Below are positions 1 through 64,000 of a stretch of 64,000 nt of DNA, one piece after another (position 1 is the first letter of the stretch; every line of letters starts with the position of its first letter). The stretch comes from Zygnema cylindricum (lineage: Eukaryota > Streptophyta > Zygnematophyceae > Zygnematales > Zygnemataceae). The DNA lies in contig JBBHKE010001622.1 in NCBI GenBank assembly GCA_037447655.1, forward strand, positions 1 to 64,000, in the 5' to 3' direction. Position numbers and translations under genes: made by a program. The notes under the pieces are model-generated. The model had not been told where the DNA came from. It saw nothing but the letters and a program-made list of their open reading frames with translations, and did not search any database.

Positions 1-1489
1 CCCAATGTATAAAGACCAAAAGGGCACCAGCAGGAACTTTACTTTAGTCAGTTCGTAGAGAAAGTATAAGTTTAACACCAAGTCGTTGGTCCTTTCTTTG
101 GCTAAGCTATTTTTCCAAAGTCAAACCTTTAGCGCCCTTGCAATAATTGAATGTAGCCGATTCTAAGGTCGTGTCCCCATGTGCCAAAATACGAGTTTTT
201 TTCTATCGTTTTCATCAAAAGCTTAGCGCCGTCCAGATTAAATTACAACCGTATGAAGAAAGTGAAAAAAGTGAAAGTACAATTTGCTTCAGCTTCAAAC
301 TTGGAATGTACTACCTATTGTGTTTTGTGTTTTTCAACCCACGACCACATCATGCCACGTCATCTTCGATCGTTACTTTAAAACACATTGGAGATGTGTT
401 TTAAATTAGAATATCACCTCATGAAAAGTAGAGAAACATCATCGAATGTGCTAAAGGTTTTCAAAGTTTTTGGACGATATCAGACGACGAGGAAAAGTAC
501 ACGACACGATTTGGTTTCCGGTACGGAAATTTTTCTGCAGGGGTCTCAAGATTCCGATGAATTTTACAACGACTGAACAGACGTCTCAAGATTCGGATGC
601 ATTTTTTGACAACTGGACAAAAGGCGCAAAGGCCAAGGCATCTTCTTCAACCATGAATTGCACAAGCTGGAAGGTTGTATGTCTACAATGTCACGCAAAG
701 ACATACGACGTCACAAACAATTTCTAACACAAATTGTAGACGTTGACAAACGTCACATGCATTATCGATGCACACAATCGTCAAATACTTTATTAGTTTA
801 TTAACAATTTCATTTTAAGCATTGGGACACTTAAGAACCATTTAACGATAATCTTCGCTACAAAGACACTGTGTTAAACAATCTTTCTTTCCTTACGGAC
901 TTAAGGTTAATGGCCTAAAACCCATTAAAAAAAATATAAAATTGAAAAGCGAACAACTAGCAAACCTAAAAATTGTGAATAAAACTAGATAAGTCAAAAA
1001 ATTTAAACATGAATGGGCGACTTACCGGTACACAAAGGCTTGTCTGTCTCCAAAACAAAGACCATGAACGATCGATGACGGCTGACACAAATGCAAAAAA
1101 ACAGAAATAAATCTTATATATTAACAATTATTTTTCTTCTAAAGATTCACTAAAAAGGAAATGACGGAATTGGAATGAAGTAAATTAAACCCAAAGATGA
1201 TAAAAATAAAGAACTTACAAAAATGAAGGATATGACATTTGCTATTAATTATGAAGACACCTTGAAAGTACCTTTCGCGGTTGCACAATAATGTGGTTTC
1301 CTTCTTTGTCTTCCCCCTTACCGACAAGTACCTAGTGTTTCTCCTACGCCGTATGTGTGAAATCACGGGTTTTTGAGAGAGAGGGCTTAAGACAAAGGAA
1401 GTTGAGAAAGGGTACGAGAGGGAAGGAAGGAGGCGCCTTGACGGAATTTGCTTTTGATGAAACGGCGTCCATTGGTTGAGACCACTCCA
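1..1489. other. AT-rich stretch, no gene recognised
   Basis: I see no protein family, RNA gene or LTR here. Short open frames occur on both strands but none has a recognisable motif, and they overlap in several frames as expected of AT-rich noncoding DNA. The only internal structure noted is a 40-bp direct repeat near 543-622. It may be old transposon debris. Confidence 0.5.
543..622. repeat. 40-bp direct tandem repeat, two copies
   Basis: The string GTCTCAAGATTC begins at 543 and again at 583, each followed by a similar CGGATGNATTTT-type continuation, so two imperfect 40-bp copies lie side by side. No function is suggested. Confidence 0.6.
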
Positions 1490-2229
1490 TGGCCTTTGTA
1501 CAGAAAAAAAAATGCACGGAAAAAAGTTTGTACACGCTGCAAAATTGTAGTGGGTTTTTTTTTTGGTACTCCGCGCACAAAAATTGTCACAAACCTTCGA
1601 CGCGTACGACATCATCTGCCTATTCGCTCACATCATTGAACTTTACTTAAAATCACCCTTGTGGTGATTTTATATAAAGTTTGATGATGTGCTGGAATGA
1701 CGCGAAAGTGGGTCGAAACGCGCTAGAGGACAAAGTGTAGTACATTTAAATTTTCAAGGTAACGCAAATTGTATTGTGGTAATTTCATTTTTTCTGTACG
1801 GCTGAGTATTTTTTCGTTGAGGGCTAAGGGTATGGGCTAAGGGTACTTTCCCATGTGCTAAAGTTACATTTATTTTCTGTTGTTTTCCTCCATAACTTAG
1901 AAAAAAGTAAGAAAATCCGCAACAGCACCAAAAATTTATAATTACCACGGTACAAGTTGTGTTACCTTGAAATTTTATATGTACCACAGTTTGTTGTCTA
2001 GTGCCTTTCGACCCAATTTTGCGTCCCTTCAGCTCATCTTCAAACTTTATATAAAATCACCTCGCGAGGCGATTTTATATATAGTTACATGAGGTGAGTG
2101 AATAGGCAGATGCTCTCGCACGTGTTAAAAGTTGTTGACAATTTTTGTGCGCGGAGTACCAAAAAAAAAACCTACTGCACGTTTGCAGCCTGTGCATGAC
2201 TTTTTTCCGTGCGTTTCTACGTACAGGGG
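1490..2229. mobile_element. Fold-back (long inverted repeat) element, MITE-like
   Basis: The left part (about 1490-1850) reappears as an imperfect reverse complement in the right part (about 1870-2229), giving a fold-back of roughly 740 bp centred near 1860. One perfect stretch is GGTGATTTTATATAAAGTTT at 1663-1682, whose complement is at 2042-2061. Each arm has its own small hairpin (AAAATCACC/GGTGATTTT on the left, a near-palindrome around TCGCGA on the right). Both outer ends have a GTACAG-type string and a GCACGGAAAAAAGT-type string. There is no transposase frame. This is typical of a non-autonomous fold-back or MITE-like DNA element. Target duplications were not identified. Confidence 0.6.
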
Positions 2230-2677
2230 TGTAACAAGGTTACATAATTATGTACAGTACAGGCTGCTGCAATTGCGGTTCACAGCAGCGTAGCTGCGAT
2301 GCCAGACTAGCGCAGCATAGCAGCGTAGCAGTATAACAACGCAACGTAGCAGCATAGCAACGCCGCAAAATGTGGATTAGACTACAATGTCCTAGAAGAT
2401 ATTTTGGTTAGATCGTGGTTGACCGAAAAGGTCCACGTGTAAATAATTAGAACCTAGTTTACTCGCAGCTGATTAGTTTAAATAGTCCAGTAGTCTTAGT
2501 CAACAAAGACTCTTGAATAGACCTTAACAGTGAGCTTGCAATCTTGTAATCTCTTCCCGATTAATAATGTTCAATCCTTTCTGTGAACATTGTGTACTTA
2601 TTGTCGCTACGAGGGGATCCTTGGGGATTATTCCGTTGTGCAATTCGATTGTGATGTTATTATCTTGCCCTTTTACA
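2230..2677 (+). repeat. Probable LTR of a Ty3/gypsy element
   Basis: The segment begins TGTAAC and ends TTTTACA, a TG...CA pair with TGTAA/TTACA ends, and is followed three bases later by a primer-binding-site-like string and then a gypsy gag. Its 5' part (about 2262-2370) is rich in GCAGC and CATAGC-like units. No second copy is in the window, so the limits are inferred from the ends and the PBS. Confidence 0.5.
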
Positions 2678-2679
2678 CA

Positions 2680-2693
2680 AGTATCGGAGCCTT
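2680..2693 (+). other. Candidate primer-binding site (initiator tRNA-Met 3' end)
   Basis: AGTATCGGAGCC here matches the usual plant PBS TGGTATCAGAGCC at 10 of 13 positions. It lies just after the putative LTR and before the gag start, as expected. This is the conventional 3'-end tRNA site, unlike the anticodon-arm site used by the copia elements in the window. Confidence 0.45.
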
Positions 2694-2712
2694 TTCCTCG
2701 TGACTCGACAGC

Positions 2713-3538
2713 ATGACAGAGCACGGCGTATCCACAACGAACATGTTGACTCAAGTTCTTCGGGAATTAGAAAACGTTAGATTACAAAATGCCCACCTGA
2801 GTGACACCGTCGCAAGTTTGGAATCTCGTCTTGGTGAAAGAACGCATGGAGGCACTGAGAAGGATTTGAGGAGACTAAATTAGGACTTCCCGGCGAGTTT
2901 CACCCTGCCAAGCACAAGAATCTTGATGCATGGTTGTTTTCGATGGCTAACTATTTAGAGAATTTTCCCAGCTTGTCCGATCTTGATAAGATTCACTATG
3001 CGGGAGGTTTACTAAAGGGGGCAGCAAGAGCGTGGTGGAGGGCAATGGTGGAAGACGGCGAGGTACCCACTGATTGGACCCTGTTTGTCCGTTCTCTTCG
3101 TGAGTGTTGGCAACCCCTGAACACCGTCAAGACTGCAAGGGATAGGTTTAATGTGTTGAGACAACGCACCTCCGTATTGGAGTACACGCAACGGTTCTTG
3201 GAGTGCAAGGTTCAGATTCCAACAATGTCGGAGGACGGGGCGGTTGACCGATATGTTAAGGGGCTCAAGGCTTCAATCCGACGGGATGAGGAACAATGGC
3301 TTCCACAGGAAAGTACAACTTCTATCCTCTCGGCAATTATTCAGTTTGCGGAACGGACCGATTCAGTGGACTTCACCCTCCGTAGATCTTATCATTTTAG
3401 ATCGAGCAGCGGCGGTGCAGGGCGACGAGATGATGGTCCGACTCCCATGGAGCTCGGGGCAGTTGATGTGGATAAAGATGTGGGCAATGTATTAAGGAAG
3501 AAGAAGAAGATCCCCAAAGCCAAGAACAATGACCTATC
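2713..3538 (+). pseudogene. gag: Ty3/gypsy Gag, truncated
   Basis: A start at 2713 opens a coiled-coil-like N-terminus rich in Leu and Glu. A frameshift near 2870 then leads into a typical retrotransposon Gag domain: an AWWRAMVED tryptophan motif near 3028 and a conserved VLEYTQRFLE segment near 3175. A polar tail includes PMELGAVD. The frame is cut at 3538 by the first LTR of the copia A chain, so the zinc knuckle and all of pol are missing. Family knowledge: this protein packages the element RNA into virus-like particles. Non-functional here. Confidence 0.75.
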
Positions 3539-4525
3539 TGTTGAAATTAAAAATCTTTACTCAGTAGATAGAGTTGTGAGGAGGAATTCAGGACTTAGAG
3601 TATTTTGGGAAATGAAAACCTATAATACTTACCTCAAATAGTGTTACAGTAACAGTAGACTAGGAAAGTGTACTGTAAGGCCAGTTGGACGTGCGTCGGC
3701 AGTAAAAGGGTGTTGGAGGTTTCACGGAGTAGCACCAATGACCAGTTACACGTGTCGCGAGATTAACAAGCAGATTGATGAAATCAGACGAAAGGAATGC
3801 CAACCACATATGTGGAAAAGTATGGTATGGTCAGCAAAGAAGGGTCGTTGATTGACATCAAATTGACGGACCCGATTCAGAAGGGACCACAAATGACGAA
3901 GCACACTTGGACCGTATCAGGTGCTTCGTACTACACGACAATAGTCGTGTAGTACGAAGGACCACTGCTGACTAAGCGCCAGGAACATTTAATGTACGAC
4001 CTTCTATTTTTAAATATCTGGAAACAAGGATTTGTAGTTTAGCTAATTTAAAATAGTGTCGCACTATTCTGATTTAGAGAAAAGGGAAAATTAGGTTTTG
4101 GAAGTACTCTTAGAATAGTAAGTACAGTTTTAGTACTTTGTCATAGCATAAGACAATACTGTAGTACAGTCACTTAAATAAGTGTGACCAGTAGATACTC
4201 ATTGTGAGTATATAGATTAGGACTTAGACAAATTGTGATCATCCAAGTCTTGGGATATTAATCAACTTAGGCAGTTTTTTGTGAATCTGCAGTGTGAATA
4301 TCTAATGGTTAACTAGATCAATTGAGTTCAAACTTTGTGGAGTGATTCTACACTGTGTTTACTACTATTATGCCGAATTTGGGTCTCCATAGATCATTGA
4401 GTTGCATTCTGTTATATCTTGAAGTTGGCTGTTGAGTAGAGTGCTTGATAGCTTTTGTTTTAGATGTCTTCTTCCACTATTACTCCTGCTGTGTCTCCTC
4501 CAGCTACTGTGGTTGTAGAACAACA
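3539..4525 (+). repeat. Copia A LTR 1
   Basis: This 987-bp LTR starts TGTTGAAATT and ends AGAACAACA, giving TGTTG/CAACA ends. A PBS follows at once. It contains the gag start codon at 4464, so the last 62 bases encode Gag. Two small palindromes sit mid-LTR: CACTTAAATAAGTG at 4171-4184 and ATACTCATTGTGAGTAT at 4195-4211. It is very similar to LTR 3. Confidence 0.9.
3924..3959. repeat. 16-bp perfect hairpin unique to LTR 1
   Basis: CTTCGTACTACACGAC (3924-3939) is followed by AATA and its exact reverse complement (3944-3959). The other three A LTRs keep the left arm but then read into a different CCGGATGCTA-type sequence. The right arm is therefore a local replacement in LTR 1, best explained by snap-back template switching. 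Confidence 0.85.
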
Positions 4526-5400
4526 GGTTATGGGCCTTTCATCAAAAATTATTATATTCAATGGCCAAAAGTATGCTTAGTAGGCGGCGATGGTTGAATC
4601 CATATTTGAAACTGGTTATTTATTGTGGGTCTTGGATGGTACTTTAGATGAAACAGACCCGAGCTGGGCGAAGAAAAACTCATTGGCTCGAAATATTTTG
4701 ATCTGTTCATCTCAGAGAATTAGGTAATGTCTCGGCTCAAAATGAAGAAAGCGAAAGAAATCTGGGAATCACTAAAAACTGCTTTTGAGAAATCTAATGT
4801 CCAAGAGGAACTTCTAGTGGCTGGACAAATCTGGGACTATAAATACTCCGCGGGGAGTATGGTGGAGTACTGTGATAAATTTCGTGCTCTTATTGATGCA
4901 CATTCGTCTGTTAGTGGCTCATTTCCTGAGTTCCAGCAGGCAGCCTTACTTGTTAGAGGACTCCCTAGTACTATGAAAGGAGTGTCTGTCCAGCTGAAAA
5001 CTCATGATAAGTCTAGCTGGACATTTCAGTTAGTATACAATCTGATCTTAGAAGAAGAAGTAACTACTAAAATACTTCATGGAGAGAGAAAGGTCGAAGC
5101 TTTGAAAACAGATTTTGACTAGAAAACTGTACTTAATCAGAACAAAAATCAGGATAGGAATCAGAATCTGAATCAGTATAACAATAGGTCAATAAGACAG
5201 TCTACCACTTGCTTTTACTGCTCTGAAAAGGGACATGGATACAGGTACTGTTTGAAGCTCAAAAAGGCGAATGAAACAGGATTATATCGTCCAGACTGGC
5301 AGCAGAGCCCATATTATAAAGGCTTTTTTTGGGAATTCTTATCGGGGAATTGCTCTCTTCTCAAGCTCTGCAACTGAAGAAGACCCATTGTCTTATGCTT
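4464..5400 (+). pseudogene. gag: Copia A element 1 Gag, decayed
   Basis: Translation starts inside LTR 1 (MSSSTITPAVSPP...) and passes through the PBS into a UBN2-type copia Gag. Stops occur at 4576 (after QKYA) and 5120, with a small frame disturbance near 4710. Recognisable parts are the MSRLKMKKAKEIWESL helix (4727 on), the IWDYKYSAGSMVEYCDKF segment, the LLVRGLPSTMKG segment, and a CCHC zinc knuckle (CFYCSEKGHGYRYC) near 5210-5251. In the family this protein forms the particle shell and binds the RNA. Nearly identical to the gag of element 3. Confidence 0.8.
4526..4536 (+). other. Primer-binding site, initiator tRNA-Met anticodon arm type
   Basis: GGTTATGGGCC lies directly after the LTR end CAACA. 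It is complementary to the anticodon arm of eukaryotic initiator tRNA-Met (GGCCCATAACC, from memory), the internal-fragment primer described for Drosophila copia. The site is inside the gag frame and is translated as part of QVMG. Versions occur at 8865, 14024, 25751, 33743 and 59832 and on the minus strand at 51230-51241. Confidence 0.8.
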
Positions 5401-5417
5401 AAAGTGAAGAAGCAGAA

Positions 5418-6450
5418 TTGTTCACAATGGCGGCAGCTATGAAAGTTCAAAGAGATACAGGATGGATCATGGATATCGGAGCTTCGGCACACATGTGTTG
5501 GAACAAATCCAGTTTTTCCAGCCTCAAGACGACAACTCCCAAAAACATCTACAATGCTTGCGGCATGAGTGTGCAAACTTCGGCAAAGGGTGATGTATCT
5601 TTAATGGTAGATGTGGGGGGAAAGTCTGTAGAGAGAACTCTCCACAATGTGTTATATGTACCAGAGTTCAAAAAGAATCTATTTTCTACTTCTTTGGTAG
5701 AGAGCAAAGGCTTTGATGTAATCCTCAAAGGAGGAAGGCATCTTGTTAGCAAGCTTGGAAAAGTTGAAATGACAGGAACTAGAGATGCAAGCAAGATGTA
5801 TACGATAAATATGGCTGAATACAAAGAAAATGATGTTCTCTATTCCAGTGTATCATCTGTAATTGAGTTATGGCATAAAAGATTAGGCCATATCAATTAT
5901 GATAGCTTGCAAAAGATGGTGAATTCAGGAAAAATTGAGAGTGTCTTTCTTACTTTCCAGCCTGTGAAATCATGTGAAGAATGCTCACTTGGAAAGATTC
6001 ACAGATTACCTTTTCCCCAGCAATCTGGCCACAGATCGGACAAAGTTCTACAACTTATCCACTCGGATGTTCTCGGCCCATCACAAGTTCCATCAGCTCG
6101 AGGTGTCCACTATATGGTTACATTCACTGATGACTACTCAAGGTTCACAAGAGTCTACTTCATGTAGCACAAGAGTGAAGTGTTTACACACTTCAAGCAC
6201 TACAAGGCATGGGCAGAAAAGCTACATGGAGTTTCGATCGTGACACTAAGATCGGACAACGGAGGAGAATATACTTCAAAGGAGTTCGAATAGTTTCTCC
6301 TCCAGGAAGGTATTAGTCATAACCTGCCTGTTCCGTACACACCGGAACAAAATGGTGTATCTGAAAGACTAAATACAACTATCACAGAATGGGCTAGGTC
6401 TATGCTTGCAGACAAAGGTTTAGATTTGAAATTCTGGGCAAAAGCACACA
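5418..6450 (+). pseudogene. pol: Copia A element 1 protease and integrase, 3'-truncated
   Basis: The frame opens with WIMDIGASAHMC, the copia protease site with the usual Asp-Ser/Thr-Gly changed to Asp-Ile-Gly. Next come the integrase zinc module (LWHKRLGHINYDSLQ... CEECSLGK) and the start of the catalytic core (HSDVLGPS, RSDNGGEYTSKEF, NGVSERLN). Stops occur at 6166 and near 6290. The integrase C-terminus is missing: at about 6450 it runs into a 140-bp filler unrelated to copia pol. The same breakpoints are seen in element 3. Not functional. Confidence 0.8.
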
Positions 6451-6590
6451 GAAAGTCTTATTTCACAAGGGTGAAGCTATAATGGGTTTGTGATTGTCAA
6501 AGGGTGCGTCATTTGGGTTTATATCAACTTGGAGTCGGCACTATCTAGATAAGCTTCTTTTGGATCTGCGATTTTTGTGGGCAATGGAGC
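6451..6590 (+). other. Filler replacing ~1.1 kb of pol in element 1
   Basis: Between the integrase core and reverse transcriptase, the pol sequence present in element 2 is gone. About 140 bp of other sequence takes its place. It shares long words with the reverse complement of about 23705-23870, for example TCGGCACTATCTAGA and TCATTTGGGTTT, so it was captured from another repeat. Element 3 has the same filler at 15950-16089. Confidence 0.75.
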
Positions 6591-7863
6591 ACACAGAGTT
6601 TTAGGGCTGAAACAAGCTCCTAGACAATGGAACTTCAAACTAGATGAATTTTTTACTAGACTAGGATTTCAAAGGAATAGTTCTAATCATTCAGTGTATG
6701 TACTGGAAGGGGAGGATGGGATTCTTTATATTATTATATATGTGGATGACTTGCTTCTAATAAGCAAGTCTATGGATGAGATAAATCGAATTAAAGTGGC
6801 CTTAAGGTCGAGGTTTGAGATAAAGGACCTTGGTGAATCTAAGAATATCTTAAGAATACAGGTAGAGGGAGACAGAACAAAAACCTCATTATGTTAACCC
6901 AAAAGGAAGCAATAAGTAATATGCTGGAAAAATTTGAAATGAAAGATGTAAAAGGATCTGTAACACCAATTGAATTTAGACAGGAACTTGATGGAAGTGA
7001 GTCAAACTCAGGCATAATGGTTAGTCAGAGCCTAGAGTCAGGGGAGGAAGAGTTTATGGCTTCACAACCGTATAGACAGGTATTGGGAAGTCTCATATAC
7101 TTCATGAATTGTACGAGACCGGACATTGCGGCAGTTGTAGGAGTCCTAAGTAGAAGTCTGCAGAATCCTAAGAGGGCAGACTGGGAAGCTGCAAAAAGAG
7201 TTTTGAGATACCTTGCAGGGACTCGAGATCTTAAGCTGATACTCGGAGGAGGAGAAGTGAAAATGCAGACTTGGAGTGACGCCAACTAGGGGAATATGCC
7301 AAGCCGAAAATCCACAACCGGCTTCGTCCTAAAGATCTGAGATAGAACTTGTTGCTGGAGCAGCAAGCAGCAAAAGGTTACAGCACAATCTACAACGGAG
7401 TCAGTGTACATGGCAGCAGCTTCTGCACTCAAATAACTCTTATGGGTTAAGTCCATTTTGTAGGAACTTGGATACATGCAGATATAACTTGTTGCTGGAG
7501 CAGCAAGCAGCAAAAGGTTACAGCACAATCTACAATGGAGTCAAAGTACATGGCAGCAGCTTCTGCACTCAAATAACTCTTATGGGTTAAGTCCATTTTG
7601 TAAGAACTTGGATACATGCAGACAGGTCCACAGATTATTAGGTGTGACAACCATGCAGCCATTGCTATTGCTACTAACCCGAGTCGTCATTTTAAGAGCA
7701 ATCACATGGATGTCAGACTTCATTTTGTGAGAGAAAATGTGCTTGCAAGAGTGTTAAAATTGTGTTATTTACCGGATGAAGAAATGGTTGCTGGCATGCT
7801 AACCAAACCTTTTCCTACTCCTAAAGTGCAATTTTGTAGAAAGGCTATTGGGCAGAGTGAGTG
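6591..7863 (+). pseudogene. pol: Copia A element 1 reverse transcriptase-RNase H, decayed
   Basis: The N-terminal third of RT is lost. The remainder begins at LKQAPRQWNFKLDEF and includes the catalytic YVDDLLLISKS motif near 6740, then LTQKEAISNMLEKF and the PYRQVLGSLIYFMNCTRPDIAA region. The RNase H part has TWSDAN (followed by a stop at 7288), CDNHAAIAIATNPS, and the end MLTKPFPTPK ending at 7863. A frameshift lies near 6890. A 140-bp tandem duplication (7341-7620) repeats the CWSSKQQKV part of RNase H. Confidence 0.8.
7341..7620 (+). repeat. 140-bp tandem duplication inside RNase H
   Basis: The sequence from GATAGAACTTGTTGCTGG to GGATACATGCA at 7341-7480 recurs at 7481-7620 with few differences. 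Element 2 and element 3 have a single copy. 140 is not a multiple of three, so the duplication also shifts the frame. Confidence 0.9.
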
Positions 7864-7872
7864 ACTGAGTCT

Positions 7873-7887
7873 AAAGATTTAGGGGAG
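7873..7887 (+). other. Polypurine tract of copia A element 1
   Basis: AAAGATTTAGGGGAG ends directly at the LTR start TGTTGAAATT. Equivalent tracts precede the LTRs at 13036, 17247, 29878, 32800 and, on the minus strand, those at 32582 and 63906. In this class of element the tract primes plus-strand DNA synthesis. Confidence 0.85.
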
Positions 7888-8864
7888 TGTTGAAATTGGA
7901 AATCTTTACTCAGTAAATAGAGTTGTGAGGAGGAATTAAGGACTAAGAATATTTTGGGAAATGAAAACCTGTATTACTTACCTCAAATAGTGTTACAGTA
8001 ATAGAAGACTAAGAGAGTGTACAGTACGGCCGGTTGGACACGCGTCGGCAGGAAAAAAGTGTTGCAGATTTCACGGAGTAGGGTTGATGACCAGTTACAC
8101 GTGTCGGGAGATTAACGAGCGGATTGATGAAATCGGACGAAAGGAATATAAACCGCATATCTGGAAAAGTATGGTACGGTCAGCGAAGAAGGGTCGTTGA
8201 TTGACATCCAATTGACGGACGCGATTCAAAAGGGACCACAAATGACGAAGCACACTTAGACGGTATCAAGTGCTTCGTACTACACGACAACAGTCAACCG
8301 GATGCTATGGACCACTGCTAACTAAGCGCCAGGAACATTTATTGTAGGGTCTTCTATTTGCAAATATCTAGAAACAAGGATTTGTAGGTTAGGTAATTTA
8401 AAAGTGTCTCACTATTCAGATTTAGAGAAATGGCAAAATTAGTTTAGGAATTACTCTTAGAATAGTAAGTAGAGTTTGAGTACTTTGTCGTAGCTTAGGA
8501 CAGTACTGTAGAACAGTCACTTAAATTAGTGTGACCAGTAGATACTCACTGTGAGTATATAGTTTAGGACTTAGGCAAATTATGATTATCCAAGTGTTGG
8601 GATATTTATCAACTAAGGCAGTTTTTGTGAATCTGCAGTGTGAATATCTTATGGTTGGCGGGATCAATTGAGTTGAAACTTTGAAGAGTGATTCTATACT
8701 GTGCTTACTACTGTTATGTAGAATTATATAGATCATTGAGTTGCATTCTATCACATCTTGAAGTTGGCGGTTGAGTAGGGTGTTTGATAACTTCCGCTTT
8801 AAATGTCTACTTCCACTACAACTGCTGCTGGCTCTCCTCCTGCTATTGTGGTTGTAGAACAACA
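7888..8864 (+). repeat. Copia A LTR 2 (shared by elements 1 and 2)
   Basis: This 977-bp LTR runs from TGTTGAAATTGG to GAACAACA. It follows the polypurine tract of element 1 and precedes the PBS of element 2 (AGTTATGGGCC, one change), so it serves as 3' LTR for one and 5' LTR for the other. It has the ATACTCA/TGAGTAT palindrome and the element 2 gag start codon at 8803. Confidence 0.9.
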
Positions 8865-9768
8865 AGTTATGGGCCTTTCATCAAGAATTCCCATATTCAA
8901 TGGCCAAAAGTATGGATACTGGGCAACGATGGTTGAATCCACATTTGAAACTGCTGATTTATTGGGGGTCTTGGATGGTACTTTAAGTGAAACAAATCCG
9001 AGCTGGGCAAAGAAAAACTCATTGGCGCGAAACAATCTGATTTTGTGCATCTCTGAGAATTTGGTCATGTCTCGACTCAAAATGTAGAAAGCAAAAGAAA
9101 TCAGGGAATCACTAAAAACTGCTTTTAAAAAATCTAATGTCCAGGAGGAACTTCTTATGGCTGGACAAATCTGGGACTATAAATACTTCGGGGGGAGTAT
9201 GGTGGAATATTGTGTTAACTTTCGTGCTATTATTGATGCACATTCGTTTGCTGGTGGCTCATTTCCTGAGTTCGAGCAGGCAACTTTACTTGTTAGAGGA
9301 CTCCCTATTAATATGAAAGGAGTGTCCGTCCACCTGAAAACTCATGATAAATCTAGCTGGACATTTCAGTTAGTATACAATCTGATTTTAAAAGAAGAAG
9401 CAACTACTAAAATACTTCATGGAGAGGAAAAGGTAGAAGCTTTGAACACATATTTTGACAAGAAAACTTTACTTAATCAGAATAGAAATCAGGATAGGAA
9501 TCAGAGTTTGAATCAGTATAACAATAGACAAAATAGACAGGCTACTTCTTCCATTTACTGCTCTGAAAAGGGACATGGATACAGGTACTGTTCGAAGCTG
9601 AAAAAGGCAAATGAAACAGGACTGTATCGTCCAAGCTAGCAGCAGAGCCCATATCATAATGGATTTTATGGGATCTCTTCTCGGGGAATTGCCCTCTTCT
9701 CAAGTTCTGCAACTGAAGAAGATGATCCCTTATCTTACACTGAAGGTGAAATAGCAGAATAATTTGCA
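8803..9768 (+). pseudogene. gag: Copia A element 2 Gag
   Basis: The frame starts in the LTR (MSTSTTTAAGSPP) and crosses the PBS as QQVMGLSSRIPIFNG. A stop at 9085 separates the first 94 residues from the rest, which continues in the same family pattern (IWDYKYFGGSMVEYC, LLVRGLPINMKG). An Asn/Gln-rich linker leads to a zinc knuckle near 9556 in which the first Cys is Ser (SIYCSEKGHGYRYC). A stop follows at 9637. The best-preserved gag of the three A elements in its N-terminal part, but not functional. Confidence 0.8.
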
Positions 9769-11124
9769 ATGGCGGCAGCTATGGAAGGCAAGAGAGATAC
9801 AGGATGGATCATGGATACTGGAGCTTCGACACATTTGTGTTGGAACAAATCCAGTTTTTCCAACCTCAAGGCGACAACTCCCAGGAACATCTACTATGCC
9901 TGCGGCATGAGTGTGCAAACTTCAGCACAGGGTGATGTATCTTTAATGGTAGATGTGGGGGGAAAGTTTGTAGTGAGAACTCTCCACAATGTGTTATATG
10001 TACCTGAGTTCAAGATGAATATTTGTTCTACTTCTTTGGTAGAGAGCAAAGGCTTCAATGTAATCCTCAAAGGAGGAAGACAGGTTGTTAGCAAGCTAGG
10101 TAAAGTTGCAGTGACAGGAACTAGAGATGCAAGCAAGATGTATAGGATGGATATGGTTGAATACAAAGAAAATGATGTTCTCTATTCCAGTGTATCATGT
10201 GTCAATGAGCTATGACATAAGAGATAAGGCCATATCAATTATGATAGCTTACAAAAGATGGTGAATTCAGGAAAGGTTGAGGGTGTTTCTCTTACTTCTC
10301 AGCCTATGAAATCATGTGATGGATGCTCACTTGGAAAGATCCACAGATTACCTTTTCCACAACAATCTGACCACAGATCGGACAAAGTTCTACAACTTAT
10401 CCACTCGGATGTTTTCCGTCCATCACAAGTTCCATCAGCGGGAGGTGTCCACTATATGGTTACATTCACTAATGACTACTCGAGGTTCACAGGAGTCTAC
10501 TTCTTGCAGCACAAGAGTGAAGTGTTTACACACTTCACGCACTACAAGGCATGGGCAAAAAAGCTGCACGGAGTTTCGATCTTGGCGCTAAGATTGGACA
10601 AAGGAGGATAATATACTTCAAAGGAGTTCGAACAGTTTCTCCTCCAGGATGGTATCGGTCATAACTTGACAGTTCCGTACAAACCGGAACAAAATGGTGT
10701 ATCTGAAAGACTAAATAGAATTGTCACAGAAAGTGCTAGGTCCATGCTTGCAGACAAAGGTTGATATTTGAAAATTTGGGCTGAAGCACTCAATTGTGCG
10801 GTCTATATTAAAAACAGAGTTGCATCTAGATCGGTTAAGACTACACCTTATGAACTCTTGACAGGCATGAAACTGGATGTTAGTCACTTTAGAGTATTTG
10901 GCAGCAAATGTTTTGTCTTAGACACATCGCTGACTAGATGGAAAATGGAAGCAAAGGGCTTACTTCGGATCTCTATGGGATATGAGGATAATGCAAAGGA
11001 TTATGAGGTATATGTCTTTGAGAAAAAGAAATTCATTGTATGTAGAAATATGCATTTGAAGGATGAATATGATTCGGTTGATCTGTTCACGAACACAAAA
11101 AGTGAACAAACACGAAAGGTATAG
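9769..11124 (+). pseudogene. pol: Copia A element 2 protease and integrase
   Basis: The protease site is intact as WIMDTGASTHLCWN. Stops interrupt the integrase zinc module near 10213 and 10225, but its second half (CDGCSLGKIHRLPFP) is clear. The catalytic core has HSDVFRPS (first Asp), RLDKGG in place of the usual SDNGG (second Asp kept in a changed context) and NGVSERLNR (Glu). The C-terminal region (YELLTGMKLDVSHFRVFGSKC and the DEYDSVDLF linker) is present here but deleted in elements 1 and 3. It ends at a stop at 11122. Confidence 0.8.
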
Positions 11125-13012
11125 GAGTATGTGATCTTTCACCATACTCAACATATTTATTTTCAATCATAGTCATCAGCTACAACTACATCTCCACAAA
11201 TCCCTCTACCAGATGCAGCACCTGTTGCAGAACCAGATTTTGCATCAGTATCTACGCCACTTCCTACACATGTGAAATCAGCAAATCCAGATCAAGTTTC
11301 GGCACCTGCAACAGCTCAAAATAGGAAAACAAATATCAGGTTGCCGACAATTTCAGCGTTAGAATTTTCGGGGGGAAGAAGAACCAACAGCCGTCTGCAA
11401 GCAAGCTCACATTTTGCTTTCTCCGCAGCTATAACGGAACCGTTAACAATTCACGAAGCCTTCTCATCACTGGAGAGAAACCACAGGATCGAGGCGGTAA
11501 ATGACAAAATGAAGTCTATCATGGAGGCGCAAACGAGGGAGCTGGTGGATCTTCCTCCAGGCAGAAAAGCCATCGGCAACAAATGGGTGTTCAAAGTGAA
11601 ACTCAACCCGAACAACACCATCGAAAGGTACAAGGCCAGACTTGTGGCCAAAGGTTGCAATCACAAAGAAGGTATTGATTTTGAGGAAACCTTCTCTCCA
11701 ATTGTCAGATTTCCCACTGTTAGAATCTTACTAAGTTTGGCTGCTATAGAAAACATGGAAATCCACCAGATGGACGTTAAGACTTTTTTCCTGCATGGAG
11801 AGTTAGAAGAAACCATTTACATGAAACAACCGGAGATGTATGCAGAGAAAGGGAAAGAAAACTTAGTCCATAACTAATAAAATCTTTGTATCGGCTGAAA
11901 AAAGCACCCAGACAATAAAACTTAAAACTATATGAATTTCTTACTGGACTAAATTTCAAAGGATTAGTTCAGATCATTCAATGTATGTAGTAGAAGGGGA
12001 GGATGGGATTCTTTATATTGCTCCATATGTGGATGACTTGCATTTAATAAGCAAGTTTATGGATGAGATAAATCGAATTAAAGTTGCTTTAAGGTCAAGG
12101 TTCGAGATGAAGGACCTTGGTGAATCTAAGTATATCTTATGAATACATGTAGAGAGAGACAGAAACATAAAACTCATTATGTTAACCCAAAAGGAAGCAA
12201 TAAGTAATATGCTAGAAAAATTTGAAATGAAAGATGTAAAAGGATTTGTAACTCCAATGGAATTCAGACAGAAGCTTGATGGAAGTGAGTGAGACTCAGG
12301 CATAATGGCTAGTGAGAGCCTTGAGTCAGGGGAGCAAGAGTTTATTGCTCCAAAGCCGTATAGACAGGTAGTGGGAAGTCTCATATACTTCATGAATTGT
12401 ACGAGGCCTGACATTGCAGCAGCTGTAGGAGTCCTAAGTAGAAGTCTGCAGAATCGTAAGAGGGCAGACTGGGAAGCTGCAAAAAGAGTTTTGAGATACC
12501 TTGCAGGGACTCGAGATCTTAAGCCGATACTCGGAGGAGGAGAAGTGAAAATGCAGACTTGGAGTGACGCCAACTATGGGGATATGCCAAGCCGAAAATC
12601 CACAACCGGCTTCTTTCTAAAGATCGGAGATGGAACTTGTTGCTGGAGCAGCAAGCAGCAAAAGGTCACAACGCAGTTTACAATGGAGTTTGTGTACATG
12701 GAAGCAGCTTCTACACTCAAAGAACTCATATGGGTTAAGTCCATTTTGCAGGAACTTGGATACATGCAGACAGGTCCACATATTATTTGGTGTGACAATC
12801 AGGCAGCCATTGCTATTGCTACTAACCCGAGTCATCACTTTAAGAGCAAGCACATGGATGTCATAATTCATTTTGTGAGAGAAAATTTGCTTGTAAGAGT
12901 GCTAAAACTGTGTTATTTACCGGATGACAAAATGGTTGCTGACATGCTAACAAAACCCCATCCTGCTCCTAAGTTGCAGTTTTGTAGAAAGGCTATTGGG
13001 GTGAGTGAGTGA
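11125..13012 (+). pseudogene. pol: Copia A element 2 reverse transcriptase-RNase H
   Basis: After a variable Ser/Thr/Pro-rich linker, RT begins with AFSSLERNHRIEAVNDKMKS and LPPGRKAIGNKWVFKVKL. It continues through VRFPTVRILLSLAA and HQMDVKTFFLHGELEE to stops at 11875. A frameshifted stretch follows, then the catalytic motif as YVDDLHLIS near 12025. From 12305 the RNase H half is open to its natural end at 13012, with TWSDANYGD, WCDNQAAIAIATNPS and MLTKPHPAPK. This shows that family A once had a standard copia gag-pol order. Confidence 0.85.
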
Positions 13013-13035
13013 CTGAGTCTAAATATTTAGGGGAG

Positions 13036-14023
13036 TGTTGAAATTGGAAATCTTTACTCAGTAGATAGAGTTGTGAGGAGGAAATAAATACTTAGAGTAT
13101 TTTGGGAAATGAAAACCTGTAATACTTACCTCAAATAGTTTTACAGTAACAGTAGACTACGAAAGTGTACTGTACGGCCAGTTGGACACGCGTCGGCAGG
13201 AAAAGGGTGTTGGAGGTTTCACGGAGTAGCACCAATGACCAGTTACACGTGTCGCGAGATTAACAAGCAGATTGATGAAATCAGACGAAAGGAATGCGAA
13301 CCGCATATCTGGAAAAGTATGGTACGGTCAGCCAAGAAGGGTCGTTGATTGACATCAAATTGACGGACACGATTCAGAAGGGACCACAAATGACGAAGCA
13401 CACTTGGACCGTATCAGGTGCTCCGTACTACACGACAACAGTCGGCCGGATGCTATGGACCACTGCTGACTAAGCGCCAGGAACATTTAATGTACGACCT
13501 TCTATTTGTAAATATCTGGAAACAAGGATTTGTAGTTTAGCTAATTTAAAATAGTGTCGCACTATTCTGATTTAGAGAAAAGGGAAAATTAGGTTTTGGA
13601 AGTACTCTTAGAATAGTAAGTACAGTTTTAGTACTTTGTCGTAGCATAAGACAATACTGTAGTAGAGTCACTTAAATAAGTGTGACCAGTAGATACTCAT
13701 TGTGAGTATATAGTTTAGGACTTAGACAAATTGTGATCATCCAAGTCTTGGAATATTAATAAACTTAGGCAGTTTTTTGTGAATCTGCAGTGTGAATATC
13801 TAATGGTTGACTAGATCAATTGAGTTGAAACTTTGTGGAGTGATTCTACACTGTGTTTACTACTATTATGCCGAATTTGGGTCTGTATAGATCATTGAGT
13901 TACATTCTGTTATATCTTGAAGTTGGCTGTTGAGTAGAGTGTTTGATAGCTTTTGTTTTAGATGTCTTCTTCCACTACTACTCGTGCTGTGTCTCCTCCA
14001 GCTACTGTGGTTGTAGAACAACA
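13036..14023 (+). repeat. Copia A LTR 3 (shared by elements 2 and 3)
   Basis: 988 bp from TGTTGAAATTGG to GAACAACA, preceded by the polypurine tract AAATATTTAGGGGAG and followed by the PBS GGTTATGGGCC at 14024. The sequence is closest to LTR 1, supporting duplication of the unit LTR 1 plus internal region 1. It lacks the LTR 1 hairpin. Confidence 0.9.
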
Positions 14024-14900
14024 GGTTATGGGCCTTTCATCAAGAATTCCCATATTAAACGGCCAAAAGTATGCTTACTAGGCGGCGATGGTTGAATCCA
14101 TATTTGAAACTGGTTATTTATTGTGGGTCTTGGATGGTACTTTAGATGAAACAGACCCGAGCTGGGCGAAGAAAAACTCATTGGCTCGAAATATTTTGAT
14201 ATGTGCATCTCAAAGAATTTGGTAATGTCTCGGCTCAAAATGAAGAAAGCGAAAGAAATCTGGGAATCACTAAAAACTGCTTTTGAGAAATCTAATGTCC
14301 AAGAGGAACTTCTAGTGGCTGGACAAATCTGGGACTATAAATACTCCGGGGGGAGTATGGTGGAGTACTGTGATAAATTTCGTGCTCTTATTGATGCACA
14401 TTCGTCTGTTAGTGGCTCATTTCCTGAGTTCCAGCAGGCAGCCTTACTTGTTAGAGGACTCCCTAGTACTATGAAAGGAGTGTCTGTCCAGCTGAAAACT
14501 CATGATAAGTCTAGCAGGACATTTCAGTTAGTATACAATCTGATCTTAGAAGAAGAAGTAACTACTAAAATACTTCATGGAGAGAGAAAGGTAGAAGCTT
14601 TGAAAACAGATTTTGACTGGAAAACAGTACTTAATCAGAACAAAAATCAGGATAGGAATCAGAATCTGAATCAGTATAATAATAGGTCAATAAGACAGTC
14701 TACCACTTGCTTTTACTGCTCTGAAAAGGGACATGGATACAAGTACTGTTTGAAGCTCAAAAAGGCGAATGAAACAGGATTATATCGTCCAGGCTGGCAG
14801 CAGAGCCCATATTATAAAGGCTTTTTTTGGGAATTCTTATCGGGGAATTGCTCTCTTCTCAAGCTCTGCAACTGAAAGAAGACCCATTGTCTTATGCTTA
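13962..14900 (+). pseudogene. gag: Copia A element 3 Gag
   Basis: It starts in LTR 3 (MSSSTTTRAVSPP) and has the same QKYAY-then-stop lesion as element 1 (near 14080), then a frame disturbance near 14210. From 14201 a 224-residue open frame carries the UBN2-type region (IWDYKYSGGSMVEYCDKF, LLVRGLPSTMKG) and the zinc knuckle CFYCSEKGHGYKYC near 14708. It is nearly identical to element 1; shared stops show that the lesions predate the duplication. Confidence 0.8.
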
Positions 14901-14925
14901 AAGTGAAGAAGCAGAATTATTCGCA

Positions 14926-15949
14926 ATGGCGGCAGCTATGAAAGGTCAAAGAGATACAGGATGGATCATGGATATCGGAGCTTCGGCACACATGTGTTGG
15001 AACAAATCCAGTTTTTCCAGCCTCAAGACGACAACTCCCAAAAACATCTACAATGCTTGCGGCATGAGTGTGCAAACTTCGGCAAAGGGTGATGTATCTT
15101 TAATGGTAGATGTGGGGGGAAAGTCTGTAGAGAGAACTCTCCACAATGTGTTATATGTACCAGAGTTCAAAAAGAATCTATTTTCTACTTCTTTGGTAGA
15201 GAGCAAAGGCTTTGATGTAATCCTCAAAGGAGGAAGACATGTTGTTAGCAAGCTAGGAAAAGTTGAAATGACAGGAACTAGAGATGCAAGCAAGATGTAT
15301 ACGATAAATATGGTTGAATACAAAGAAAATGATGTTCTCTATTCCAGTGTATCATCTGTAATTGAGTTATGGCATAAAAGATTAGGCCATATCAATTATG
15401 ATAGCTTGCAAAAGATGGTGAATTCAGGAAAAATTGAGAGTGTCTTTCTTACCTTCCAGCCTGTGAAATCATGTGAAGAATGCTCACTTGGAAAGATTCA
15501 CAAATTACCTTTTCCCTAGCAATCTGGCCACAGATCGGACAAAGTTCTACAACTTATCCACTCGGATGTTCTCGGCCCATCACAAGTTCCATCAGCTCGA
15601 GGTGTCCACTATATGGTTACATTCACTGATGACTACTCAAGGTTCACAAGAGTCTACTTCATGTAGCACAAGAGTGAAGTGTTTACACACTTCAAGCACT
15701 ACAAGGCATGGGCAGAAAAGCTACATGGAGTTTCGATCGTGACACTAAGATCGGACAACGGAGGAGAATATACTTCAAAGGAGTTCGAATAGTTTCTCCT
15801 CCAGGAAGGTATTAGTCATAACCTGCCTGTTCCGTACACACCGGAACAAAATGGTGTATCTGAAAGACTAAATACAACTATCACAGAATGGGCTAGGTCT
15901 ATGCTTGCAGACAAAGGTTTAGATTTGAAATTCTGGGCAAAAGCACACA
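14926..15949 (+). pseudogene. pol: Copia A element 3 protease and integrase, 3'-truncated
   Basis: WIMDIGASAHMC at the start carries the same Asp-Ile-Gly change as element 1. The integrase zinc module (LWHKRLGHINYDSLQ, CEECSLGK) and core (HSDVLGPS, RSDNGGEYTSKEF, NGVSERLN) follow, with stops at 15517 and 15664. The integrase is cut at about 15949 by the filler at the same point as in element 1. A recent duplicate of 5418-6450. Confidence 0.8.
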
Positions 15950-16089
15950 GAAAGTCTTATTTCACAAGGGTGAAGCTATAATGGGTTTGTGATTGTCAAA
16001 GGGTCCGTCATTTGGATTTATATCAACTTGGAGTCGGCACTATCTAGATAAGCTTCTTTTGGATCTGCGATTTTTGTGGGCAATGGAGC
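15950..16089 (+). other. Filler replacing ~1.1 kb of pol in element 3
   Basis: This matches the filler at 6451-6590 almost base for base and has the same junctions. It also resembles the reverse complement of about 23705-23870. The identical junctions mean that elements 1 and 3 descend from one deleted copy. Confidence 0.75.
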
Positions 16090-17223
16090 ACACAGAGTTT
16101 TAAGGCTGAAACAAGCCCCCAGACAATGGAACTTCAAACTAGATGAATTTTTTACTAGACTAGGATTTCAAAGGATTAGTTCAGATCATTCAGTGTATGT
16201 ACTGGAAGGGGAGGATGGGATTCTTAATATTACTATATATGTGGATGACTTGCTTCTAATAAGCAAGTCTATGGATAAGATAAATCGAATTAAAGCGGCC
16301 TTAAGGTCGAGGTTTGAGATAAAGGACCTTGGTGAATCTAAGAATATCTTAAGAATACAGGTAGAGGGAGACAGAACAAAAAACTCATTATGTTAACTCA
16401 AAAGGAAGCAATAAGTAATATGCTGGAAAAAATTGAAATGAAAGATGTAAAAGGATCTGTAACACCAATTGAATTTAGACAGAAGCTTGATGGAAGTGAG
16501 TCAGACTCAGGCATAATGGTTAGTTAGAGCCTAGAGTCAGGGGAGAAAGAGTTTATGGCTTCACAGCCGTATAGACAGGTAGTGGGAAGTCTCATATACT
16601 TCATGAATTGTACGAGACCGGACATTGCGGCAGTTGTAGGAGTCCTAAGTAGAAGTCTGCAGAATCCTAAGAGGGCAGACTGGGAAGCTGCAAAAAGAGT
16701 TTTGAGATACCTTGCAGGGACTCGAGATCTTAAGCTGATACTCGGAGGAGGAGAAGTGAAAATGCAGACTTGGAGTGACGCCAGCTATGGGGATATGCCA
16801 AGCCGAAAATCTACAACCGGCTTTGTCCTATAGATCAGAGATGGAACTTGCTGCAGGAGCAGCAAGCAGCAAAAGTTTATAGCACAGTCCACAATAGAGT
16901 CAGAATACATTGCGGCAGCCTCTGTGGTCAAAAAACTCCTACGGGTGAAGTCCATTTTACAGGAACAAGGATACATGCAGATAGGGCCTCATTTCATTTG
17001 GTGTAACAACCAAGCGGCCATTGCTATTGCTACTAACCTAAGTCATCATTTTAAGAGCAAACACATGGATGTCAGACTTCATTTTGTGAGAGAAAATGTG
17101 CTTGCAAGAGTTGTAAAATTGAGTTATTTACCAGATGAGAAAATGGTAGCTGACATGCTAACCAAACCCATTTTTGCTCCTAAATTACATTTGTGTAAAA
17201 AGGCTATTGGGTTGAGTGAGTAA
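16090..17223 (+). pseudogene. pol: Copia A element 3 reverse transcriptase-RNase H
   Basis: It resumes at LKQAPRQWNFKLDEF, with the catalytic YVDDLLLISKS motif near 16239 and a frameshift near 16390. PYRQVVGSLIYFMNCTRPDIAA and TWSDASYGDMPSRKSTTGF follow, then a stop at 16831. The RNase H end (WCNNQAAIAIATNLS, MLTKPIFAPK) runs to 17223. The 140-bp duplication seen in element 1 is absent. The polypurine tract AAAGATTTAGGGGAG follows at 17232-17246. Confidence 0.8.
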
Positions 17224-17246
17224 CCAAGTCTAAAGATTTAGGGGAG

Positions 17247-18207
17247 TGTTGAATTTGGAAATCTTTAGTCAGTAGATAGAGTTGTGAGGAGGGGTTGAGG
17301 ACTTATAAAATATTGGGAAATGAAAAGATGTAATACTTACCTCAAATAGTGTTACAGTAAAAAAAGGTCAAGGGAGTGTACAGTACGGCCAGTTAGACAC
17401 GCGTCGTTAAGAAATGGGTGTTACAGGTTTCGCGGAGTAGCGCCGATGACCACTTGCGTTTGTCGGGCGATTAACGAGTGGATTGACGAATCGGACAAAC
17501 GGAATACAAGCCGCTTACCTGGGAATGAATTGTACGGTCAACTATGAGGGACAGTTGATGGTCATCGAATTGATGGACGCAATTCAGAATGGACCTCAAA
17601 TGACGAAGCACACTTGTACGGAATCAGGTGCTTCGTACTACACGACGACAGTCAGCCGGATGCTACTGACCAATGCTGACTAAGCACCAGGAACGTTTGA
17701 TGTACGGTCCTCTATTTGTAAATATTTGAAAACAAGGTTTTGTAGTTTAGTCAATTAAAAATAGTGTCGCACTATTCAGATTTTAGAAATGGCAAAATTA
17801 GGTTTTGGAAGTACTCTTTGAATAGTAAAGTATAGTTTTAGTACTTTGTCGTAGCATAAAACAGTACTCTAGTACAGTCACCCAGTAGATACTCATTGTG
17901 AGTATATAGTTTAGGACTTAGGCAAATTGTAATCTATCCAAGTCTTGGGATATTAATCACCTAATGCAGTTTTTGTGAATATGCAGAGTGAATATCTTAT
18001 GGTTGACTAGATCAATTGAGCTAAAACTTTAAGTACTAGTTCTACATTTTGTTTCCTATTGTGTTGCAAAAATAGAGTCTGCTTAGATCACTGAGTTGCT
18101 TTCTGCTACATCTTGAAGTTGGCTGTTGAGTAGCTTCTTTTTTTGATGTCTCCTTCCACTACTACTGCTGCTGGTTCTCCTCCTGCTACTGTGGTTGTAG
18201 AACAACA
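17247..18207 (+). repeat. Copia A LTR 4 (terminal)
   Basis: 961 bp, starting TGTTGAATTTGG and ending AGAACAACA. It contains the LTR-encoded Gag start ([20 protein letters not shown]) but no PBS follows; the next bases (CTAAGGGGGCAGATG) belong to another copia gag. This is therefore the true 3' end of the chain. It is the most diverged of the four LTRs. Confidence 0.85.
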
Positions 18208-19160
18208 CTAAGGGGGCAGATGTGGTAGAGGATGTTGGAGAAAGCATCGTGTTGGACATAGGGAAGGAGACGGGGAAGGAGAAACTCACACCGATGGCTA
18301 CTAGATCGGTTCGGGTGGCAGATAATTAGAAAACCGAGGCAAATGATATTGAAATCTAAGATTTCAACAATACTGTGGTGACTCATTTTATTCTCGGGCG
18401 TCTCACTCAAGTAGTGGCTACACCTCATCTTCATGTGGACATGGCAGACGAGTTGTGGGAGGCTCTTGTCAACATTTACAAGAGTGGTACGATTGAGTAG
18501 AAGAAGCTGGTAGATAAAAAGGTACAGGCATATGTGTACAAAAGGGGAAAGATGTTAGGTTTTCATAATGAATTGGGCGGGTTATTTATGGAGTTGGAGA
18601 GTGCAAGGAAAAGGGAAACGGAGAAAGAGAATGTGAATACTTTGTTGATGAAACTCCTAGATGTTTATGAAAACATTGTTAAAAGGGTTCAAACCTTGCC
18701 AAATTATCGATGGATTTGGAACTGCGTTGTGGGAATGATTTTGATTTGGGAAAGCACAATTGGGATTCTCTGAGGAGGAAAGTGTGTTCAAGCAATGGCT
18801 GCTGCAAAAAATTGGGGGGATAAGGATTCCAATAAACCTTATGGAAACTTTGGTGGAGTTGGAAGAAGAAATCAATCGGACGGATCAGGATCGAGACCTC
18901 TGAAAAGGCTTTGTCACTTTTGTAAGAAGTCAAGACATTACATGGCAGAGTTTACTAAAATGACAGAACTGAGATTAAAGGAGGAGTAGATCGGAAAACT
19001 AGCCGCAAGAAAGAAAAATGCATTTGTGGCAACACAAGTCATGGGAGGGGATTATGATGAGGAAGATGGAGAACTTCTCCTCAATGAGGAGCTGGAGGTG
19101 AAAGGTGAGCCGGAGATTCTAAGGAGGCAAAAGTGTGCTTTTGGTGGAGTAAAAAAAGCT
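18208..19160 (+). pseudogene. gag: Copia E Gag (G-like), 5'-truncated
   Basis: The sequence resembles the gag at 59812-60790 from its GADGG-like region onward: VATPHLHVDMADELWEALVNI, then VYKRGKMLGFHNELGGLFMELES. A zinc-knuckle-like CHFCKKSRHYMAEF near 18910 follows, in which the last Cys is Phe. An acidic EEDGELLLNEELE tail ends it. Several stops (18328, 18352, 18772, 18987) break the frame. Its 5' LTR and N-terminus are replaced by the end of the copia A chain. Confidence 0.7.
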
Positions 19161-20291
19161 CCTGAAGAAGGCTAGATTAAAGATTTTGGAGCCTCTATCT
19201 ATATGTCTAGATAAAAAGCATCGTTTACCAAAATGAGAAAGATCCCTACTGTAGATATAGAGTATGGGGATGGGAGGATAGTAACCACTAATTTAGTGGG
19301 ATCTGTGGATCTGTGGATCTGTGGATCTGAGAGTCTTAGTTGATGGTAAGACATCCATAATCACTTTCTCGGATGTTCTTTTTATCCGATAGTTGAACAA
19401 GAATCTTATCTCTACGTCGGTCTTAGATGATAAGGTTTTGCGACTAGTAATAAGAAAGGAGTCTTTGTTGCTAGCTATGGGAATAAAGTGTACTTCACAG
19501 CTGAAAAGGGTAGCCAAAGAATGTTTAGGTTAAATTTGAGTAATTAAAAGATGGGAGTTTACTATGCCGGTGTAAGTGATTTGATGATGTGGCATAAAAG
19601 ATTGGCACATGTGCATCTAGATAGATTTAAAGAATTGAACAACATGGGTGTAGTTGAGGGAATAAATTTTGGAGATAATGAGACCTTGGATGATTGTAGT
19701 GGATGTGCTCAAGGTAAGACCCACAGATTACCATTCCCAAAAACCGCAACATATAAGGGTGAAAAAGTCTTAGATCTAGTTCACACTCACATATGGGGAC
19801 TGGCCATAGTGCCATCAGTTGGAGGGAAAATATTTATGTTTACTATCACTGATGATTGGTCTAGATACTCCAGAGTATATTTCTTGAAAAATAAATCTGA
19901 GGCTTCGGCTTATTTTAAAGAGTATAAAGCATGGAGTGAGAAGCTTCATGAGACACGTATTAAAAGAGTGAGGAGTGATAATGGTGGGGATTACACTTCT
20001 AATGAGTTTGAGGATTTTTTGAAAGAGGAAGGAGTTCAACACCAAAAGACAGTTCTAAAAAACCCAGTAAAAAACGGTGTAGCCGAGAGACTAAATCGGA
20101 CACAAAGTGATAGTGCTCGTAGTATGTTGACAGATAAAAAGATAAGGAAACGTTTTTGTGCTGAAGCTATAAATTGTGCCAATTATCTCAAAACTAGAGT
20201 CCTTACCTCGGCAATAAAAGGACGAACACCTTATGAAAGATGGACCGGGAGAAAACCTAATATTTCACACTTAAAGGTGTTTGAAAACTAA
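19161..20291 (+). pseudogene. pol: Copia E protease and integrase
   Basis: The protease site is degraded to DFGASIYMSR near 19180 with stops on both sides, and a short repeat (GGATCTGTGGATCTGT) near 19300 marks a local expansion. From 19551 a 246-residue open frame holds the integrase zinc module (MWHKRLAHVHLDRFKEL, CSGCAQGKTHRLPFP) and the core. The first catalytic Asp of the usual HTD motif reads HTHIWG (His), the second is RSDNGGDYTSNEF, and the Glu is GVAERLNRT. Ends in ISHLKVFEN and a stop. Confidence 0.75.
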
Positions 20292-21864
20292 GTGTTTATT
20301 CTAAACACATAAAAATCTGATTGGAAGTTAGATGCAAGGGAAAATCCGTGATACTTACTTGGGTATGATAAAAATGTAAAGGGATATAGAGTTTATGATC
20401 TTGGAAGAGAAGACATAATTTTAGGAAAGCACTTGGTAGTCATGGATGAAGGAAAGTCCCTAGATCCCTTTAAACACACTAAACTAGATGGAGTTATGAT
20501 TGAATCCGAAAATGAGTTAGATTCAGATTCTTCTAACCGAACTCCGGTTTAGCCTGACCTTCAAGAGGAAGAGAAAAATCTGACCCATAGTTATCCTCTC
20601 TTGGAGTCACAGCTTCCGATTCAAACCGAGGAAGAAAATGAGGAAAGAACCGAAAAGGATGATCAAAGTCTGAGGATAGACTCCAAGGATAGGGGAGAAG
20701 TTGAAGTCGTTCGGAAAAATCCGAGATTACCCTCTATTCTAACATTGGAGTTGGAATGAGGAAGGAGAACCAGCAAGAGACTTCAAGAGAGACAAGTGAA
20801 TAACAAAGTAACTAAGCTGTCACATTTAAGGGAACTCTAACTTATTCGGAAGCAGTTAAAAGTACGGAATGTAGTAGATGGATGACATCCATTGATGATG
20901 AGATGGCTTCCATTATGGAAGCGAACACAGGGGAGTTGGTGGATTGTCCTCTGGACAGAAAGCCGATAGGATGTAAGTGGGTATTTAAGTTGAAACTCAA
21001 TCCGGATAACCCTAACGAGCGATACAAGGCCAGATTAGTAGATATAAAATGAAAGATTTGGGGGAGGCAAATTATATTTTGGGAATTCAGATGGAGAGGG
21101 ATAAAGAGAAAAGAACAACTAGACTAACTCAAAAATAAACAATTGGAAATATGCTTGAGAAAATTCAAATGGATAAAGCAAATAGTTGTACGACTCCAAT
21201 GGACTTCAATAAGGGAAATGAGGGGAGCTAAGAAGAGGGAGTCTTGATCTTAGATAATGAGTTAGGACCTGAGGAAAGCAAGTTTATGTAAAATATTCCG
21301 TACAAAGAGATAGTCTAGAGTTTAATATATTTTATGAACTGTACTCGTCCTTATATAGCAGCAGCTATATAAATATTCAATAGGAGTTTGAATGATCCTA
21401 GAAAGAAAGATTGGGAAGCAGCCAAAAGGGTCAAGCGATACTTGATAGGAACAAGAGATCGCTGGTTGCATTTGGGAGGGGATAACACTAACATCACCAC
21501 TTGGAGTGATGCCAGTTATAGGGATGCTCCAATGAGGAGGTGTACTTTTGTGTATGTGTTGTATGTTGGGAATGAAGCTTGCAATTGGAGCAGTAAGCAA
21601 CATATGGTGATTGCTTAGTCCACCGTCGAGGCTGTGTATATGGCCTCTTGTTTGGCTGTGAAAGAATTAATGTGGGTGAAATCTTTGCTTCAAGAACTTA
21701 GATATATGAAGAGTGGAATGCAAAAGTTATTTTGTGATAATCAAGCTGCCATTGCAATTGCAGCAACCCCTAAGAATCACTTTAAAGCAAAGCATATGGA
21801 TGTTCGTTTGAGCTTTGTTAAACAGAAGGTTGAGGATAAAGTATTTTATAATCTGTCTTCTTAG
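20292..21864 (+). pseudogene. pol: Copia E integrase tail, RT and RNase H with internal deletion
   Basis: The integrase tail (YDKNVKGYRVYDLGREDIIL) and an acidic linker run to about 20820. RT then starts with WMTSIDDEMASIMEAN and [23 protein letters not shown]. At about 21046 it jumps straight to MKDLGEANYILGIQMERD, skipping the whole catalytic core including the YVDD motif. RNase H pieces (NDPRKKDWEAAKRV, TWSDASYRD, FCDNQAAIAIAATPKNHFK) follow to 21864, where the last ~40 residues are lost. Many stops. Not functional. Confidence 0.75.
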
Positions 21865-21905
21865 TCAGTCTATGGTCTTTCTACATTTCTTATACTTGTC
21901 GTAGT

Positions 21906-22746
21906 TGTTGTTTTTAGAAAGCTTTAGTCCTCTCTATGCCTCAGCTGTGAGGGAGAGAGAGATGTTCAGGACTTAAGCTATTTTTGGTTGAGTTCGGTTC
22001 AGTACTTACCAAAATTAGTGTGACAGTGAAGTTGGGAGTTCACGGTTCATTCACACTTGGGCCACGCGTCGTCACTTGAGAGAAATGCGTGAGTATGTCC
22101 TCCGTGGACGTACGGAAATTTGGCAGGACCACGGGACTTCGTGAAGTAACATCTACGGTGCCAAATCCTCTAATCGGACAGCTGACAACCGCCGCCAACA
22201 AATACTGACGAGGCGTGACTAGATCACTATCACTTTACGTTGTTTGAACTTCGGTGTAAATATTTGGTAGAATGGAATTTTGTCTGTAGTGAATTAGCTG
22301 TTTAGTATTGAGAATGTGGTTTATGACATACCTTCAGTACACACGTATACTCACAGTATTTGTTGTGTTAGAATGTTAGATGTACGGCTGGAATTCCTCC
22401 GTACATCTTAGTGTAGTTTCGGTGTATAGAAGTAGGACTTAGTGAATTTGATTCATTAGGAACAAATGAAATGAAAACTGTACACTCAGTTTTATGTAAT
22501 TTCATTTCTGCATATTTCACAGACCTGTATGCGGAACTGATTCAAATTCTGTGTGTGTGTTTCTTTGTATGTTATCTACACTGTGGTAAACTTTCAGGAC
22601 CATAGGATTACTTTAGTGGAAGTTATACTCTGTCAAAGTTGCTGTTCAGCCATCGGTATTTGTGGAAGCTTCCTCTCTTGATTTGTTCTACGATGACTAC
22701 TGCTGCATCTTCTTCATCTTCAGTGCCAGCAGTTGTCTCAGAACAA
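21906..22746 (+). repeat. Copia C LTR, plus strand
   Basis: It starts TGTTGTTTTTAGAAAGC and matches, in the opposite orientation, 31741-32582. Near its end it has the LTR-encoded Gag start (MTTAASSSSSVPAVVSEQ) at 22693. The usual CAACA end and PBS are lost after GAACAA. It follows the RNase H of copia E with a truncated junction, so it may or may not be that element's own 3' LTR. About 90 unassigned bases follow. Confidence 0.75.
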
Positions 22747-22837
22747 TAGTAGCCACATTAAGAATTGCCAAGCAGCTATGGCGACCTTTAGCAGATGAGA
22801 AGAGAGGCAGAAGAACAGAGCTCCAGCAAAAGATAGG

Positions 22838-23516
22838 CTGCTAGGGACAGGATTTGATCCTGTGACCTCTAAGATGGCAGCCGTACGGAGTAGCCGTTCG
22901 CCTTATCCGGTATGCCTTGAATTATCGATACACGTAATGTATTCGATAAATATTTATAAAGTGACGCCGCGACACATTTTATTTAATGGCTTACGGAACG
23001 AAATAAACATGGAAAGTACAATACCGCACGAAATACTGTACCGCACCAAACGAACGAAACGACATGGAATTTCCACGGACAAAATGAAATGTTGATAGGG
23101 ATCAACGGCTCGCAGAGGAGCCGGAATCGCGGAGTGGAATTTTGGCGGTTTGCGAGCCAATGTTGGTGGTTGACACGTGGCGAGATACGATTGGATAGCA
23201 AGGATTACGGGTGGAGCAATTACGGCACAGGAACTGACACGCGTCAGCAGAGCGACCATGCCTTACTATGGTCGTACAAGAAGTACAACAATTCTTGTAT
23301 TTCTTGTACTTTACAGTCTTTTGATTGGCTAGGGTACACAATAGTAGGCTCAGAGAGGTAGCTTAGGTCTTAAAAAAAAATAGGAATTCTCCTCTCACCC
23401 AAAGTGCACTATTTATTGGCCTACTTTGGTCATCATAACTTAATGCCCACGTGAGTGATTCTTTTGCTGCCAACTCGAGGAGTCAAGGCTACACAAGGGT
23501 GTAGTCAGTTAGAGTT
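22838..23516 (+). repeat. G-type LTR, partial, plus strand
   Basis: The order of landmarks matches the G LTR at 58818-59831: antisense tRNA-like module, a CCACGTG/ACACGTGG-type region, ACACGCGTC, a GTAC-rich hairpin (GTCGTACAAGAAGTAC...), TTTTGATTGGCT, then AGTCAAGGCTACACAAGGGTG. The 5' end and the gag start are missing. With the minus-strand LTR at 23925-24855 it forms an inverted pair. Confidence 0.65.
22843..22910 (-). other. tRNA-like module, antisense within G-type LTR (copy 1)
   Basis: On the minus strand the module reads AAGGCGAACGGCTA (A-box-like) then CAGGATCAAATCCTG, a T-arm with a 4-bp stem and a B-box-like loop. The acceptor and anticodon arms are not convincing, so this is tRNA-derived rather than a tRNA gene. 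Confidence 0.5.
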
Positions 23517-23924
23517 TTTACGTGTCAGGGGTACACTTATTCATTGCCAAAGTCAAAAGTGCAAATATTATCATAGAGGCTTTATATAAGTTGGACATTA
23601 TGTGTACCAATAGAGGTCACAAAATTACATGTTCCTCCATAACTTTGTAAAAAACGAGAAAATCTGCAGCCGTACCAAAAAATAGAAATTATAAAATTCT
23701 ATGGGCTCTATTGCCACACTGAATTCGCAGATCAAAAGAAGATAATCTAGATAGTGCCGACCCCAAGTTTTCACAAACCCAAATGATTGACCCCTTGAGG
23801 ATCGGAACCCCATTACAGCTTCACCCCTGTGAAACAAGATTTTATGTGTGCCCAGTTCCACCACACAATGCAAACTTAGAATATGAGTTTTGGACAGATT
23901 CACCCACTTTGACTTTCCCTTAGA
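23517..23924. other. Unassigned spacer between inverted LTRs; source-like match to the A filler
   Basis: Positions about 23705-23870, read on the minus strand, match the filler in copia A elements 1 and 3 (TCGGCACTATCTAGA and neighbours). A 92-codon minus-strand frame covers it, but the corresponding peptide in the fillers has stops. The stretch near 23630-23690 (TTCCTCCATAACTT...) resembles 1887-1945 in the fold-back element. I recognise no protein family. Confidence 0.5.
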
Positions 23925-24855
23925 AATGCAGCCACCCTAGCAAGCAAATACTCTGACTGACTACACCCTTGTGTAGCATGGACTCTCTTGAGTCTGCAGC
24001 AAAAATAATCACTGAAAATGGTCAACTTAATTGATGGTTTTGCCAGGCCTAAGTTTGCCTTTTATACAAGATGCTCCTTGGGAGAGGCGGCTATCTACCC
24101 AAAATATTAGAAGTCCTAAACCCCTCTCTAAACACCCTAGTACTAAGGTACTGACCAATCATAGGACTGTATCATACAATAAAATACAGGTCTCGGAGTA
24201 CTTTCTGTACTGTTCGTGTACAGCTTCGCCATAATGTGACATTTGTCACATCAGGACTAAATATCGTACTATCCGAAGATTTTGTTAACCGGTCAGATGT
24301 TGCCACGTGTCGTCCGGAGTGGCGGTGCTCGAAAACGCTAAATCGCTTACTCCGGAATCCCGGCTCGCACCACGGCTGTTCGATGAAGACCGACATTTAG
24401 TAATCGCCGTTGAAATAATATGTCGTTTCGTTGATTCCGTGGGGTCCAAATTGTTAGCGGTCTAATTCATATCCGTGTATTGTCCGTCTCGTAATCAATT
24501 AAATGAAACATTTTGCGTCGTTCTTATTTATATATCTATCGTACCCTATATAGTCTAGCAACAATCCTAGACTATAGGATAAGGCTAACGGCTATCGGGA
24601 TCTTAGCGTACAACAGGTTCCAGGATCAAGTCCTGGGTCCGTCAAGGCAATTTTGGTAAACCTTCCAAATTCTGCAGCCTGTCTCACTCTCTGGGCAGCA
24701 TGGGCAGCCATGGCTTCTAGCTTCCTCTCCAACCTTCAGTGATTGCGACAAGTGTGGGGGTTTAAAGAGTGGAGCAAGAAGCAGGCTGCCTTTGTTAATC
24801 TTCCTCTTATTATTTTCCCTTTTATTCAGACCTAGAAAATACATACATTTCAACA
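23925..24855 (-). repeat. G-type LTR, minus strand
   Basis: On the minus strand it begins TGTTGAAATGTATG with TATTTTCTAGGTCTG close behind, as in the other G LTRs, and is preceded by GGGAG. It carries the tRNA-like module at 24571-24641, CCACGTGTCGTCCG, and near the low end the CTACACCCTTGTG and TTGAGTCTGCAGC strings seen in the LTRs at 42279 and 49483. The low boundary is approximate. Confidence 0.65.
24571..24641 (+). other. tRNA-like module, antisense within G-type LTR (copy 2)
   Basis: GGCTAACGGCTATCGG resembles an A box and D arm. CCAGGATCAAGTCCTGG at 24620-24636 is a perfect 5-bp T stem with a 7-base loop. It is antisense to its LTR, as in all other copies. Confidence 0.55.
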
Positions 24856-25034
24856 CTCCCGTTATTTTCTAGTCTATTTTCCTTTCAACTCCTACAAAAA
24901 AAATAAGCAAACACCCTCTCCCCCTTTTTTATTTTCCTTTTCCTTTTCCTTTCATAATACTTTAAAACAATACCCTCATTATTCAAAAAGTCCATTAGAT
25001 GAGCAAAAATAAACATTCCATCTTGCTGATCACA
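24856..25034 (-). other. Unassigned minus-strand element DNA, left of copia B
   Basis: This stretch and 30964-31503 were contiguous before copia B inserted (CAATT duplicated). It adjoins the PPT-like GGGAG of the minus-strand LTR at 24855, so it is probably the 3' internal end of that element. Its own coding content is not recognisable. Confidence 0.4.
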
Positions 25035-25039
25035 CAATT
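25035..25039. repeat. Target-site duplication of copia B (left)
   Basis: CAATT directly precedes the 5' LTR and recurs at 30959-30963 directly after the 3' LTR. Five-base duplications are standard for copia integrases. Confidence 0.85.
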
Positions 25040-25750
25040 TATTGAAAAGTAAGCTTTAGTAAGTCTTAGAAATTTGAGTCTAGGACTTAGAATATTTTTT
25101 GAATACCAACTGTTCAATATTGACCAAATTTAGTGTGGATTTTTTGTAGTATCTACACGAATTGATATCTTTAAGTTAATTAGTGTGTAGGGCCGCCAAT
25201 GAATGTAGACGTGATAAGAATCACCCGGATTTTTAGGGTATAGATATTGTTAGTGGACAATTCTGGTCCAAACACTTAGATTTTGTCAGTAGGGTGTCTG
25301 GTGGACCATGTACATACGTTTTGGATGTTTTTTAGATCTTTTAGATGTTTTCTAGATCTTTTAAGATGTTTTCGTAGATCTTTTGAGTATTTAGTTCAAT
25401 TAGGATTGATCAATTCAACACAGAATGTACATTCTACACAAGAGTTAAGGAAATGAGAGCACTGAGTGCAGTTTAAGGTGTTTTATGCTCTATTGTCTCT
25501 AATTTGCTTGTAGTACATGTTTGTTTGGTTGAAAGACCTCTTTTGTTTGGAGTAACATATCTTACACTATAGATCTAGTCTTTTAGGCATTTCTCTTTGG
25601 GTTTGCTTCCGCTAACATGTCTGATAATGGCTCAGCTCCTATTGCAAGTGCTCCTATTAGCCCTAGTGCTCCACCTGCTCCTGCTGGTGCAAGTGTGACT
25701 CCTAGTGTGAGTGGATCACAGCCGAGTCTTAATGCCCATGACCTTCAACA
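25040..25750 (+). repeat. Copia B 5' LTR
   Basis: 711 bp from TATTGAAAAGTAAGC to CCTTCAACA. It contains short repeats of an AGATGTTTTCTAGATCTTTT type at about 25322-25385 and the gag start codon at 25617, so 134 bases of the LTR are coding. Confidence 0.9.
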
Positions 25751-28700
25751 GGTTATGGGCCCACCGCCTAAATTGCCTATTTTTGACGGAACTCACTACT
25801 TATACTGGGAAGATTTGTTGAGCTCATATTTCGAGGAGAGGGACTTGTCACCCATTGTGGAAGGAACAGCGGATGTGACTGCGCCGGATTGGAGAAAGAA
25901 GAATCTTCATTGCCTCAACGTCTTGAAGCAGTCTATGACAAAAGATTTGGTAATGTCGTATCTTGAGATGAAGAAAGCATCTGATGTTTGGTTTAGTGTA
26001 CGTGCTATGTATGTTCAACTAGATGTTACCGTCCAGACTAACATAGCCACTCAAATTTTTGAATTTAAGTATTTTGGAGGTAGTATGTCAGATCATTGTC
26101 ATGCTATGAAAAGGTTGTTTCTTCAGAGTACTAGTGCAGGTGGGGACATTTCACCACCTCAGCAAGCTATGTTGTTGATGAGAACTTTGCCCGATGAATA
26201 TAAGGGAGCCATGGATAGGCTTAGGGCTATTCCACAGCGTCAATGGAACATAGCATTAGCAATTCAACTTATTTTGAGTGAAGAAGCTAACCAAATGTCA
26301 CAAAGAGGTAGTAGTAAGTCTGTTCAGGCACTAGCTAACCAGTTTTCGGATTCTAAGATTGGCAGTGGCAGTGGTAAAGGTAGTGGTCCTAGAAGGTCAC
26401 CTTTGACATGTTATTACTGTGATGAAAAAGGGCATGTGTTCAGAATGTGTAATGCATACAAGAGAGCGAAAGCCACAGGAAATTTTCGCTCTGGATGGGA
26501 CGAAAGCCGGGTTCCTTCTCAATCAGGTGGTCGCCCAAATGCTTTCTTCAATGAACTTAAGGAGGAGGACGTGAGCAGCTTCCCTAACAACAGTGAAAAG
26601 AAATACTTTGCGATGGCACAAGCAACGGAAGGCGTGGAGGAAGACGAATGGATTATGGACTCCGGCGCATCTGCCCACATGTGCCGCAATCGCCATCTAT
26701 TTGAGAGTATTCAATCTATTTCACCCATCAAAATTTATTTTAGTGATGATACGTTTGTTGAGTCGAAAGCAAAGGGGAGGGTGTCACTTATGTTGAATGT
26801 AGAGGGAAAACCTGTGAAAAGGGTCTTGGAAGATGTGTTGCATGTCCCAGCTTTTAAAAGAAACTTTTTCTCTACGTCAGTGGTAGAAAAGAAAGGTTTT
26901 AGAACTATATCTGAGAATGGAAAGAAAACAGTGAGTAAGAATGGGAAAATAGTTGCAGAGGGATTTGCTGGAGGAAACAATTTGTATCGGTTGAGTCTTG
27001 CAAATGATAATGATAATGATGTTATGTACTCAAGTGTAATCAGTGATTGTGATTTATGGCATAAACGTTTAGGACATGTGAATTATGATAGATTAGAAAA
27101 GATGGTAAATCAAAAAATGGTGGAAGGTGTAAAAATTAGTCAAAAACCAGCATCAAATGTATGTGATGGTTGTGCAATGGGAAAAATTCATAAGTTGCCT
27201 TTCCCTTCGCAAACTGATCATAAAAGTAGCAGGGTGCTAGAACTAATTTATTCAGATGTATGGGGGCCATCTAGGTATCCATCTATTGGAGGTTCTAAGT
27301 TTATGCTTACCTTTCCTGATGATTATAGTAGATTTACTACAGTTTATTTTTTGAAGAGTAAAGATGAAGTTTTTTCAAAATTTAAAGAGTATAAGGCTTG
27401 GGTTGAAAATCTGCATGAGAGAAAGATAGGAGGATTCATATCTGATAATGAAGGGGAGTACATTTCTAATGAATTTGCAGAATTCCTAAAATTGCATGGA
27501 ATTTCACGTCAACTAACTGTTCCTTATTCTCCGGAACAAAACGGTGTTTCAGAGAGGATGAATAGGACTATATCAAAGTGTGCTAGGACAATGATGGCTG
27601 ATATGGACATAGATTACAAATTTTGGGCAGAGGCTATGAATTGTGCAGCGTATGTGAGAAACAGGCTAGAAACAAGGGCAGTAAAAGATAAAACTCCTTA
27701 TGAAATGTGGACAGGACAAAAACCAGATGTAAGTTACTTCAAAGTTTTTGGAAGTAAGATATTTATGTTAGATAATGATCCACAAAAATGGAAATTAGAG
27801 CCAAAAGGCATACCAGGTATATTTCTAGGGTATGATGATCATGCCAAGGGTTATAAAGTATATGACATTAAGAGAAATAGAGTCGTGGTAGCCAGAAACA
27901 TCATAGTGAAGGATGAGGGAAAAGGAGTAGATGTATTTAGTCAGCGTACAGATGAAAAGAAAGATAGAAGTGTTGATTATATCTTTTTAGAGGAAAATCC
28001 TATGATTTTCAAGAAAAATATAGAAAATGCATCTACATCAACTCAAAATGACTTGCAATCATCTTCTCCACCAGAAACAGGAAGTGTTATGCCAGTAAGA
28101 GTTGCAGACTCTCCTCTACCTCAATCCGCAACTCAATCACAAGAAGAATCACATGTATCGAGGAGGAGGACCCAACCATCTATACCAGCGACAGAATTTC
28201 CAGGTGGAGTTCGGCGAAGTGCACGACTCAGGGGAGAAAATGCAGCCTTTGCTCACTCAGCACACATAGAAGAGCCTCTAACGTTGACGGAAGCTTTTTC
28301 GAGTAATGAAAGGGAACACTGGGTGGAAGCAGTCAATGAAGAAATGAAGTCCATCATGGAGGCCCAAACATGGGATCTGGTGGAACTTCCTCCAGGAAGA
28401 AAGGCTATTGCGAGTAAATGGGTGTTTAAATTAAAATTGAACCCAGATAATACCATAGACAGGTATAAGGCTCGCATGGTTGCTAAGGGATATAATCAAA
28501 AGGAGGGGATAGATTATGAAGAAACTTTTTCACCGGTTGTAAGGTTTCCATCTGTCCGCATCTTACTTACATTAGTTGCCATAGAGGATTTTCACATTCA
28601 CCAAATGGATGTCAAAACTGCCTTTTTGCATGGTGATTTAGATGAGGTTATTTACATGTAGCAACCTGAGGGTTATGAGGAAGCAGGAAAAGAAAATCTT

Positions 28701-29855
28701 GTGTGCAGACTTTTAAAATCTTTGTATGGCCTAAAACAGGCCCCTAAGCAATGGAACCGAAAGTTAGATGAGTTCTTGACAGGACTAGGATTTACTATAA
28801 TTAGCTCAGATCATTCAGTATATGTGATGTGTGGTGATAATCCTGATGAGGTGATATTCATTGCTGTGTATGTTGATGATTTGTTGCTAATTAGTAGGAA
28901 CAAAGAAGGAATTGCTAGAGTAAAACAGGCTCTTAATTCACAATTTGAAATGAAGGATTTGGGGGAGGCAAAATATATCCTTGGAATACAAGTTGAAAGA
29001 GATAGAGAAAAGAAAATAATTAGGCTAACTCAAAAAGAAGCGATAGGAAACATGTTGGAAAAATTTGGCTTGGCTGATGCCAAAGGTTGTGCAACTCCTA
29101 TTGAGTATAAGCAAAAACTTGAAGGAATGGAGCATGAGTTTGGTGTTCTAATAGATGAGGAACTTAGTCCAGAAGAGCAAAAATTTATGTCTCAAGTACC
29201 TTACAGACAAGTAGTAGGAAGTCTGATTTATTTCATGAATTGCAATAGGCCCGATATAGCTGCAGCTGTAGGTGTATTGAGCAGAAGTCTACAAAATCCA
29301 CGAAAGAGAGACTGGGAGGCAGCAAAAAGGGTTTTAAGGTATCTTGTTGGTACTAGAAATCTTTGGCTTACTTTGGGAGGGGACAAGGTTGGCATTAATA
29401 CTTGGAGTGATGCTAGCTATGGTGATGTGCCTAGTAGGAAGTCTACAACGGGGTATGTCATTCAGATTGGAAGTGGAACTTGTAGTTGGAGTAGTAAACT
29501 TCAAAAAGTCACGGCTCAATCTACTATGGAAGCCGAATACATGGCTGCGAGCGCCGCCTTGAAAGAGTTGCTATGGATTAAGGCATTTCTTCAAGAATTG
29601 GGTTATACGCAACACGGGACAAAAATAATGTGGTGCGACAATCAAGCAGCCATTTCTGTGGCTACAAACCCAAGTCACCATTTTAAGAGTAAACATATGG
29701 ACATTCGGCTACATTTGGTACGTGAGAAAGTATTTGCAAAAGTGGTAAAACTTTGTTATTTGCCTGATGAGAAAATGGTTGCGGACATGTTGACAAAAGC
29801 CCTTCCCGCTCCTAAGTTGGAGTACTGCAGAAAAACGTGTGGTCTAAGTGTGTAA
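25617..29855 (+). CDS. gag-pol: Copia B Gag-Pol polyprotein with one in-frame stop
   Basis: The frame has 1412 codon positions plus the natural stop, broken only by TAG at 28659-28661. The first ~45 residues (Pro/Ser/Ala-rich, MSDNGSAPIASAP) come from the LTR. Order: UBN2-type Gag (about 50-230); zinc knuckle CYYCDEKGHVFRMC (265-278); protease WIMDSGASAHMC with Asp at 348; integrase zinc module LWHKRLGHVNYDRLEKM...CDGCAMGK; integrase core with YSDVWGPS, ISDNEGEY (usual SDNGGEY) and NGVSERMNRT; and RT with YVDD at 1085-1088. RNase H (TWSDASYGD, WCDNQAAISVATNPS, MLTKALPAPK) closes it. There is no frameshift between gag and pol, as in most plant copia elements. The stop lies in RT just after VIYM, where relatives have Lys or Gln, so it is probably a point mutation. 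Confidence 0.93.
25751..25762 (+). other. Copia B primer-binding site
   Basis: GGTTATGGGCCC follows the LTR end with no gap and matches 12 bases of the initiator tRNA-Met anticodon arm (complement GGGCCCATAACC). It is translated within Gag as QVMGPP. Confidence 0.85.
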
Positions 29856-29865
29856 GTCTTCTAAA

Positions 29866-29877
29866 GCTTAAGGGGAG
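29866..29877 (+). other. Copia B polypurine tract
   Basis: AGCTTAAGGGGAG-type sequence ends directly at the 3' LTR start. It has the AGGGGAG core shared with copia A, C and D. Confidence 0.85.
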
Positions 29878-30958
29878 TATTGAAAAGTAAGCTTTAGTAA
29901 GTCTTAGAAATTTGAGTCTAGGACTTAGAATATTTTTTGAATACCAACTGTTCAATATTGACCAAATTTAGTGTGGATTTTTTGTAGTATCTACACGAAT
30001 TGATATCTTTAAGTTAATTAGTGTGTAGGGCCGCCAATGAATGTAGACGTGATAAGAATCACCCGGATTTTTAGGGTATAGATATTGTTAGTGGACAATT
30101 CTGGTCCAAACACTTAGATTTTGTCAGTAGGGTGACTGGTGGACCATGTACATACGTTTTGGATGTTTTTTAGATCTTTTAGATGTTTTCTAGATCTTTT
30201 AAGATGTTTTCGTAGATCTTTTGAGTATTTAGTTCAATTAGGATTGATCAATTCAACACAGAATGTACATTCTACACAAGAGTTAAGGAAATGAGAGCAC
30301 TGAGTGCAGTTTAAGGTGTTTTATGCTCTATTGTCTCTAATTTGCTTGTAGTACATGTTTGTTTGGTTGAAAGACCTCTTTTGTTTGGAGTAACATATCT
30401 TACACTATAGATCTAGTCTTTTAGGCATTTCTCTTTGGGTTTGCTTCCTCTAACATGTCTGATAATGGCTCAGCTCCTATTGCAAGTGCTCCTATTAGCC
30501 CTAGTGCTCCACCTGCTCCTGCTGGTGCAAGTGTGACTCCTAGTGTGAGTGGATCACTTTCTAGATCATTTAAGATGTTTCGTAGATCTTTTGAGTATTT
30601 AGTTCAATTATGATTGATCAATTCAACACAGAATGTACATTCTACACAAGAGTTAAGGAAATGAGAGCACTAGGTGCAGTTTAAGGTGTTTTATGCTCTA
30701 TTGTCTCTAATTTGCTTGTAGTACATGTTTGTTTGGTTGAAAGACCTCTTTTGTTTGGAGTAACCTATCTTACACTATAGATCTAGTCTTTTAGGCATTT
30801 CTCTTTGGGTTTGCTTCCGCTAACATGTCTGATAATGGCTCAGCTCTTATTGCAAGTGCTCCTATTAGCCCTAGTGCTCCACCTGCTCCTGCTGGTGCAA
30901 GTGTGACTCCTAGTGTGAGTGGATCACAGCCGAGTCTTCATGCCCATGACCTTCAACA
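29878..30958 (+). repeat. Copia B 3' LTR, enlarged
   Basis: 1081 bp with the same ends as the 5' LTR. The extra length is a tandem duplication of about 370 bp (30187-30557 and 30558-30927) that includes the gag start region, so this LTR has two Gag start codons. Confidence 0.9.
30187..30927 (+). repeat. 370-bp tandem duplication in copia B 3' LTR
   Basis: Both copies run from TTTCTAGATC to GTGAGTGGATCAC. The second copy has more differences from the 5' LTR (for example TAACCTATC for TAACATATC, and GCTCTTATTG for GCTCCTATTG), so it is not a simple recent slippage product of the first. Confidence 0.9.
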
Positions 30959-30963
30959 CAATT
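30959..30963. repeat. Target-site duplication of copia B (right)
   Basis: CAATT follows the LTR end CAACA directly and matches 25035-25039. Confidence 0.85.
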
Positions 30964-31503
30964 TATTAAGCATCCCACTTTTCATAAATCCGAACAAGGA
31001 TTTTTTCCATCTCATCTCTTTTCCATCCACACTAAACCCAATTTCCCTCTTGCAATCAAACAGCCAACCCCATCTCCAATCTGCAACATACACCGAGATG
31101 CTAACCCTTTTACAAGCACACCTTCATAAATGCCATCACTCCCTTTAAAGGCAAGACCCATTACCCCAAAATTAACTTCCTCACTCTATCCGTATTTCCA
31201 CCTCAATTTCTAATTTATTCCCAATAAATATTCTCCCCTAAACCTTCTATCTCCCCTATCCTTTTAAACCCCTTCTAGTTTCACTTCTCCCCTTTTCTCG
31301 GAATCCGTTGAAGTCTCCGTTTCCGACCAATTTTATGTTTCCAAAATATCTATAAAATTATCCTCATTAATTTTATCTTTCCCATTTTCACTTATGGATC
31401 TTAGATCTGACTTTCTCATTTCAGAGTCATACACTCTACACTTCTCGACATCCTCAAGTACCTCCTCTCTCTTTACTTCCCTTATACCTCCAAAAGCACA
31501 CTG
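30964..31503 (-). other. Unassigned minus-strand element DNA, right of copia B
   Basis: It continues the frame region downstream of the zinc-knuckle Gag at 31504-31740 (minus). Just after that Gag, a QCAFGG string resembles the RRQKCAFGG string of copia E. Beyond it the residues are Glu/Lys/Arg-rich and match none of the protease or integrase motifs seen elsewhere in the window. Confidence 0.4.
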
Positions 31504-31740
31504 TTACCTTCGTGGAATTTCTGTGTACTTTTCTCTCTTCTCCATTCTACCGATGTGAAGAAGCTCCAAGATTTCTTCATCCTCTTTCTCCTCTTCCCCT
31601 TCTTCCTCCTCATTCACACTCCAACTTCTAAGTTCTTCCAAATGAGGACACTCCTCCATATGGTGATCTAGTTCTCTACAAAAGAAGCAAACCCCATTTT
31701 TCAAATCTCCCCTTTCTTTGCCTCTTCCTCGCTTTTTTTT
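31504..31740 (-). pseudogene. gag: Copia C Gag zinc-knuckle fragment
   Basis: The minus-strand frame encodes a basic stretch (KKRGRGKERGDLKNG), a CCHC knuckle CFFCRELDHHMEEC and a long acidic tail (EEEEGEEEKEDEEI). At its upstream side it is joined directly to the LTR-encoded start of Gag at 31741, so most of the Gag domain has been deleted. Related Gags in the window also have a knuckle followed by an acidic segment. Confidence 0.7.
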
Positions 31741-32582
31741 GTTCTGAAACAACTGCTGGTACTGAAGATGAAGAAAAAGCAGCAGTAGTAGTCATTGTAG
31801 AACAAATCAAGAGAGAAAGCTTCCACAAATACCAATGGCAAAATTGCAACTTTGACAGACAACAACTTTCAACACAGATACACAATAGTCTTACAAATAT
31901 ACTACAGTGTAGATATCATACAAAAGAGCATACAAATAAAAATTCACTTAATTCTGATCACAGATCTGTGAGATATTCAGAGGTGAATTTTCATAAAACT
32001 GAGTATACAGTTTTCATATCATTTGTTCCTAAATGAATCAAATTCACTAAGTCCTACTTCTATACTGAAACTAAACTAAGCTGTACGGAGGCATTCTAGC
32101 CGTACATCTAACATTCTAACACAACAAATACTGTGAGTATACCTGTGTACTGAAGGTATGTCATAAACCACATTTTCAACACTAAACAACTAAGTCACTA
32201 CAGACAAAATTATGTTCTACCAAAAATTTACACCGAAGTTCAGAGAACGTAAAGTGATAGTGATCTAGTCACGCCTCGTCAGTATTTGTTGGCGGCGGCT
32301 GTCAGCCATCCGATTAGAGGATTTGGCACCGTAGATGTGACTTCACGAAGTCCCGTGGTCGTGTCAAATTTTCGTACGTCCACGGAGGACATACTCACGC
32401 ATTTCTCTCAAGTGACGACGCGTGTCCCAAGTGTGAATGAAACGTGAACTCCCAACTTCAATGTCACACTAATTTTGGTAAGTACTGAGCCGAACTCAGC
32501 CAAAAATAACTTAAGTCTTGAACAGCTCTCTCTCCCTCAAAACTGAGGCATGGAGAGGACTAAAGCTTTCTAAAAAACAACA
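31741..32582 (-). repeat. Copia C LTR, minus strand
   Basis: On the minus strand it starts TGTTGTTTTTTAGAAAGC after the polypurine tract CTTTAGGGGAG and reaches the Gag start MTTTAAFSSSSVPAVVSEQ. It is the inverted counterpart of 21906-22746. It joins an RNase H end upstream and a gag downstream, so it sits between two internal regions. Confidence 0.8.
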
Positions 32583-32605
32583 CTCCCCTAAAGCTTTCGA
32601 CTCTG

Positions 32606-32793
32606 CTAGTCACTCAGTCCACATGCCTCTCTACAGAACTTTAATTTGGGTGCAGGTAAGGGTTTTGTCATCATATCAGCCACCATTTGCTCATCTGGTA
32701 AATAACTCAACTTCAGGACTTTTCCCATCACCTTTTCTCTTACAAAATGTAGCTTGATATCTATGTGCTTATTCTTAAAGTGATGACTGGGTT
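32606..32793 (-). pseudogene. pol: Copia C RNase H C-terminal end
   Basis: On the minus strand the frame runs from a NPSHHFK string (near 32790) through LSYLPDEQMVADM and MTKPLPAPKLKFCREACGLSD to a stop at 32606-32608. The polypurine tract and LTR follow. The rest of pol is missing: the sequence is cut at 32793 by the PPT and LTR of copia D. Confidence 0.8.
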
Positions 32794-32799
32794 TAGGGG

Positions 32800-33742
32800 A
32801 GTGTTGTTTTGGAAACCTTCAATCCTCTCTATACTTCGTTGCTATGCTGCCATGCTGCCCTGCTCTAATGTCGCAGCTGCGCTGGTAGAACACCGCAGTC
32901 ATAGCAGCTTGAGTAAACAGCTGCGCTGCTCTAAAACATTACAGCTGCGCTGGTAGAGCACCGCAGCCAGAGCACCGCAGCCATAGCAGTTCGTATGAAA
33001 GCTAAACTGTCGTAGGCATGTTTAGTGTTTATGTAACTCCAAAGGGAGAACACAGACTTGGTACACCTCAGGCTCACGTGTCGGTATGTGGGGGTAGTCA
33101 AGGTTGGTTGATCTGGACCACGAAGTACGCAGCCATTTGGTGACTCGATTTACACGTGGAGGTTCATCTTCAGTGGGAACGAATGCGTGGACGGCGGATG
33201 GAGTTCGCCGTCATTTTTGAAAGTGAAATATTGAAGTGCGCCGTCATTTCGGTGAACGAACTTTGTTACACACTTTAGCGGCGGCTAGAGTTAAAGACTG
33301 ATGTATATAGGTTGTACGGCAGACGTCGAAGGTTTGGTTTGGTAAAGATTTAGAATACTGGTGGACCACGGTAATTGTGGTACGGTTTAGACCAGCTGTA
33401 GGCTCACTTGTATATGTAGGACTTAGAATATTTTGGAAATTAGGATTTTCTTTGTATGAAAAACTGCGTAGCAGTTTTTGGGGTTTTTGAATTATAAGAT
33501 CATTGTGATCTTCTGGCAGAATTGTGTGAATTTCTGCATGTGTTTTCTCTGGTGTAGTTTCTTCATTGTGGCAAATTTGCAAACCTAGTGTGTGTCTGAT
33601 TTGCTTGGAGCTTCATTGTGAAGTTGGTCATTTGTGGGTATTCGTGAGAGTTTCCTATTTGTACTTTGATTGTGATTATGGCAACTGCTGCTGTTGCTGC
33701 TTCCTCTTCTTCTTTAGGGGCACCAGCTGCCTCAAATCAACA
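32800..33742 (+). repeat. Copia D 5' LTR
   Basis: 943 bp starting TGTTGTTTTGGAAACC directly after TTTAGGGGAG (a polypurine tract) and ending AAATCAACA before the PBS. The tract shows that this LTR was once preceded by internal sequence. The gag start codon is at 33678, inside the LTR. Confidence 0.85.
32842..32995. repeat. CTGCGCTG/CATAGCAG-rich repeats in the copia D LTR
   Basis: Units such as GCAGCTGCGCTGGTAGA, GCACCGCAGCCATAGCAG and CTGCCATGCTGCC recur irregularly. A similar GCAGC/CATAGC region lies at about 2262-2370 in the gypsy LTR, also shortly after an LTR start. Confidence 0.6.
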
Positions 33743-34710
33743 GGTCACGGGCCCTCCCTCACAGATCTCGGTGTTTAATGGAGAAAAATATATGCATTGG
33801 GCTGATTTGACTAAATCTTACCTTAAGCAAGTAAAACTGTATGATGTGGTTTCTGGTGTTCTTCCGGATACGGACCCAGATTTTGAAAAGAAAAATGAGG
33901 ATGCTTTACATGTTCTCAAGTTTATTTTGTCGGAAGACTTAAACATGACGTATATCAGTATCACTACGGCATCTGAATTATGGAAGAGTTTGAGAGAATC
34001 TCATGTCATAGCTACTGAGCAGAATGAGGTTATAACTGCTAGAAAAATTTGGGATTATAAATATACCGGGGGTGATATGAAATCATACTGTAGTGGTTTC
34101 AAACTTTTGTTGTCGGAAAATGCATGCTCCGGGGGGAATTTTCCTCCCTATCATCAAGCAATGATTTTAATGAGAGGGCTTCCTACTGAATATAAATGAG
34201 CCTCGGAACAATTAAAGAGGTTAGAGAAGAGTAAATGGAATATAGCTGTAGCTGAAGCTTACATTCTAGAGGAAGAGGGAAATAACATAGCATTGAATGG
34301 AGGACATTCAGCAGTAGCTTACAATGCTCAGACATTTAGGCCGGCTGGATTTTCAGGAAATAGGAATTTTTCTCCTAATCCGAATTATAAGCAATATGAT
34401 AGATGTGTCTATTGTTTTGGTCAAGGTCATGTTTTCCGGCTGTGTCCGGCATTTATAAAAGCATGTGAAACAGGAATTTATCGTGCGGGATGGAAGGTGC
34501 GATCGGAGACTTCATCACCAAAATTTCCGGCATCAAAACTGCGGGTTAAAAATGCGGCTTTCTCTGCAATCGACGAGATGGAGCAAGATAATCCCGCGGA
34601 AGAAAAGGACGATGTGGTCAGATTTCCGCAATCGGATGACGATGAATTCTTTGCTCTTGTGAAAGATCTCATGGAAGGACCTTAAGAGAACGGGTGGATT
34701 ATGGATTCGA
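33678..34710 (+). pseudogene. gag: Copia D Gag, cut off at the protease
   Basis: Starts in the LTR (MATAAVAASSSSLGAP), crosses the PBS and continues as UBN2-type Gag ([45 protein letters not shown]). There is a stop at 34197. The frame goes on through YILEEEGNNIALNGG and zinc knuckle CVYCFGQGHVFRLC (near 34409) to an acidic DDDEFFALVKDLMEGP segment, a second stop at 34682 and NGWIMDS, the first residues of the protease. At about 34711 the satellite begins. Apart from two stops it is well preserved. Confidence 0.8.
33743..33754 (+). other. Copia D primer-binding site, two changes
   Basis: GGTCACGGGCCC follows the LTR end CAACA and differs from GGTTATGGGCCC at two bases. It is translated within Gag as QVTGPP. 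Confidence 0.7.
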
Positions 34711-34740
34711 GGTGGCAACGGCGCGTACACGGATTTCGGT

Positions 34741-34988
34741 TGTTACACTCAGGTAAAAACCACAGATTTTTCTTATGTGGGTTTGTTTCGTTTTCGAACG
34801 AAACAAACCTCCTACGGAGGAGGATAGTGAGAGGAAGTAATGAATTTGTTCTGAACGAAACTTTCTTTTGGAAGAAGAGGCTTCATCTTTACTTGAGCCA
34901 CGAGGCTACAGAATGAAGAATACATCGTCCCGATTTAAGTCATCTGCAAAGGATTCATCTCCAAGGACAAGGGATTGTCCAGCGCCTT
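34741..34988. repeat. Satellite junction segment J1
   Basis: Begins TGTTACACTCAGGTAAAAACC and ends GGGATTGTCCAGCGCC. It carries a 13-bp hairpin with TTCG loop (34780-34809). Copies J2 35940-36187, J3 (partial, no hairpin) 37175-37352, J4 39353-39602 and J5 41313-41562. Confidence 0.85.
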
Positions 34989-35690
34989 AGGATTCAAAAA
35001 GGGAAGTTTTAATTCCCTTCTCTCAAGGCGTACGCCGGAAGCAGTGCCAGCCATGTCCGGGGCCGTCGAGATTCAAGAAGGGAAGAAAAGTTTCTTCCCT
35101 TCTCCTGAAGCCAAGCCGGAGCGCAATGCCAACTAGTCCGAGGCCTTAGGATTTAAGAAGGGAAGTTTTTATTCTCTTCTCCGAAGGCGTACGCCGGAAG
35201 CAGTGCCAGCCATGTCCGGGGCCGTCAACTTCAAGAAGGGAAGAAAAGTTTCTTCCCTTCTCTCAAAGCAAAGCTGGAGCGCAATGCCAACTAGTCCGGG
35301 GCCTTAGGATTCAAGAAGGGAAGTTTTCATTCCCTTCTCCCAAGGAGTACGCCGGAAGCAGTGCCAGCCATGTCCGGGGCCGTCGAGATTCAAGAAGGGA
35401 AGAAAAGTTTCTTCCCTTCTCCCAAAGCCAAGCCGGAGCGCAATGCCAACTAGTCCGGGGCCTTAAGATTCAAGAAGGGAAGTTTTCATTCCCTTCTCCC
35501 AAGGCGTACGCCGGATGCATTGCCAGCCATGTCCGGGGCCGTCGAGATTCAAGAAGGGAAGAAACGTTTCATCCCTTCTCCCGAAGCCAAGCCGGAGCGC
35601 AATGCCAACTAGTTCGGGGCCTTAGGATTCAAGAAGGGAAGTTTTTATTCCCTTCTCCCAAGGCATACGCCGGATGCAGTGCGTACACGG
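34989..35690. repeat. 159-bp tandem array, block 1
   Basis: About four units. Each unit has two halves that begin ATTCAAGAAGGGAAG and end in CCAACTAGTCCGGGGCC or CCAGCCATGTCCGGGGCC. Both halves contain a GAAGGGAA...TTCCCTTC palindrome. Confidence 0.9.
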
Positions 35691-35939
35691 GTTTCGGTAC
35701 TTAGCCAAATTTCGGGGTGTTTCGAACGGCGCGTACACGGGTTTCAACACTTAGCCAAATTTGGAGGTGTTTCTAACGGCGCCTACACGGGATCCAACAC
35801 TTAGCCAAATTTTGGGTTCTAGGCAACGGCACGTACACGGGTTTCAACACTTAGCCAAATTTGGAGGTGTTTCATACGGCGCGTACACGGATTCCAACAA
35901 TTTTGGGTTCCTGGAAACAGCATGTACACGGATTTCGGT
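35691..35939. repeat. 50-bp tandem array, block 1
   Basis: About five copies of a 50-bp unit containing ACTTAGCCAAATTT and ACGGCGCGTACACGG, with two sequence versions (AGGTGTTTCAA or GGTTCTTGGCAA in the middle). Confidence 0.9.
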
Positions 35940-36187
35940 TGTTACACTCAGGTAAAAACCACGGATTTTTCTTATGTGGGTTTGTTTCGTTTTCGAACGA
36001 AACAAACCTCTTACGGAGGAGGAGGGTGAGAGGAAGTAATGAATTTGTTCTAAACGAAACTTTCTTATGGAAGAAGAGGCTTCATCTTTACTTGAGCCAC
36101 GAGGCTACAGAAATGAACGATACATCGTCCCGATTTAAGTCATATGCAAAGGATTCATCTCCAAGGACAAGGGATTGTCCAGCGCCT
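35940..36187. repeat. Satellite junction segment J2
   Basis: Close copy of J1 with the TTCG-loop hairpin at 35979-36008. Confidence 0.85.
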
Positions 36188-36845
36188 TAGGATTCAAAAA
36201 GGGAAGTTTTAATTCCCTTTTCTTAAGGCGTACGCCGAAAGCAATGTCAGACATGTCCGGTGCCGTCGAGATTCAAGAAGGGAAGAAAAGTTTCTTCCCT
36301 TCTTCCGAAGCCAAGCCGTAGCGCAATGCGAACTAGTTCATGGCCTTAAGATTCAAGAAGGGAAGTTCCATTCCCTTCTCTTAAGGCGTACGCCGAAAGC
36401 AATGCCAGCCATGTCCGGGGCCGTCGAGATTCAAGAAGGGAAGAAAAGTTTCTTCCCTTCACCCGAAGCCAAGCCGGAGCGCAATGCCATCTAGTTCGGG
36501 GCCTTAGGATTCAAGAAGGGAAGTTTTCATTCCCTTCTCCCAAGGCGTACGCTAGAATCAGTGCCAACCATGTCCGGGGCCGTCGAGATTCAAGAAGGGA
36601 AGAAAGGTTTCTTCCCTTCTCCCAAAGCCAAGCCGGAGCGCAATGCCAACTAGTTCGGGGCCTTAGGATTCAAGAAGGGAAGTTTTCATTCCCTTCTCCC
36701 AAGACGTACGCCGGAAGCAGTGCCAGCCATGTCCGGGGCCGTCAAGATTCAAGAAGGGAAGAAAAGTTTCTTCCCTTCTCCCGAAGCCAAGCCGTAGCGC
36801 AATGCCAACTAGTCCGGGGCCTTAAGATTCAAGAAGGGAAGTTCC
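36188..36845. repeat. 159-bp tandem array, block 2
   Basis: About four units as in block 1, ending abruptly in GGGAAGTTCCA where the 50-bp repeat starts. Confidence 0.9.
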
Positions 36846-37174
36846 AAGGATTTCGGTGCTTAGCCAAATTTCGAGGTGTTTCAAACGGCGCCTACACGGG
36901 TTTCAACACTTAGCCACATTTCAAGGTGTTTCAAACGGCGCGTACACGGATTCCGGTACTTAGCCAAATTTCGAGGTGTTTCAAACGGCGCGTACACGGG
37001 TTCCAACACTTAGCCATATTTCGAGGTGTTTCAAACGGCGCGTACACGGGATCCAACACTTAGCCAAATTTCGGGTTCTTGGCAACGGCGCGTTCACGAG
37101 TTTCAACACTTAGCCAAATTTTGAGGTGTTTCTAACGGCGCGTACACAGGTTCCAACATATAGCCAAATTTCGG
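36846..37174. repeat. 50-bp tandem array, block 2
   Basis: Six to seven copies of the 50-bp unit. Confidence 0.9.
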
Positions 37175-37352
37175 GTTTCGGAGGAGGAGGGTGAGAGGAA
37201 GTAATGAATTTGTTCTAAACGAAACTTTCTTATGGAAGAAGAGGCTTCATCTTTACTTGAGCCACGAGGCTACAGATATGAACAATACATCGTCTCGATT
37301 TAATTCATGTGCAAAGGATTCATCTCCAAGGACAAGGGATTGTCCAGCGCCT
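37175..37352. repeat. Satellite junction segment J3, partial
   Basis: Starts at GGAGGAGGAGGGTGAGAGG and lacks the first ~75 bp and the hairpin of the other J copies. Confidence 0.8.
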
Positions 37353-38140
37353 TAGGATTCAAAAAGGGAAGTTTTAATTCCCTTCTCTTAAGGCGTACGC
37401 CGAAAGCAATGCCAGCCATGTCTTGGGCCGTCGAGATTTAAGAAGGGAAGAAAAGTTTCTTCCCTTCTCCCGAAGCCAAACCGGAGCGCAATGCCAACTA
37501 GTCCGGGGCCTTAAGATTCAAGAAGGGAAGTTCCATTCCCTTCTCTTAAGGCGTACGCCGAAAGCAATGCCAGCCATGTCCGGGCCGTCGAGATTCAAGA
37601 AGGGAAGAAAAGTTTCTTCCCTTCTCCCGAAGCCAAACCGGAGCGCAATGCCAACTAGTCCGGGGCCTTATGATTCAAGAAGGGAAGTTCCATTCCCTTC
37701 TCTTAAGGCGTACGCCGGAAGCAGTGCCAGCCATGTCCGGGGCCGTCGAGATTCAAGAAGGGAAGAAAAGTTTCTTCCCTTCTCCCGAAGCCAAGCCGGA
37801 GCGCAATGCCAACTAGTTCGGGGCCTTAGGATTCAAGAAGGGAAGTTTTCATTCCCTTCTCCCAAGGCGTACGCCGGAAGCAGTGCCAGCCATGTCCGGG
37901 GCCGTCGAGATTCAAGAAGGGAAGAAAAGTTTCTTCCCTTCTTCGAAGCCAAGCCGGAGCGCGATGCCAACTAGTTCGGGGCCTTAGGATTTAAAAAGGG
38001 AAATTTTCATTCCCTTCTCCCAAGGCGTACGCTGGAATCAGTGCCAACCATGTCCGGGGCCGTCGAGATTCAAGAAGGGAAGAAAAGTTTCTTCCCTTCT
38101 CCCGAAGCCAAGCCGGAGCGTAATGCCAACTAGTCCAGGG
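37353..38140. repeat. 159-bp tandem array, block 3
   Basis: About five units. Because 159 is a multiple of three, one frame stays open for 183 codons (37423-37974), but it simply translates the repeat and has no protein-like features. Confidence 0.9.
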
Positions 38141-38402
38141 CCAGGGGTTACGAAGAGGGAAAGTGATGGGGGGACGTGCACCTTTATAACGGAGAAGCAA
38201 GCCCGGATCCCAAAAAGGGACGTTGGGGCAAATGCCTACAATCCTTGGTGCACACGCTTTCCTCGCTTGGGGCAAACGCTTTCCAAGCTTGGGGCAAACG
38301 CTTATACATCACTTTTTTTTTTCCTTCTCCCTTCCTCCCACACCTTATGAAAAAGGGCAAATGTGCGTCGGACCGCAAATTGACACGTCAAAAAAAAGAT
38401 AG
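38141..38402. repeat. Satellite segment S1 (TATAA-containing)
   Basis: Contains GACGTGCACCTTTATAACGG, then GCCCGGATCCC, and tandem copies of CGCTTGGGGCAAACGCTTT-like units, then a T-tract at about 38312-38321. Copies: S2 39916-40085 (truncated, rejoining a 159-bp unit after the T-tract) and S3 40596-40862. Confidence 0.8.
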
Positions 38403-39352
38403 AACACTTAGCCAAATTTCGAGGTGTTTCAAACGGCGCGTACACGGATTCCGGTACTTAGCCAAATTTCGAGGCGTTTCAAACGGGGCGTACACGGATT
38501 CCGGTACTTAGCCAAATTTTGAGGTGTTTCAAACGGCGCGTACACGCGTTCCAACACTTAGCCAAATTTTGGGTTCTTGGCAACGGCGCGTACACGGGTT
38601 CCAACACTTAGCCAAATTTCGAGGTGTTTCAAACGGCGCGTACACGGATTTCGGTACTTAGCCAAATTTCGAGGTGTTTCAAACGGCGCGTACACGGGTT
38701 TCTACACTTAGCCAAATTTCGAGGTGTTTCTAACGGCGCGTACACGGGTTCCAACACTTAGGCAAATTTCAAGTTCTTTGCAACAGCGCGTTCACGGGTT
38801 CCAACACTTAGCCATATTTCAAGGTGTTTCAAACGGCGCATACACGGGTTTCGGTACTTAGCCATATTTCGAGGTGTTTCAAACGGCGCGTACACGGATT
38901 CCGGTACTTAGCCAAATTTCGAGGTGTTTCAAACGGCGCGTACACGGGATTCAACACTTAGCCAAATTTCGAGGTGTTTCAAACGGCGCGTACACGGATT
39001 CCGGTACTTAGCCAAATTTCGAGGTGTTTCAAATGGCGCGTACACGGGTTTCTACACTTAGCCAAATTTCGAGGTGTTTCTAACGGCGCGTACACGGGTT
39101 CCAACACAGCCAAATTTCGGGGTCTTGGCAACGGCGCGTACACGGGTTTCAACACTTAGCCAAATTTGGAGGTGTTTCTAACAACGCGTACACGGGTTCC
39201 AACACTTAGCCAAATTTCGGGTTTTTGGCAACGGCGCGTACACGGATTCCGGTACTTAGCCAAATTTCGAGGTGTTTCTAACGGCGCGTACACGGGTTCC
39301 ATCACTTAGCCAAATTTTGGGTTCTTGGCAACGGCGCGTACACGGATTTCGG
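38403..39352. repeat. 50-bp tandem array, block 3 (longest)
   Basis: About nineteen copies of the 50-bp unit, mixing the AGGTGTTTCAA and GGTTCTTGGCAA versions. Confidence 0.9.
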
Positions 39353-39602
39353 TTGTTACACTCAAGTAAAAACCACGGATTTTTCTTATGTGGGTTTGTT
39401 TCGTTTTCGAACGAAACAAACCTCATACGGAGGAGGAGAGTGAGAGGAAGTAATGAAATTGTTCTGAAAGAAACTTTCTTTTGGAAGAAGAGGCTTCATC
39501 TTTACTTGAGCCACGAGGCTACAGAAATGAACAATACATCGTCCCGATTTAAGTCATCTGCAAAGGATTCATCTCCAAGGACAAGGGATTGTCCAGCGCC
39601 TT
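39353..39602. repeat. Satellite junction segment J4
   Basis: Copy of J1 with the TTCG-loop hairpin at 39393-39422. Confidence 0.85.
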
Positions 39603-39915
39603 AGGATTCAAAAAGGGAAGTTTTAATTCCCTTCTCTTAAGGCGTACGCCGAAAGCAGTGCCAGCCATGTCTTGGGCCGTCGAGATTCAAGAAGGGAAGA
39701 AAAGTTTCTTCCCTTCTCCCGAAGCCAAGCCGGAGCGCAATGCCAACTAGTCCGGGGCCTTAGGATTTAAGAAGGGAAGTTTTCATTCCCTTCTCCCAAG
39801 GCGTACGCTGGAATCAGTGCCAGCCATGTCCGGGGCCGTCGAGATTCAAGAAGGGAAGAAAAGTTTCTTCCCTTCTCCCGAAGCCAAGCCCGAGCGCAAT
39901 GCCAACTAGTCCAGG
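39603..39915. repeat. 159-bp tandem array, block 4
   Basis: About two units between J4 and S2. Confidence 0.9.
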
Positions 39916-40085
39916 GCCATAGGTTACGAAGAGGGAAAGTGATGGGGGGACGTGCACCTTTATAACAGAGAAGCAAGCCCGGATCCCAAAAAGGGACGTT
40001 GGGGCAAACGCCTACAATCCTTGGTGCACACGCTTTCCTCGCTTGGGGCAAACGCTTATACATCACTTTTTTTTTTCCTTCTCCC
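39916..40085. repeat. Satellite segment S2, truncated
   Basis: Matches S1 up to the T-tract, then joins CCTTCTCCCGAAGCC of a 159-bp unit. The CCTTCTCCC shared by S and the 159-bp unit is a likely recombination point. Confidence 0.8.
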
Positions 40086-40595
40086 GAAGCCAAGCCAGAG
40101 CGCAATGCCAACTAGTTCGGGGCCTTAGGATTCAAGAAGGGAAGTTTTCATTCCCTTCTCCCAAGGCGTACGCCGGAAGCAGTGCCAGCCATGTCCGGGG
40201 CCGTCAAGATTCAAGAAGGGAAGAAAAGTTTCTTCCCTTCTCCCGAAGCCAAACCGGAGCGCAATGCCAACTAGTCCGGGGCCTTATGATTCAAGAAGGG
40301 AAGTTCCATTCCCTTCTCTTAAGGCGTACGCCGGAAGCAGTGCCAGCCATGTCCGGGGCCGTCGAGATTCAAGAAGGGAAGAAAAGTTTCTTCCCTTCTC
40401 CCGAAGCCAAGCCGGAGCGCAATGCCAACTAGTCCGGGGCCTTAGGATTCAAGAAGGGAAGTTTTCATTCCCTTCTCCCAAGGCGTACGCCGGAAGCAGT
40501 GCCAGCCATGTCCGGGGCCGTCGAGATTCAAGAAGGGAAGAAAAGTTTCTTCCCTTCTCTCGAAGCCAAGCCGGAGCGCAATGCCAACTAGTCCA
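40086..40595. repeat. 159-bp tandem array, block 5
   Basis: About three units between S2 and S3. Confidence 0.9.
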
Positions 40596-40862
40596 GGGCC
40601 ATAGGTTGCGAAGAGGGAAAGTGATGGGGGGACGTGCACCTTTATAACGGAGAAGCAAGCCCGGATCCCAAAAAGGGACGTTGGGGCAAACGCCTACAAT
40701 CCTTGGTGCACACGCTTTCCTCGCTTGGGGCAAACGCTTTCCAAGCTTGGGGCAAACGCTTATACATCACTTTTTTTTTTCCTTCTCCCTTCCTCCCACA
40801 CCTTATGAAAAAGGGCAAATGTGCGTCAGACCGCAAATTGACACGTCAAAAAAAAGATAGAA
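40596..40862. repeat. Satellite segment S3
   Basis: Nearly identical to S1 over its full length, including the TATAA-like string and T-tract. Confidence 0.85.
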
Positions 40863-41312
40863 CACTTAGCCAAATTTCGAGGTGTTTCAAACGGCGCGTA
40901 CACGGATTTCGGTACTTGGCCAAATTTGGAGGTGTTTCAAACGGCGCGTACACGGGTTCCAACACTTAGCCATATTTCGAGGTGTTTCAAACGGCGCGTA
41001 CACGGGTTCTAAAACTTAGCCAAATTTCGGGTTCTTGGCAACGGCGCGTACACGGGTTTCAACACTTAGCCAAATTTGGAGGTGTTTATAACGGCGCGTA
41101 CACCGGTTCCAACACTTAGCCATATTTCGAGGTGTTTCAAATGGCGCGTACACGGGTTCCGGTACTTAGCCAAATTTCGGGTTTTCGGCAACGGCGCGTA
41201 CACGGATTCCGGTACTTAGCCAAATTTCGAGGTGTTTTAAACGGCGCGTACACGGATTCCAACACTTAGCCAAATTTTGGGTTCCTGGCAACGGCGCGTA
41301 CACGGATTTCGG
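40863..41312. repeat. 50-bp tandem array, block 4
   Basis: About nine copies of the 50-bp unit. Confidence 0.9.
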
Positions 41313-41562
41313 TTGTTACACTCAGGTTAAAACCACGGATTTTTCTTATGTGGGTTTGTTTCGTTTTCGAACGAAACAAACCTCCTACGGAGGAGGAGAG
41401 TGAGAGGAAGTAATGAATTTGTTCTGAATAAAACTTTCTTTTGGAAGAAGAGGCTTTATCTTTACTTGAGCCACGAGGCTACAGATATGAACAATACATC
41501 GTCCCGATTTAAGTCATCCGCAAAGGATTCATCTCCAAAGACAAGGGATTGTCCAGCGCCTT
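41313..41562. repeat. Satellite junction segment J5
   Basis: Copy of J1 with the TTCG-loop hairpin at 41353-41382. Confidence 0.85.
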
Positions 41563-42130
41563 AGGATTCAAAAAGGGAAGTTTTAATTCCCTTCTCTTAA
41601 GGCGTACGCCGAAAGCAATGCCAGCCATGTCTTGGGCCGTCGAGATTCAAGAAGGGAAGAAAAGTTTCTTCCCTTCTCCCGAAGCCAAGCAAGAGCGCAA
41701 TGCCAACTAGTCCGGGGCCTTAGGATTCAAGAAGGGAAGTTCTCATTCCCTTCTCTTAAGGCGTACGCCGGAAGCAATGCCAGCCATGTCCGGGGCCGTC
41801 GAGATTCAAGAAGGGAAGAAAAGCTTCTTCCCTTCTCGCGAAGCCAAACCGGAGCGCAATGCCAACTAGTCCGGGGCCTTAGGATTCAAGAAGGGAAGTT
41901 TTCATTCCCTTCTCCCAAGGCGTACGCCGGAAGCAGTGCCAGCCATGTCCGGGGCCGTCGAGATTCAAGAAGGGAAGAAAAGTTTCTTCCCTTCTCCCGA
42001 GGCCAAGCCGGAGCGCAATGCCAACTAGTCTGGGGCCTTAGGATTCAAGAAGGGAAGTTTTCATTCCCTTCTCCCAAGGCGTACGCCGGAAGCAGTGCCA
42101 GCCATGTCCGGGGCCGTCGAGATTCAATAA
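41563..42130. repeat. 159-bp tandem array, block 6 (right edge)
   Basis: About three and a half units. The last breaks off after GAGATTCAA, where minus-strand copia G gag begins. Confidence 0.9.
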
Positions 42131-42298
42131 GGGAAGACCAAGACTTGATGGACGCCCCAACCGTCCACTCACTATCCCCCAAAACCTTTTTCCGCATAGA
42201 GCTCCTATCATCATACTTTCCCAGTATATGAAGCCAGTTCCATTAAAGATTGGTACCTTAGAGAGTGGGCCCATAACTTGAAACTCTGAGACCTCCAT
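42131..42298 (-). pseudogene. gag: Copia G Gag N-terminal fragment
   Basis: The minus-strand frame starts inside the LTR (MEVSEFQVMGP), crosses the PBS and reads FNGTGFIYWESMMIGALCGKRFWGIVSG before the satellite cuts it off. It is the same Gag as at 50816-51261 and 59812. Confidence 0.8.
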
Positions 42299-43334
42299 AA
42301 GTCCTCAGAGTGGATAGCTTCCAAGAAGCCTCTAAGATAACCCTGACCCCTTTGTGTTTCAGCAAAAGTAACTACCGCCCTGGCAAACAAAATCTCTGAC
42401 CAACTTTACCCTTGTGAAGACAAGACTCCCCTAAGTCGATAGCAAAAAGAATCTCTAAATTTGCTCCCTTGAGTAGTAAGTTATGGAGGGTCAAAGTTGA
42501 CCTTTTGTATAGAAGCTCTCTGGGAGAGAGGGTCCTATCTTCTAATTTTTCTAAGTCCTATCTCTCTCACAGACTCTATCTACTGATGTACGGAGCAAAT
42601 CAGATTTCAATTTCTTACACAAAAGTACAGCTGCCCGTGTACTTTATGTACGGCCATTGTATGACATGGCCTAAATGTCGACACGTGCTATCTCCGGATT
42701 CGCTCCTTTAATCCTCGGAGATGTTGCGATCCAATGTCATTCCGCCACGTGTCATCTAGTGTGGCGATGACCACAAACCGCCGAAATCCTCTTCCGCGAT
42801 CTCGGCGTTAATTCCGGCCGTCCGATGAAATTCACATTTAATCGTAGCCATAATAGATACATGCGCGGTATTTGTTTCACTAAAGAAATAAATGCGCGGT
42901 ATTGGTTTCTTATCCGTACCGGAATCCGTACTTTTACATTTACTGGATATATGTCTCCCATAAGCAGTTACAGTTAAATGAACTTTTCTACGTATAAATG
43001 TTTAAATAATTATCAAACCCTATATTACGTAACACTACTTCTGGACTTAACGGCTAAGGCTAACGGCTACCGGGTGTCTGCCGGCCGGTAGGTACCAGGA
43101 TCAAATCCTATGGCCGGCACATAACTTTTAGTAAATTAAACCCCTAACAAAAATATATATTCCCGTAAACCTCTGGATAGCCTAGGTAGCCATGGCTCTA
43201 GCTCCTTCTCCAATTTCTCAGTGACTGCGACAAGTTTGAGAGTTTGAGAGAGAAGTTAGAGGTAGACTGCCTCGGCTTCTTTCTTATTTCTATTCAGACC
43301 TAGAAAATACTTTAAAAGACCATTAATTTCTACA
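42279..43334 (-). repeat. Copia G LTR, minus strand (copy at satellite edge)
   Basis: 1056 bp, on the minus strand TGTAGAAATTAATGG...CAGAGTTTCA, with the PBS AGTTATGGGCCC immediately after. It contains an antisense tRNA-like module and the GTAC-rich hairpin (about 42613-42654). Its upstream flank is the minus-strand gypsy H gag, so the copia inserted there. Confidence 0.85.
43049..43120 (+). other. tRNA-like module, antisense within G LTR (copy 3)
   Basis: AAGGCTAACGGCTACCGG is followed by TGCCGGCC, a T-arm-like CAGGATCAAATCCTA and GGCCGGCA. The last two outer strings pair over 8 bp and enclose the T arm, giving a compact two-stem hairpin. Confidence 0.55.
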
Positions 43335-44930
43335 AGGAGCGGCTACAGCGGCAGCTAAGTCTGCTTCCGCCTGGAAGACTGCCTCATCAAGGATAGGGTC
43401 TGAAATTTGGATGCTGGGAGCCATTAGGAGAGGTTGTCGCTCCTTATAATCTGCCAAATCGCCACTAGCTGGATAATTTACCATCATTGGGAAAAGCGTG
43501 GTTTTGAAGTCATCCGGAATGGTTCCGCCTTTATATTTGTTGATTTCGGACTGAGTGAAAGATTTCCACAACAATTCAAAATCGGAGGAAGAGATTCCTG
43601 AACTATCTCCTATAAAGATCCTTACGTCACCCATTTCTTTTTCCTCCTCTGCATGGTTGGTGAACTGAGAAGAGGATGGTCTGGTTAGGCTGACAAACTG
43701 AACTTGTGAAATTACCCCTGGATCTGCGTTGTCTGGATCGGGGCCGCCTCCTTCTCCAGTAGAAGGAGCTGCCTGACAAGAGATGCCCCCCCCCCGCCAA
43801 TGAGGAAGTTTCAGCTACCTATGATTTAGCGGAAAAACCTGTATTTCCCTTGGGTTTGTTTCTGGGGAAAGAAGAGACTATTAGCTTGGGAAAAGATGCC
43901 CGAAATTCTGCTCCTCTATACCCAAGAGAGGCTTGCTCTTCCCGGAGTACTGTTTTCACCGAGGGGATATGGATAAGAAGTTTGACCACCGGGGGTCTTT
44001 GAGGTATTGGTGGAGAAAGGGATGGTGATGACGAGGGCTATGAGAAAAAGGCGTCTAACTCCTTGTACGCCTTCTGGAGGCCTCTGGTGGAGGAGTTCCT
44101 TCGCTATAAGCAGGAGAATGCTGGTGAGGAGGAGAGTAGGAAGGGACGTCGTATTTGTATGGTAAGACAGGTGGCCACGGGGACCCATGGACTGCGAGAG
44201 CCGGAGAGAGGGATGGCGAAAGAGAGGATGCCTGAGGTGGTGATGGTGGAGGAGTGGAAAGTCCGAGGCAAATGTGTTGTCTCCGGTCGGGTTGTAATAA
44301 CACCATGGCCTCCGCAGTTGAAGTCCCAGCCACTTAGATAAAAGTAGGACGCTCAGTGGTGGCGGCTACAACATGACCCGGTAGTTTTGCACCCATCCCC
44401 TGTTTGTTAGGTCATGTTGTTTCCCCCCCTTCCCGCTCAAGAGGAGACTCCGGTCTATGTTCCGAGGAAATCCCGGGAGCTTGCGTCTTTGTAAGGGTTA
44501 TTTGCACTGTAGGTTGTCTCTCAGCAGGGGAACCTGTCTCTCTTGGAGGAGCTACCTGTCCACTAAGGATCCCTCCTGATATTCGTCTAGCCTCCCTTAT
44601 GAGGAACAATTCGTGTTCTAGGGCCCTCTTTCTTTCTTCTTCAAGAGCTTCCCAATCTATGATGACGGGTCCAGCCCCCGCTGTAGCTTGACTCTAGGAT
44701 CGTAGGATGTCACAATTCCTGGCCGGTGATTGGCTCATGGTATTGCTTTGACTTTGGTACTATCGTTAGGACAAAATTTGCTTGTATAAGGCACTTGGGG
44801 CCAAGGGAGACAGGTTGCTGTTTCAGTACTGTCTCTTGAGAAAAACCCTTAAAAATTCTAGCAAACTTCCTTGTGGAGAACTTTTGTTTTGCTTGTGATT
44901 GTGACCCTATTGCCATCTTGGTTTGCATCC
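43335..44930 (-). pseudogene. gag: Gypsy H Gag, inverted partial copy
   Basis: On the minus strand the sequence reads a coiled-coil-like Glu/Arg-rich segment (WEALEEERKRALEHE), a Ser/Pro-rich linker (STPPPSPPQASSLSP, ASRRRTRS) and MGDVRIFIGDSSGISSSDFE. It ends after FQAEADLAAA, where the G LTR interrupts it. It is homologous to 45668-46690 on the plus strand but retains about 100 bp and an N-terminal part that the plus copy lacks. Several stops. Together the two copies lie head to head. Confidence 0.7.
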
Positions 44931-45403
44931 GTCCTTTGTGGAAATCGTAGTCCGGTTGGGTGGTTGGCAGCGTCTTTCCTGTTTTGGGCGGTTTGGGGAC
45001 TGGTGTTTGTTGGAAACCAAGAAGGGTCTTGCCGGTTCCGGGTCGCGAAAACCGAGGAGTTAAGGAGGCCTTACCTGTTCCGGGGTTTTCGGGGGGAGAT
45101 TTCGTCTCCTTTTGTTGTCCGCGTTACGTTTTGGGGGTAGGTTGAGCTCGCTTGCTATTATTCCACATTCTACCTTTATTCTCTATTTTTCTAAGGGCAA
45201 GGTGATATTGTTAATTATGAGACAACATTTTTATATTTCTATCCCTTTATTTTTTTGAGTGGAAGTATCCTTGTTCTCTCTTTGGTAGTCCTTTTTGGAG
45301 CTCCGGTTAGGTTTCTTCTGGAGTCGATTACCAGAATCTTTTATACCAAAATAATGGATTTTGAGAGGATCTTTGTTAGGCTTTCAATTGACCGTCACAA
45401 CTA
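44931..45403. other. Unassigned spacer between head-to-head gypsy H copies
   Basis: No recognisable coding domain or copy elsewhere in the window. It could hold the 5' leader or LTR of the minus-strand copy, since it lies immediately upstream of that gag, but it does not resemble the H LTRs at 45404 and 56607. Confidence 0.4.
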
Positions 45404-45664
45404 AAATCAAGAACTCTGCTTCATTACCAAGAGTCCCATACCTTTACCCCGGCCCCATGGGGAAAGGAGGGGGAGGAGATCTCTTTTCGCCCTCCCCAAG
45501 CACTCATCCCCATTTTTGCATGCATCCTCATGGGAACAAGGCAGGCAGCAGTGGGCATAGGCATTGTTGTGGGAAGCATACGCATTCTGGGGGGGGTTGG
45601 TTGCAGGACTCCAATGCCCATTTACCTATGCAGTGGGCCTTCTTCTGATGATTTCCAACACGCT
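45404..45664 (+). repeat. Gypsy H 5' terminal repeat
   Basis: AAATCAAGAACT, CCCCATGGGGAAAGG, TTTTTGCATGCAT and GTGGGCATAGGCATTG occur here and in the same order at 56607-56865. The start does not show a clear TG, and the end is only approximate (near CACGCTC). No PBS is visible, consistent with the deletion just downstream. Confidence 0.7.
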
Positions 45665-45667
45665 CAA

Positions 45668-47832
45668 CACCTCTTTAGCGAGAAGGGGGGGAAACAACAA
45701 GACCTAAAAAGCAGGGGATGGGCCGTGGTGTTATTACAACCCGATCGGAGACAACACATTTCCCTCAAAATTTCCACTCCTCCACCATCACGACCTCAGT
45801 CATCCTCTCCTTCGCCATCTGTCTCTTTGACTGCCGCAGTCCAAGGATCCCCGAGCCCACCTGTCTTACCATTCAAATACGATGTCCCTGCTTACTCTCC
45901 TCCTCACCGGCATTCTCCTTCTTCCAGCAAAGAAACTCCTCCTCCACAGGCCTCTAGAAGGCGTACAAGGAGTCAAACGCCTTTTTCTCGCAGCCCTCAG
46001 TCATCTCCATCCTATTCTCCACCAATACCTCAAAGACCCCCGGTGGTCAAACTTCTTATCCACAACCCCTCAGTGGAAATAGTACTCTGGGAAGAACAAG
46101 CCTCTCCTGGGTATAGAGGAGCAAAATTTCGGGCATCTTTTCCCAAGCTGATAGTCTCTTCTTTCCCCAGAAACAAACCCAAGGGAAATACAGGTTTTTC
46201 CGCTAAATCATAGGTAGCTGAAACTTCCTCATTGGCGGGGGGGGGCATCTCTTGTCAGGCAGCTCCTTCTACCGGAGAAAGAGGCGACCATGATCTAGAC
46301 GACGAAGATCTAGGGGTACTTTCACCGGTTAAGTTTGTCAGCCTAACCGGACCATCCTCTTCTCAGTTCACCAACCTTGCAGAGGAGGAAAAAGAAATGG
46401 GTGACGTAAGGATCTTTCCGGGAGATAGTTCAGGAATCGCTTTCTCAGATTTTGAATTGCTATGGAAATCTTTAACTTAGTCCGAAATCAACAAATTTAG
46501 GGGCGGAGCCATTCCGGATGAATTTGAAACCACACTTTTCCCAATGATGGAAAATTATCTTGCTGGTGGCGCTTTGGTAGACTTTAAGGAGCGACAACCT
46601 CTCCTGATGGCTCCCTACATTAAAATTTTAGACCGAATTCTTGATCAGGCAGTTTTGTAGGCGGAAGCAGACTTGGCTGCCGCTGAAGCTGCTCCTATCA
46701 CAACCCTCTTCACAGAGGACATAAAACTGCATGCAGAAGGACGAGCCTATGGCGCTCAGCTTCAAGCCATCAGAGGAGCCACTTGGATGGCTGCAGACCC
46801 AACCCCCTGTACCACTCTTTTGAATGCCTAGAGACTCTTTTACAACGAAAGAAATGAATCTACTATGAAAGAATTTATGGAATTCCGTTGCCAAAAGAGT
46901 GAAACTCCCCAGACTCGTTTAAAAGATTGTCTAGCCTCTGTCAAAAGACCAAACTATCAACAATAGATCTCACGGCAATGGCAACCAAATACCTCATCGC
47001 GGTCCGAAATTCGTTTAGACCCACGGGGCAAACTGCCCTCGATAATTGGATTGTTGGATACGCCATCCAGGATGTCAATCCAACCGCTAAAGAAATCTCG
47101 CTGGCCGCAATGAAGCTTTATGATCACTTCGTCCATAGAGAGGCCCAAGAAAAAACGGTTACCGGCAAAACGAGAGGGAATTTTGCAGGATTTGCCGGAG
47201 AAATGCCTCCGTATAATGAAGAGTCAGCCAAACTCTTAGCTTTGCGGAAGCTCAAGGGGAAACAAGTGGCGGATAATGGATCCGAACCCGCCACGGGGGC
47301 CGATGACAACGTCTTCCTATACAATTGTTTGAACAGGCAACAAACAGGACATGGATGGAAGCGCTGCCTTCGGAAGCTCAAACTCGAATTAGCTCTTAAG
47401 CAAAAGGAATGGGAGAAGCAGAGAGTTGAAAGGACCAAGAGGCATCAAAAAAGGAAACAAGGAGGAGGAGCGGACGACAAAACTTCGGTTAACAAAGACA
47501 ATTACCGTCCGACTCCACGATCCGAGACTGCAAAAATGTCGCAAGCCATGTTGCGACAGATTACACTTCCAAAATTTGATGACGCGCAAATCTCCAATGA
47601 ATTAAGGGGCAAATATACTACTGAGGGCTCCAAGTGTGAGGCTTGCGGTATCATGGGTCACAAGGAAGGGCAATGTTTTCGAAAGAATCGGGTCCCGAAA
47701 GAGATGATGCAATATGCACCGTTTACAAGTGAAGGTGAAACTGTCGTGAATCCTCTCCCGCTGCAGCTTTTTTACCCTTGGGGACGTCACACCCTGGAAA
47801 ACCAGGAACGACAGCCCATAGGTCAAGCATGA
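45668..47832 (+). pseudogene. gag: Gypsy H Gag
   Basis: A Ser/Pro/Arg-rich region (45740-46210) is followed by MGDVRIFPGDSSGIAFSDFE (46398 on) and a long Gag region with stops at 46480, 46658 and 46829. From 46927 a 301-codon open frame has a helical segment (AMKLYDHFVHREAQEK), a degenerate first knuckle (CLNRQQTGHGWKRC), a Lys/Arg-rich stretch (EKQRVERTKRHQKRKQ) and a good CCHC knuckle, CEACGIMGHKEGQC, near 47635. In the family Gag packages the RNA. Stop at 47830. Confidence 0.7.
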
Positions 47833-48660
47833 CTAACCCCGGAGATTATAATCGAACTGTAGTGCCAACAGATGGTCGTTATGGCTATAGAATTGGAAGC
47901 CCTGCGATTAGGATCACCCTCTAGGACTCCTACTCTGATGGCCGCCCAGAAACTAAACTGGAGAAATCAAGAGTTATTACAGAAGCTGGCGGAGCTTGAA
48001 CAGGAAACCGCGGCGGGCGAAGACGATGACGAGGTGATGGGGTGGGACATGGAACCTCCTAAAACACATTACGCAAAAACCTTTTTTTTTGGAGCCTGGA
48101 ATGTCGGTGTGGGAGACAATCGCAGTCAGCTTTGTAACTCAACCTCGCCGCATAGAAGAGACAGGCAAAAGCTAACTCCACGAGACCACAACGGGAACGC
48201 TACTGGACCTTTGTCCTTTACCCCCAGGGTCGTCATTCTGAACGACAAAATAAGTCTCGGAATTGAATCCACAAACCGCCTCCACCAGCCGCAAAGAAAT
48301 TGCCTCCCGGATTCGAAAATTACAGGACAATTAAAACGAGGGAGATGGAAGAACAAGCAAAAGAGGAAGAAAGCGTGATAACCTAGACTTGTTCGAAAAT
48401 TATTTGGCTGAGCGCCCGCAGGATAACACACCAAAAACGCCGCGAGCACCAGAATTTGACCAGGAAAGTGAGGAAGCAAAGGGGGGGGGAGAAGGAAAAA
48501 CAATCAAAGGAACCAGCAGATTCCCCAATTTCTTCGCCAGAAATTCAACATCCTTCCTCCAAACCAGCAGTGATGTTAGTAAGGCATCTAATGCCCTACG
48601 CCCTCACCCATGTGAAAACACTTGCCTCCTCCCATAACTTGCCGGAGGAAGTTCTCATGT
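47833..48660 (+). pseudogene. Gypsy H linker between Gag and protease
   Basis: A 168-codon frame (47872-48378) has a coiled-coil-like LNWRNQELLQKLAELEQE and a basic end (RGRWKNKQKRKK). A second frame at 48389-48662 is Glu/Lys- and Pro/Ser-rich. I recognise no domain. The position matches the variable gag-pol linker of gypsy elements, and frame changes show decay. Confidence 0.5.
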
Positions 48661-49477
48661 AGGCCCTCGGAGAGGAAATTCATTCAAGAGGGGAGAAATA
48701 CCGGGCTAATCAGGCTAGATCCGTTTTTTGGTCAGTAGACCCAAAGACACCTATGATGGATAGGGACTACAAAACGTTATCTGTGGCGCTAATCCTCAAC
48801 CAGACAGGGAATTTCAAACTCAACGGATACGGCGGGTATTAGGACGCAGTTGTTGATACAGGAGCACTCCTAAATCTAATCACCACATCAGCTCTGTAGC
48901 AAATGCCTAAAGAACTCCGACCGGAAATCTGCCCCAATGATATCTGCCTTAAGTTTGTTAGCAGTGGGAGCGAGCTGTTACACGTAATTATCAAAGCTAT
49001 GTTAATCAAGTTCTCTGATGACGGAGGTCTGAAGATTTGAATTCAGCTTCCCTTCCTGGTGGTGGAAGGTAAACAGTTTGAAATTTTATTGGGAATGGCC
49101 ACCTAGACAAGGGTGAATATGGGATTAAGTGTGTGGAAGGAGCAGTATACCGTTCGGGATCTTGAGGATCCGGAAGGGGTCAAGGTGGTGGTCCCCCTGG
49201 ATCTATTGAATAGGGGGAATAACAATGCTCCCCTAGACGGATGTTATCTTGTCTATGCCACCCATACACCAACAAAACTGCTCGCCAGCGCCACCGATAT
49301 CGCAGACGTGATATAGCAATTACTTATTTCCAAGCGGTGGGAAAAGGGATACCAGAACAGATTGTTACAGATAACCACACTTCGGCGAAAAGTGGACCAA
49401 TCCTTGACAGCTGTTTTTGCCAAGGAAAAAGAACCTCGGTCAGAATCTCCGGAAGTTCCGCCCGAAAATCAAAAATA
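48661..49477 (+). pseudogene. pol: Gypsy H retropepsin-type protease
   Basis: DAVVDTGALLNLIT near 48845 is the aspartic protease active-site motif (DTGA), followed by VSSGSELLHVIIKAML and FEILLGMAT, the flap and the ILG-like end motif. Stops lie at 48841, 48898, 49038 and 49105. After the protease come LEDPEGVKVVVPLDLLN and an acidic/basic linker up to the nested copia insertion. Confidence 0.7.
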
Positions 49478-49482
49478 CAATC

Positions 49483-50506
49483 TGAAACTCTGAGACCTCC
49501 ATAAGTCCTCAGAGTGGACAGCTTCCAAGAAGCCTGTAGGATAATCCTGACCCCATTATGTTTCAGCAAAAACAACCGCCACCTTGGCAGACAAAAACTT
49601 TGACCACCTGCACCCTTGTGAAGGTAAGACTCTCTTGAGTTGATAGCAAAAAGAATCTCTAAATTTGCTCCCCTGAGCAGTAAGTTATGGAGGGTCAAAG
49701 TTGACCTTTTGTACAGAAGCTCTCTAGGAGAGAGGGTCCTATCTACCAATTTTTTCCAATCATATTACACTGCCGTACATAAAAGTACAGCTGCCGGTGT
49801 ACTTTCTGTACGAATATTGTAGGACATGGCCTAAATGTCGACACATGTCATATCCGGATTCGGTCCCGTAATCCTTAGAGATGTCGCGATCCAATGTAGT
49901 TGTGCCACGTGTCATCCGATGTGACGATGACCACAAACCGCCGAGATTCTCTTCCGCGATCACGTCATCCTTCTCGGCCGTCCGATTGAATGCAAATTTC
50001 AATCGTAGCTGTCATAAATACTTGCGCGATATTTGTTTCGTTTAAAGAAACAAATGCATGGTACTCGTTTCCTATCCAATCTGTAATCCGTACTTTTACA
50101 TAACTTAATCTATGTATCTTGTAAACAATGCCTTTAAATGAATTATCCTACGTGGCAGTATTTAAATAATTAACAAACCCTATAACATGTAACTTTAGTC
50201 CTAGACGTAATGGATAAGGCTACCGGCTACCGGTGGCTTTATCGGACGGCAAGTACCACAATTTAATCCTGGATTTGACAGCTTTTCCTTTTAGTAAAGA
50301 GAGTACCAATCCGTAAATCAACTAATCTATTTTCCCGTAAACCTCTGGATAGCCTAGGTAGCCATGGCTCTAGCTTCCTCTCCAACTTTCAGTAAATGCA
50401 ACAAGTGTGGGAGTTGAAGAGAGGAGTTAGAGGCAGACTGCCTCGACTTCTTTTCTACATTATATTTTAGATCTAGAAAATACTAAAAGAACCATCAATT
50501 TCTACA
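49483..50506 (-). repeat. Copia G LTR, 3' copy of nested insertion
   Basis: Runs on the minus strand from TGTAGAAATTGATGG to CAGAGTTTCA. It has the GTAC-rich hairpin at about 49773-49812, CCACGTGTCATCC, and the tRNA-like module at 50210-50280 (TACCGGCTACCGG, AATTTAATCCTGG; the most degraded of the six). Confidence 0.85.
50210..50280 (+). other. tRNA-like module, antisense within G LTR (copy 4)
   Basis: A-box-like GGCTACCGGCTACCGG is kept, but the B-box-like part is reduced to CACAATTTAATCCTG. Same position and orientation as the other copies. Confidence 0.45.
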
Positions 50507-50815
50507 CTAAGCATGAGTTTAAATGCTCTAACTAAGCAAGATTGGGAAGCAGCTAAAAGAGTCGTTAGATATCTCATAGGGACCACATCTATGGCTACAT
50601 TTGGGTGGGAACAATACTGACATCACCACTTGGAGTGATTCATGCTATAGGAATGCTATTATGAGGAGATGCATGCCTGGGTATGTGTCCTATGTGGGTG
50701 ATGGGGCTTGCTGCTGGAGTAGCAAACAACAAAAAGTCATTACTCAATCCACCACAGAGGGTGAGTACATGGCCTCTTATTCTGCTGTAAAATAATTAAT
50801 GTGGGTTAAGTCCTT
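50507..50815 (+). pseudogene. pol: Copia G RNase H fragment, inverted inside the nested element
   Basis: The plus-strand reading gives SLNALTKQDWEAAKRVVRYL, TTWSDSCYRNAIMRR, GYVSYVGDGACCWSSKQQ and TTEGEYMASYSAVK, a copia RNase H closest to that of copia E. It lies opposite to the gag and LTRs around it and ends at LMWVKSLL, where the minus-strand gag begins. Confidence 0.75.
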
Positions 50816-51261
50816 GCTAAGTGAGCGGATGCCCTTTCTACCTGCAAATGAGGACATGCAAGTCCTTGAGTGAGATGGCGTAGGATGAAGTGCTTTGCCG
50901 CCATATTGTTGAAGTCCCAGGTTTCAGTATCATTCTCCTCGTTCCTCGGAATAGGTGATATGAATGCCGAACCAGTTGCTATTGGTGTGGTCGTCTCCTT
51001 CTCCTTTCCTTTGTCCACCACCTCTCCTTCTTTTGTTTCCTCCGTTGAAGGTGGATCTTCTTTCCTGGTGAATCTGCTTCCTCCAAACCCTGGAGGAATT
51101 CCAAGACTTGATGGACGCCTCAGCCGTCCACTCACTATCCCCCAAAACCTTTTTTCGCATAGAGCTCCTATCATCATACTTTCCCAGTATATGAATCCAG
51201 TTCCATTAAAGATTGGTACCCTAGAGGGTGGGCCCATAACCTGAAACTCTGAGACCTCCAT
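50816..51261 (-). pseudogene. gag: Copia G Gag N-terminal part (nested element)
   Basis: Starts in the LTR (MEVSEFQVMGPPSRVP), with FNGTGFIYWESMMIGALCEK, RRPSSLGIPPGFGGSRF, an acidic TEETKEGEVVDKGKEKE linker and MAAKHFILRHLTQGLACPHL. The frame is intact for about 148 codons and is truncated near 50816 at the inverted RNase H piece. Confidence 0.8.
51230..51241 (-). other. Copia G primer-binding site (nested element)
   Basis: On the minus strand GGTTATGGGCCC directly follows the LTR end GAGTTTCA, a perfect 12-base match to the anticodon-arm type site seen in copia B. Confidence 0.85.
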
Positions 51262-52290
51262 AAGTCCTCAGAGTGGACAGCTTCCAAGAAGCCTCTAGGA
51301 TAATCTTGACCCCTTTATATTTCAGCAAAAACAACCGCCACATAGGCAGACAAAAACTATGACCACATGCACCCTTGTGAAGGTAAGACTCCACTGAGTC
51401 GATAGCAAAAAGAATCTCTGAATTTGCTGCCCGGAGTAGTAAGTTATAGAGGGTCAAAGTTGACCTTTTGTACAGAAGCTCTCTGGGAGAGAGGGTCCTA
51501 TCTCCTAATTTTTCTAAGTCCTATCTCTCTCACAGACTCTATCTACTGATGTACGGAACCAATCAGAACACTGTTCCGTACGTAAAAGTACAGCTGCCGG
51601 TGTACTTTATGTACGAACATTGTACGACATGGCCCAAATGTCGACACATGTCATATCCGGATTCGGTCCCATAATCTCCGGAGATTCCACGATCAAATGT
51701 AATTTCGCCACGTGTCATCCAATGTGGCGATGGCCACAAACCGCCGAAATCTTCTTCCGCGATCTCGGCGGTAATTCCGGCCGTCCGATTAAATTCGGAT
51801 TTAATCGTAGCCGTAATAAATACATGCGCGGTATTTGTTTCAATTACGAAACAAATGCGCGGTATTGATTTTTCGTCCGTACCGTACTTCGTACATTATA
51901 TATTACTGGATCTATGTATCCCGTAATCCATTACAGTTAAATGATTTATCGTACGTATACATATTTAAATATACATCAAACTATATACTACGTAACATTA
52001 ATCTTAGAGTTAACGGCTAAGGCTACCGGCTATTTCCTGTCTGCCGGCCGGTAGGTTCAAGGATCAATTCCTGTCGCCTGCACATACCTTTTAAATAAAT
52101 AAACCCTAACTAATATAAATTTCCCGTAAACCTCAGGATAGCCTAGGTACCCATGGCTCTAGCTTCCTCTCCAATTTCTCAGTGACTGCGACAAGTTTGA
52201 GAGTTGGAGAGAGAAGTTAGAGGTAGACTGCCTCGGCTTTTTTATTTCTTTTCAGACCTAGAAAATACTTTAAAACCATTAGTTTCTACA
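51242..52290 (-). repeat. Copia G LTR, 5' copy of nested insertion
   Basis: 1049 bp from TGTAGAAACTAATGG to CAGAGTTTCA (minus). It has the GTAC-rich hairpin at about 51577-51615 with CCAATCAG (ATTGG on the LTR strand) next to it, and the tRNA-like module at 52013-52083. Confidence 0.85.
52013..52083 (+). other. tRNA-like module, antisense within G LTR (copy 5)
   Basis: AAGGCTACCGGCTA, then GGTTCAAGGATCAATTCCTG, a B-box-like T arm. TGCCGGCC precedes it as in copy 3, but the closing strand is CGCCTGCA. Confidence 0.5.
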
Positions 52291-52295
52291 CAATC

Positions 52296-53340
52296 GACTA
52301 GTGGTGTCATTATATATCTCGGATTCAGAACTCCGGATATTATTTCTATTTTCTGGAATAAGCTCAGACCTAGAATCTGTCTTGAAAGTTGGATATAAAG
52401 TAGAGTCATATGTGGCCGTGGAAATTTCATCGGAAGCTCGGGCTGACAGTGAACACCGACTACAACAACTCCACAAATTGTATCTCCATCAACATCTAGT
52501 ATCCGCCATCTGCAGATCTCAAGAGAGTGTCCCACAAAATATAGATAATATCCTGAAGCCTCATCTTGCTATGTTGGAGCGAGTAGATTTGGTGATTGCA
52601 GGATGGCCATGTCAAGGATACTCTCTAGCAGGGAAAGGTGAGGGACATCGGACAGCAGAAGTCGAACCTTCTTCTAGATGATCAAATTAATTTCCTGGCC
52701 GCAGCAGTCCCTAGACACACCAGTGGGGTAGGTTTTGCAGAATGTTGACCCGGGTGATGAGAAAAGAAAACAAGTCGCCAATAGCTGGAATAAAGTCAAG
52801 CAGATTTTAGGAGCTCCACTTGTTTTCGATGCAGTGCAACTGGGATCCAGGGCTCACAGAGTTCGAGCGTACTGACCAATTTGATACCTTTGTCAGTCCT
52901 AAACAAGCTTTTACAGAACTATAAAACGGATCCCCATATTACTCTGCAACACATTTTAGGTTCAGGACGAATGGCCACTCCAGTAACTAAGGCTGATTAT
53001 CCTCCGTTCTTCCGGTGCAACCAACCAGAAGCACCACGGCGAGCTCTACCAACCTTGGTTTCCTTCCCCAACAGCCATACATATCGAAAGGGAGCAGCCG
53101 GAATGACATTTGACAGTGGAATTGGAGTTTGGACAACGCCAACGGTCGAAGAACGAGAACAAGCCATGGGATTCCAACCTGCCAGCACGGCGGCACGAGG
53201 TATTTCAGACCTCTAGGGGTGCAGCCTACTCGAACAGAGCATGGATCTAAATGTGATACATGGGTGTTAAAACATTCTCTGGCCTTCTCTAGTCTATATT
53301 CTCTATAGTCAAGGGCTAGCTACCTTCAAGCTCTAAAGTT
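52296..53340 (+). pseudogene. Gypsy H C5-cytosine DNA methyltransferase domain (DNMT3-like motifs)
   Basis: Motif I is LFLFSGISSDL (FSG at 52349-52357). Motif IV is VDLVIAGWPCQGYSLAGKG with the catalytic Cys codon at 52610-52612. After a frameshift and stops, motif VI reads QNVDPGDEK (52738 on), with Gln for the usual Glu of ENV. The motif VIII region is FDAVQLGSRAHRVRAY (to 52872), then TGA where Trp is expected; AHRVRAYW resembles AHRARYFW of DNMT3 enzymes. The C-terminal frame has WTTPTVEEREQAMGF (motif IX-like) and LLEQSMDLNVI (motif X-like). In the family, such enzymes transfer a methyl group from S-adenosylmethionine to cytosine in DNA. It lies between protease and RT, within pol, and this copy cannot be active. 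Confidence 0.85.
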
Positions 53341-53580
53341 GTTAGCGATTCAGGCCCACTTGCAGCTTGAGGGGGGGAGGGAGGCAAAAAAGCAGTTTTT
53401 ATCATCAAAATTTTCCAATCTCAACAATTTACCAAAATTAAGGAATTCCTCAATTGGGGGGGAGCGGAGGCTCGGAGGGGGACAACTGGGGGGAGCGAAG
53501 GCTCGGAGGGGGACAACTTAGCGGTAGTTGTTAGCAACAGCATTCTGACGGGAAGAGGGGAGGTAGACTCACAGGTAGGG
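53341..53580 (+). other. Spacer between methyltransferase and RT with G-rich tandem repeat
   Basis: A ~31-bp unit (GGAGCGGAGGCTCGGAGGGG and flanks) is present twice at about 53456-53518, each with a run of six or seven G. No domain is visible. The rest is a degenerate linker. Confidence 0.6.
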
Positions 53581-54290
53581 TTTGAATTCAATATCTCTCG
53601 CTGGGGTAGACCCCTGGAGGTGTGGGCAGCGGTTGAATCCGCAAAGATGTATTGGACTTTAGGGGAGCAGTTGGACCCTCAACAAAAGGCCCGGCTCTCA
53701 AACCTGTTGGAGAAGAACAAACCGGTGTTCTCCTAGTCAAATATCGATGAATGGTGCAGGAAAGTACCAGACTCCATAAAGTTGCGTCCCCAACCGTTCT
53801 CCCATCCAAGAAGGACTCTTCTGGGAAAACGGTAGACTTTCGGATGTTTGGAGACTACTATATGCTTAACACAGCAACTCTACCTGACCGATACCCAATG
53901 CTTACCCCGGAAGAGATTTTTGACTCGCTGGCCGGGGCCACCATTTACTCCAGGTTAGACATGAAGAATGGGTTCCACAAGATCGCCATGGAGCCAAAGC
54001 ACTGGGAAAGGACAGCTTTTTGGGAAGGGTCCAAGTTCTGTTAAAGGCTCTACATGCCGTTCGGGCTGAAGAATACACTAGCCAAATTCCAACGTGCCAT
54101 GGACGAGGCGCTCCGAGGGATTGACTATGCACGGTGCTACGTCAACGATGTTATTATCTTCTCGAAAACCTTCGAGGAACACTTGGAGCACATACATATT
54201 GTACTCAGGGCTCTCTAAGCAACGGGCTTGAAATGTCACCCGGGAAAGGGAATTTTTGGGGTGCAGAAAATTATTTACCTTGGCCACGAT
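53581..54290 (+). pseudogene. pol: Gypsy H reverse transcriptase
   Basis: LSNLLEKNKPVFS precedes RT, then VDFRMFGDYYMLNTATLPDR, YPMLTPEEIFDSLAGATIYS, RLDMKNGFHKIAMEPKHWER and MPFGLKNTLAKFQRAMDEAL. The catalytic motif reads CYVNDVIIFSKTFEEHL near 54150, Asn in place of the first Asp of YVDD, which would abolish polymerase activity. Stops at 53734, 54042 and 54217. Spacing matches Ty3/gypsy RT. Confidence 0.85.
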
Positions 54291-54930
54291 GTTACCTCGG
54301 GACAGTGGGTTCCCATATGGTCAAGGTGGCAGCTCTTGATATCCTTCCCCATCCTCAGTACGTCTCTGCACTTCGCATGTTTTTAGGCTTGGCTTACTAC
54401 TATCGGAGATTCATCCTTGAATTTAGCAGTCATGCACAGCCTTTGAACCAGTTGTTGGGGAAAGACCAGGAATGGCAGTGGACGGAGGAGCAACAAATTT
54501 CCTTCCAATTTCTGAAGGATTCCCTTAAGCAACACCCTGTGCTTCGAATGCCCGATCATCAAAGGTCGTTCCTACTTTACATGGATTGGAGCCGGATTGG
54601 ATTGGGAGCGGTTTTAGCTCAACTGGATTATGCAAGGGCTGAATACTGTGTTGCTTACGCCAGTAGAAGTAACAACCGAGCGAAGGGGAATTGCAACAGC
54701 TACCATGGGGAATTAATGGCGGCTGTTTGGGCCATCCAACATTTCAGACCATATCTTTACTGAGTTCATTTCACCCTAATCACGGATCACCAACCTCTTA
54801 AGTGGATTATGGAGAACAGTAAGCTAACTAGCAAGCTCGCCAGATGGGTGTTAATACTGCAAGAATATGATTTCGACATAATCAACAAGGCCGGAGAAAT
54901 CCATAGAAATGCCAACGGACTTTACTGAAA
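54291..54930 (+). pseudogene. pol: Gypsy H RNase H
   Basis: Open frame with LRMFLGLAYYYRRFILEFS, AQPLNQLLGKDQEWQWTEE, LLYMDWSRIGLGAVLAQ (usual DASxxGxGAVL), YASRSNNRAKGNCNSYHGEL and AIQHFRPYLY to a stop at 54761. It continues as TLITDHQPLKWIMENSKL and NANGLY to about 54930. This is the standard connection and RNase H region of gypsy elements. Confidence 0.85.
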
Positions 54931-55164
54931 TCATGACCCTTCCACCAAGGATTCCACCGAGCCCTGCACGATGAGGATCCCGAAATCAGTTTGGGACTCA
55001 TTCGAGCTTCCTCTGCCTTCATTTGGCTTCCTCAATCTGGGGGGGAATCGTCAACTTTCTCTGCGGACGTGGAGGGTCAGGCGTGGATAGGAGCCGGACG
55101 GAAAGATATTTGGAATGATCCCGATGCACTTTAATCTATCCAACAAGGTTTCCCTCTTCCGCAT

Positions 55165-56405
55165 TTGTCGCGAGTGCCGTTATCACGGGTGCAAACACAA
55201 ATGGCGGCATACGAGTGGGAAAGGGGCATCTTAATCCGGAAGTGGGCAGATGGGGCGAGGAAAGTGGTTCCTCCCCCGACCGACAAGGAGACTCTTAATT
55301 TTAACCTTCACCAGCAGTGTGGCCGTTTTGGGCAGAAACGGACCACCTCCTTGGTCGTAGGATCGTACTGGTGGCACGGGTTGCGAACCCAAGTCAACCA
55401 GATTGTGCAGACGTGTTCCCCCTGTGACCGAATCAAAGCATCTTTCGACAAAAAGGGAGGTGCTCAGCTTCATTCCCTTCCCATCAGGGAATGTTTTATC
55501 GGTGGTCTCTAGATTAGCTGGGTCCTCTCCCCACTAGCAGACGAGGGAAACATTTTGTATTGGTAATGATAGAGCATTTTTCCAAGTGGATCGAATTGGT
55601 GGTCTTACCCAAGAAGGAGTCTAAGGCGATTGCGGACGCATTCTTGCAGAGAGTGCTGGCCCAATTTGGGGCCCCAGCCCCAGTTCAGACCGATCAGGGT
55701 TTTGAATTTGCGGGAGAATTCTCCAACTTGTTGGAATTGTGCCTCATCGACCACCGGCTAACCAGCTGAGACCACCCACAAGCCGACGGTTTGGCCGAAA
55801 GGTGCGTCCAGATAGTGAGGCGGCCACAGCGTAAATATGTTGTGGAAGAGGATCTAGGAGAGTGGGATAGAAGGGTGCCTTTGATCCCCATGGGGTACCA
55901 ATTCAACAAGTAAGCACCCCTCCACTCCTACAGTCCATATTTCATTTTGTTCGGACAACATCGCATCCTCCCCAGCGCTGCCTTGGCCCTAGCAGTGGTC
56001 CTTCTGAAGATGGACAGCAAGGGAACGGTCGAAAAATTGATTGGCGACAGGGCCAAGATGTTTCACACGGAAATGCCTATGGCCATGGGGAATTTACAAG
56101 CAGCTCAACACCGAGATCAACTTTGGTATTCGCAACGCCGGAGCGGGATTTTTGTACCGCGGCAACGACGATTTCTGTCTGGGGATTTCGAGTATCGGAT
56201 GCAACAGAAAAAGGACACTCTGGACATTTCGGCGGGACGGTTGATCTTTAAAGTGGTAGAGTCTTCCAATAAGGGTGTCTTGACATTGAAAGGAAAGGAC
56301 TGTCAAAAAATCAAGGAAAATCATATCAATGTAGCTCCTTGTCACCTCCGGGGATTAGAAGACGAGCCTACTTTCCACCTCATCTATTTTGCTGATCCAC
56401 CTTCA
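55165..56405 (+). pseudogene. pol: Gypsy H integrase with GPY/F-like module
   Basis: The H2C2 zinc module is LHQQCGRFGQKRTTSLVVGS...CSPCDRIKA (second His changed to Arg/Gln context). In the core, HFSKWIELVVLPKKESK is followed by VQTDQGFEFAGEFSNLL (second Asp) and HPQADGLAERCVQIV (Glu), with stops at 55510 and 55767. From 55947 an open frame has SPYFILFGQHRILP, RSGIFVPRQRRFLSGD and FKVVESSNKGVLTLKGKD...HINVAPCHL, a GPY/F-like module. A PHD finger follows in the same frame. Confidence 0.8.
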
Positions 56406-56549
56406 TGTTCCTCCAACTGCCTCTCATCCTCCTCTCAGAACCCTTTACTGGTCTGTGACCGATGTGCCCAGTGCTGGCATCAGACCTGCCTCCCCTTATC
56501 TTGGGACCCTCGTCCTAAACCCTCTTCACCTTGGTTTTGTGGGAACTGC
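56406..56549 (+). CDS. PHD finger at the C-terminus of gypsy H integrase
   Basis: Residues 154-201 of the frame 55947-56564 show the C4-H-C3 zinc pattern: CSSNC, LLVCDRC, CWHQTC and WFCGNC, with the conserved Trp two residues before the seventh Cys and the hydrophobic LL before the third. All eight zinc ligands are present and the frame is open to the natural stop, so this is the best-preserved part of the element. PHD fingers commonly bind histone H3 tails. It lies where chromoviruses place a chromodomain, which suggests a targeting role for integration (inference). Confidence 0.85.
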
Positions 56550-56595
56550 GAATTGGGCAAGTAATTTTTTTTTTATGTCTTAGTCACGGTTGACT

Positions 56596-56609
56596 AAGAG
56601 GGGGGGAAA
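56596..56609 (+). other. Gypsy H polypurine tract
   Basis: AAGAGGGGGGGAAA lies directly before the 3' terminal repeat, after the integrase stop. All 14 bases are purines. Confidence 0.8.
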
Positions 56610-56865
56610 TCAAGAACTATGCTCTAATAACAAAATTCCCAAACCTTCCCTCCTCGGCCCCATGGGGAAAGGAGGGGGAGGAGATATCTTTTCTCCCTCC
56701 CTAAACACTCATCCTTATTTTTGCATGCATTCTCATGAGAACAAGGCGGGCAGCAGTGGGCATAGGCATTGTTGTGGGAAGCATTCGCATTCTGGGTGGG
56801 GGTTGATTGCAAAACTCCAATGCCAATTACCTGGGCAGTGAGCCCTCCTCTGATGTTTTCCGGCA
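56607..56865 (+). repeat. Gypsy H 3' terminal repeat
   Basis: Homologous to 45404-45664, starting AAATCAAGAACT directly in the polypurine tract and ending near GGCACGCTC. The right boundary is blurred because the adjoining minus-strand gypsy RNase H begins there. Confidence 0.7.
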
Positions 56866-57962
56866 CGCTCGTCAAACCTCGGCTGTGTTTGAAGATACTG
56901 TAGGCCGTGGTGATCGGTGATGATCGTGATCCGCTTCCCTTGAACTTATTATTTCCAAACCTCCAGCTCATTAATAATGGCGATTGTCTTTTTTTCATGG
57001 GTGGCCCAGTTAAGCTCCGCTGCCTTTAGTTTCTGACTGTCGTAGGCAATGGGTTAAAGGCCTTTTCCTTGATCTTGCATAAGGATCGCTCCAATAGCCG
57101 TATCGCTAGCGTCGGTGATTATCGTCAAAGGTAATTCCGGGTCGGGGATAGCTAACACAGGGGCGGTAACCAACCGCTCCTTTAGCGTTTCAAAGGCTGC
57201 CCCTTGCGCCGTTTTCCACTCATAGTGCACGTTATTTTTAAGTAATTATGTGAGTGGTTCAGTAATTTTTGTAAAACCTTCGACAAAACGGCGATAGTAA
57301 GAGCATAATCCAAGAAAGCTCCATAACTCTTTAAGGTTTGTCGGCTGCGACCACTCCTTCACTACCCTAGTTTTGTTGGGATCCACTAGGATTCCATCCT
57401 GGCTGACTACAAGACCGAAAAACTCAAATTTTTCCTTCAAGAAGTCAAATTTACTTCTCTTCGCGTACAACTTGTTCTCTCGAAGGACTTGTTAGACCGT
57501 TTGCAGATGCTATAGATGATCCTCAAACGTCTTGCTATACACCAAGATGTCGTCCAAGAAGACAATTACGAAAGCGTCCAAATATTGCCGAAAGATGGAA
57601 TTCATGAAATGCATAAAGGTTGTCGGTGCGTTGGTCAATCCGAACGTTATAACCTGAAATTGGAAATGACCGTACCGAGTTCTAAATGCTGCCTTTCCAC
57701 ATCTTCCTCGGTAATTCTGATTTGGTGATAGCCACTTCGCAGGTCTATCTTCGAAAAATATTTAGCACCTCGTAGTCGATCTAACAATTCGTCTATTCTC
57801 GGTAGAGGGTACGTATTTTTCACCGTTAACTTGTTTAGCGCTCGGTAATCCACACACATCCGAAATCCTTCATCCTTCTTATTTACAAAGAGGACGGGGG
57901 CACCATAGGGTGACTTGTTCGGTTCGATTGCTCCGGCTTCGACCAACTCCGCAAGTTGCATT
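56866..57962 (-). pseudogene. pol: Second Ty3/gypsy (I) RT-RNase H fragment
   Basis: Minus-strand reading: [60 protein letters not shown], a frameshift near 57660, then [20 protein letters not shown] with intact FLDD. FEFFGLVVSQDGILVDPNK and LWSFLGLCSYYRRFVEGFTK follow, and the RNase H parts TIITDASDTAIGAILMQ and RITIITDHHGLQYLQ. This is a different, chromovirus-like lineage from gypsy H. It starts abruptly at 57962 against a copia D piece. Confidence 0.85.
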
Positions 57963-58817
57963 TCAAGCTATGATTTTAATGAGAGGACTTCCTATTGAAT
58001 ATAAACGAGCCATGGAACAATTAGGTTAGAGAAGGCTAGATGGAATGTAGCTGTAGCTGAAACTTACATTCTAGAGGAAGAGGTAACTCAGATAGCATTG
58101 AATGGTGGAAAATTAGCGGTAGCGTGCAATGCTCACACATATAGGCCGGCTCAATTTTCCGGAAATATAAACTTCACCAATACTCCTAATTATAGGCAAT
58201 ATGATAGGTGTGTCTATTGCTTCGGTCAAGGTCATGTTTTTTGGTTGTGCTCGACATTTATAAAAGTGTGTGAGACAAGAATTTACCGTGTGGGGTGGAA
58301 AGTGCAATTGGAGGAACCACCTTCAAATGGGCCGGCGTCAAAACTGCCGGTGAAAAATGCGTCGTTATTTGCATTTGATGAGACGCCACAAGATGAACCG
58401 TGGGGGGAAAAAGATGATGTGGTCAGATTTCCGAAATCAGAAGACGATGAGTTCTTTGCCATTCTAAAATATCTCATGGAGGGGCCTCAAGAGAATGGAT
58501 GGATTATGAACTTCAGGTGCTTTTCCCACATGTGCGACAACCGGGCTTACTTCAAAACCCTTACTCCGATTCCGACTCGTCAAATTTATAACGCGGATGA
58601 CAGCTGTGTGGAGGCTACTGCAAAGGGAAGCGTGGAGTTAGCTTGTGACATCGATGGTCAGATTGTAAAGAGAACCTTACATGATGTTCTATATATTCCA
58701 AAATTTAAGAAAAATATGATTTCCACTTCCGTGTCTGAAATGAAAGGATTTGAAATTTTGCAAAAGAATGGGGAAAAGGTAGTAAACAAAGATAGGAGAG
58801 TAACCTTGGTAGGAACT
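57963..58817 (+). pseudogene. gag-pol: Copia D Gag-protease fragment
   Basis: Begins in [13 protein letters not shown] and contains the same Gag half as 34170-34710: zinc knuckle CVYCFGQGHVFWLC (near 58214), acidic SEDDEFFAILKYLMEGP. The protease site is mutated to WIMNFRCFSHMCDN (usual DSGAS). VKRTLHDVLYIPKFKKNMIS follows to LVGTC, where the G LTR begins at 58818. From 58098 the frame is open for 241 codons. Confidence 0.8.
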
Positions 58818-59831
58818 TGTTGAAATAACTAGTTTTATTGTATTTTCTAGGTCTAAATTAATTAGCAGAAAACATACAAAGAAAATGTAAGCAGCCTGCC
58901 TCCATCTCTTCTCTCTCGCCCCCATACTTATTGTAGTCACTGGAGGAGAGAGAGAGCGATGGAGCCATGGCTGCCTCAGCTCCATGGGAAGGACTAAATA
59001 GTGACATAAGTCACTCTCAACAAAAAGGTTGAGTCCGGCAGGACTCGAACCCCCGACCAGCAAAGCGCGGCGTAGCCGTTAGCTCTAACCAATCTGTCGT
59101 GGAAGTCCGTTAGGAGATATAGGGTTTGATTAGTATTTAAACTATTGTACTATACAGAAATAATTTAACTGAAAATGTTTACGGCATGCATAGATAGAGT
59201 TTGATAAAGTACGAAGTACTATACTAATTTGAAACGCAAATCGCGCAAGTAGTTATTACGGCTGAGATTACATTTCGCGTCAAATTTGACGGCGCACATC
59301 ATCGCCGAAACCCCGCAATGGTAACTTTGGCATTTAGTGACGTGGCATGACCTAGCACCACGTGGAGAGACGACATTTGGTCGCAAGAATTTGAGGAACA
59401 TACGGACGAGTGGAATATGGACACGCGTCCACCTAATGGCCTTGTCGTACAAGGGCCGTACAGAAAGTACATCGGCAGTAGTACTTTCTGGTACTGTACA
59501 ATGTTCTGATTGGTTCGTACATGTAGTAGATAGGGGCTTTGAGAGGAACTAGGAAAAACTAGGACTTGGGAAAAATCAGGAAGATAGTCCTCTCTCTCTT
59601 TGAGAGTTTGTATAAATTGGCATCTTTGCCACCCTATAACTTATCGGCTAGTTGGGCGTTTTCAGAGATTTCTTTTTCTACAGACTCATGGGAGTCCATG
59701 CTACACAGGGGTGCAATTAGATTATCTGGTTGTCTGCTTGGGAAGCAGTGTTTTCCATTGAAAGTGGGTTAGTTAAATACTATCTAGAGGCTTCTTGTAT
59801 TCTGTAGTCTAATGGAGGACACAGAATTGCA
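58818..59831 (+). repeat. Copia G 5' LTR, plus strand
   Basis: TGTTGAAATAACTAG to GAATTGCA. It includes the antisense tRNA-like module, CCACGTGGAG, ACACGCGTCC, the GTAC-rich hairpin at 59458-59494, CTGATTGGTT, a TATAAATTGG string near 59610, and the gag start codon at 59812. Its sequence differs clearly from the minus-strand G LTRs, so several subfamilies exist. Confidence 0.85.
59033..59110 (-). other. tRNA-like module, antisense within G LTR (copy 6, best preserved)
   Basis: On the minus strand, ATTGGTTAGAGC matches the usual tRNA D-arm string TTGGTTAGAGC closely, and GGGGGTTCGAGTCC has a perfect B box (GGTTCGAGTCC). The acceptor ends do not pair, so it is a tRNA-derived module and not a working tRNA gene. 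Confidence 0.6.
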
Positions 59832-60790
59832 GGTTATGGGCCCACCCTCTGGGGTGCCCACCTTTAATGGATGAGGGTTCATCTATTGGGAAGCCATGAT
59901 GATGGGAGCTTTGTGCGAAAAACGATACTGGGGTATCGTCAGTGGACAAGCAAAACGTCCTCCTTCGGGAACTCCACCAAGATTTGGAGGAGTAAGGTTT
60001 CGTACAGCAACGGCTGCCTCAGCGGAGGAGGCAGATGATGGGGACAACACTCTGTCCGAAAAAGGGAAAGGGAAGGAGACACCCCTCACTCCTATTACCA
60101 CAGTATCGGGAGGGGCGACCATGAAGACCGCGGAGAACGATACTCAAATGTGGGAGGATGTAAACATGGCTGCCAAGAACTTCTTTCTGAGGAACCTCAT
60201 TCAAGCGTTGGCCACCCCTCATCTTCACATTTACAAGGCCGAGGACTTGTGGGTCAGTTTAGTGGAGATTTATAGAGCTGGAACTATTCAGGAGCTCCAG
60301 TTGGCTAAGCAAAAGCTAGTGAGTTACACTTACAAAAGAGGAAAAATGTTAGATTACTGTAATGATCTTTCTTGTTTGTATATGGAGATGGAAAGTGCCT
60401 GGGGGACAGGTATAATGAAAATGAAAGTTAACACACTCATCATGAAGTTACCAAATGAGTTTGAGAACATAGTGTACCGAGTACAAGAATTGCTTGATAG
60501 TTCATGGAAATGGAACACAATGGTCAGGATGATACTTGTGCAGGAAAACACAATGGAGATTAGGAGAGGAGGAAACAGCATTCAAGCTCTAGCAGCAGGA
60601 GGGGACTGATGGGGGAAGGACCCGAAGAAATCTTACAAAGGGGAAAGAGATCGTTCTGGGGGACCGAGGCCCCCAAAGGGTGTTTGTCATTTTTTCAAAA
60701 AGCCTGGACACTTCATCTCAAATTGTGTCAAGCTGTCGAAGCTGAGGCTCCAAGAGAATCGTGGAGGGGGTTCTTCCGCAGGGAAGAAAA
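59812..60790 (+). pseudogene. gag: Copia G Gag, plus strand
   Basis: Starts in the LTR (MEDTELQVMGPPSGVP). A TGA at 59869 follows FNG, after which the frame is open to 60607: MMMGALCEKRYWGIVSG, an acidic/Thr linker, MAAKNFFLRNLIQALATPHL, IYKAEDLWVSLVEIYRAGT, TYKRGKMLDYCNDL and NTLIMKLPNEFENIV. After a stop the knuckle region reads CHFFKKPGHFISNC, with Phe for the second Cys. It is the longest G Gag in the window. Confidence 0.8.
59832..59843 (+). other. Copia G primer-binding site, plus strand
   Basis: GGTTATGGGCCC directly after the LTR end TTGCA, translated as QVMGPP in Gag. Confidence 0.85.
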
Positions 60791-60798
60791 AGTCGCTT

Positions 60799-62087
60799 GT
60801 GGTTACAAAAGTGACAAGAGAAACCGAGGATGAGTCCTATGAGGAGGATGGGGAGCTTCTTCTTGACGAGAGTCTAGAGGAGAAGGAGATCACTCAGAGA
60901 CAGAAGTGTGCCCTTGGAGCAATTCAGGAAGATCCACAAGAAGGATGGATCATCAACTCAGGTGCATCCGTGCATATGTGTGAGGATAAAAAACTCTTCA
61001 CTAAACTAAGAAAGATCCCTACTGTAGAGATAAAGTATGGGGATGGGAGAGTGGTTTCTACAGATCTAGTGGGATCAGCAGATCTGAAAGTCTTAGTGGA
61101 GGGTAAAACTTATGTACTTACATTCTCAAATGTACTCTACATTCCTCAGTTGAGTAAAAATCTTCTCTCTACGTCTGTGCTAGATGACAAAGAGTTTTAT
61201 ACCTTCACCAGAAAGGGAGTCTTTACAGCTAAGTATGGGGATGAAGTTTACTTCATGGCAGATAAGGGTAGCCAAGGAATGTTTAGGCTTAACCAGAGTA
61301 ATGAAAAGAAGAATGCGTACTATGTTGGTGTTCCTAAGGTGATGATTTGGCATAAGCGGTTGGGGCATGTGCATTATGATGGGTTAAGGGAAATGAAAAA
61401 GCTTGGGGTAGTAGAAGGCATTCAGTTTGGGGATAATGAAATGATGGATGATTGTAGTGGTTGTGCTCAAGGTAAGGCTCAAAGACTTCCCTTTCCCAAA
61501 GCCGCCACATATAGAGGTGAAAAAGTGTTAGATTTGGTCAATACAGATATTTAGGGTATGGCAAAAGTACCTTCGGTTGGAGGAAAGAGGTTTATGATGA
61601 CAATAACCGATGACTGGTCTAGATACTATAGAGTCTACTTTTTGAAAACAAAGACTGAAGCATCAACTTACTTCAAAGAATATATAGCTTGGAGTGAGAA
61701 GTTGCATAAAACCCCCAATAAGAGGATAAGGGTGATAATGGGGGGGAATATACCTTTAACCAGTTTGAGGAATATCTGAGAGATGAGGAAGTGCAGCACC
61801 AAAAAAATGTACCATATAACGCGGAATAAAATGGGGTAGCTGAGAGGTTGAATCAAACACTAGGAGATAGTGCGTGCAGTATGTTGGCAGACAAGAAAAT
61901 TGGAAAGAGATTTTGGGCAGAGGCTATGAACTGTGCCAACTATATTAAAAATAGAGTCCTTACCTCAGCTGTAAAGGGAGTGACACCTTATGAGAGATGG
62001 GTTGGAAGGAAACCAGATATCTCACACCTTAAAGTATTTGGTAGCCAAGTTTCAGTCTTGACACGGATAGGAAAAACTGGAAACTAG
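60799..62087 (+). pseudogene. pol: Copia G protease and integrase
   Basis: An acidic EEDGELLLDESLEEKE segment leads to WIINSGASVHMCED, the protease site with Asn for Asp. Next are the integrase zinc module (IWHKRLGHVHYDGLREM, CSGCAQGKAQRLPFP), VNTDI followed by a stop at 61552, VTITDDWSRYYRVYFL-like residues, a frameshift near 61730 and the core end (AERLNQTLGDSACSML, RFWAEAMNCANYIKNRV). It ends near SHLKVFGSQVSVL. Two catalytic regions are disrupted. Confidence 0.8.
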
Positions 62088-62093
62088 ATGCTA

Positions 62094-62857
62094 AGGGAAA
62101 ACCTGGATACTTTGTGGGATATGATGAGGATGTTAAGGGATATAGAGTCTATGACTTAGCAAAGAAAGATATCATTCTGGTCAAACACTTAGTTGTCATG
62201 GATGAAGGGAAGTCATTTGACCCCTTCAAATATACAAAGAAGATAAGGATCAGATTTGAGTCCGAAAGTGAGGAGAACTCAGTCGTTCCCGAAAAAGACA
62301 TGAGTGAAACTGTGATTACAGATTCAGGGGAGATTGAAGATACAGGAGACTTAAAGGAAACCTCACATATTCATATGGACTTCCAGGAGAAAGAAGAAGC
62401 GGTACAAGAACTGACTTCCATGTACAGGGGAGCGGATGAGACAGTGAGAAGAAATCCAAGACTCCCATCCATTCCAGCTTCGGAGTTAAAGGGAAGAAGG
62501 AGGAGCAGCAAAAGATTACAAGAAAAATAAGCCGCTCATAAGGTAACTAAGCTAACTCACCCTGATGAGCCTCAGTCTTACTCGAAGGCAGTGAATAGTC
62601 CAGAGAAAGAAAGATGGATTAGAGCCATAAATGATGAGATGGCTTCTATCATGGACGCAAATACATAGGAACTAGCGGATTGTCCTCCAGACAAAAACCA
62701 ATTTGGTGTAAATGGGTATTTAAACTAAAACTGAACCCACATAATACCATTGAGAGATATAAGGCTCGATTGGTAGCAAAGGGGTTCACCCAAAAGGAGG
62801 GGATTGACTATGAGGAGACCTTTGCTCAAGTTGTTCGGTTCCCATCAGTAAGGATAA
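62094..62857 (+). pseudogene. pol: Copia G integrase tail and RT start, truncated
   Basis: GYDEDVKGYRVYDLAKKDII and DEGKSFDPFKYTKK are the integrase tail. An acidic linker and RRNPRLPSIPASELKGRRR follow. RT begins with [16 protein letters not shown] and, after a frameshift near 62680, [20 protein letters not shown] and [18 protein letters not shown], where it stops at the junction with minus-strand copia A. The catalytic RT core is absent. Confidence 0.8.
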
Positions 62858-62984
62858 CCGCCCAGTATGCATACTTTTGGCCATTGAATATGGGAAATCT
62901 TGATGAAATGCCCATAACATGTTGTTCTACAACCACAGTAGCAGGAGGAGAGCCAGAAGCAGTAATAGTGGAAGTAGACATTTA
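62858..62984 (-). pseudogene. gag: Copia A Gag N-terminal fragment, minus strand
   Basis: Minus-strand reading [20 protein letters not shown], then [20 protein letters not shown], cut at 62858. The PBS is TGTTATGGGC, one change. It starts inside the LTR at 62920-63906. Confidence 0.85.
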
Positions 62985-63906
62985 AAGTAGAAGCTAACAA
63001 GCTCCCTACTCAACAGGCAACTTCAAGATGTGATAGAATGCAACTCAGTGATCTATGCAGCCTCAAATTCTGCAAAACAGTAGTAAGCACAGTGTAGAAT
63101 CACTTAACAAAGATTCAACTCAATTGATCTAGTCAACCATAAGATATTCACACTGCAGATTCACAAAAACTGCCTTAGTAGATTAATATCTGAAGACTTG
63201 GATGATCACAATTTGTCTAAATCCTAAACTATATACTCACAGTGAGTATCTACTGGTCACACTAATTTATGTGACTGTACTATAGTATTGTCCTATGCTA
63301 TGACAAAGTACTAAAACTGTACTTACTATTCCTAGAGTACTTCCAAAACCTAATTTTGCCATTTCTCTAAATCTGAATAGTGCGACACTATTTTAAATTA
63401 GCTAAACTACAAATCCTTGTTTCCAGATATTTACAGATAGAAGACCATACATTAAATGTTCCTGGCGCTTAGTCAGCAATGGTCCATAGCATCCGGCTAA
63501 CTGTTGTCGTCTAGTACGAAACACCTGATACCGTCCAAGTGTGCTTCGTCATTTGTGGTCCCTTCTGAATCGCGTCCGTTAATTCGATCTCAATCAACAA
63601 CCATTCTTGGCTGACCGTACCATACTTTCCTAGATATGCGGTTTGTGTTTTGTTCGTCCGATTTCGTCAATCCGCTCGTTATTCTCCCGACACGTGTAAC
63701 TGGCCATCGGCGCTACTCCGTAAAACCTCCAACACCCTTTTCCTGACGACACCTGTCCAGCTGGCTGTACAGTACACTCTCTTAATCTTTTAGTACTGTA
63801 ACACTATTTGAGGTAAGTATTACAGGTTTTCATTTCCCAAAATATTCGAAGTCCTTAATTCCTCCTCACAGCTCTATCTACTAAGTAAAGATTTCCAAAT
63901 TCAACA
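62920..63906 (-). repeat. Copia A LTR, minus strand
   Basis: 987 bp; minus strand TGTTGAATTTGG to GAACAACA. It is flanked on one side by an RNase H end with polypurine tract and on the other by gag, so again one LTR lies between two internal regions. It has the ATACTCA/TGAGTAT palindrome. Confidence 0.9.
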
Positions 63907-63929
63907 CTCCCCTAATTCTTTAGACTCAG

Positions 63930-64000
63930 TCACTCACTCAACCCAATAGCCTTTCTACAAAACTGCAACTTAGGAGCAAGAAGGGGTTTGGTTAGCATAT
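63930..64000 (-). pseudogene. pol: Copia A RNase H C-terminal end, minus strand
   Basis: Minus-strand reading MLTKPLLAPKLQFCRKAIGL then SE and a stop at 63930-63932. The polypurine tract (TTAGGGGAG) at 63907-63915 leads into the LTR. The element continues beyond the window edge. Confidence 0.85.

Follow-up and report, generated by a model that had tools for sequence, protein, structure and literature searches.

A predicted DNMT3-type cytosine methyltransferase within the Pol of a Ty3/Gypsy retrotransposon family in Zygnema cylindricum

A genomic parasite that is silenced by DNA methylation, yet codes for a de novo methyltransferase and keeps it functional over time, poses a puzzle. This puzzle is raised by an element in a stretch of 64,000 nucleotides of Zygnema cylindricum (contig JBBHKE010001622.1, hereafter the window), in which a first-pass annotation had placed a C5-cytosine methyltransferase (MTase) between retropepsin and reverse transcriptase (RT), inside pol. 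The questions are thus whether the domain belongs to the element, which class of enzyme it represents and what it could do there. The annotation had pointed to retrotransposons with captured MTases in a charophyte alga and in dinoflagellates, and indeed the concept is known since 2018, when KnitGypsy-Dnmt3 of Klebsormidium nitens was described by de Mendoza et al. (PMC5890265).

The window copy and its family in the genome

The window element is, with near certainty, a decayed copy belonging to a large Ty3/Gypsy family, of which young open copies exist and whose Pol comprises aspartic protease (PR), DNMT3-type MTase, RT, RNase H, DDE integrase (IN) and PHD finger. This is also the 5' to 3' domain order of the window copy. 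Its features are the following, with percentages referring to sibling copies (L numbers) of the same genome unless stated otherwise.

44712..45242, plus strand: fragment from the 3' part of A, a terminal repeat of the family, 73% to the A repeat of L003; over about 44714-45029, also plus strand, 94.6% identity to A of L046
45404..45665, plus strand: repeat B, 5' copy (first reported as 5' LTR), 78-80% to B of L046
46903..47832, plus strand: gag segment, no Pfam match, in which a zinc-knuckle-like motif was read by eye, 75% to L003 and 85% to L046
48663..49289, plus strand: PR segment, 66-90% to L003, L004, L012, L013, L018, L045 and L046
49483..52290, strand not assigned: nested retroelement between PR and MTase, LTR-like repeats at about 49479-50507 and 51238-52291
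52292..53258, plus strand: DNMT3-type C5-cytosine MTase, pseudogenised (PF00145; family assigned via siblings)
53790..54350, plus strand: RT, frameshifted and stopped, 79% to the RT of L003
54479..54883, plus strand: RNase H (PF17919, E 4.8e-27), 88%
55258..55961, plus strand: integrase, H2C2 zinc finger and core (PF17921, E 7.4e-11), 78-84% to siblings
56325..56558, plus strand: C-terminal PHD finger after the integrase, as first annotated (PF00628, E 1e-6), 72%
56607..56870, plus strand: repeat B, 3' copy, immediately past a G-run, 86% to 45404-45665

The MTase was recovered in two ways, which together confirm its annotated place inside pol. Firstly, the open segment 52283-52681 reached 22.4 bits with PF00145 (cut-off 22; E 9.4e-5). 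Secondly, an intact sibling MTase used as query returned three frame pieces (52292-52651, 52642-52872 and 52821-53258). The MTase alone contains several stops and changes frame at least twice, and the window copy is dead. It is also old, and a 2.8-kb insertion divides it. Inspected by eye, this insertion (49483-52290) has TG...CA ends, an apparent 5-bp duplication CAATC and a Copia-gag-like ORF on the minus strand. In L045 and L046, the closest copies among those fetched, PR adjoins MTase; the insertion entered later than the Gypsy copy that hosts it. The repeat structure of the window copy is rearranged, and the A fragment lies outside the B pair spanning 45404-56870. Ordinary LTRs at 45404 and 56607 were replaced by an A/B repeat reading, in which both are the family's B repeat only.

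Intact, recently moved relatives are present elsewhere in the same genome, whose assembly also holds plastid psaA fragments and one LHCII gene that indicate, by PDB entries, no more than a green-lineage host. There are 1714 candidate MTase copies, and all of the 129 that were scored were significant. The family includes an open polyprotein of 2395 aa, and siblings show the order PR, MTase, RT, RNase H, IN, PHD. In L001, L003 and L004 the MTase frames are open and intronless, and in L001 the A repeats share 99.9% identity. Copies L001-L020 were taken from PF00145 matches, many for their long open frames, and L021-L040 are stop-free matches.

Could a host DNMT have been inserted by chance into one Gypsy copy? 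Nothing beyond the decay of the window copy speaks for this. In an unfavourable sample, 20 RT copies were picked by eye, without scripted comparison, because no MTase had been noticed for them in the scored list; 17 nevertheless carried MTase sequence in its slot, several of them only a piece, and 3 had no MTase match. A chance insertion, which the first-pass annotation would have concluded from absence of the MTase in all other full-length copies of the family, is excluded by these 17 copies and the 129 scored ones, runs counter to the relatives in other taxa described below, and has a negligible probability. That the MTase is no chance insert also follows from the 2395-aa polyprotein.

A test for purifying selection had also been proposed. 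The median dN/dS of the MTase was 0.22 over the type A pairs with usable dS (91 of 276), comparable with RNase H of the same loci, and 0.146 over the 34 pairs with dS above 0.3; rows with stops were omitted, as were the doubles L045 and L046. The MTase is therefore under purifying selection, although its median over all 91 pairs does not fall under 0.2, the bound published for the Ka/Ks of the KnitGypsy-Dnmt3 MTase (PMC5890265).

Class and motifs of the methyltransferase

By sequence and fold, the domain is classified as an unpermuted DNMT3-type MTase. When sibling MTases were ranked against the structure database (PDB), DNMT3 came out best (6e-22), followed by HhaI (9e-10), DRM2 (8e-9), DNMT2 (1e-7) and DNMT1 (0.05). 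In the fold comparison, all 50 matches listed were DNMT3 proteins or complexes of them. Motif I lies upstream of motifs IV, VI and VIII. DRM enzymes are circularly permuted, and the permutation typical of them is absent from the family's MTase. A DRM or DNMT1/CMT identity was thus ruled out by PDB ranking and motif order, and the DNMT3-like character suspected from the window is borne out by the siblings. With host DNMT3/DRM the family's MTase shares the DNMT3 catalytic core and the motif order; ADD, PWWP and UBA domains were not listed in the six frames of sibling copies that were profile-searched.

At the residue level, the catalytic Cys and Glu are kept in all 55 aligned retro-MTases and the motif VIII arginine in 54 (stop-bearing rows were omitted from alignments). 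Motif VI reads QNV in the window and ENV or ENI in the aligned siblings. After motif VIII follows a conserved stretch, ALPTLVS...SHAYR, which falls outside the DNMT3A alignment. The residue before the motif-IV Cys is more variable: Pro in 28, Glu in 23, Asp in 3 and Ser in 1 of the 55 sequences, with Pro in the window copy and in the aligned type A rows; open copies of type A read PCQ and those of type B ECQ. Because Glu, Asp or Ser replaces Pro in 27 of 55, activity may differ, and the natural PC/EC variants offer a probe of the catalytic loop.

These repeated changes could also mean that the domain catalyses little or nothing and is retained because Pol needs it for structure or for binding of DNA or RNA. 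The K. nitens enzyme fits such a role, having had no detectable activity in yeast, a result that its authors regard as inconclusive; SymbioDIRS-Dnmt3 enzymes do methylate CG in yeast (PMC5890265). However, binding would not require the catalytic Cys and Glu or the motif VIII arginine, which are nearly invariant here, and we consider such a role unlikely.

Relatives, layouts and known systems

Relatives of the MTase-bearing element were found in Marchantia, Closterium, Haematococcus and metagenomes, and two pol layouts occur among them, PR-MTase-RT versus RH-MTase-IN. The read-through of the window copy matched only two metagenome proteins in a set of 5.8 billion, and intact siblings as queries gave 22 matches each in protein searches; none of the protein-search matches bears the label K. 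nitens. One relative, P0046, is Copia by RVT_2. It served together with DNMT3A as outgroup in the tree, which held no green host DNMT3; trees were built with 12 MTase rows of the own genome, the window copy being left out. With these two outgroups only, layout I as one clade is compatible with the data, not demonstrated (p-AU 0.61). The "distinct lineage" of the first-pass annotation is supported in altered form: the genome contains at least two lineages (types A and B) inside a wider green-lineage group with two pol layouts.

Likened by description, KnitGypsy-Dnmt3 and the Zygnema family have in common a Gypsy Pol, an unrearranged intronless DNMT3-type domain and purifying selection. Its repeats have, as here, a DIRS structure (Fig. 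4 legend; A-coding-B-A-B in the Fig. 1 legend of PMC5890265). In contrast, a PHD finger is present in the Zygnema element and has 0 occurrences in the main text on KnitGypsy-Dnmt3, and the relevant passages and Discussion of that paper do not contain the integration ends, the target duplication, the two layouts, Marchantia, Haematococcus or the motif-IV change. SymbioDIRS-Dnmt3 also has a DNMT3 domain in Pol and split direct repeats, but uses a tyrosine recombinase, whereas the Zygnema family has an rve + H2C2 integrase (PMC5890265). The authors of PMC12344493 mention that members of DNMT3 lie within DIRS elements and within LTR elements called 'Copia'; unlike these 'Copia' elements, the window element is Gypsy by the order of RT, RNase H and IN. 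The parts considered of PMC12477816, PMC9033089, PMC6453930, PMC9861306 and PMC10538959 hold nothing on an MTase-bearing Gypsy family. Among titles and abstracts searched, mostly outside subscription journals and without Haematococcus as a search word, no such element from Marchantia or Haematococcus appeared. Against these sources, the spread, the two MTase positions, the recurrent motif-IV Pro-to-Glu change and the integration ends look new. The phenomenon is not one alga's oddity, being abundant, recently mobile, present from chlorophyte to liverwort and in two layouts. It provides replicate systems for asking what retrotransposon methylation is for.

Possible role of the methyltransferase and the element ends

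In copies of the family, C/T differences are over-represented at CG and CHG sites, a methylation-like footprint. An element-specific footprint was sought, and a similar excess was seen in the window's Copia repeat, which has no MTase; methylation of the element's own or neighbouring DNA, as hypothesised in the first-pass annotation, thus gained no support from this comparison. One could argue that, once integrated, the element supplies MTase in trans to flanking or sibling DNA, limiting harm and copy number, and that the PHD finger selects the site. The abundance of the family and its footprint would agree with such restraint, and PMC5890265 considers that transposition might be slowed to the benefit of the host. 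The recent amplification of L001 and the equal footprint of the Copia repeat go against it, leaving it only a small chance.

As best mechanism we tentatively infer methylation of the element's own cDNA, to which we assign slightly less than an even chance. Pol would be packaged together with the element RNA, and the MTase would methylate cytosines in the freshly made double-stranded cDNA prior to its integration. The PHD finger, predicted from its Pfam match and generally directed to histones, would anchor the integration complex at chromatin with a given histone H3 state. Each new insertion would then arrive marked like the host's methylated DNA and pass as self, or else the cDNA would be protected. 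A pure shielding of cDNA from deamination or host nucleases, without self-marking, was proposed by APOBEC analogy (PMC5890265) and seems quite improbable to us. Taken as a whole, the explanation that covers the identity of the element, its mechanism and its ends is probably the right one.

Regarding the ends, young copies combine the split-repeat order A-coding-B-A-B, which is DIRS-like, with a DDE integrase and TG...CA ends. The arrangement is complete in L001 and L017, and its tail was seen in L003, L005, L012 and L046; in L006 and L009, B2 was not found downstream of A2. In the open frames of L001, L003 and L004, rve and H2C2 integrase domains were detected and no tyrosine recombinase (Phage_integrase, E up to 0.01). 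Target duplications were scored in the four copies read at both ends, leaving out L002, L005, L006 and L009. A 4-bp duplication was present in two, TTGG in L001 and CCCC in L017, and absent in L003, which has a composite tail, and in L012, where the 5' A matches the 3' A at only 80%. The junction motif CGACAGC|TGTCA occurred in 9 of 22 loci scanned.

Split repeats, TG...CA ends and the 4-bp duplication lead to a concrete, testable model of replication and integration, in which the integrase cuts the B|A junction of a circle or joint cDNA; we hold it as plausible, with somewhat less confidence than cDNA methylation. Reverse transcription would make a B-A terminal repeat, B starting from the G-run and A ending before the coding region, and the B-A ends would join in a circle or joint form. 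The integrase would then cleave the palindromic junction, with loss of two bases, and insertion with a 4-bp duplication would yield A-coding-B-A-B.

A more far-reaching joint reading, which we find doubtful, would assume an old green-lineage Gypsy clade with a selected DNMT3 that was relocated within pol, from the PR-RT to the RH-IN slot, or captured twice by sister lineages. Ordinary LTR-end integration would have been abandoned for cutting of the internal palindromic B|A junction by the DDE integrase, thus DIRS-like without a tyrosine recombinase. The task of the MTase would be to methylate that circular or joint intermediate, and the repeated motif-IV Pro change would reflect an altered catalytic mode.

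The element and its sibling copies

The decayed Ty3/Gypsy element of the window carries a DNMT3-type C5-cytosine methyltransferase (MTase) between PR and RT, with the parts listed here.

Parts of the element (positions in the window)
44.7-56.9 kb: extent of the decayed Ty3/Gypsy element
46903-47832: gag
48663-49289: PR
49483-52290: 2.8-kb TG...CA insertion between PR and MTase, duplication CAATC read by eye
52292-53258: MTase
53790-54350: RT
54479-54883: RNase H
55258-55961: IN
56325-56558: PHD

The MTase is interrupted by at least two frame changes as well as stops. The Pfam match to PF00145 suggested by the first-pass annotation was obtained above the cut-off, but it is only borderline (E 9.4e-5, 22.4 bits against 22), so that the identification of the domain leans on sibling copies. 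In the nearest copies fetched (L045 and L046), PR directly adjoins the MTase with nothing between.

Searching the 352.8-Mb assembly, in which the window is contig 1217, with the window MTase gave 1714 candidates, of which 129 were scored, all with E <= 2e-99, such counts being lower bounds; most of the scored copies cover the whole domain and a part of them are stop-free. Twenty 10-kb loci (L001-L020) were picked from PF00145 matches. PR lies 5' of the MTase in all twenty and RT downstream in 18 (exceptions L013 and L014), while a PHD finger is visible in 13, the remaining loci being truncated or running off the fetched piece. These loci fall into two lineages, the window-like type A (8) and type B (12); MTase identity between L003 and L001 is 42%. 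Locus L001 holds a single open frame of 2395 aa with Pfam MTase, RT, RNase H, IN, PHD and a weak zinc knuckle, its PR being recognised through likeness to the related protein P0003, in which Pfam detects a protease. This is the order PR-MTase-RT-RH-IN-PHD that was to be sought in intact copies. Open frames running from MTase to PHD measure 1520 aa in L003 and 1525 aa in L004, and in both the PHD match is below the Pfam cut-off.

An unfavourable sample was also drawn, consisting of 20 RT copies among 150 listed, chosen with no MTase noticed among the scored copies. Their expected MTase slot contained MTase sequence in 17 cases, several with just a piece, and none was found in the other 3. Together with the 129 scored copies, this speaks against a lone chance insertion, the alternative raised beforehand, and for an MTase belonging to the family. 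One type A RT copy, G000:C961:71761-72375 (-), lies inside a 5743-aa open frame whose MTase slot has only a 44-aa MTase piece.

Other features were observed along the way. Inverted 0.98-kb gag-side copies, 89% identical (window 43335-44310 and 45721-46696), bracket the A and B repeats, in the manner of two elements that met head to head. A satellite block at window 34713-42137 has tandem units of ~158 bp and ~50 bp and a CpG o/e of 1.04, against 0.57 for window 1-34000. Copia-like copies (by eye), repeated and up to 96.8% alike, occupy window 3539-18207. Elsewhere in the assembly, light-harvesting (PF00504) genes form dense arrays on contigs G000:C519, C2590, C1116, C610 and C1077, the last two with weaker matches.

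MTase class, selection and methylation footprint

Regarding the MTase class (METHYLTRANSFERASE), an eight-MTase profile placed DNMT3C/A/B on top (6e-22 to 3e-16), far above HhaI (9e-10), DRM2 (8e-9, permuted part), DNMT2 (1e-7) and DNMT1 (0.05). The single L003 MTase matched DNMT3A at 1.3e-14, in an alignment spanning motif I to beyond motif VIII. Its predicted fold (mean pLDDT 79, 21 sequences; values under 50 in the catalytic loop and at residues 235-252) gave DNMT3-protein entries for all of the 50 matches listed, with TM 0.58-0.66 on the query. Altogether this upholds the DNMT3-like character first noticed by eye. In an alignment of 55 retro-MTases (12 of this genome, 42 further Gypsy and one Copia; window copy left out), with motifs numbered in the conventional way, the motif IV Cys and the motif VI Glu are present in 55/55 and a motif VIII arginine in 54/55. 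Immediately before the Cys stands Pro (28 sequences), Glu (23), Asp (3) or Ser (1), and the tree requires at least 8 Pro/Glu changes.

Purifying selection on the domain, for which a test had been suggested, is borne out by dN/dS. In the case of type A, 24 stop-free MTases gave 91 of 276 pairs with dS 0.05-1.5 and a median of 0.22 (0.146 over 34 pairs with dS >0.3), and type B gave 0.167 from 2 of 15 pairs only, values that the choice of stop-free sequences may bias downward. The most similar type A pairs showed higher dN/dS. Per domain, from 1-8 pairs each, long loci gave for MTase, RT, RNase H and IN 0.26, 0.09, 0.31 and 0.13 in type A, and 0.12, 0.05, 0.11 and 0.07 in type B.

In copies 3-8% apart, CG and CHG sites showed C/T differences about twice as often as CHH sites did.

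C/T differences by context
L003/L004: CG 54/1061, CHG 66/1426, CHH 87/3799
L009/L010: CG 41/1294, CHG 30/1055, CHH 47/3618
Window Copia repeat: CG 11/263, CHG 18/567, CHH 29/2107

By this excess the element copies appear to carry CG and CHG methylation, presumably host-derived. The CG excess was not seen in the distant pairs L005/L006 and L005/L009, and L001/L002 are near-identical, with too few differences for comparison. Since the Copia repeat, in which no MTase was found, has an equal footprint, the element pairs and window repeats gave no sign of a mark peculiar to MTase elements. Two other window repeat pairs lacked the CG/CHG excess, and the window B pair is too short. Setting aside a long Euglena polyprotein, an LHCII gene of the assembly scores highest against Physcomitrium entries, followed by land plants and then Chlamydomonas, which in combination with the CHG-type footprints suggests a streptophyte host; the psaA fragment is closest to Chlamydomonas entries.

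Relatives and two pol layouts

Two protein searches with 22 matches each yielded 44 relatives (P0003-P0046). By their labels, the named ones come from Haematococcus lacustris (P0021), Closterium sp. NIES-54 (P0024) and Marchantia polymorpha (P0027, P0029, P0040, P0044), a land plant that is not a tracheophyte; the others lie on metagenome or unnamed contigs. Classed by where the domains sit, 11 have layout I, PR-MTase-RT, the order of this genome (the Closterium and Marchantia proteins, P0003, P0004, P0022, P0025, P0026 and P0028), and 32, Haematococcus included, have layout II, RNase H-MTase-IN. Where RT lay outside the sequence, whichever of PR, RNase H and IN was present set the layout. In quick trees, layout II makes up one side of a branch for the MTase (97, SH-aLRT); in the RT tree layout I forms a clade (99), with P0033 apart from the rest of layout II. 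RT and MTase are therefore concordant on the main split, and the MTase domain would have been either relocated within pol or captured twice.

The remaining relative, P0046 (ENA contig), is a Copia polyprotein by RVT_2. Its DNMT3-like segment (798-1101, 26% identity; motif IV SPEC, motif VI IECV), for which Pfam lists no PF00145, branches outside the Gypsy MTases (98) and was apparently captured independently, by an element of another superfamily.

Repeat structure and integration

MTase-carrying retrotransposons had been reported earlier, as the first-pass annotation stated: PMC5890265 describes KnitGypsy-Dnmt3 of K. nitens and three dinoflagellate families, and PMC12344493 mentions DNMT3 within LTR and DIRS elements. 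For the K. nitens element, PMC5890265 states that its repeats have a DIRS structure, and L001 and L017 likewise read A-coding-B-A-B, where A and B are the two repeats of the family.

Repeats of L001 (contig C1344)
85514-86444: A1
94719-94980: B1, after the coding region
94981-95910: A2
95912-96154: B2, 99.6% identical to B1

In L001 the two A copies share 99.9% identity; the B copies of the window element share 86%. L001 has TTGG at both flanks and ends in TGTCA...GACA; L017 has the same repeat order, with B2 equal to B1 across 191 bp aligned and CCCC at both flanks. A target duplication was absent in L003 and L012, the other two of the four copies read at both ends. B2 also follows A2 in L003, L005, L012 and L046; for L006 and L009, where it was not found, the tails fetched are possibly too short. 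B2 starts at, or immediately past, the G-run lying ahead of B1 or at its opening.

The B1|A2 junction CGACAGC|TGTCA occurs once each, near the 3' end, in 9 of 22 loci longer than 5 kb (L001, L002, L005, L006, L008, L009, L012, L017 and L046), against a chance expectation of ~0.03 in 219 kb. It also occurs in a stretch next to L003 and is absent from the window. Inspection by eye of the sequence following A1 showed no tRNA-like primer site. Possibly, reverse transcription would produce a B-A repeat, the element ends would then be joined together, and the palindromic B|A junction would be cut by the DDE integrase, with GC dropped.

Two further arrangements were observed. L016 has the type B repeat A at both ends in opposite orientation (104-897 and 9031-8245). 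In L003 (C1374:31376-35681), 3.8 kb of unexplained sequence separates the first B copy from the B-A-B tail, and this first copy terminates in GACA, as an integrated end would.
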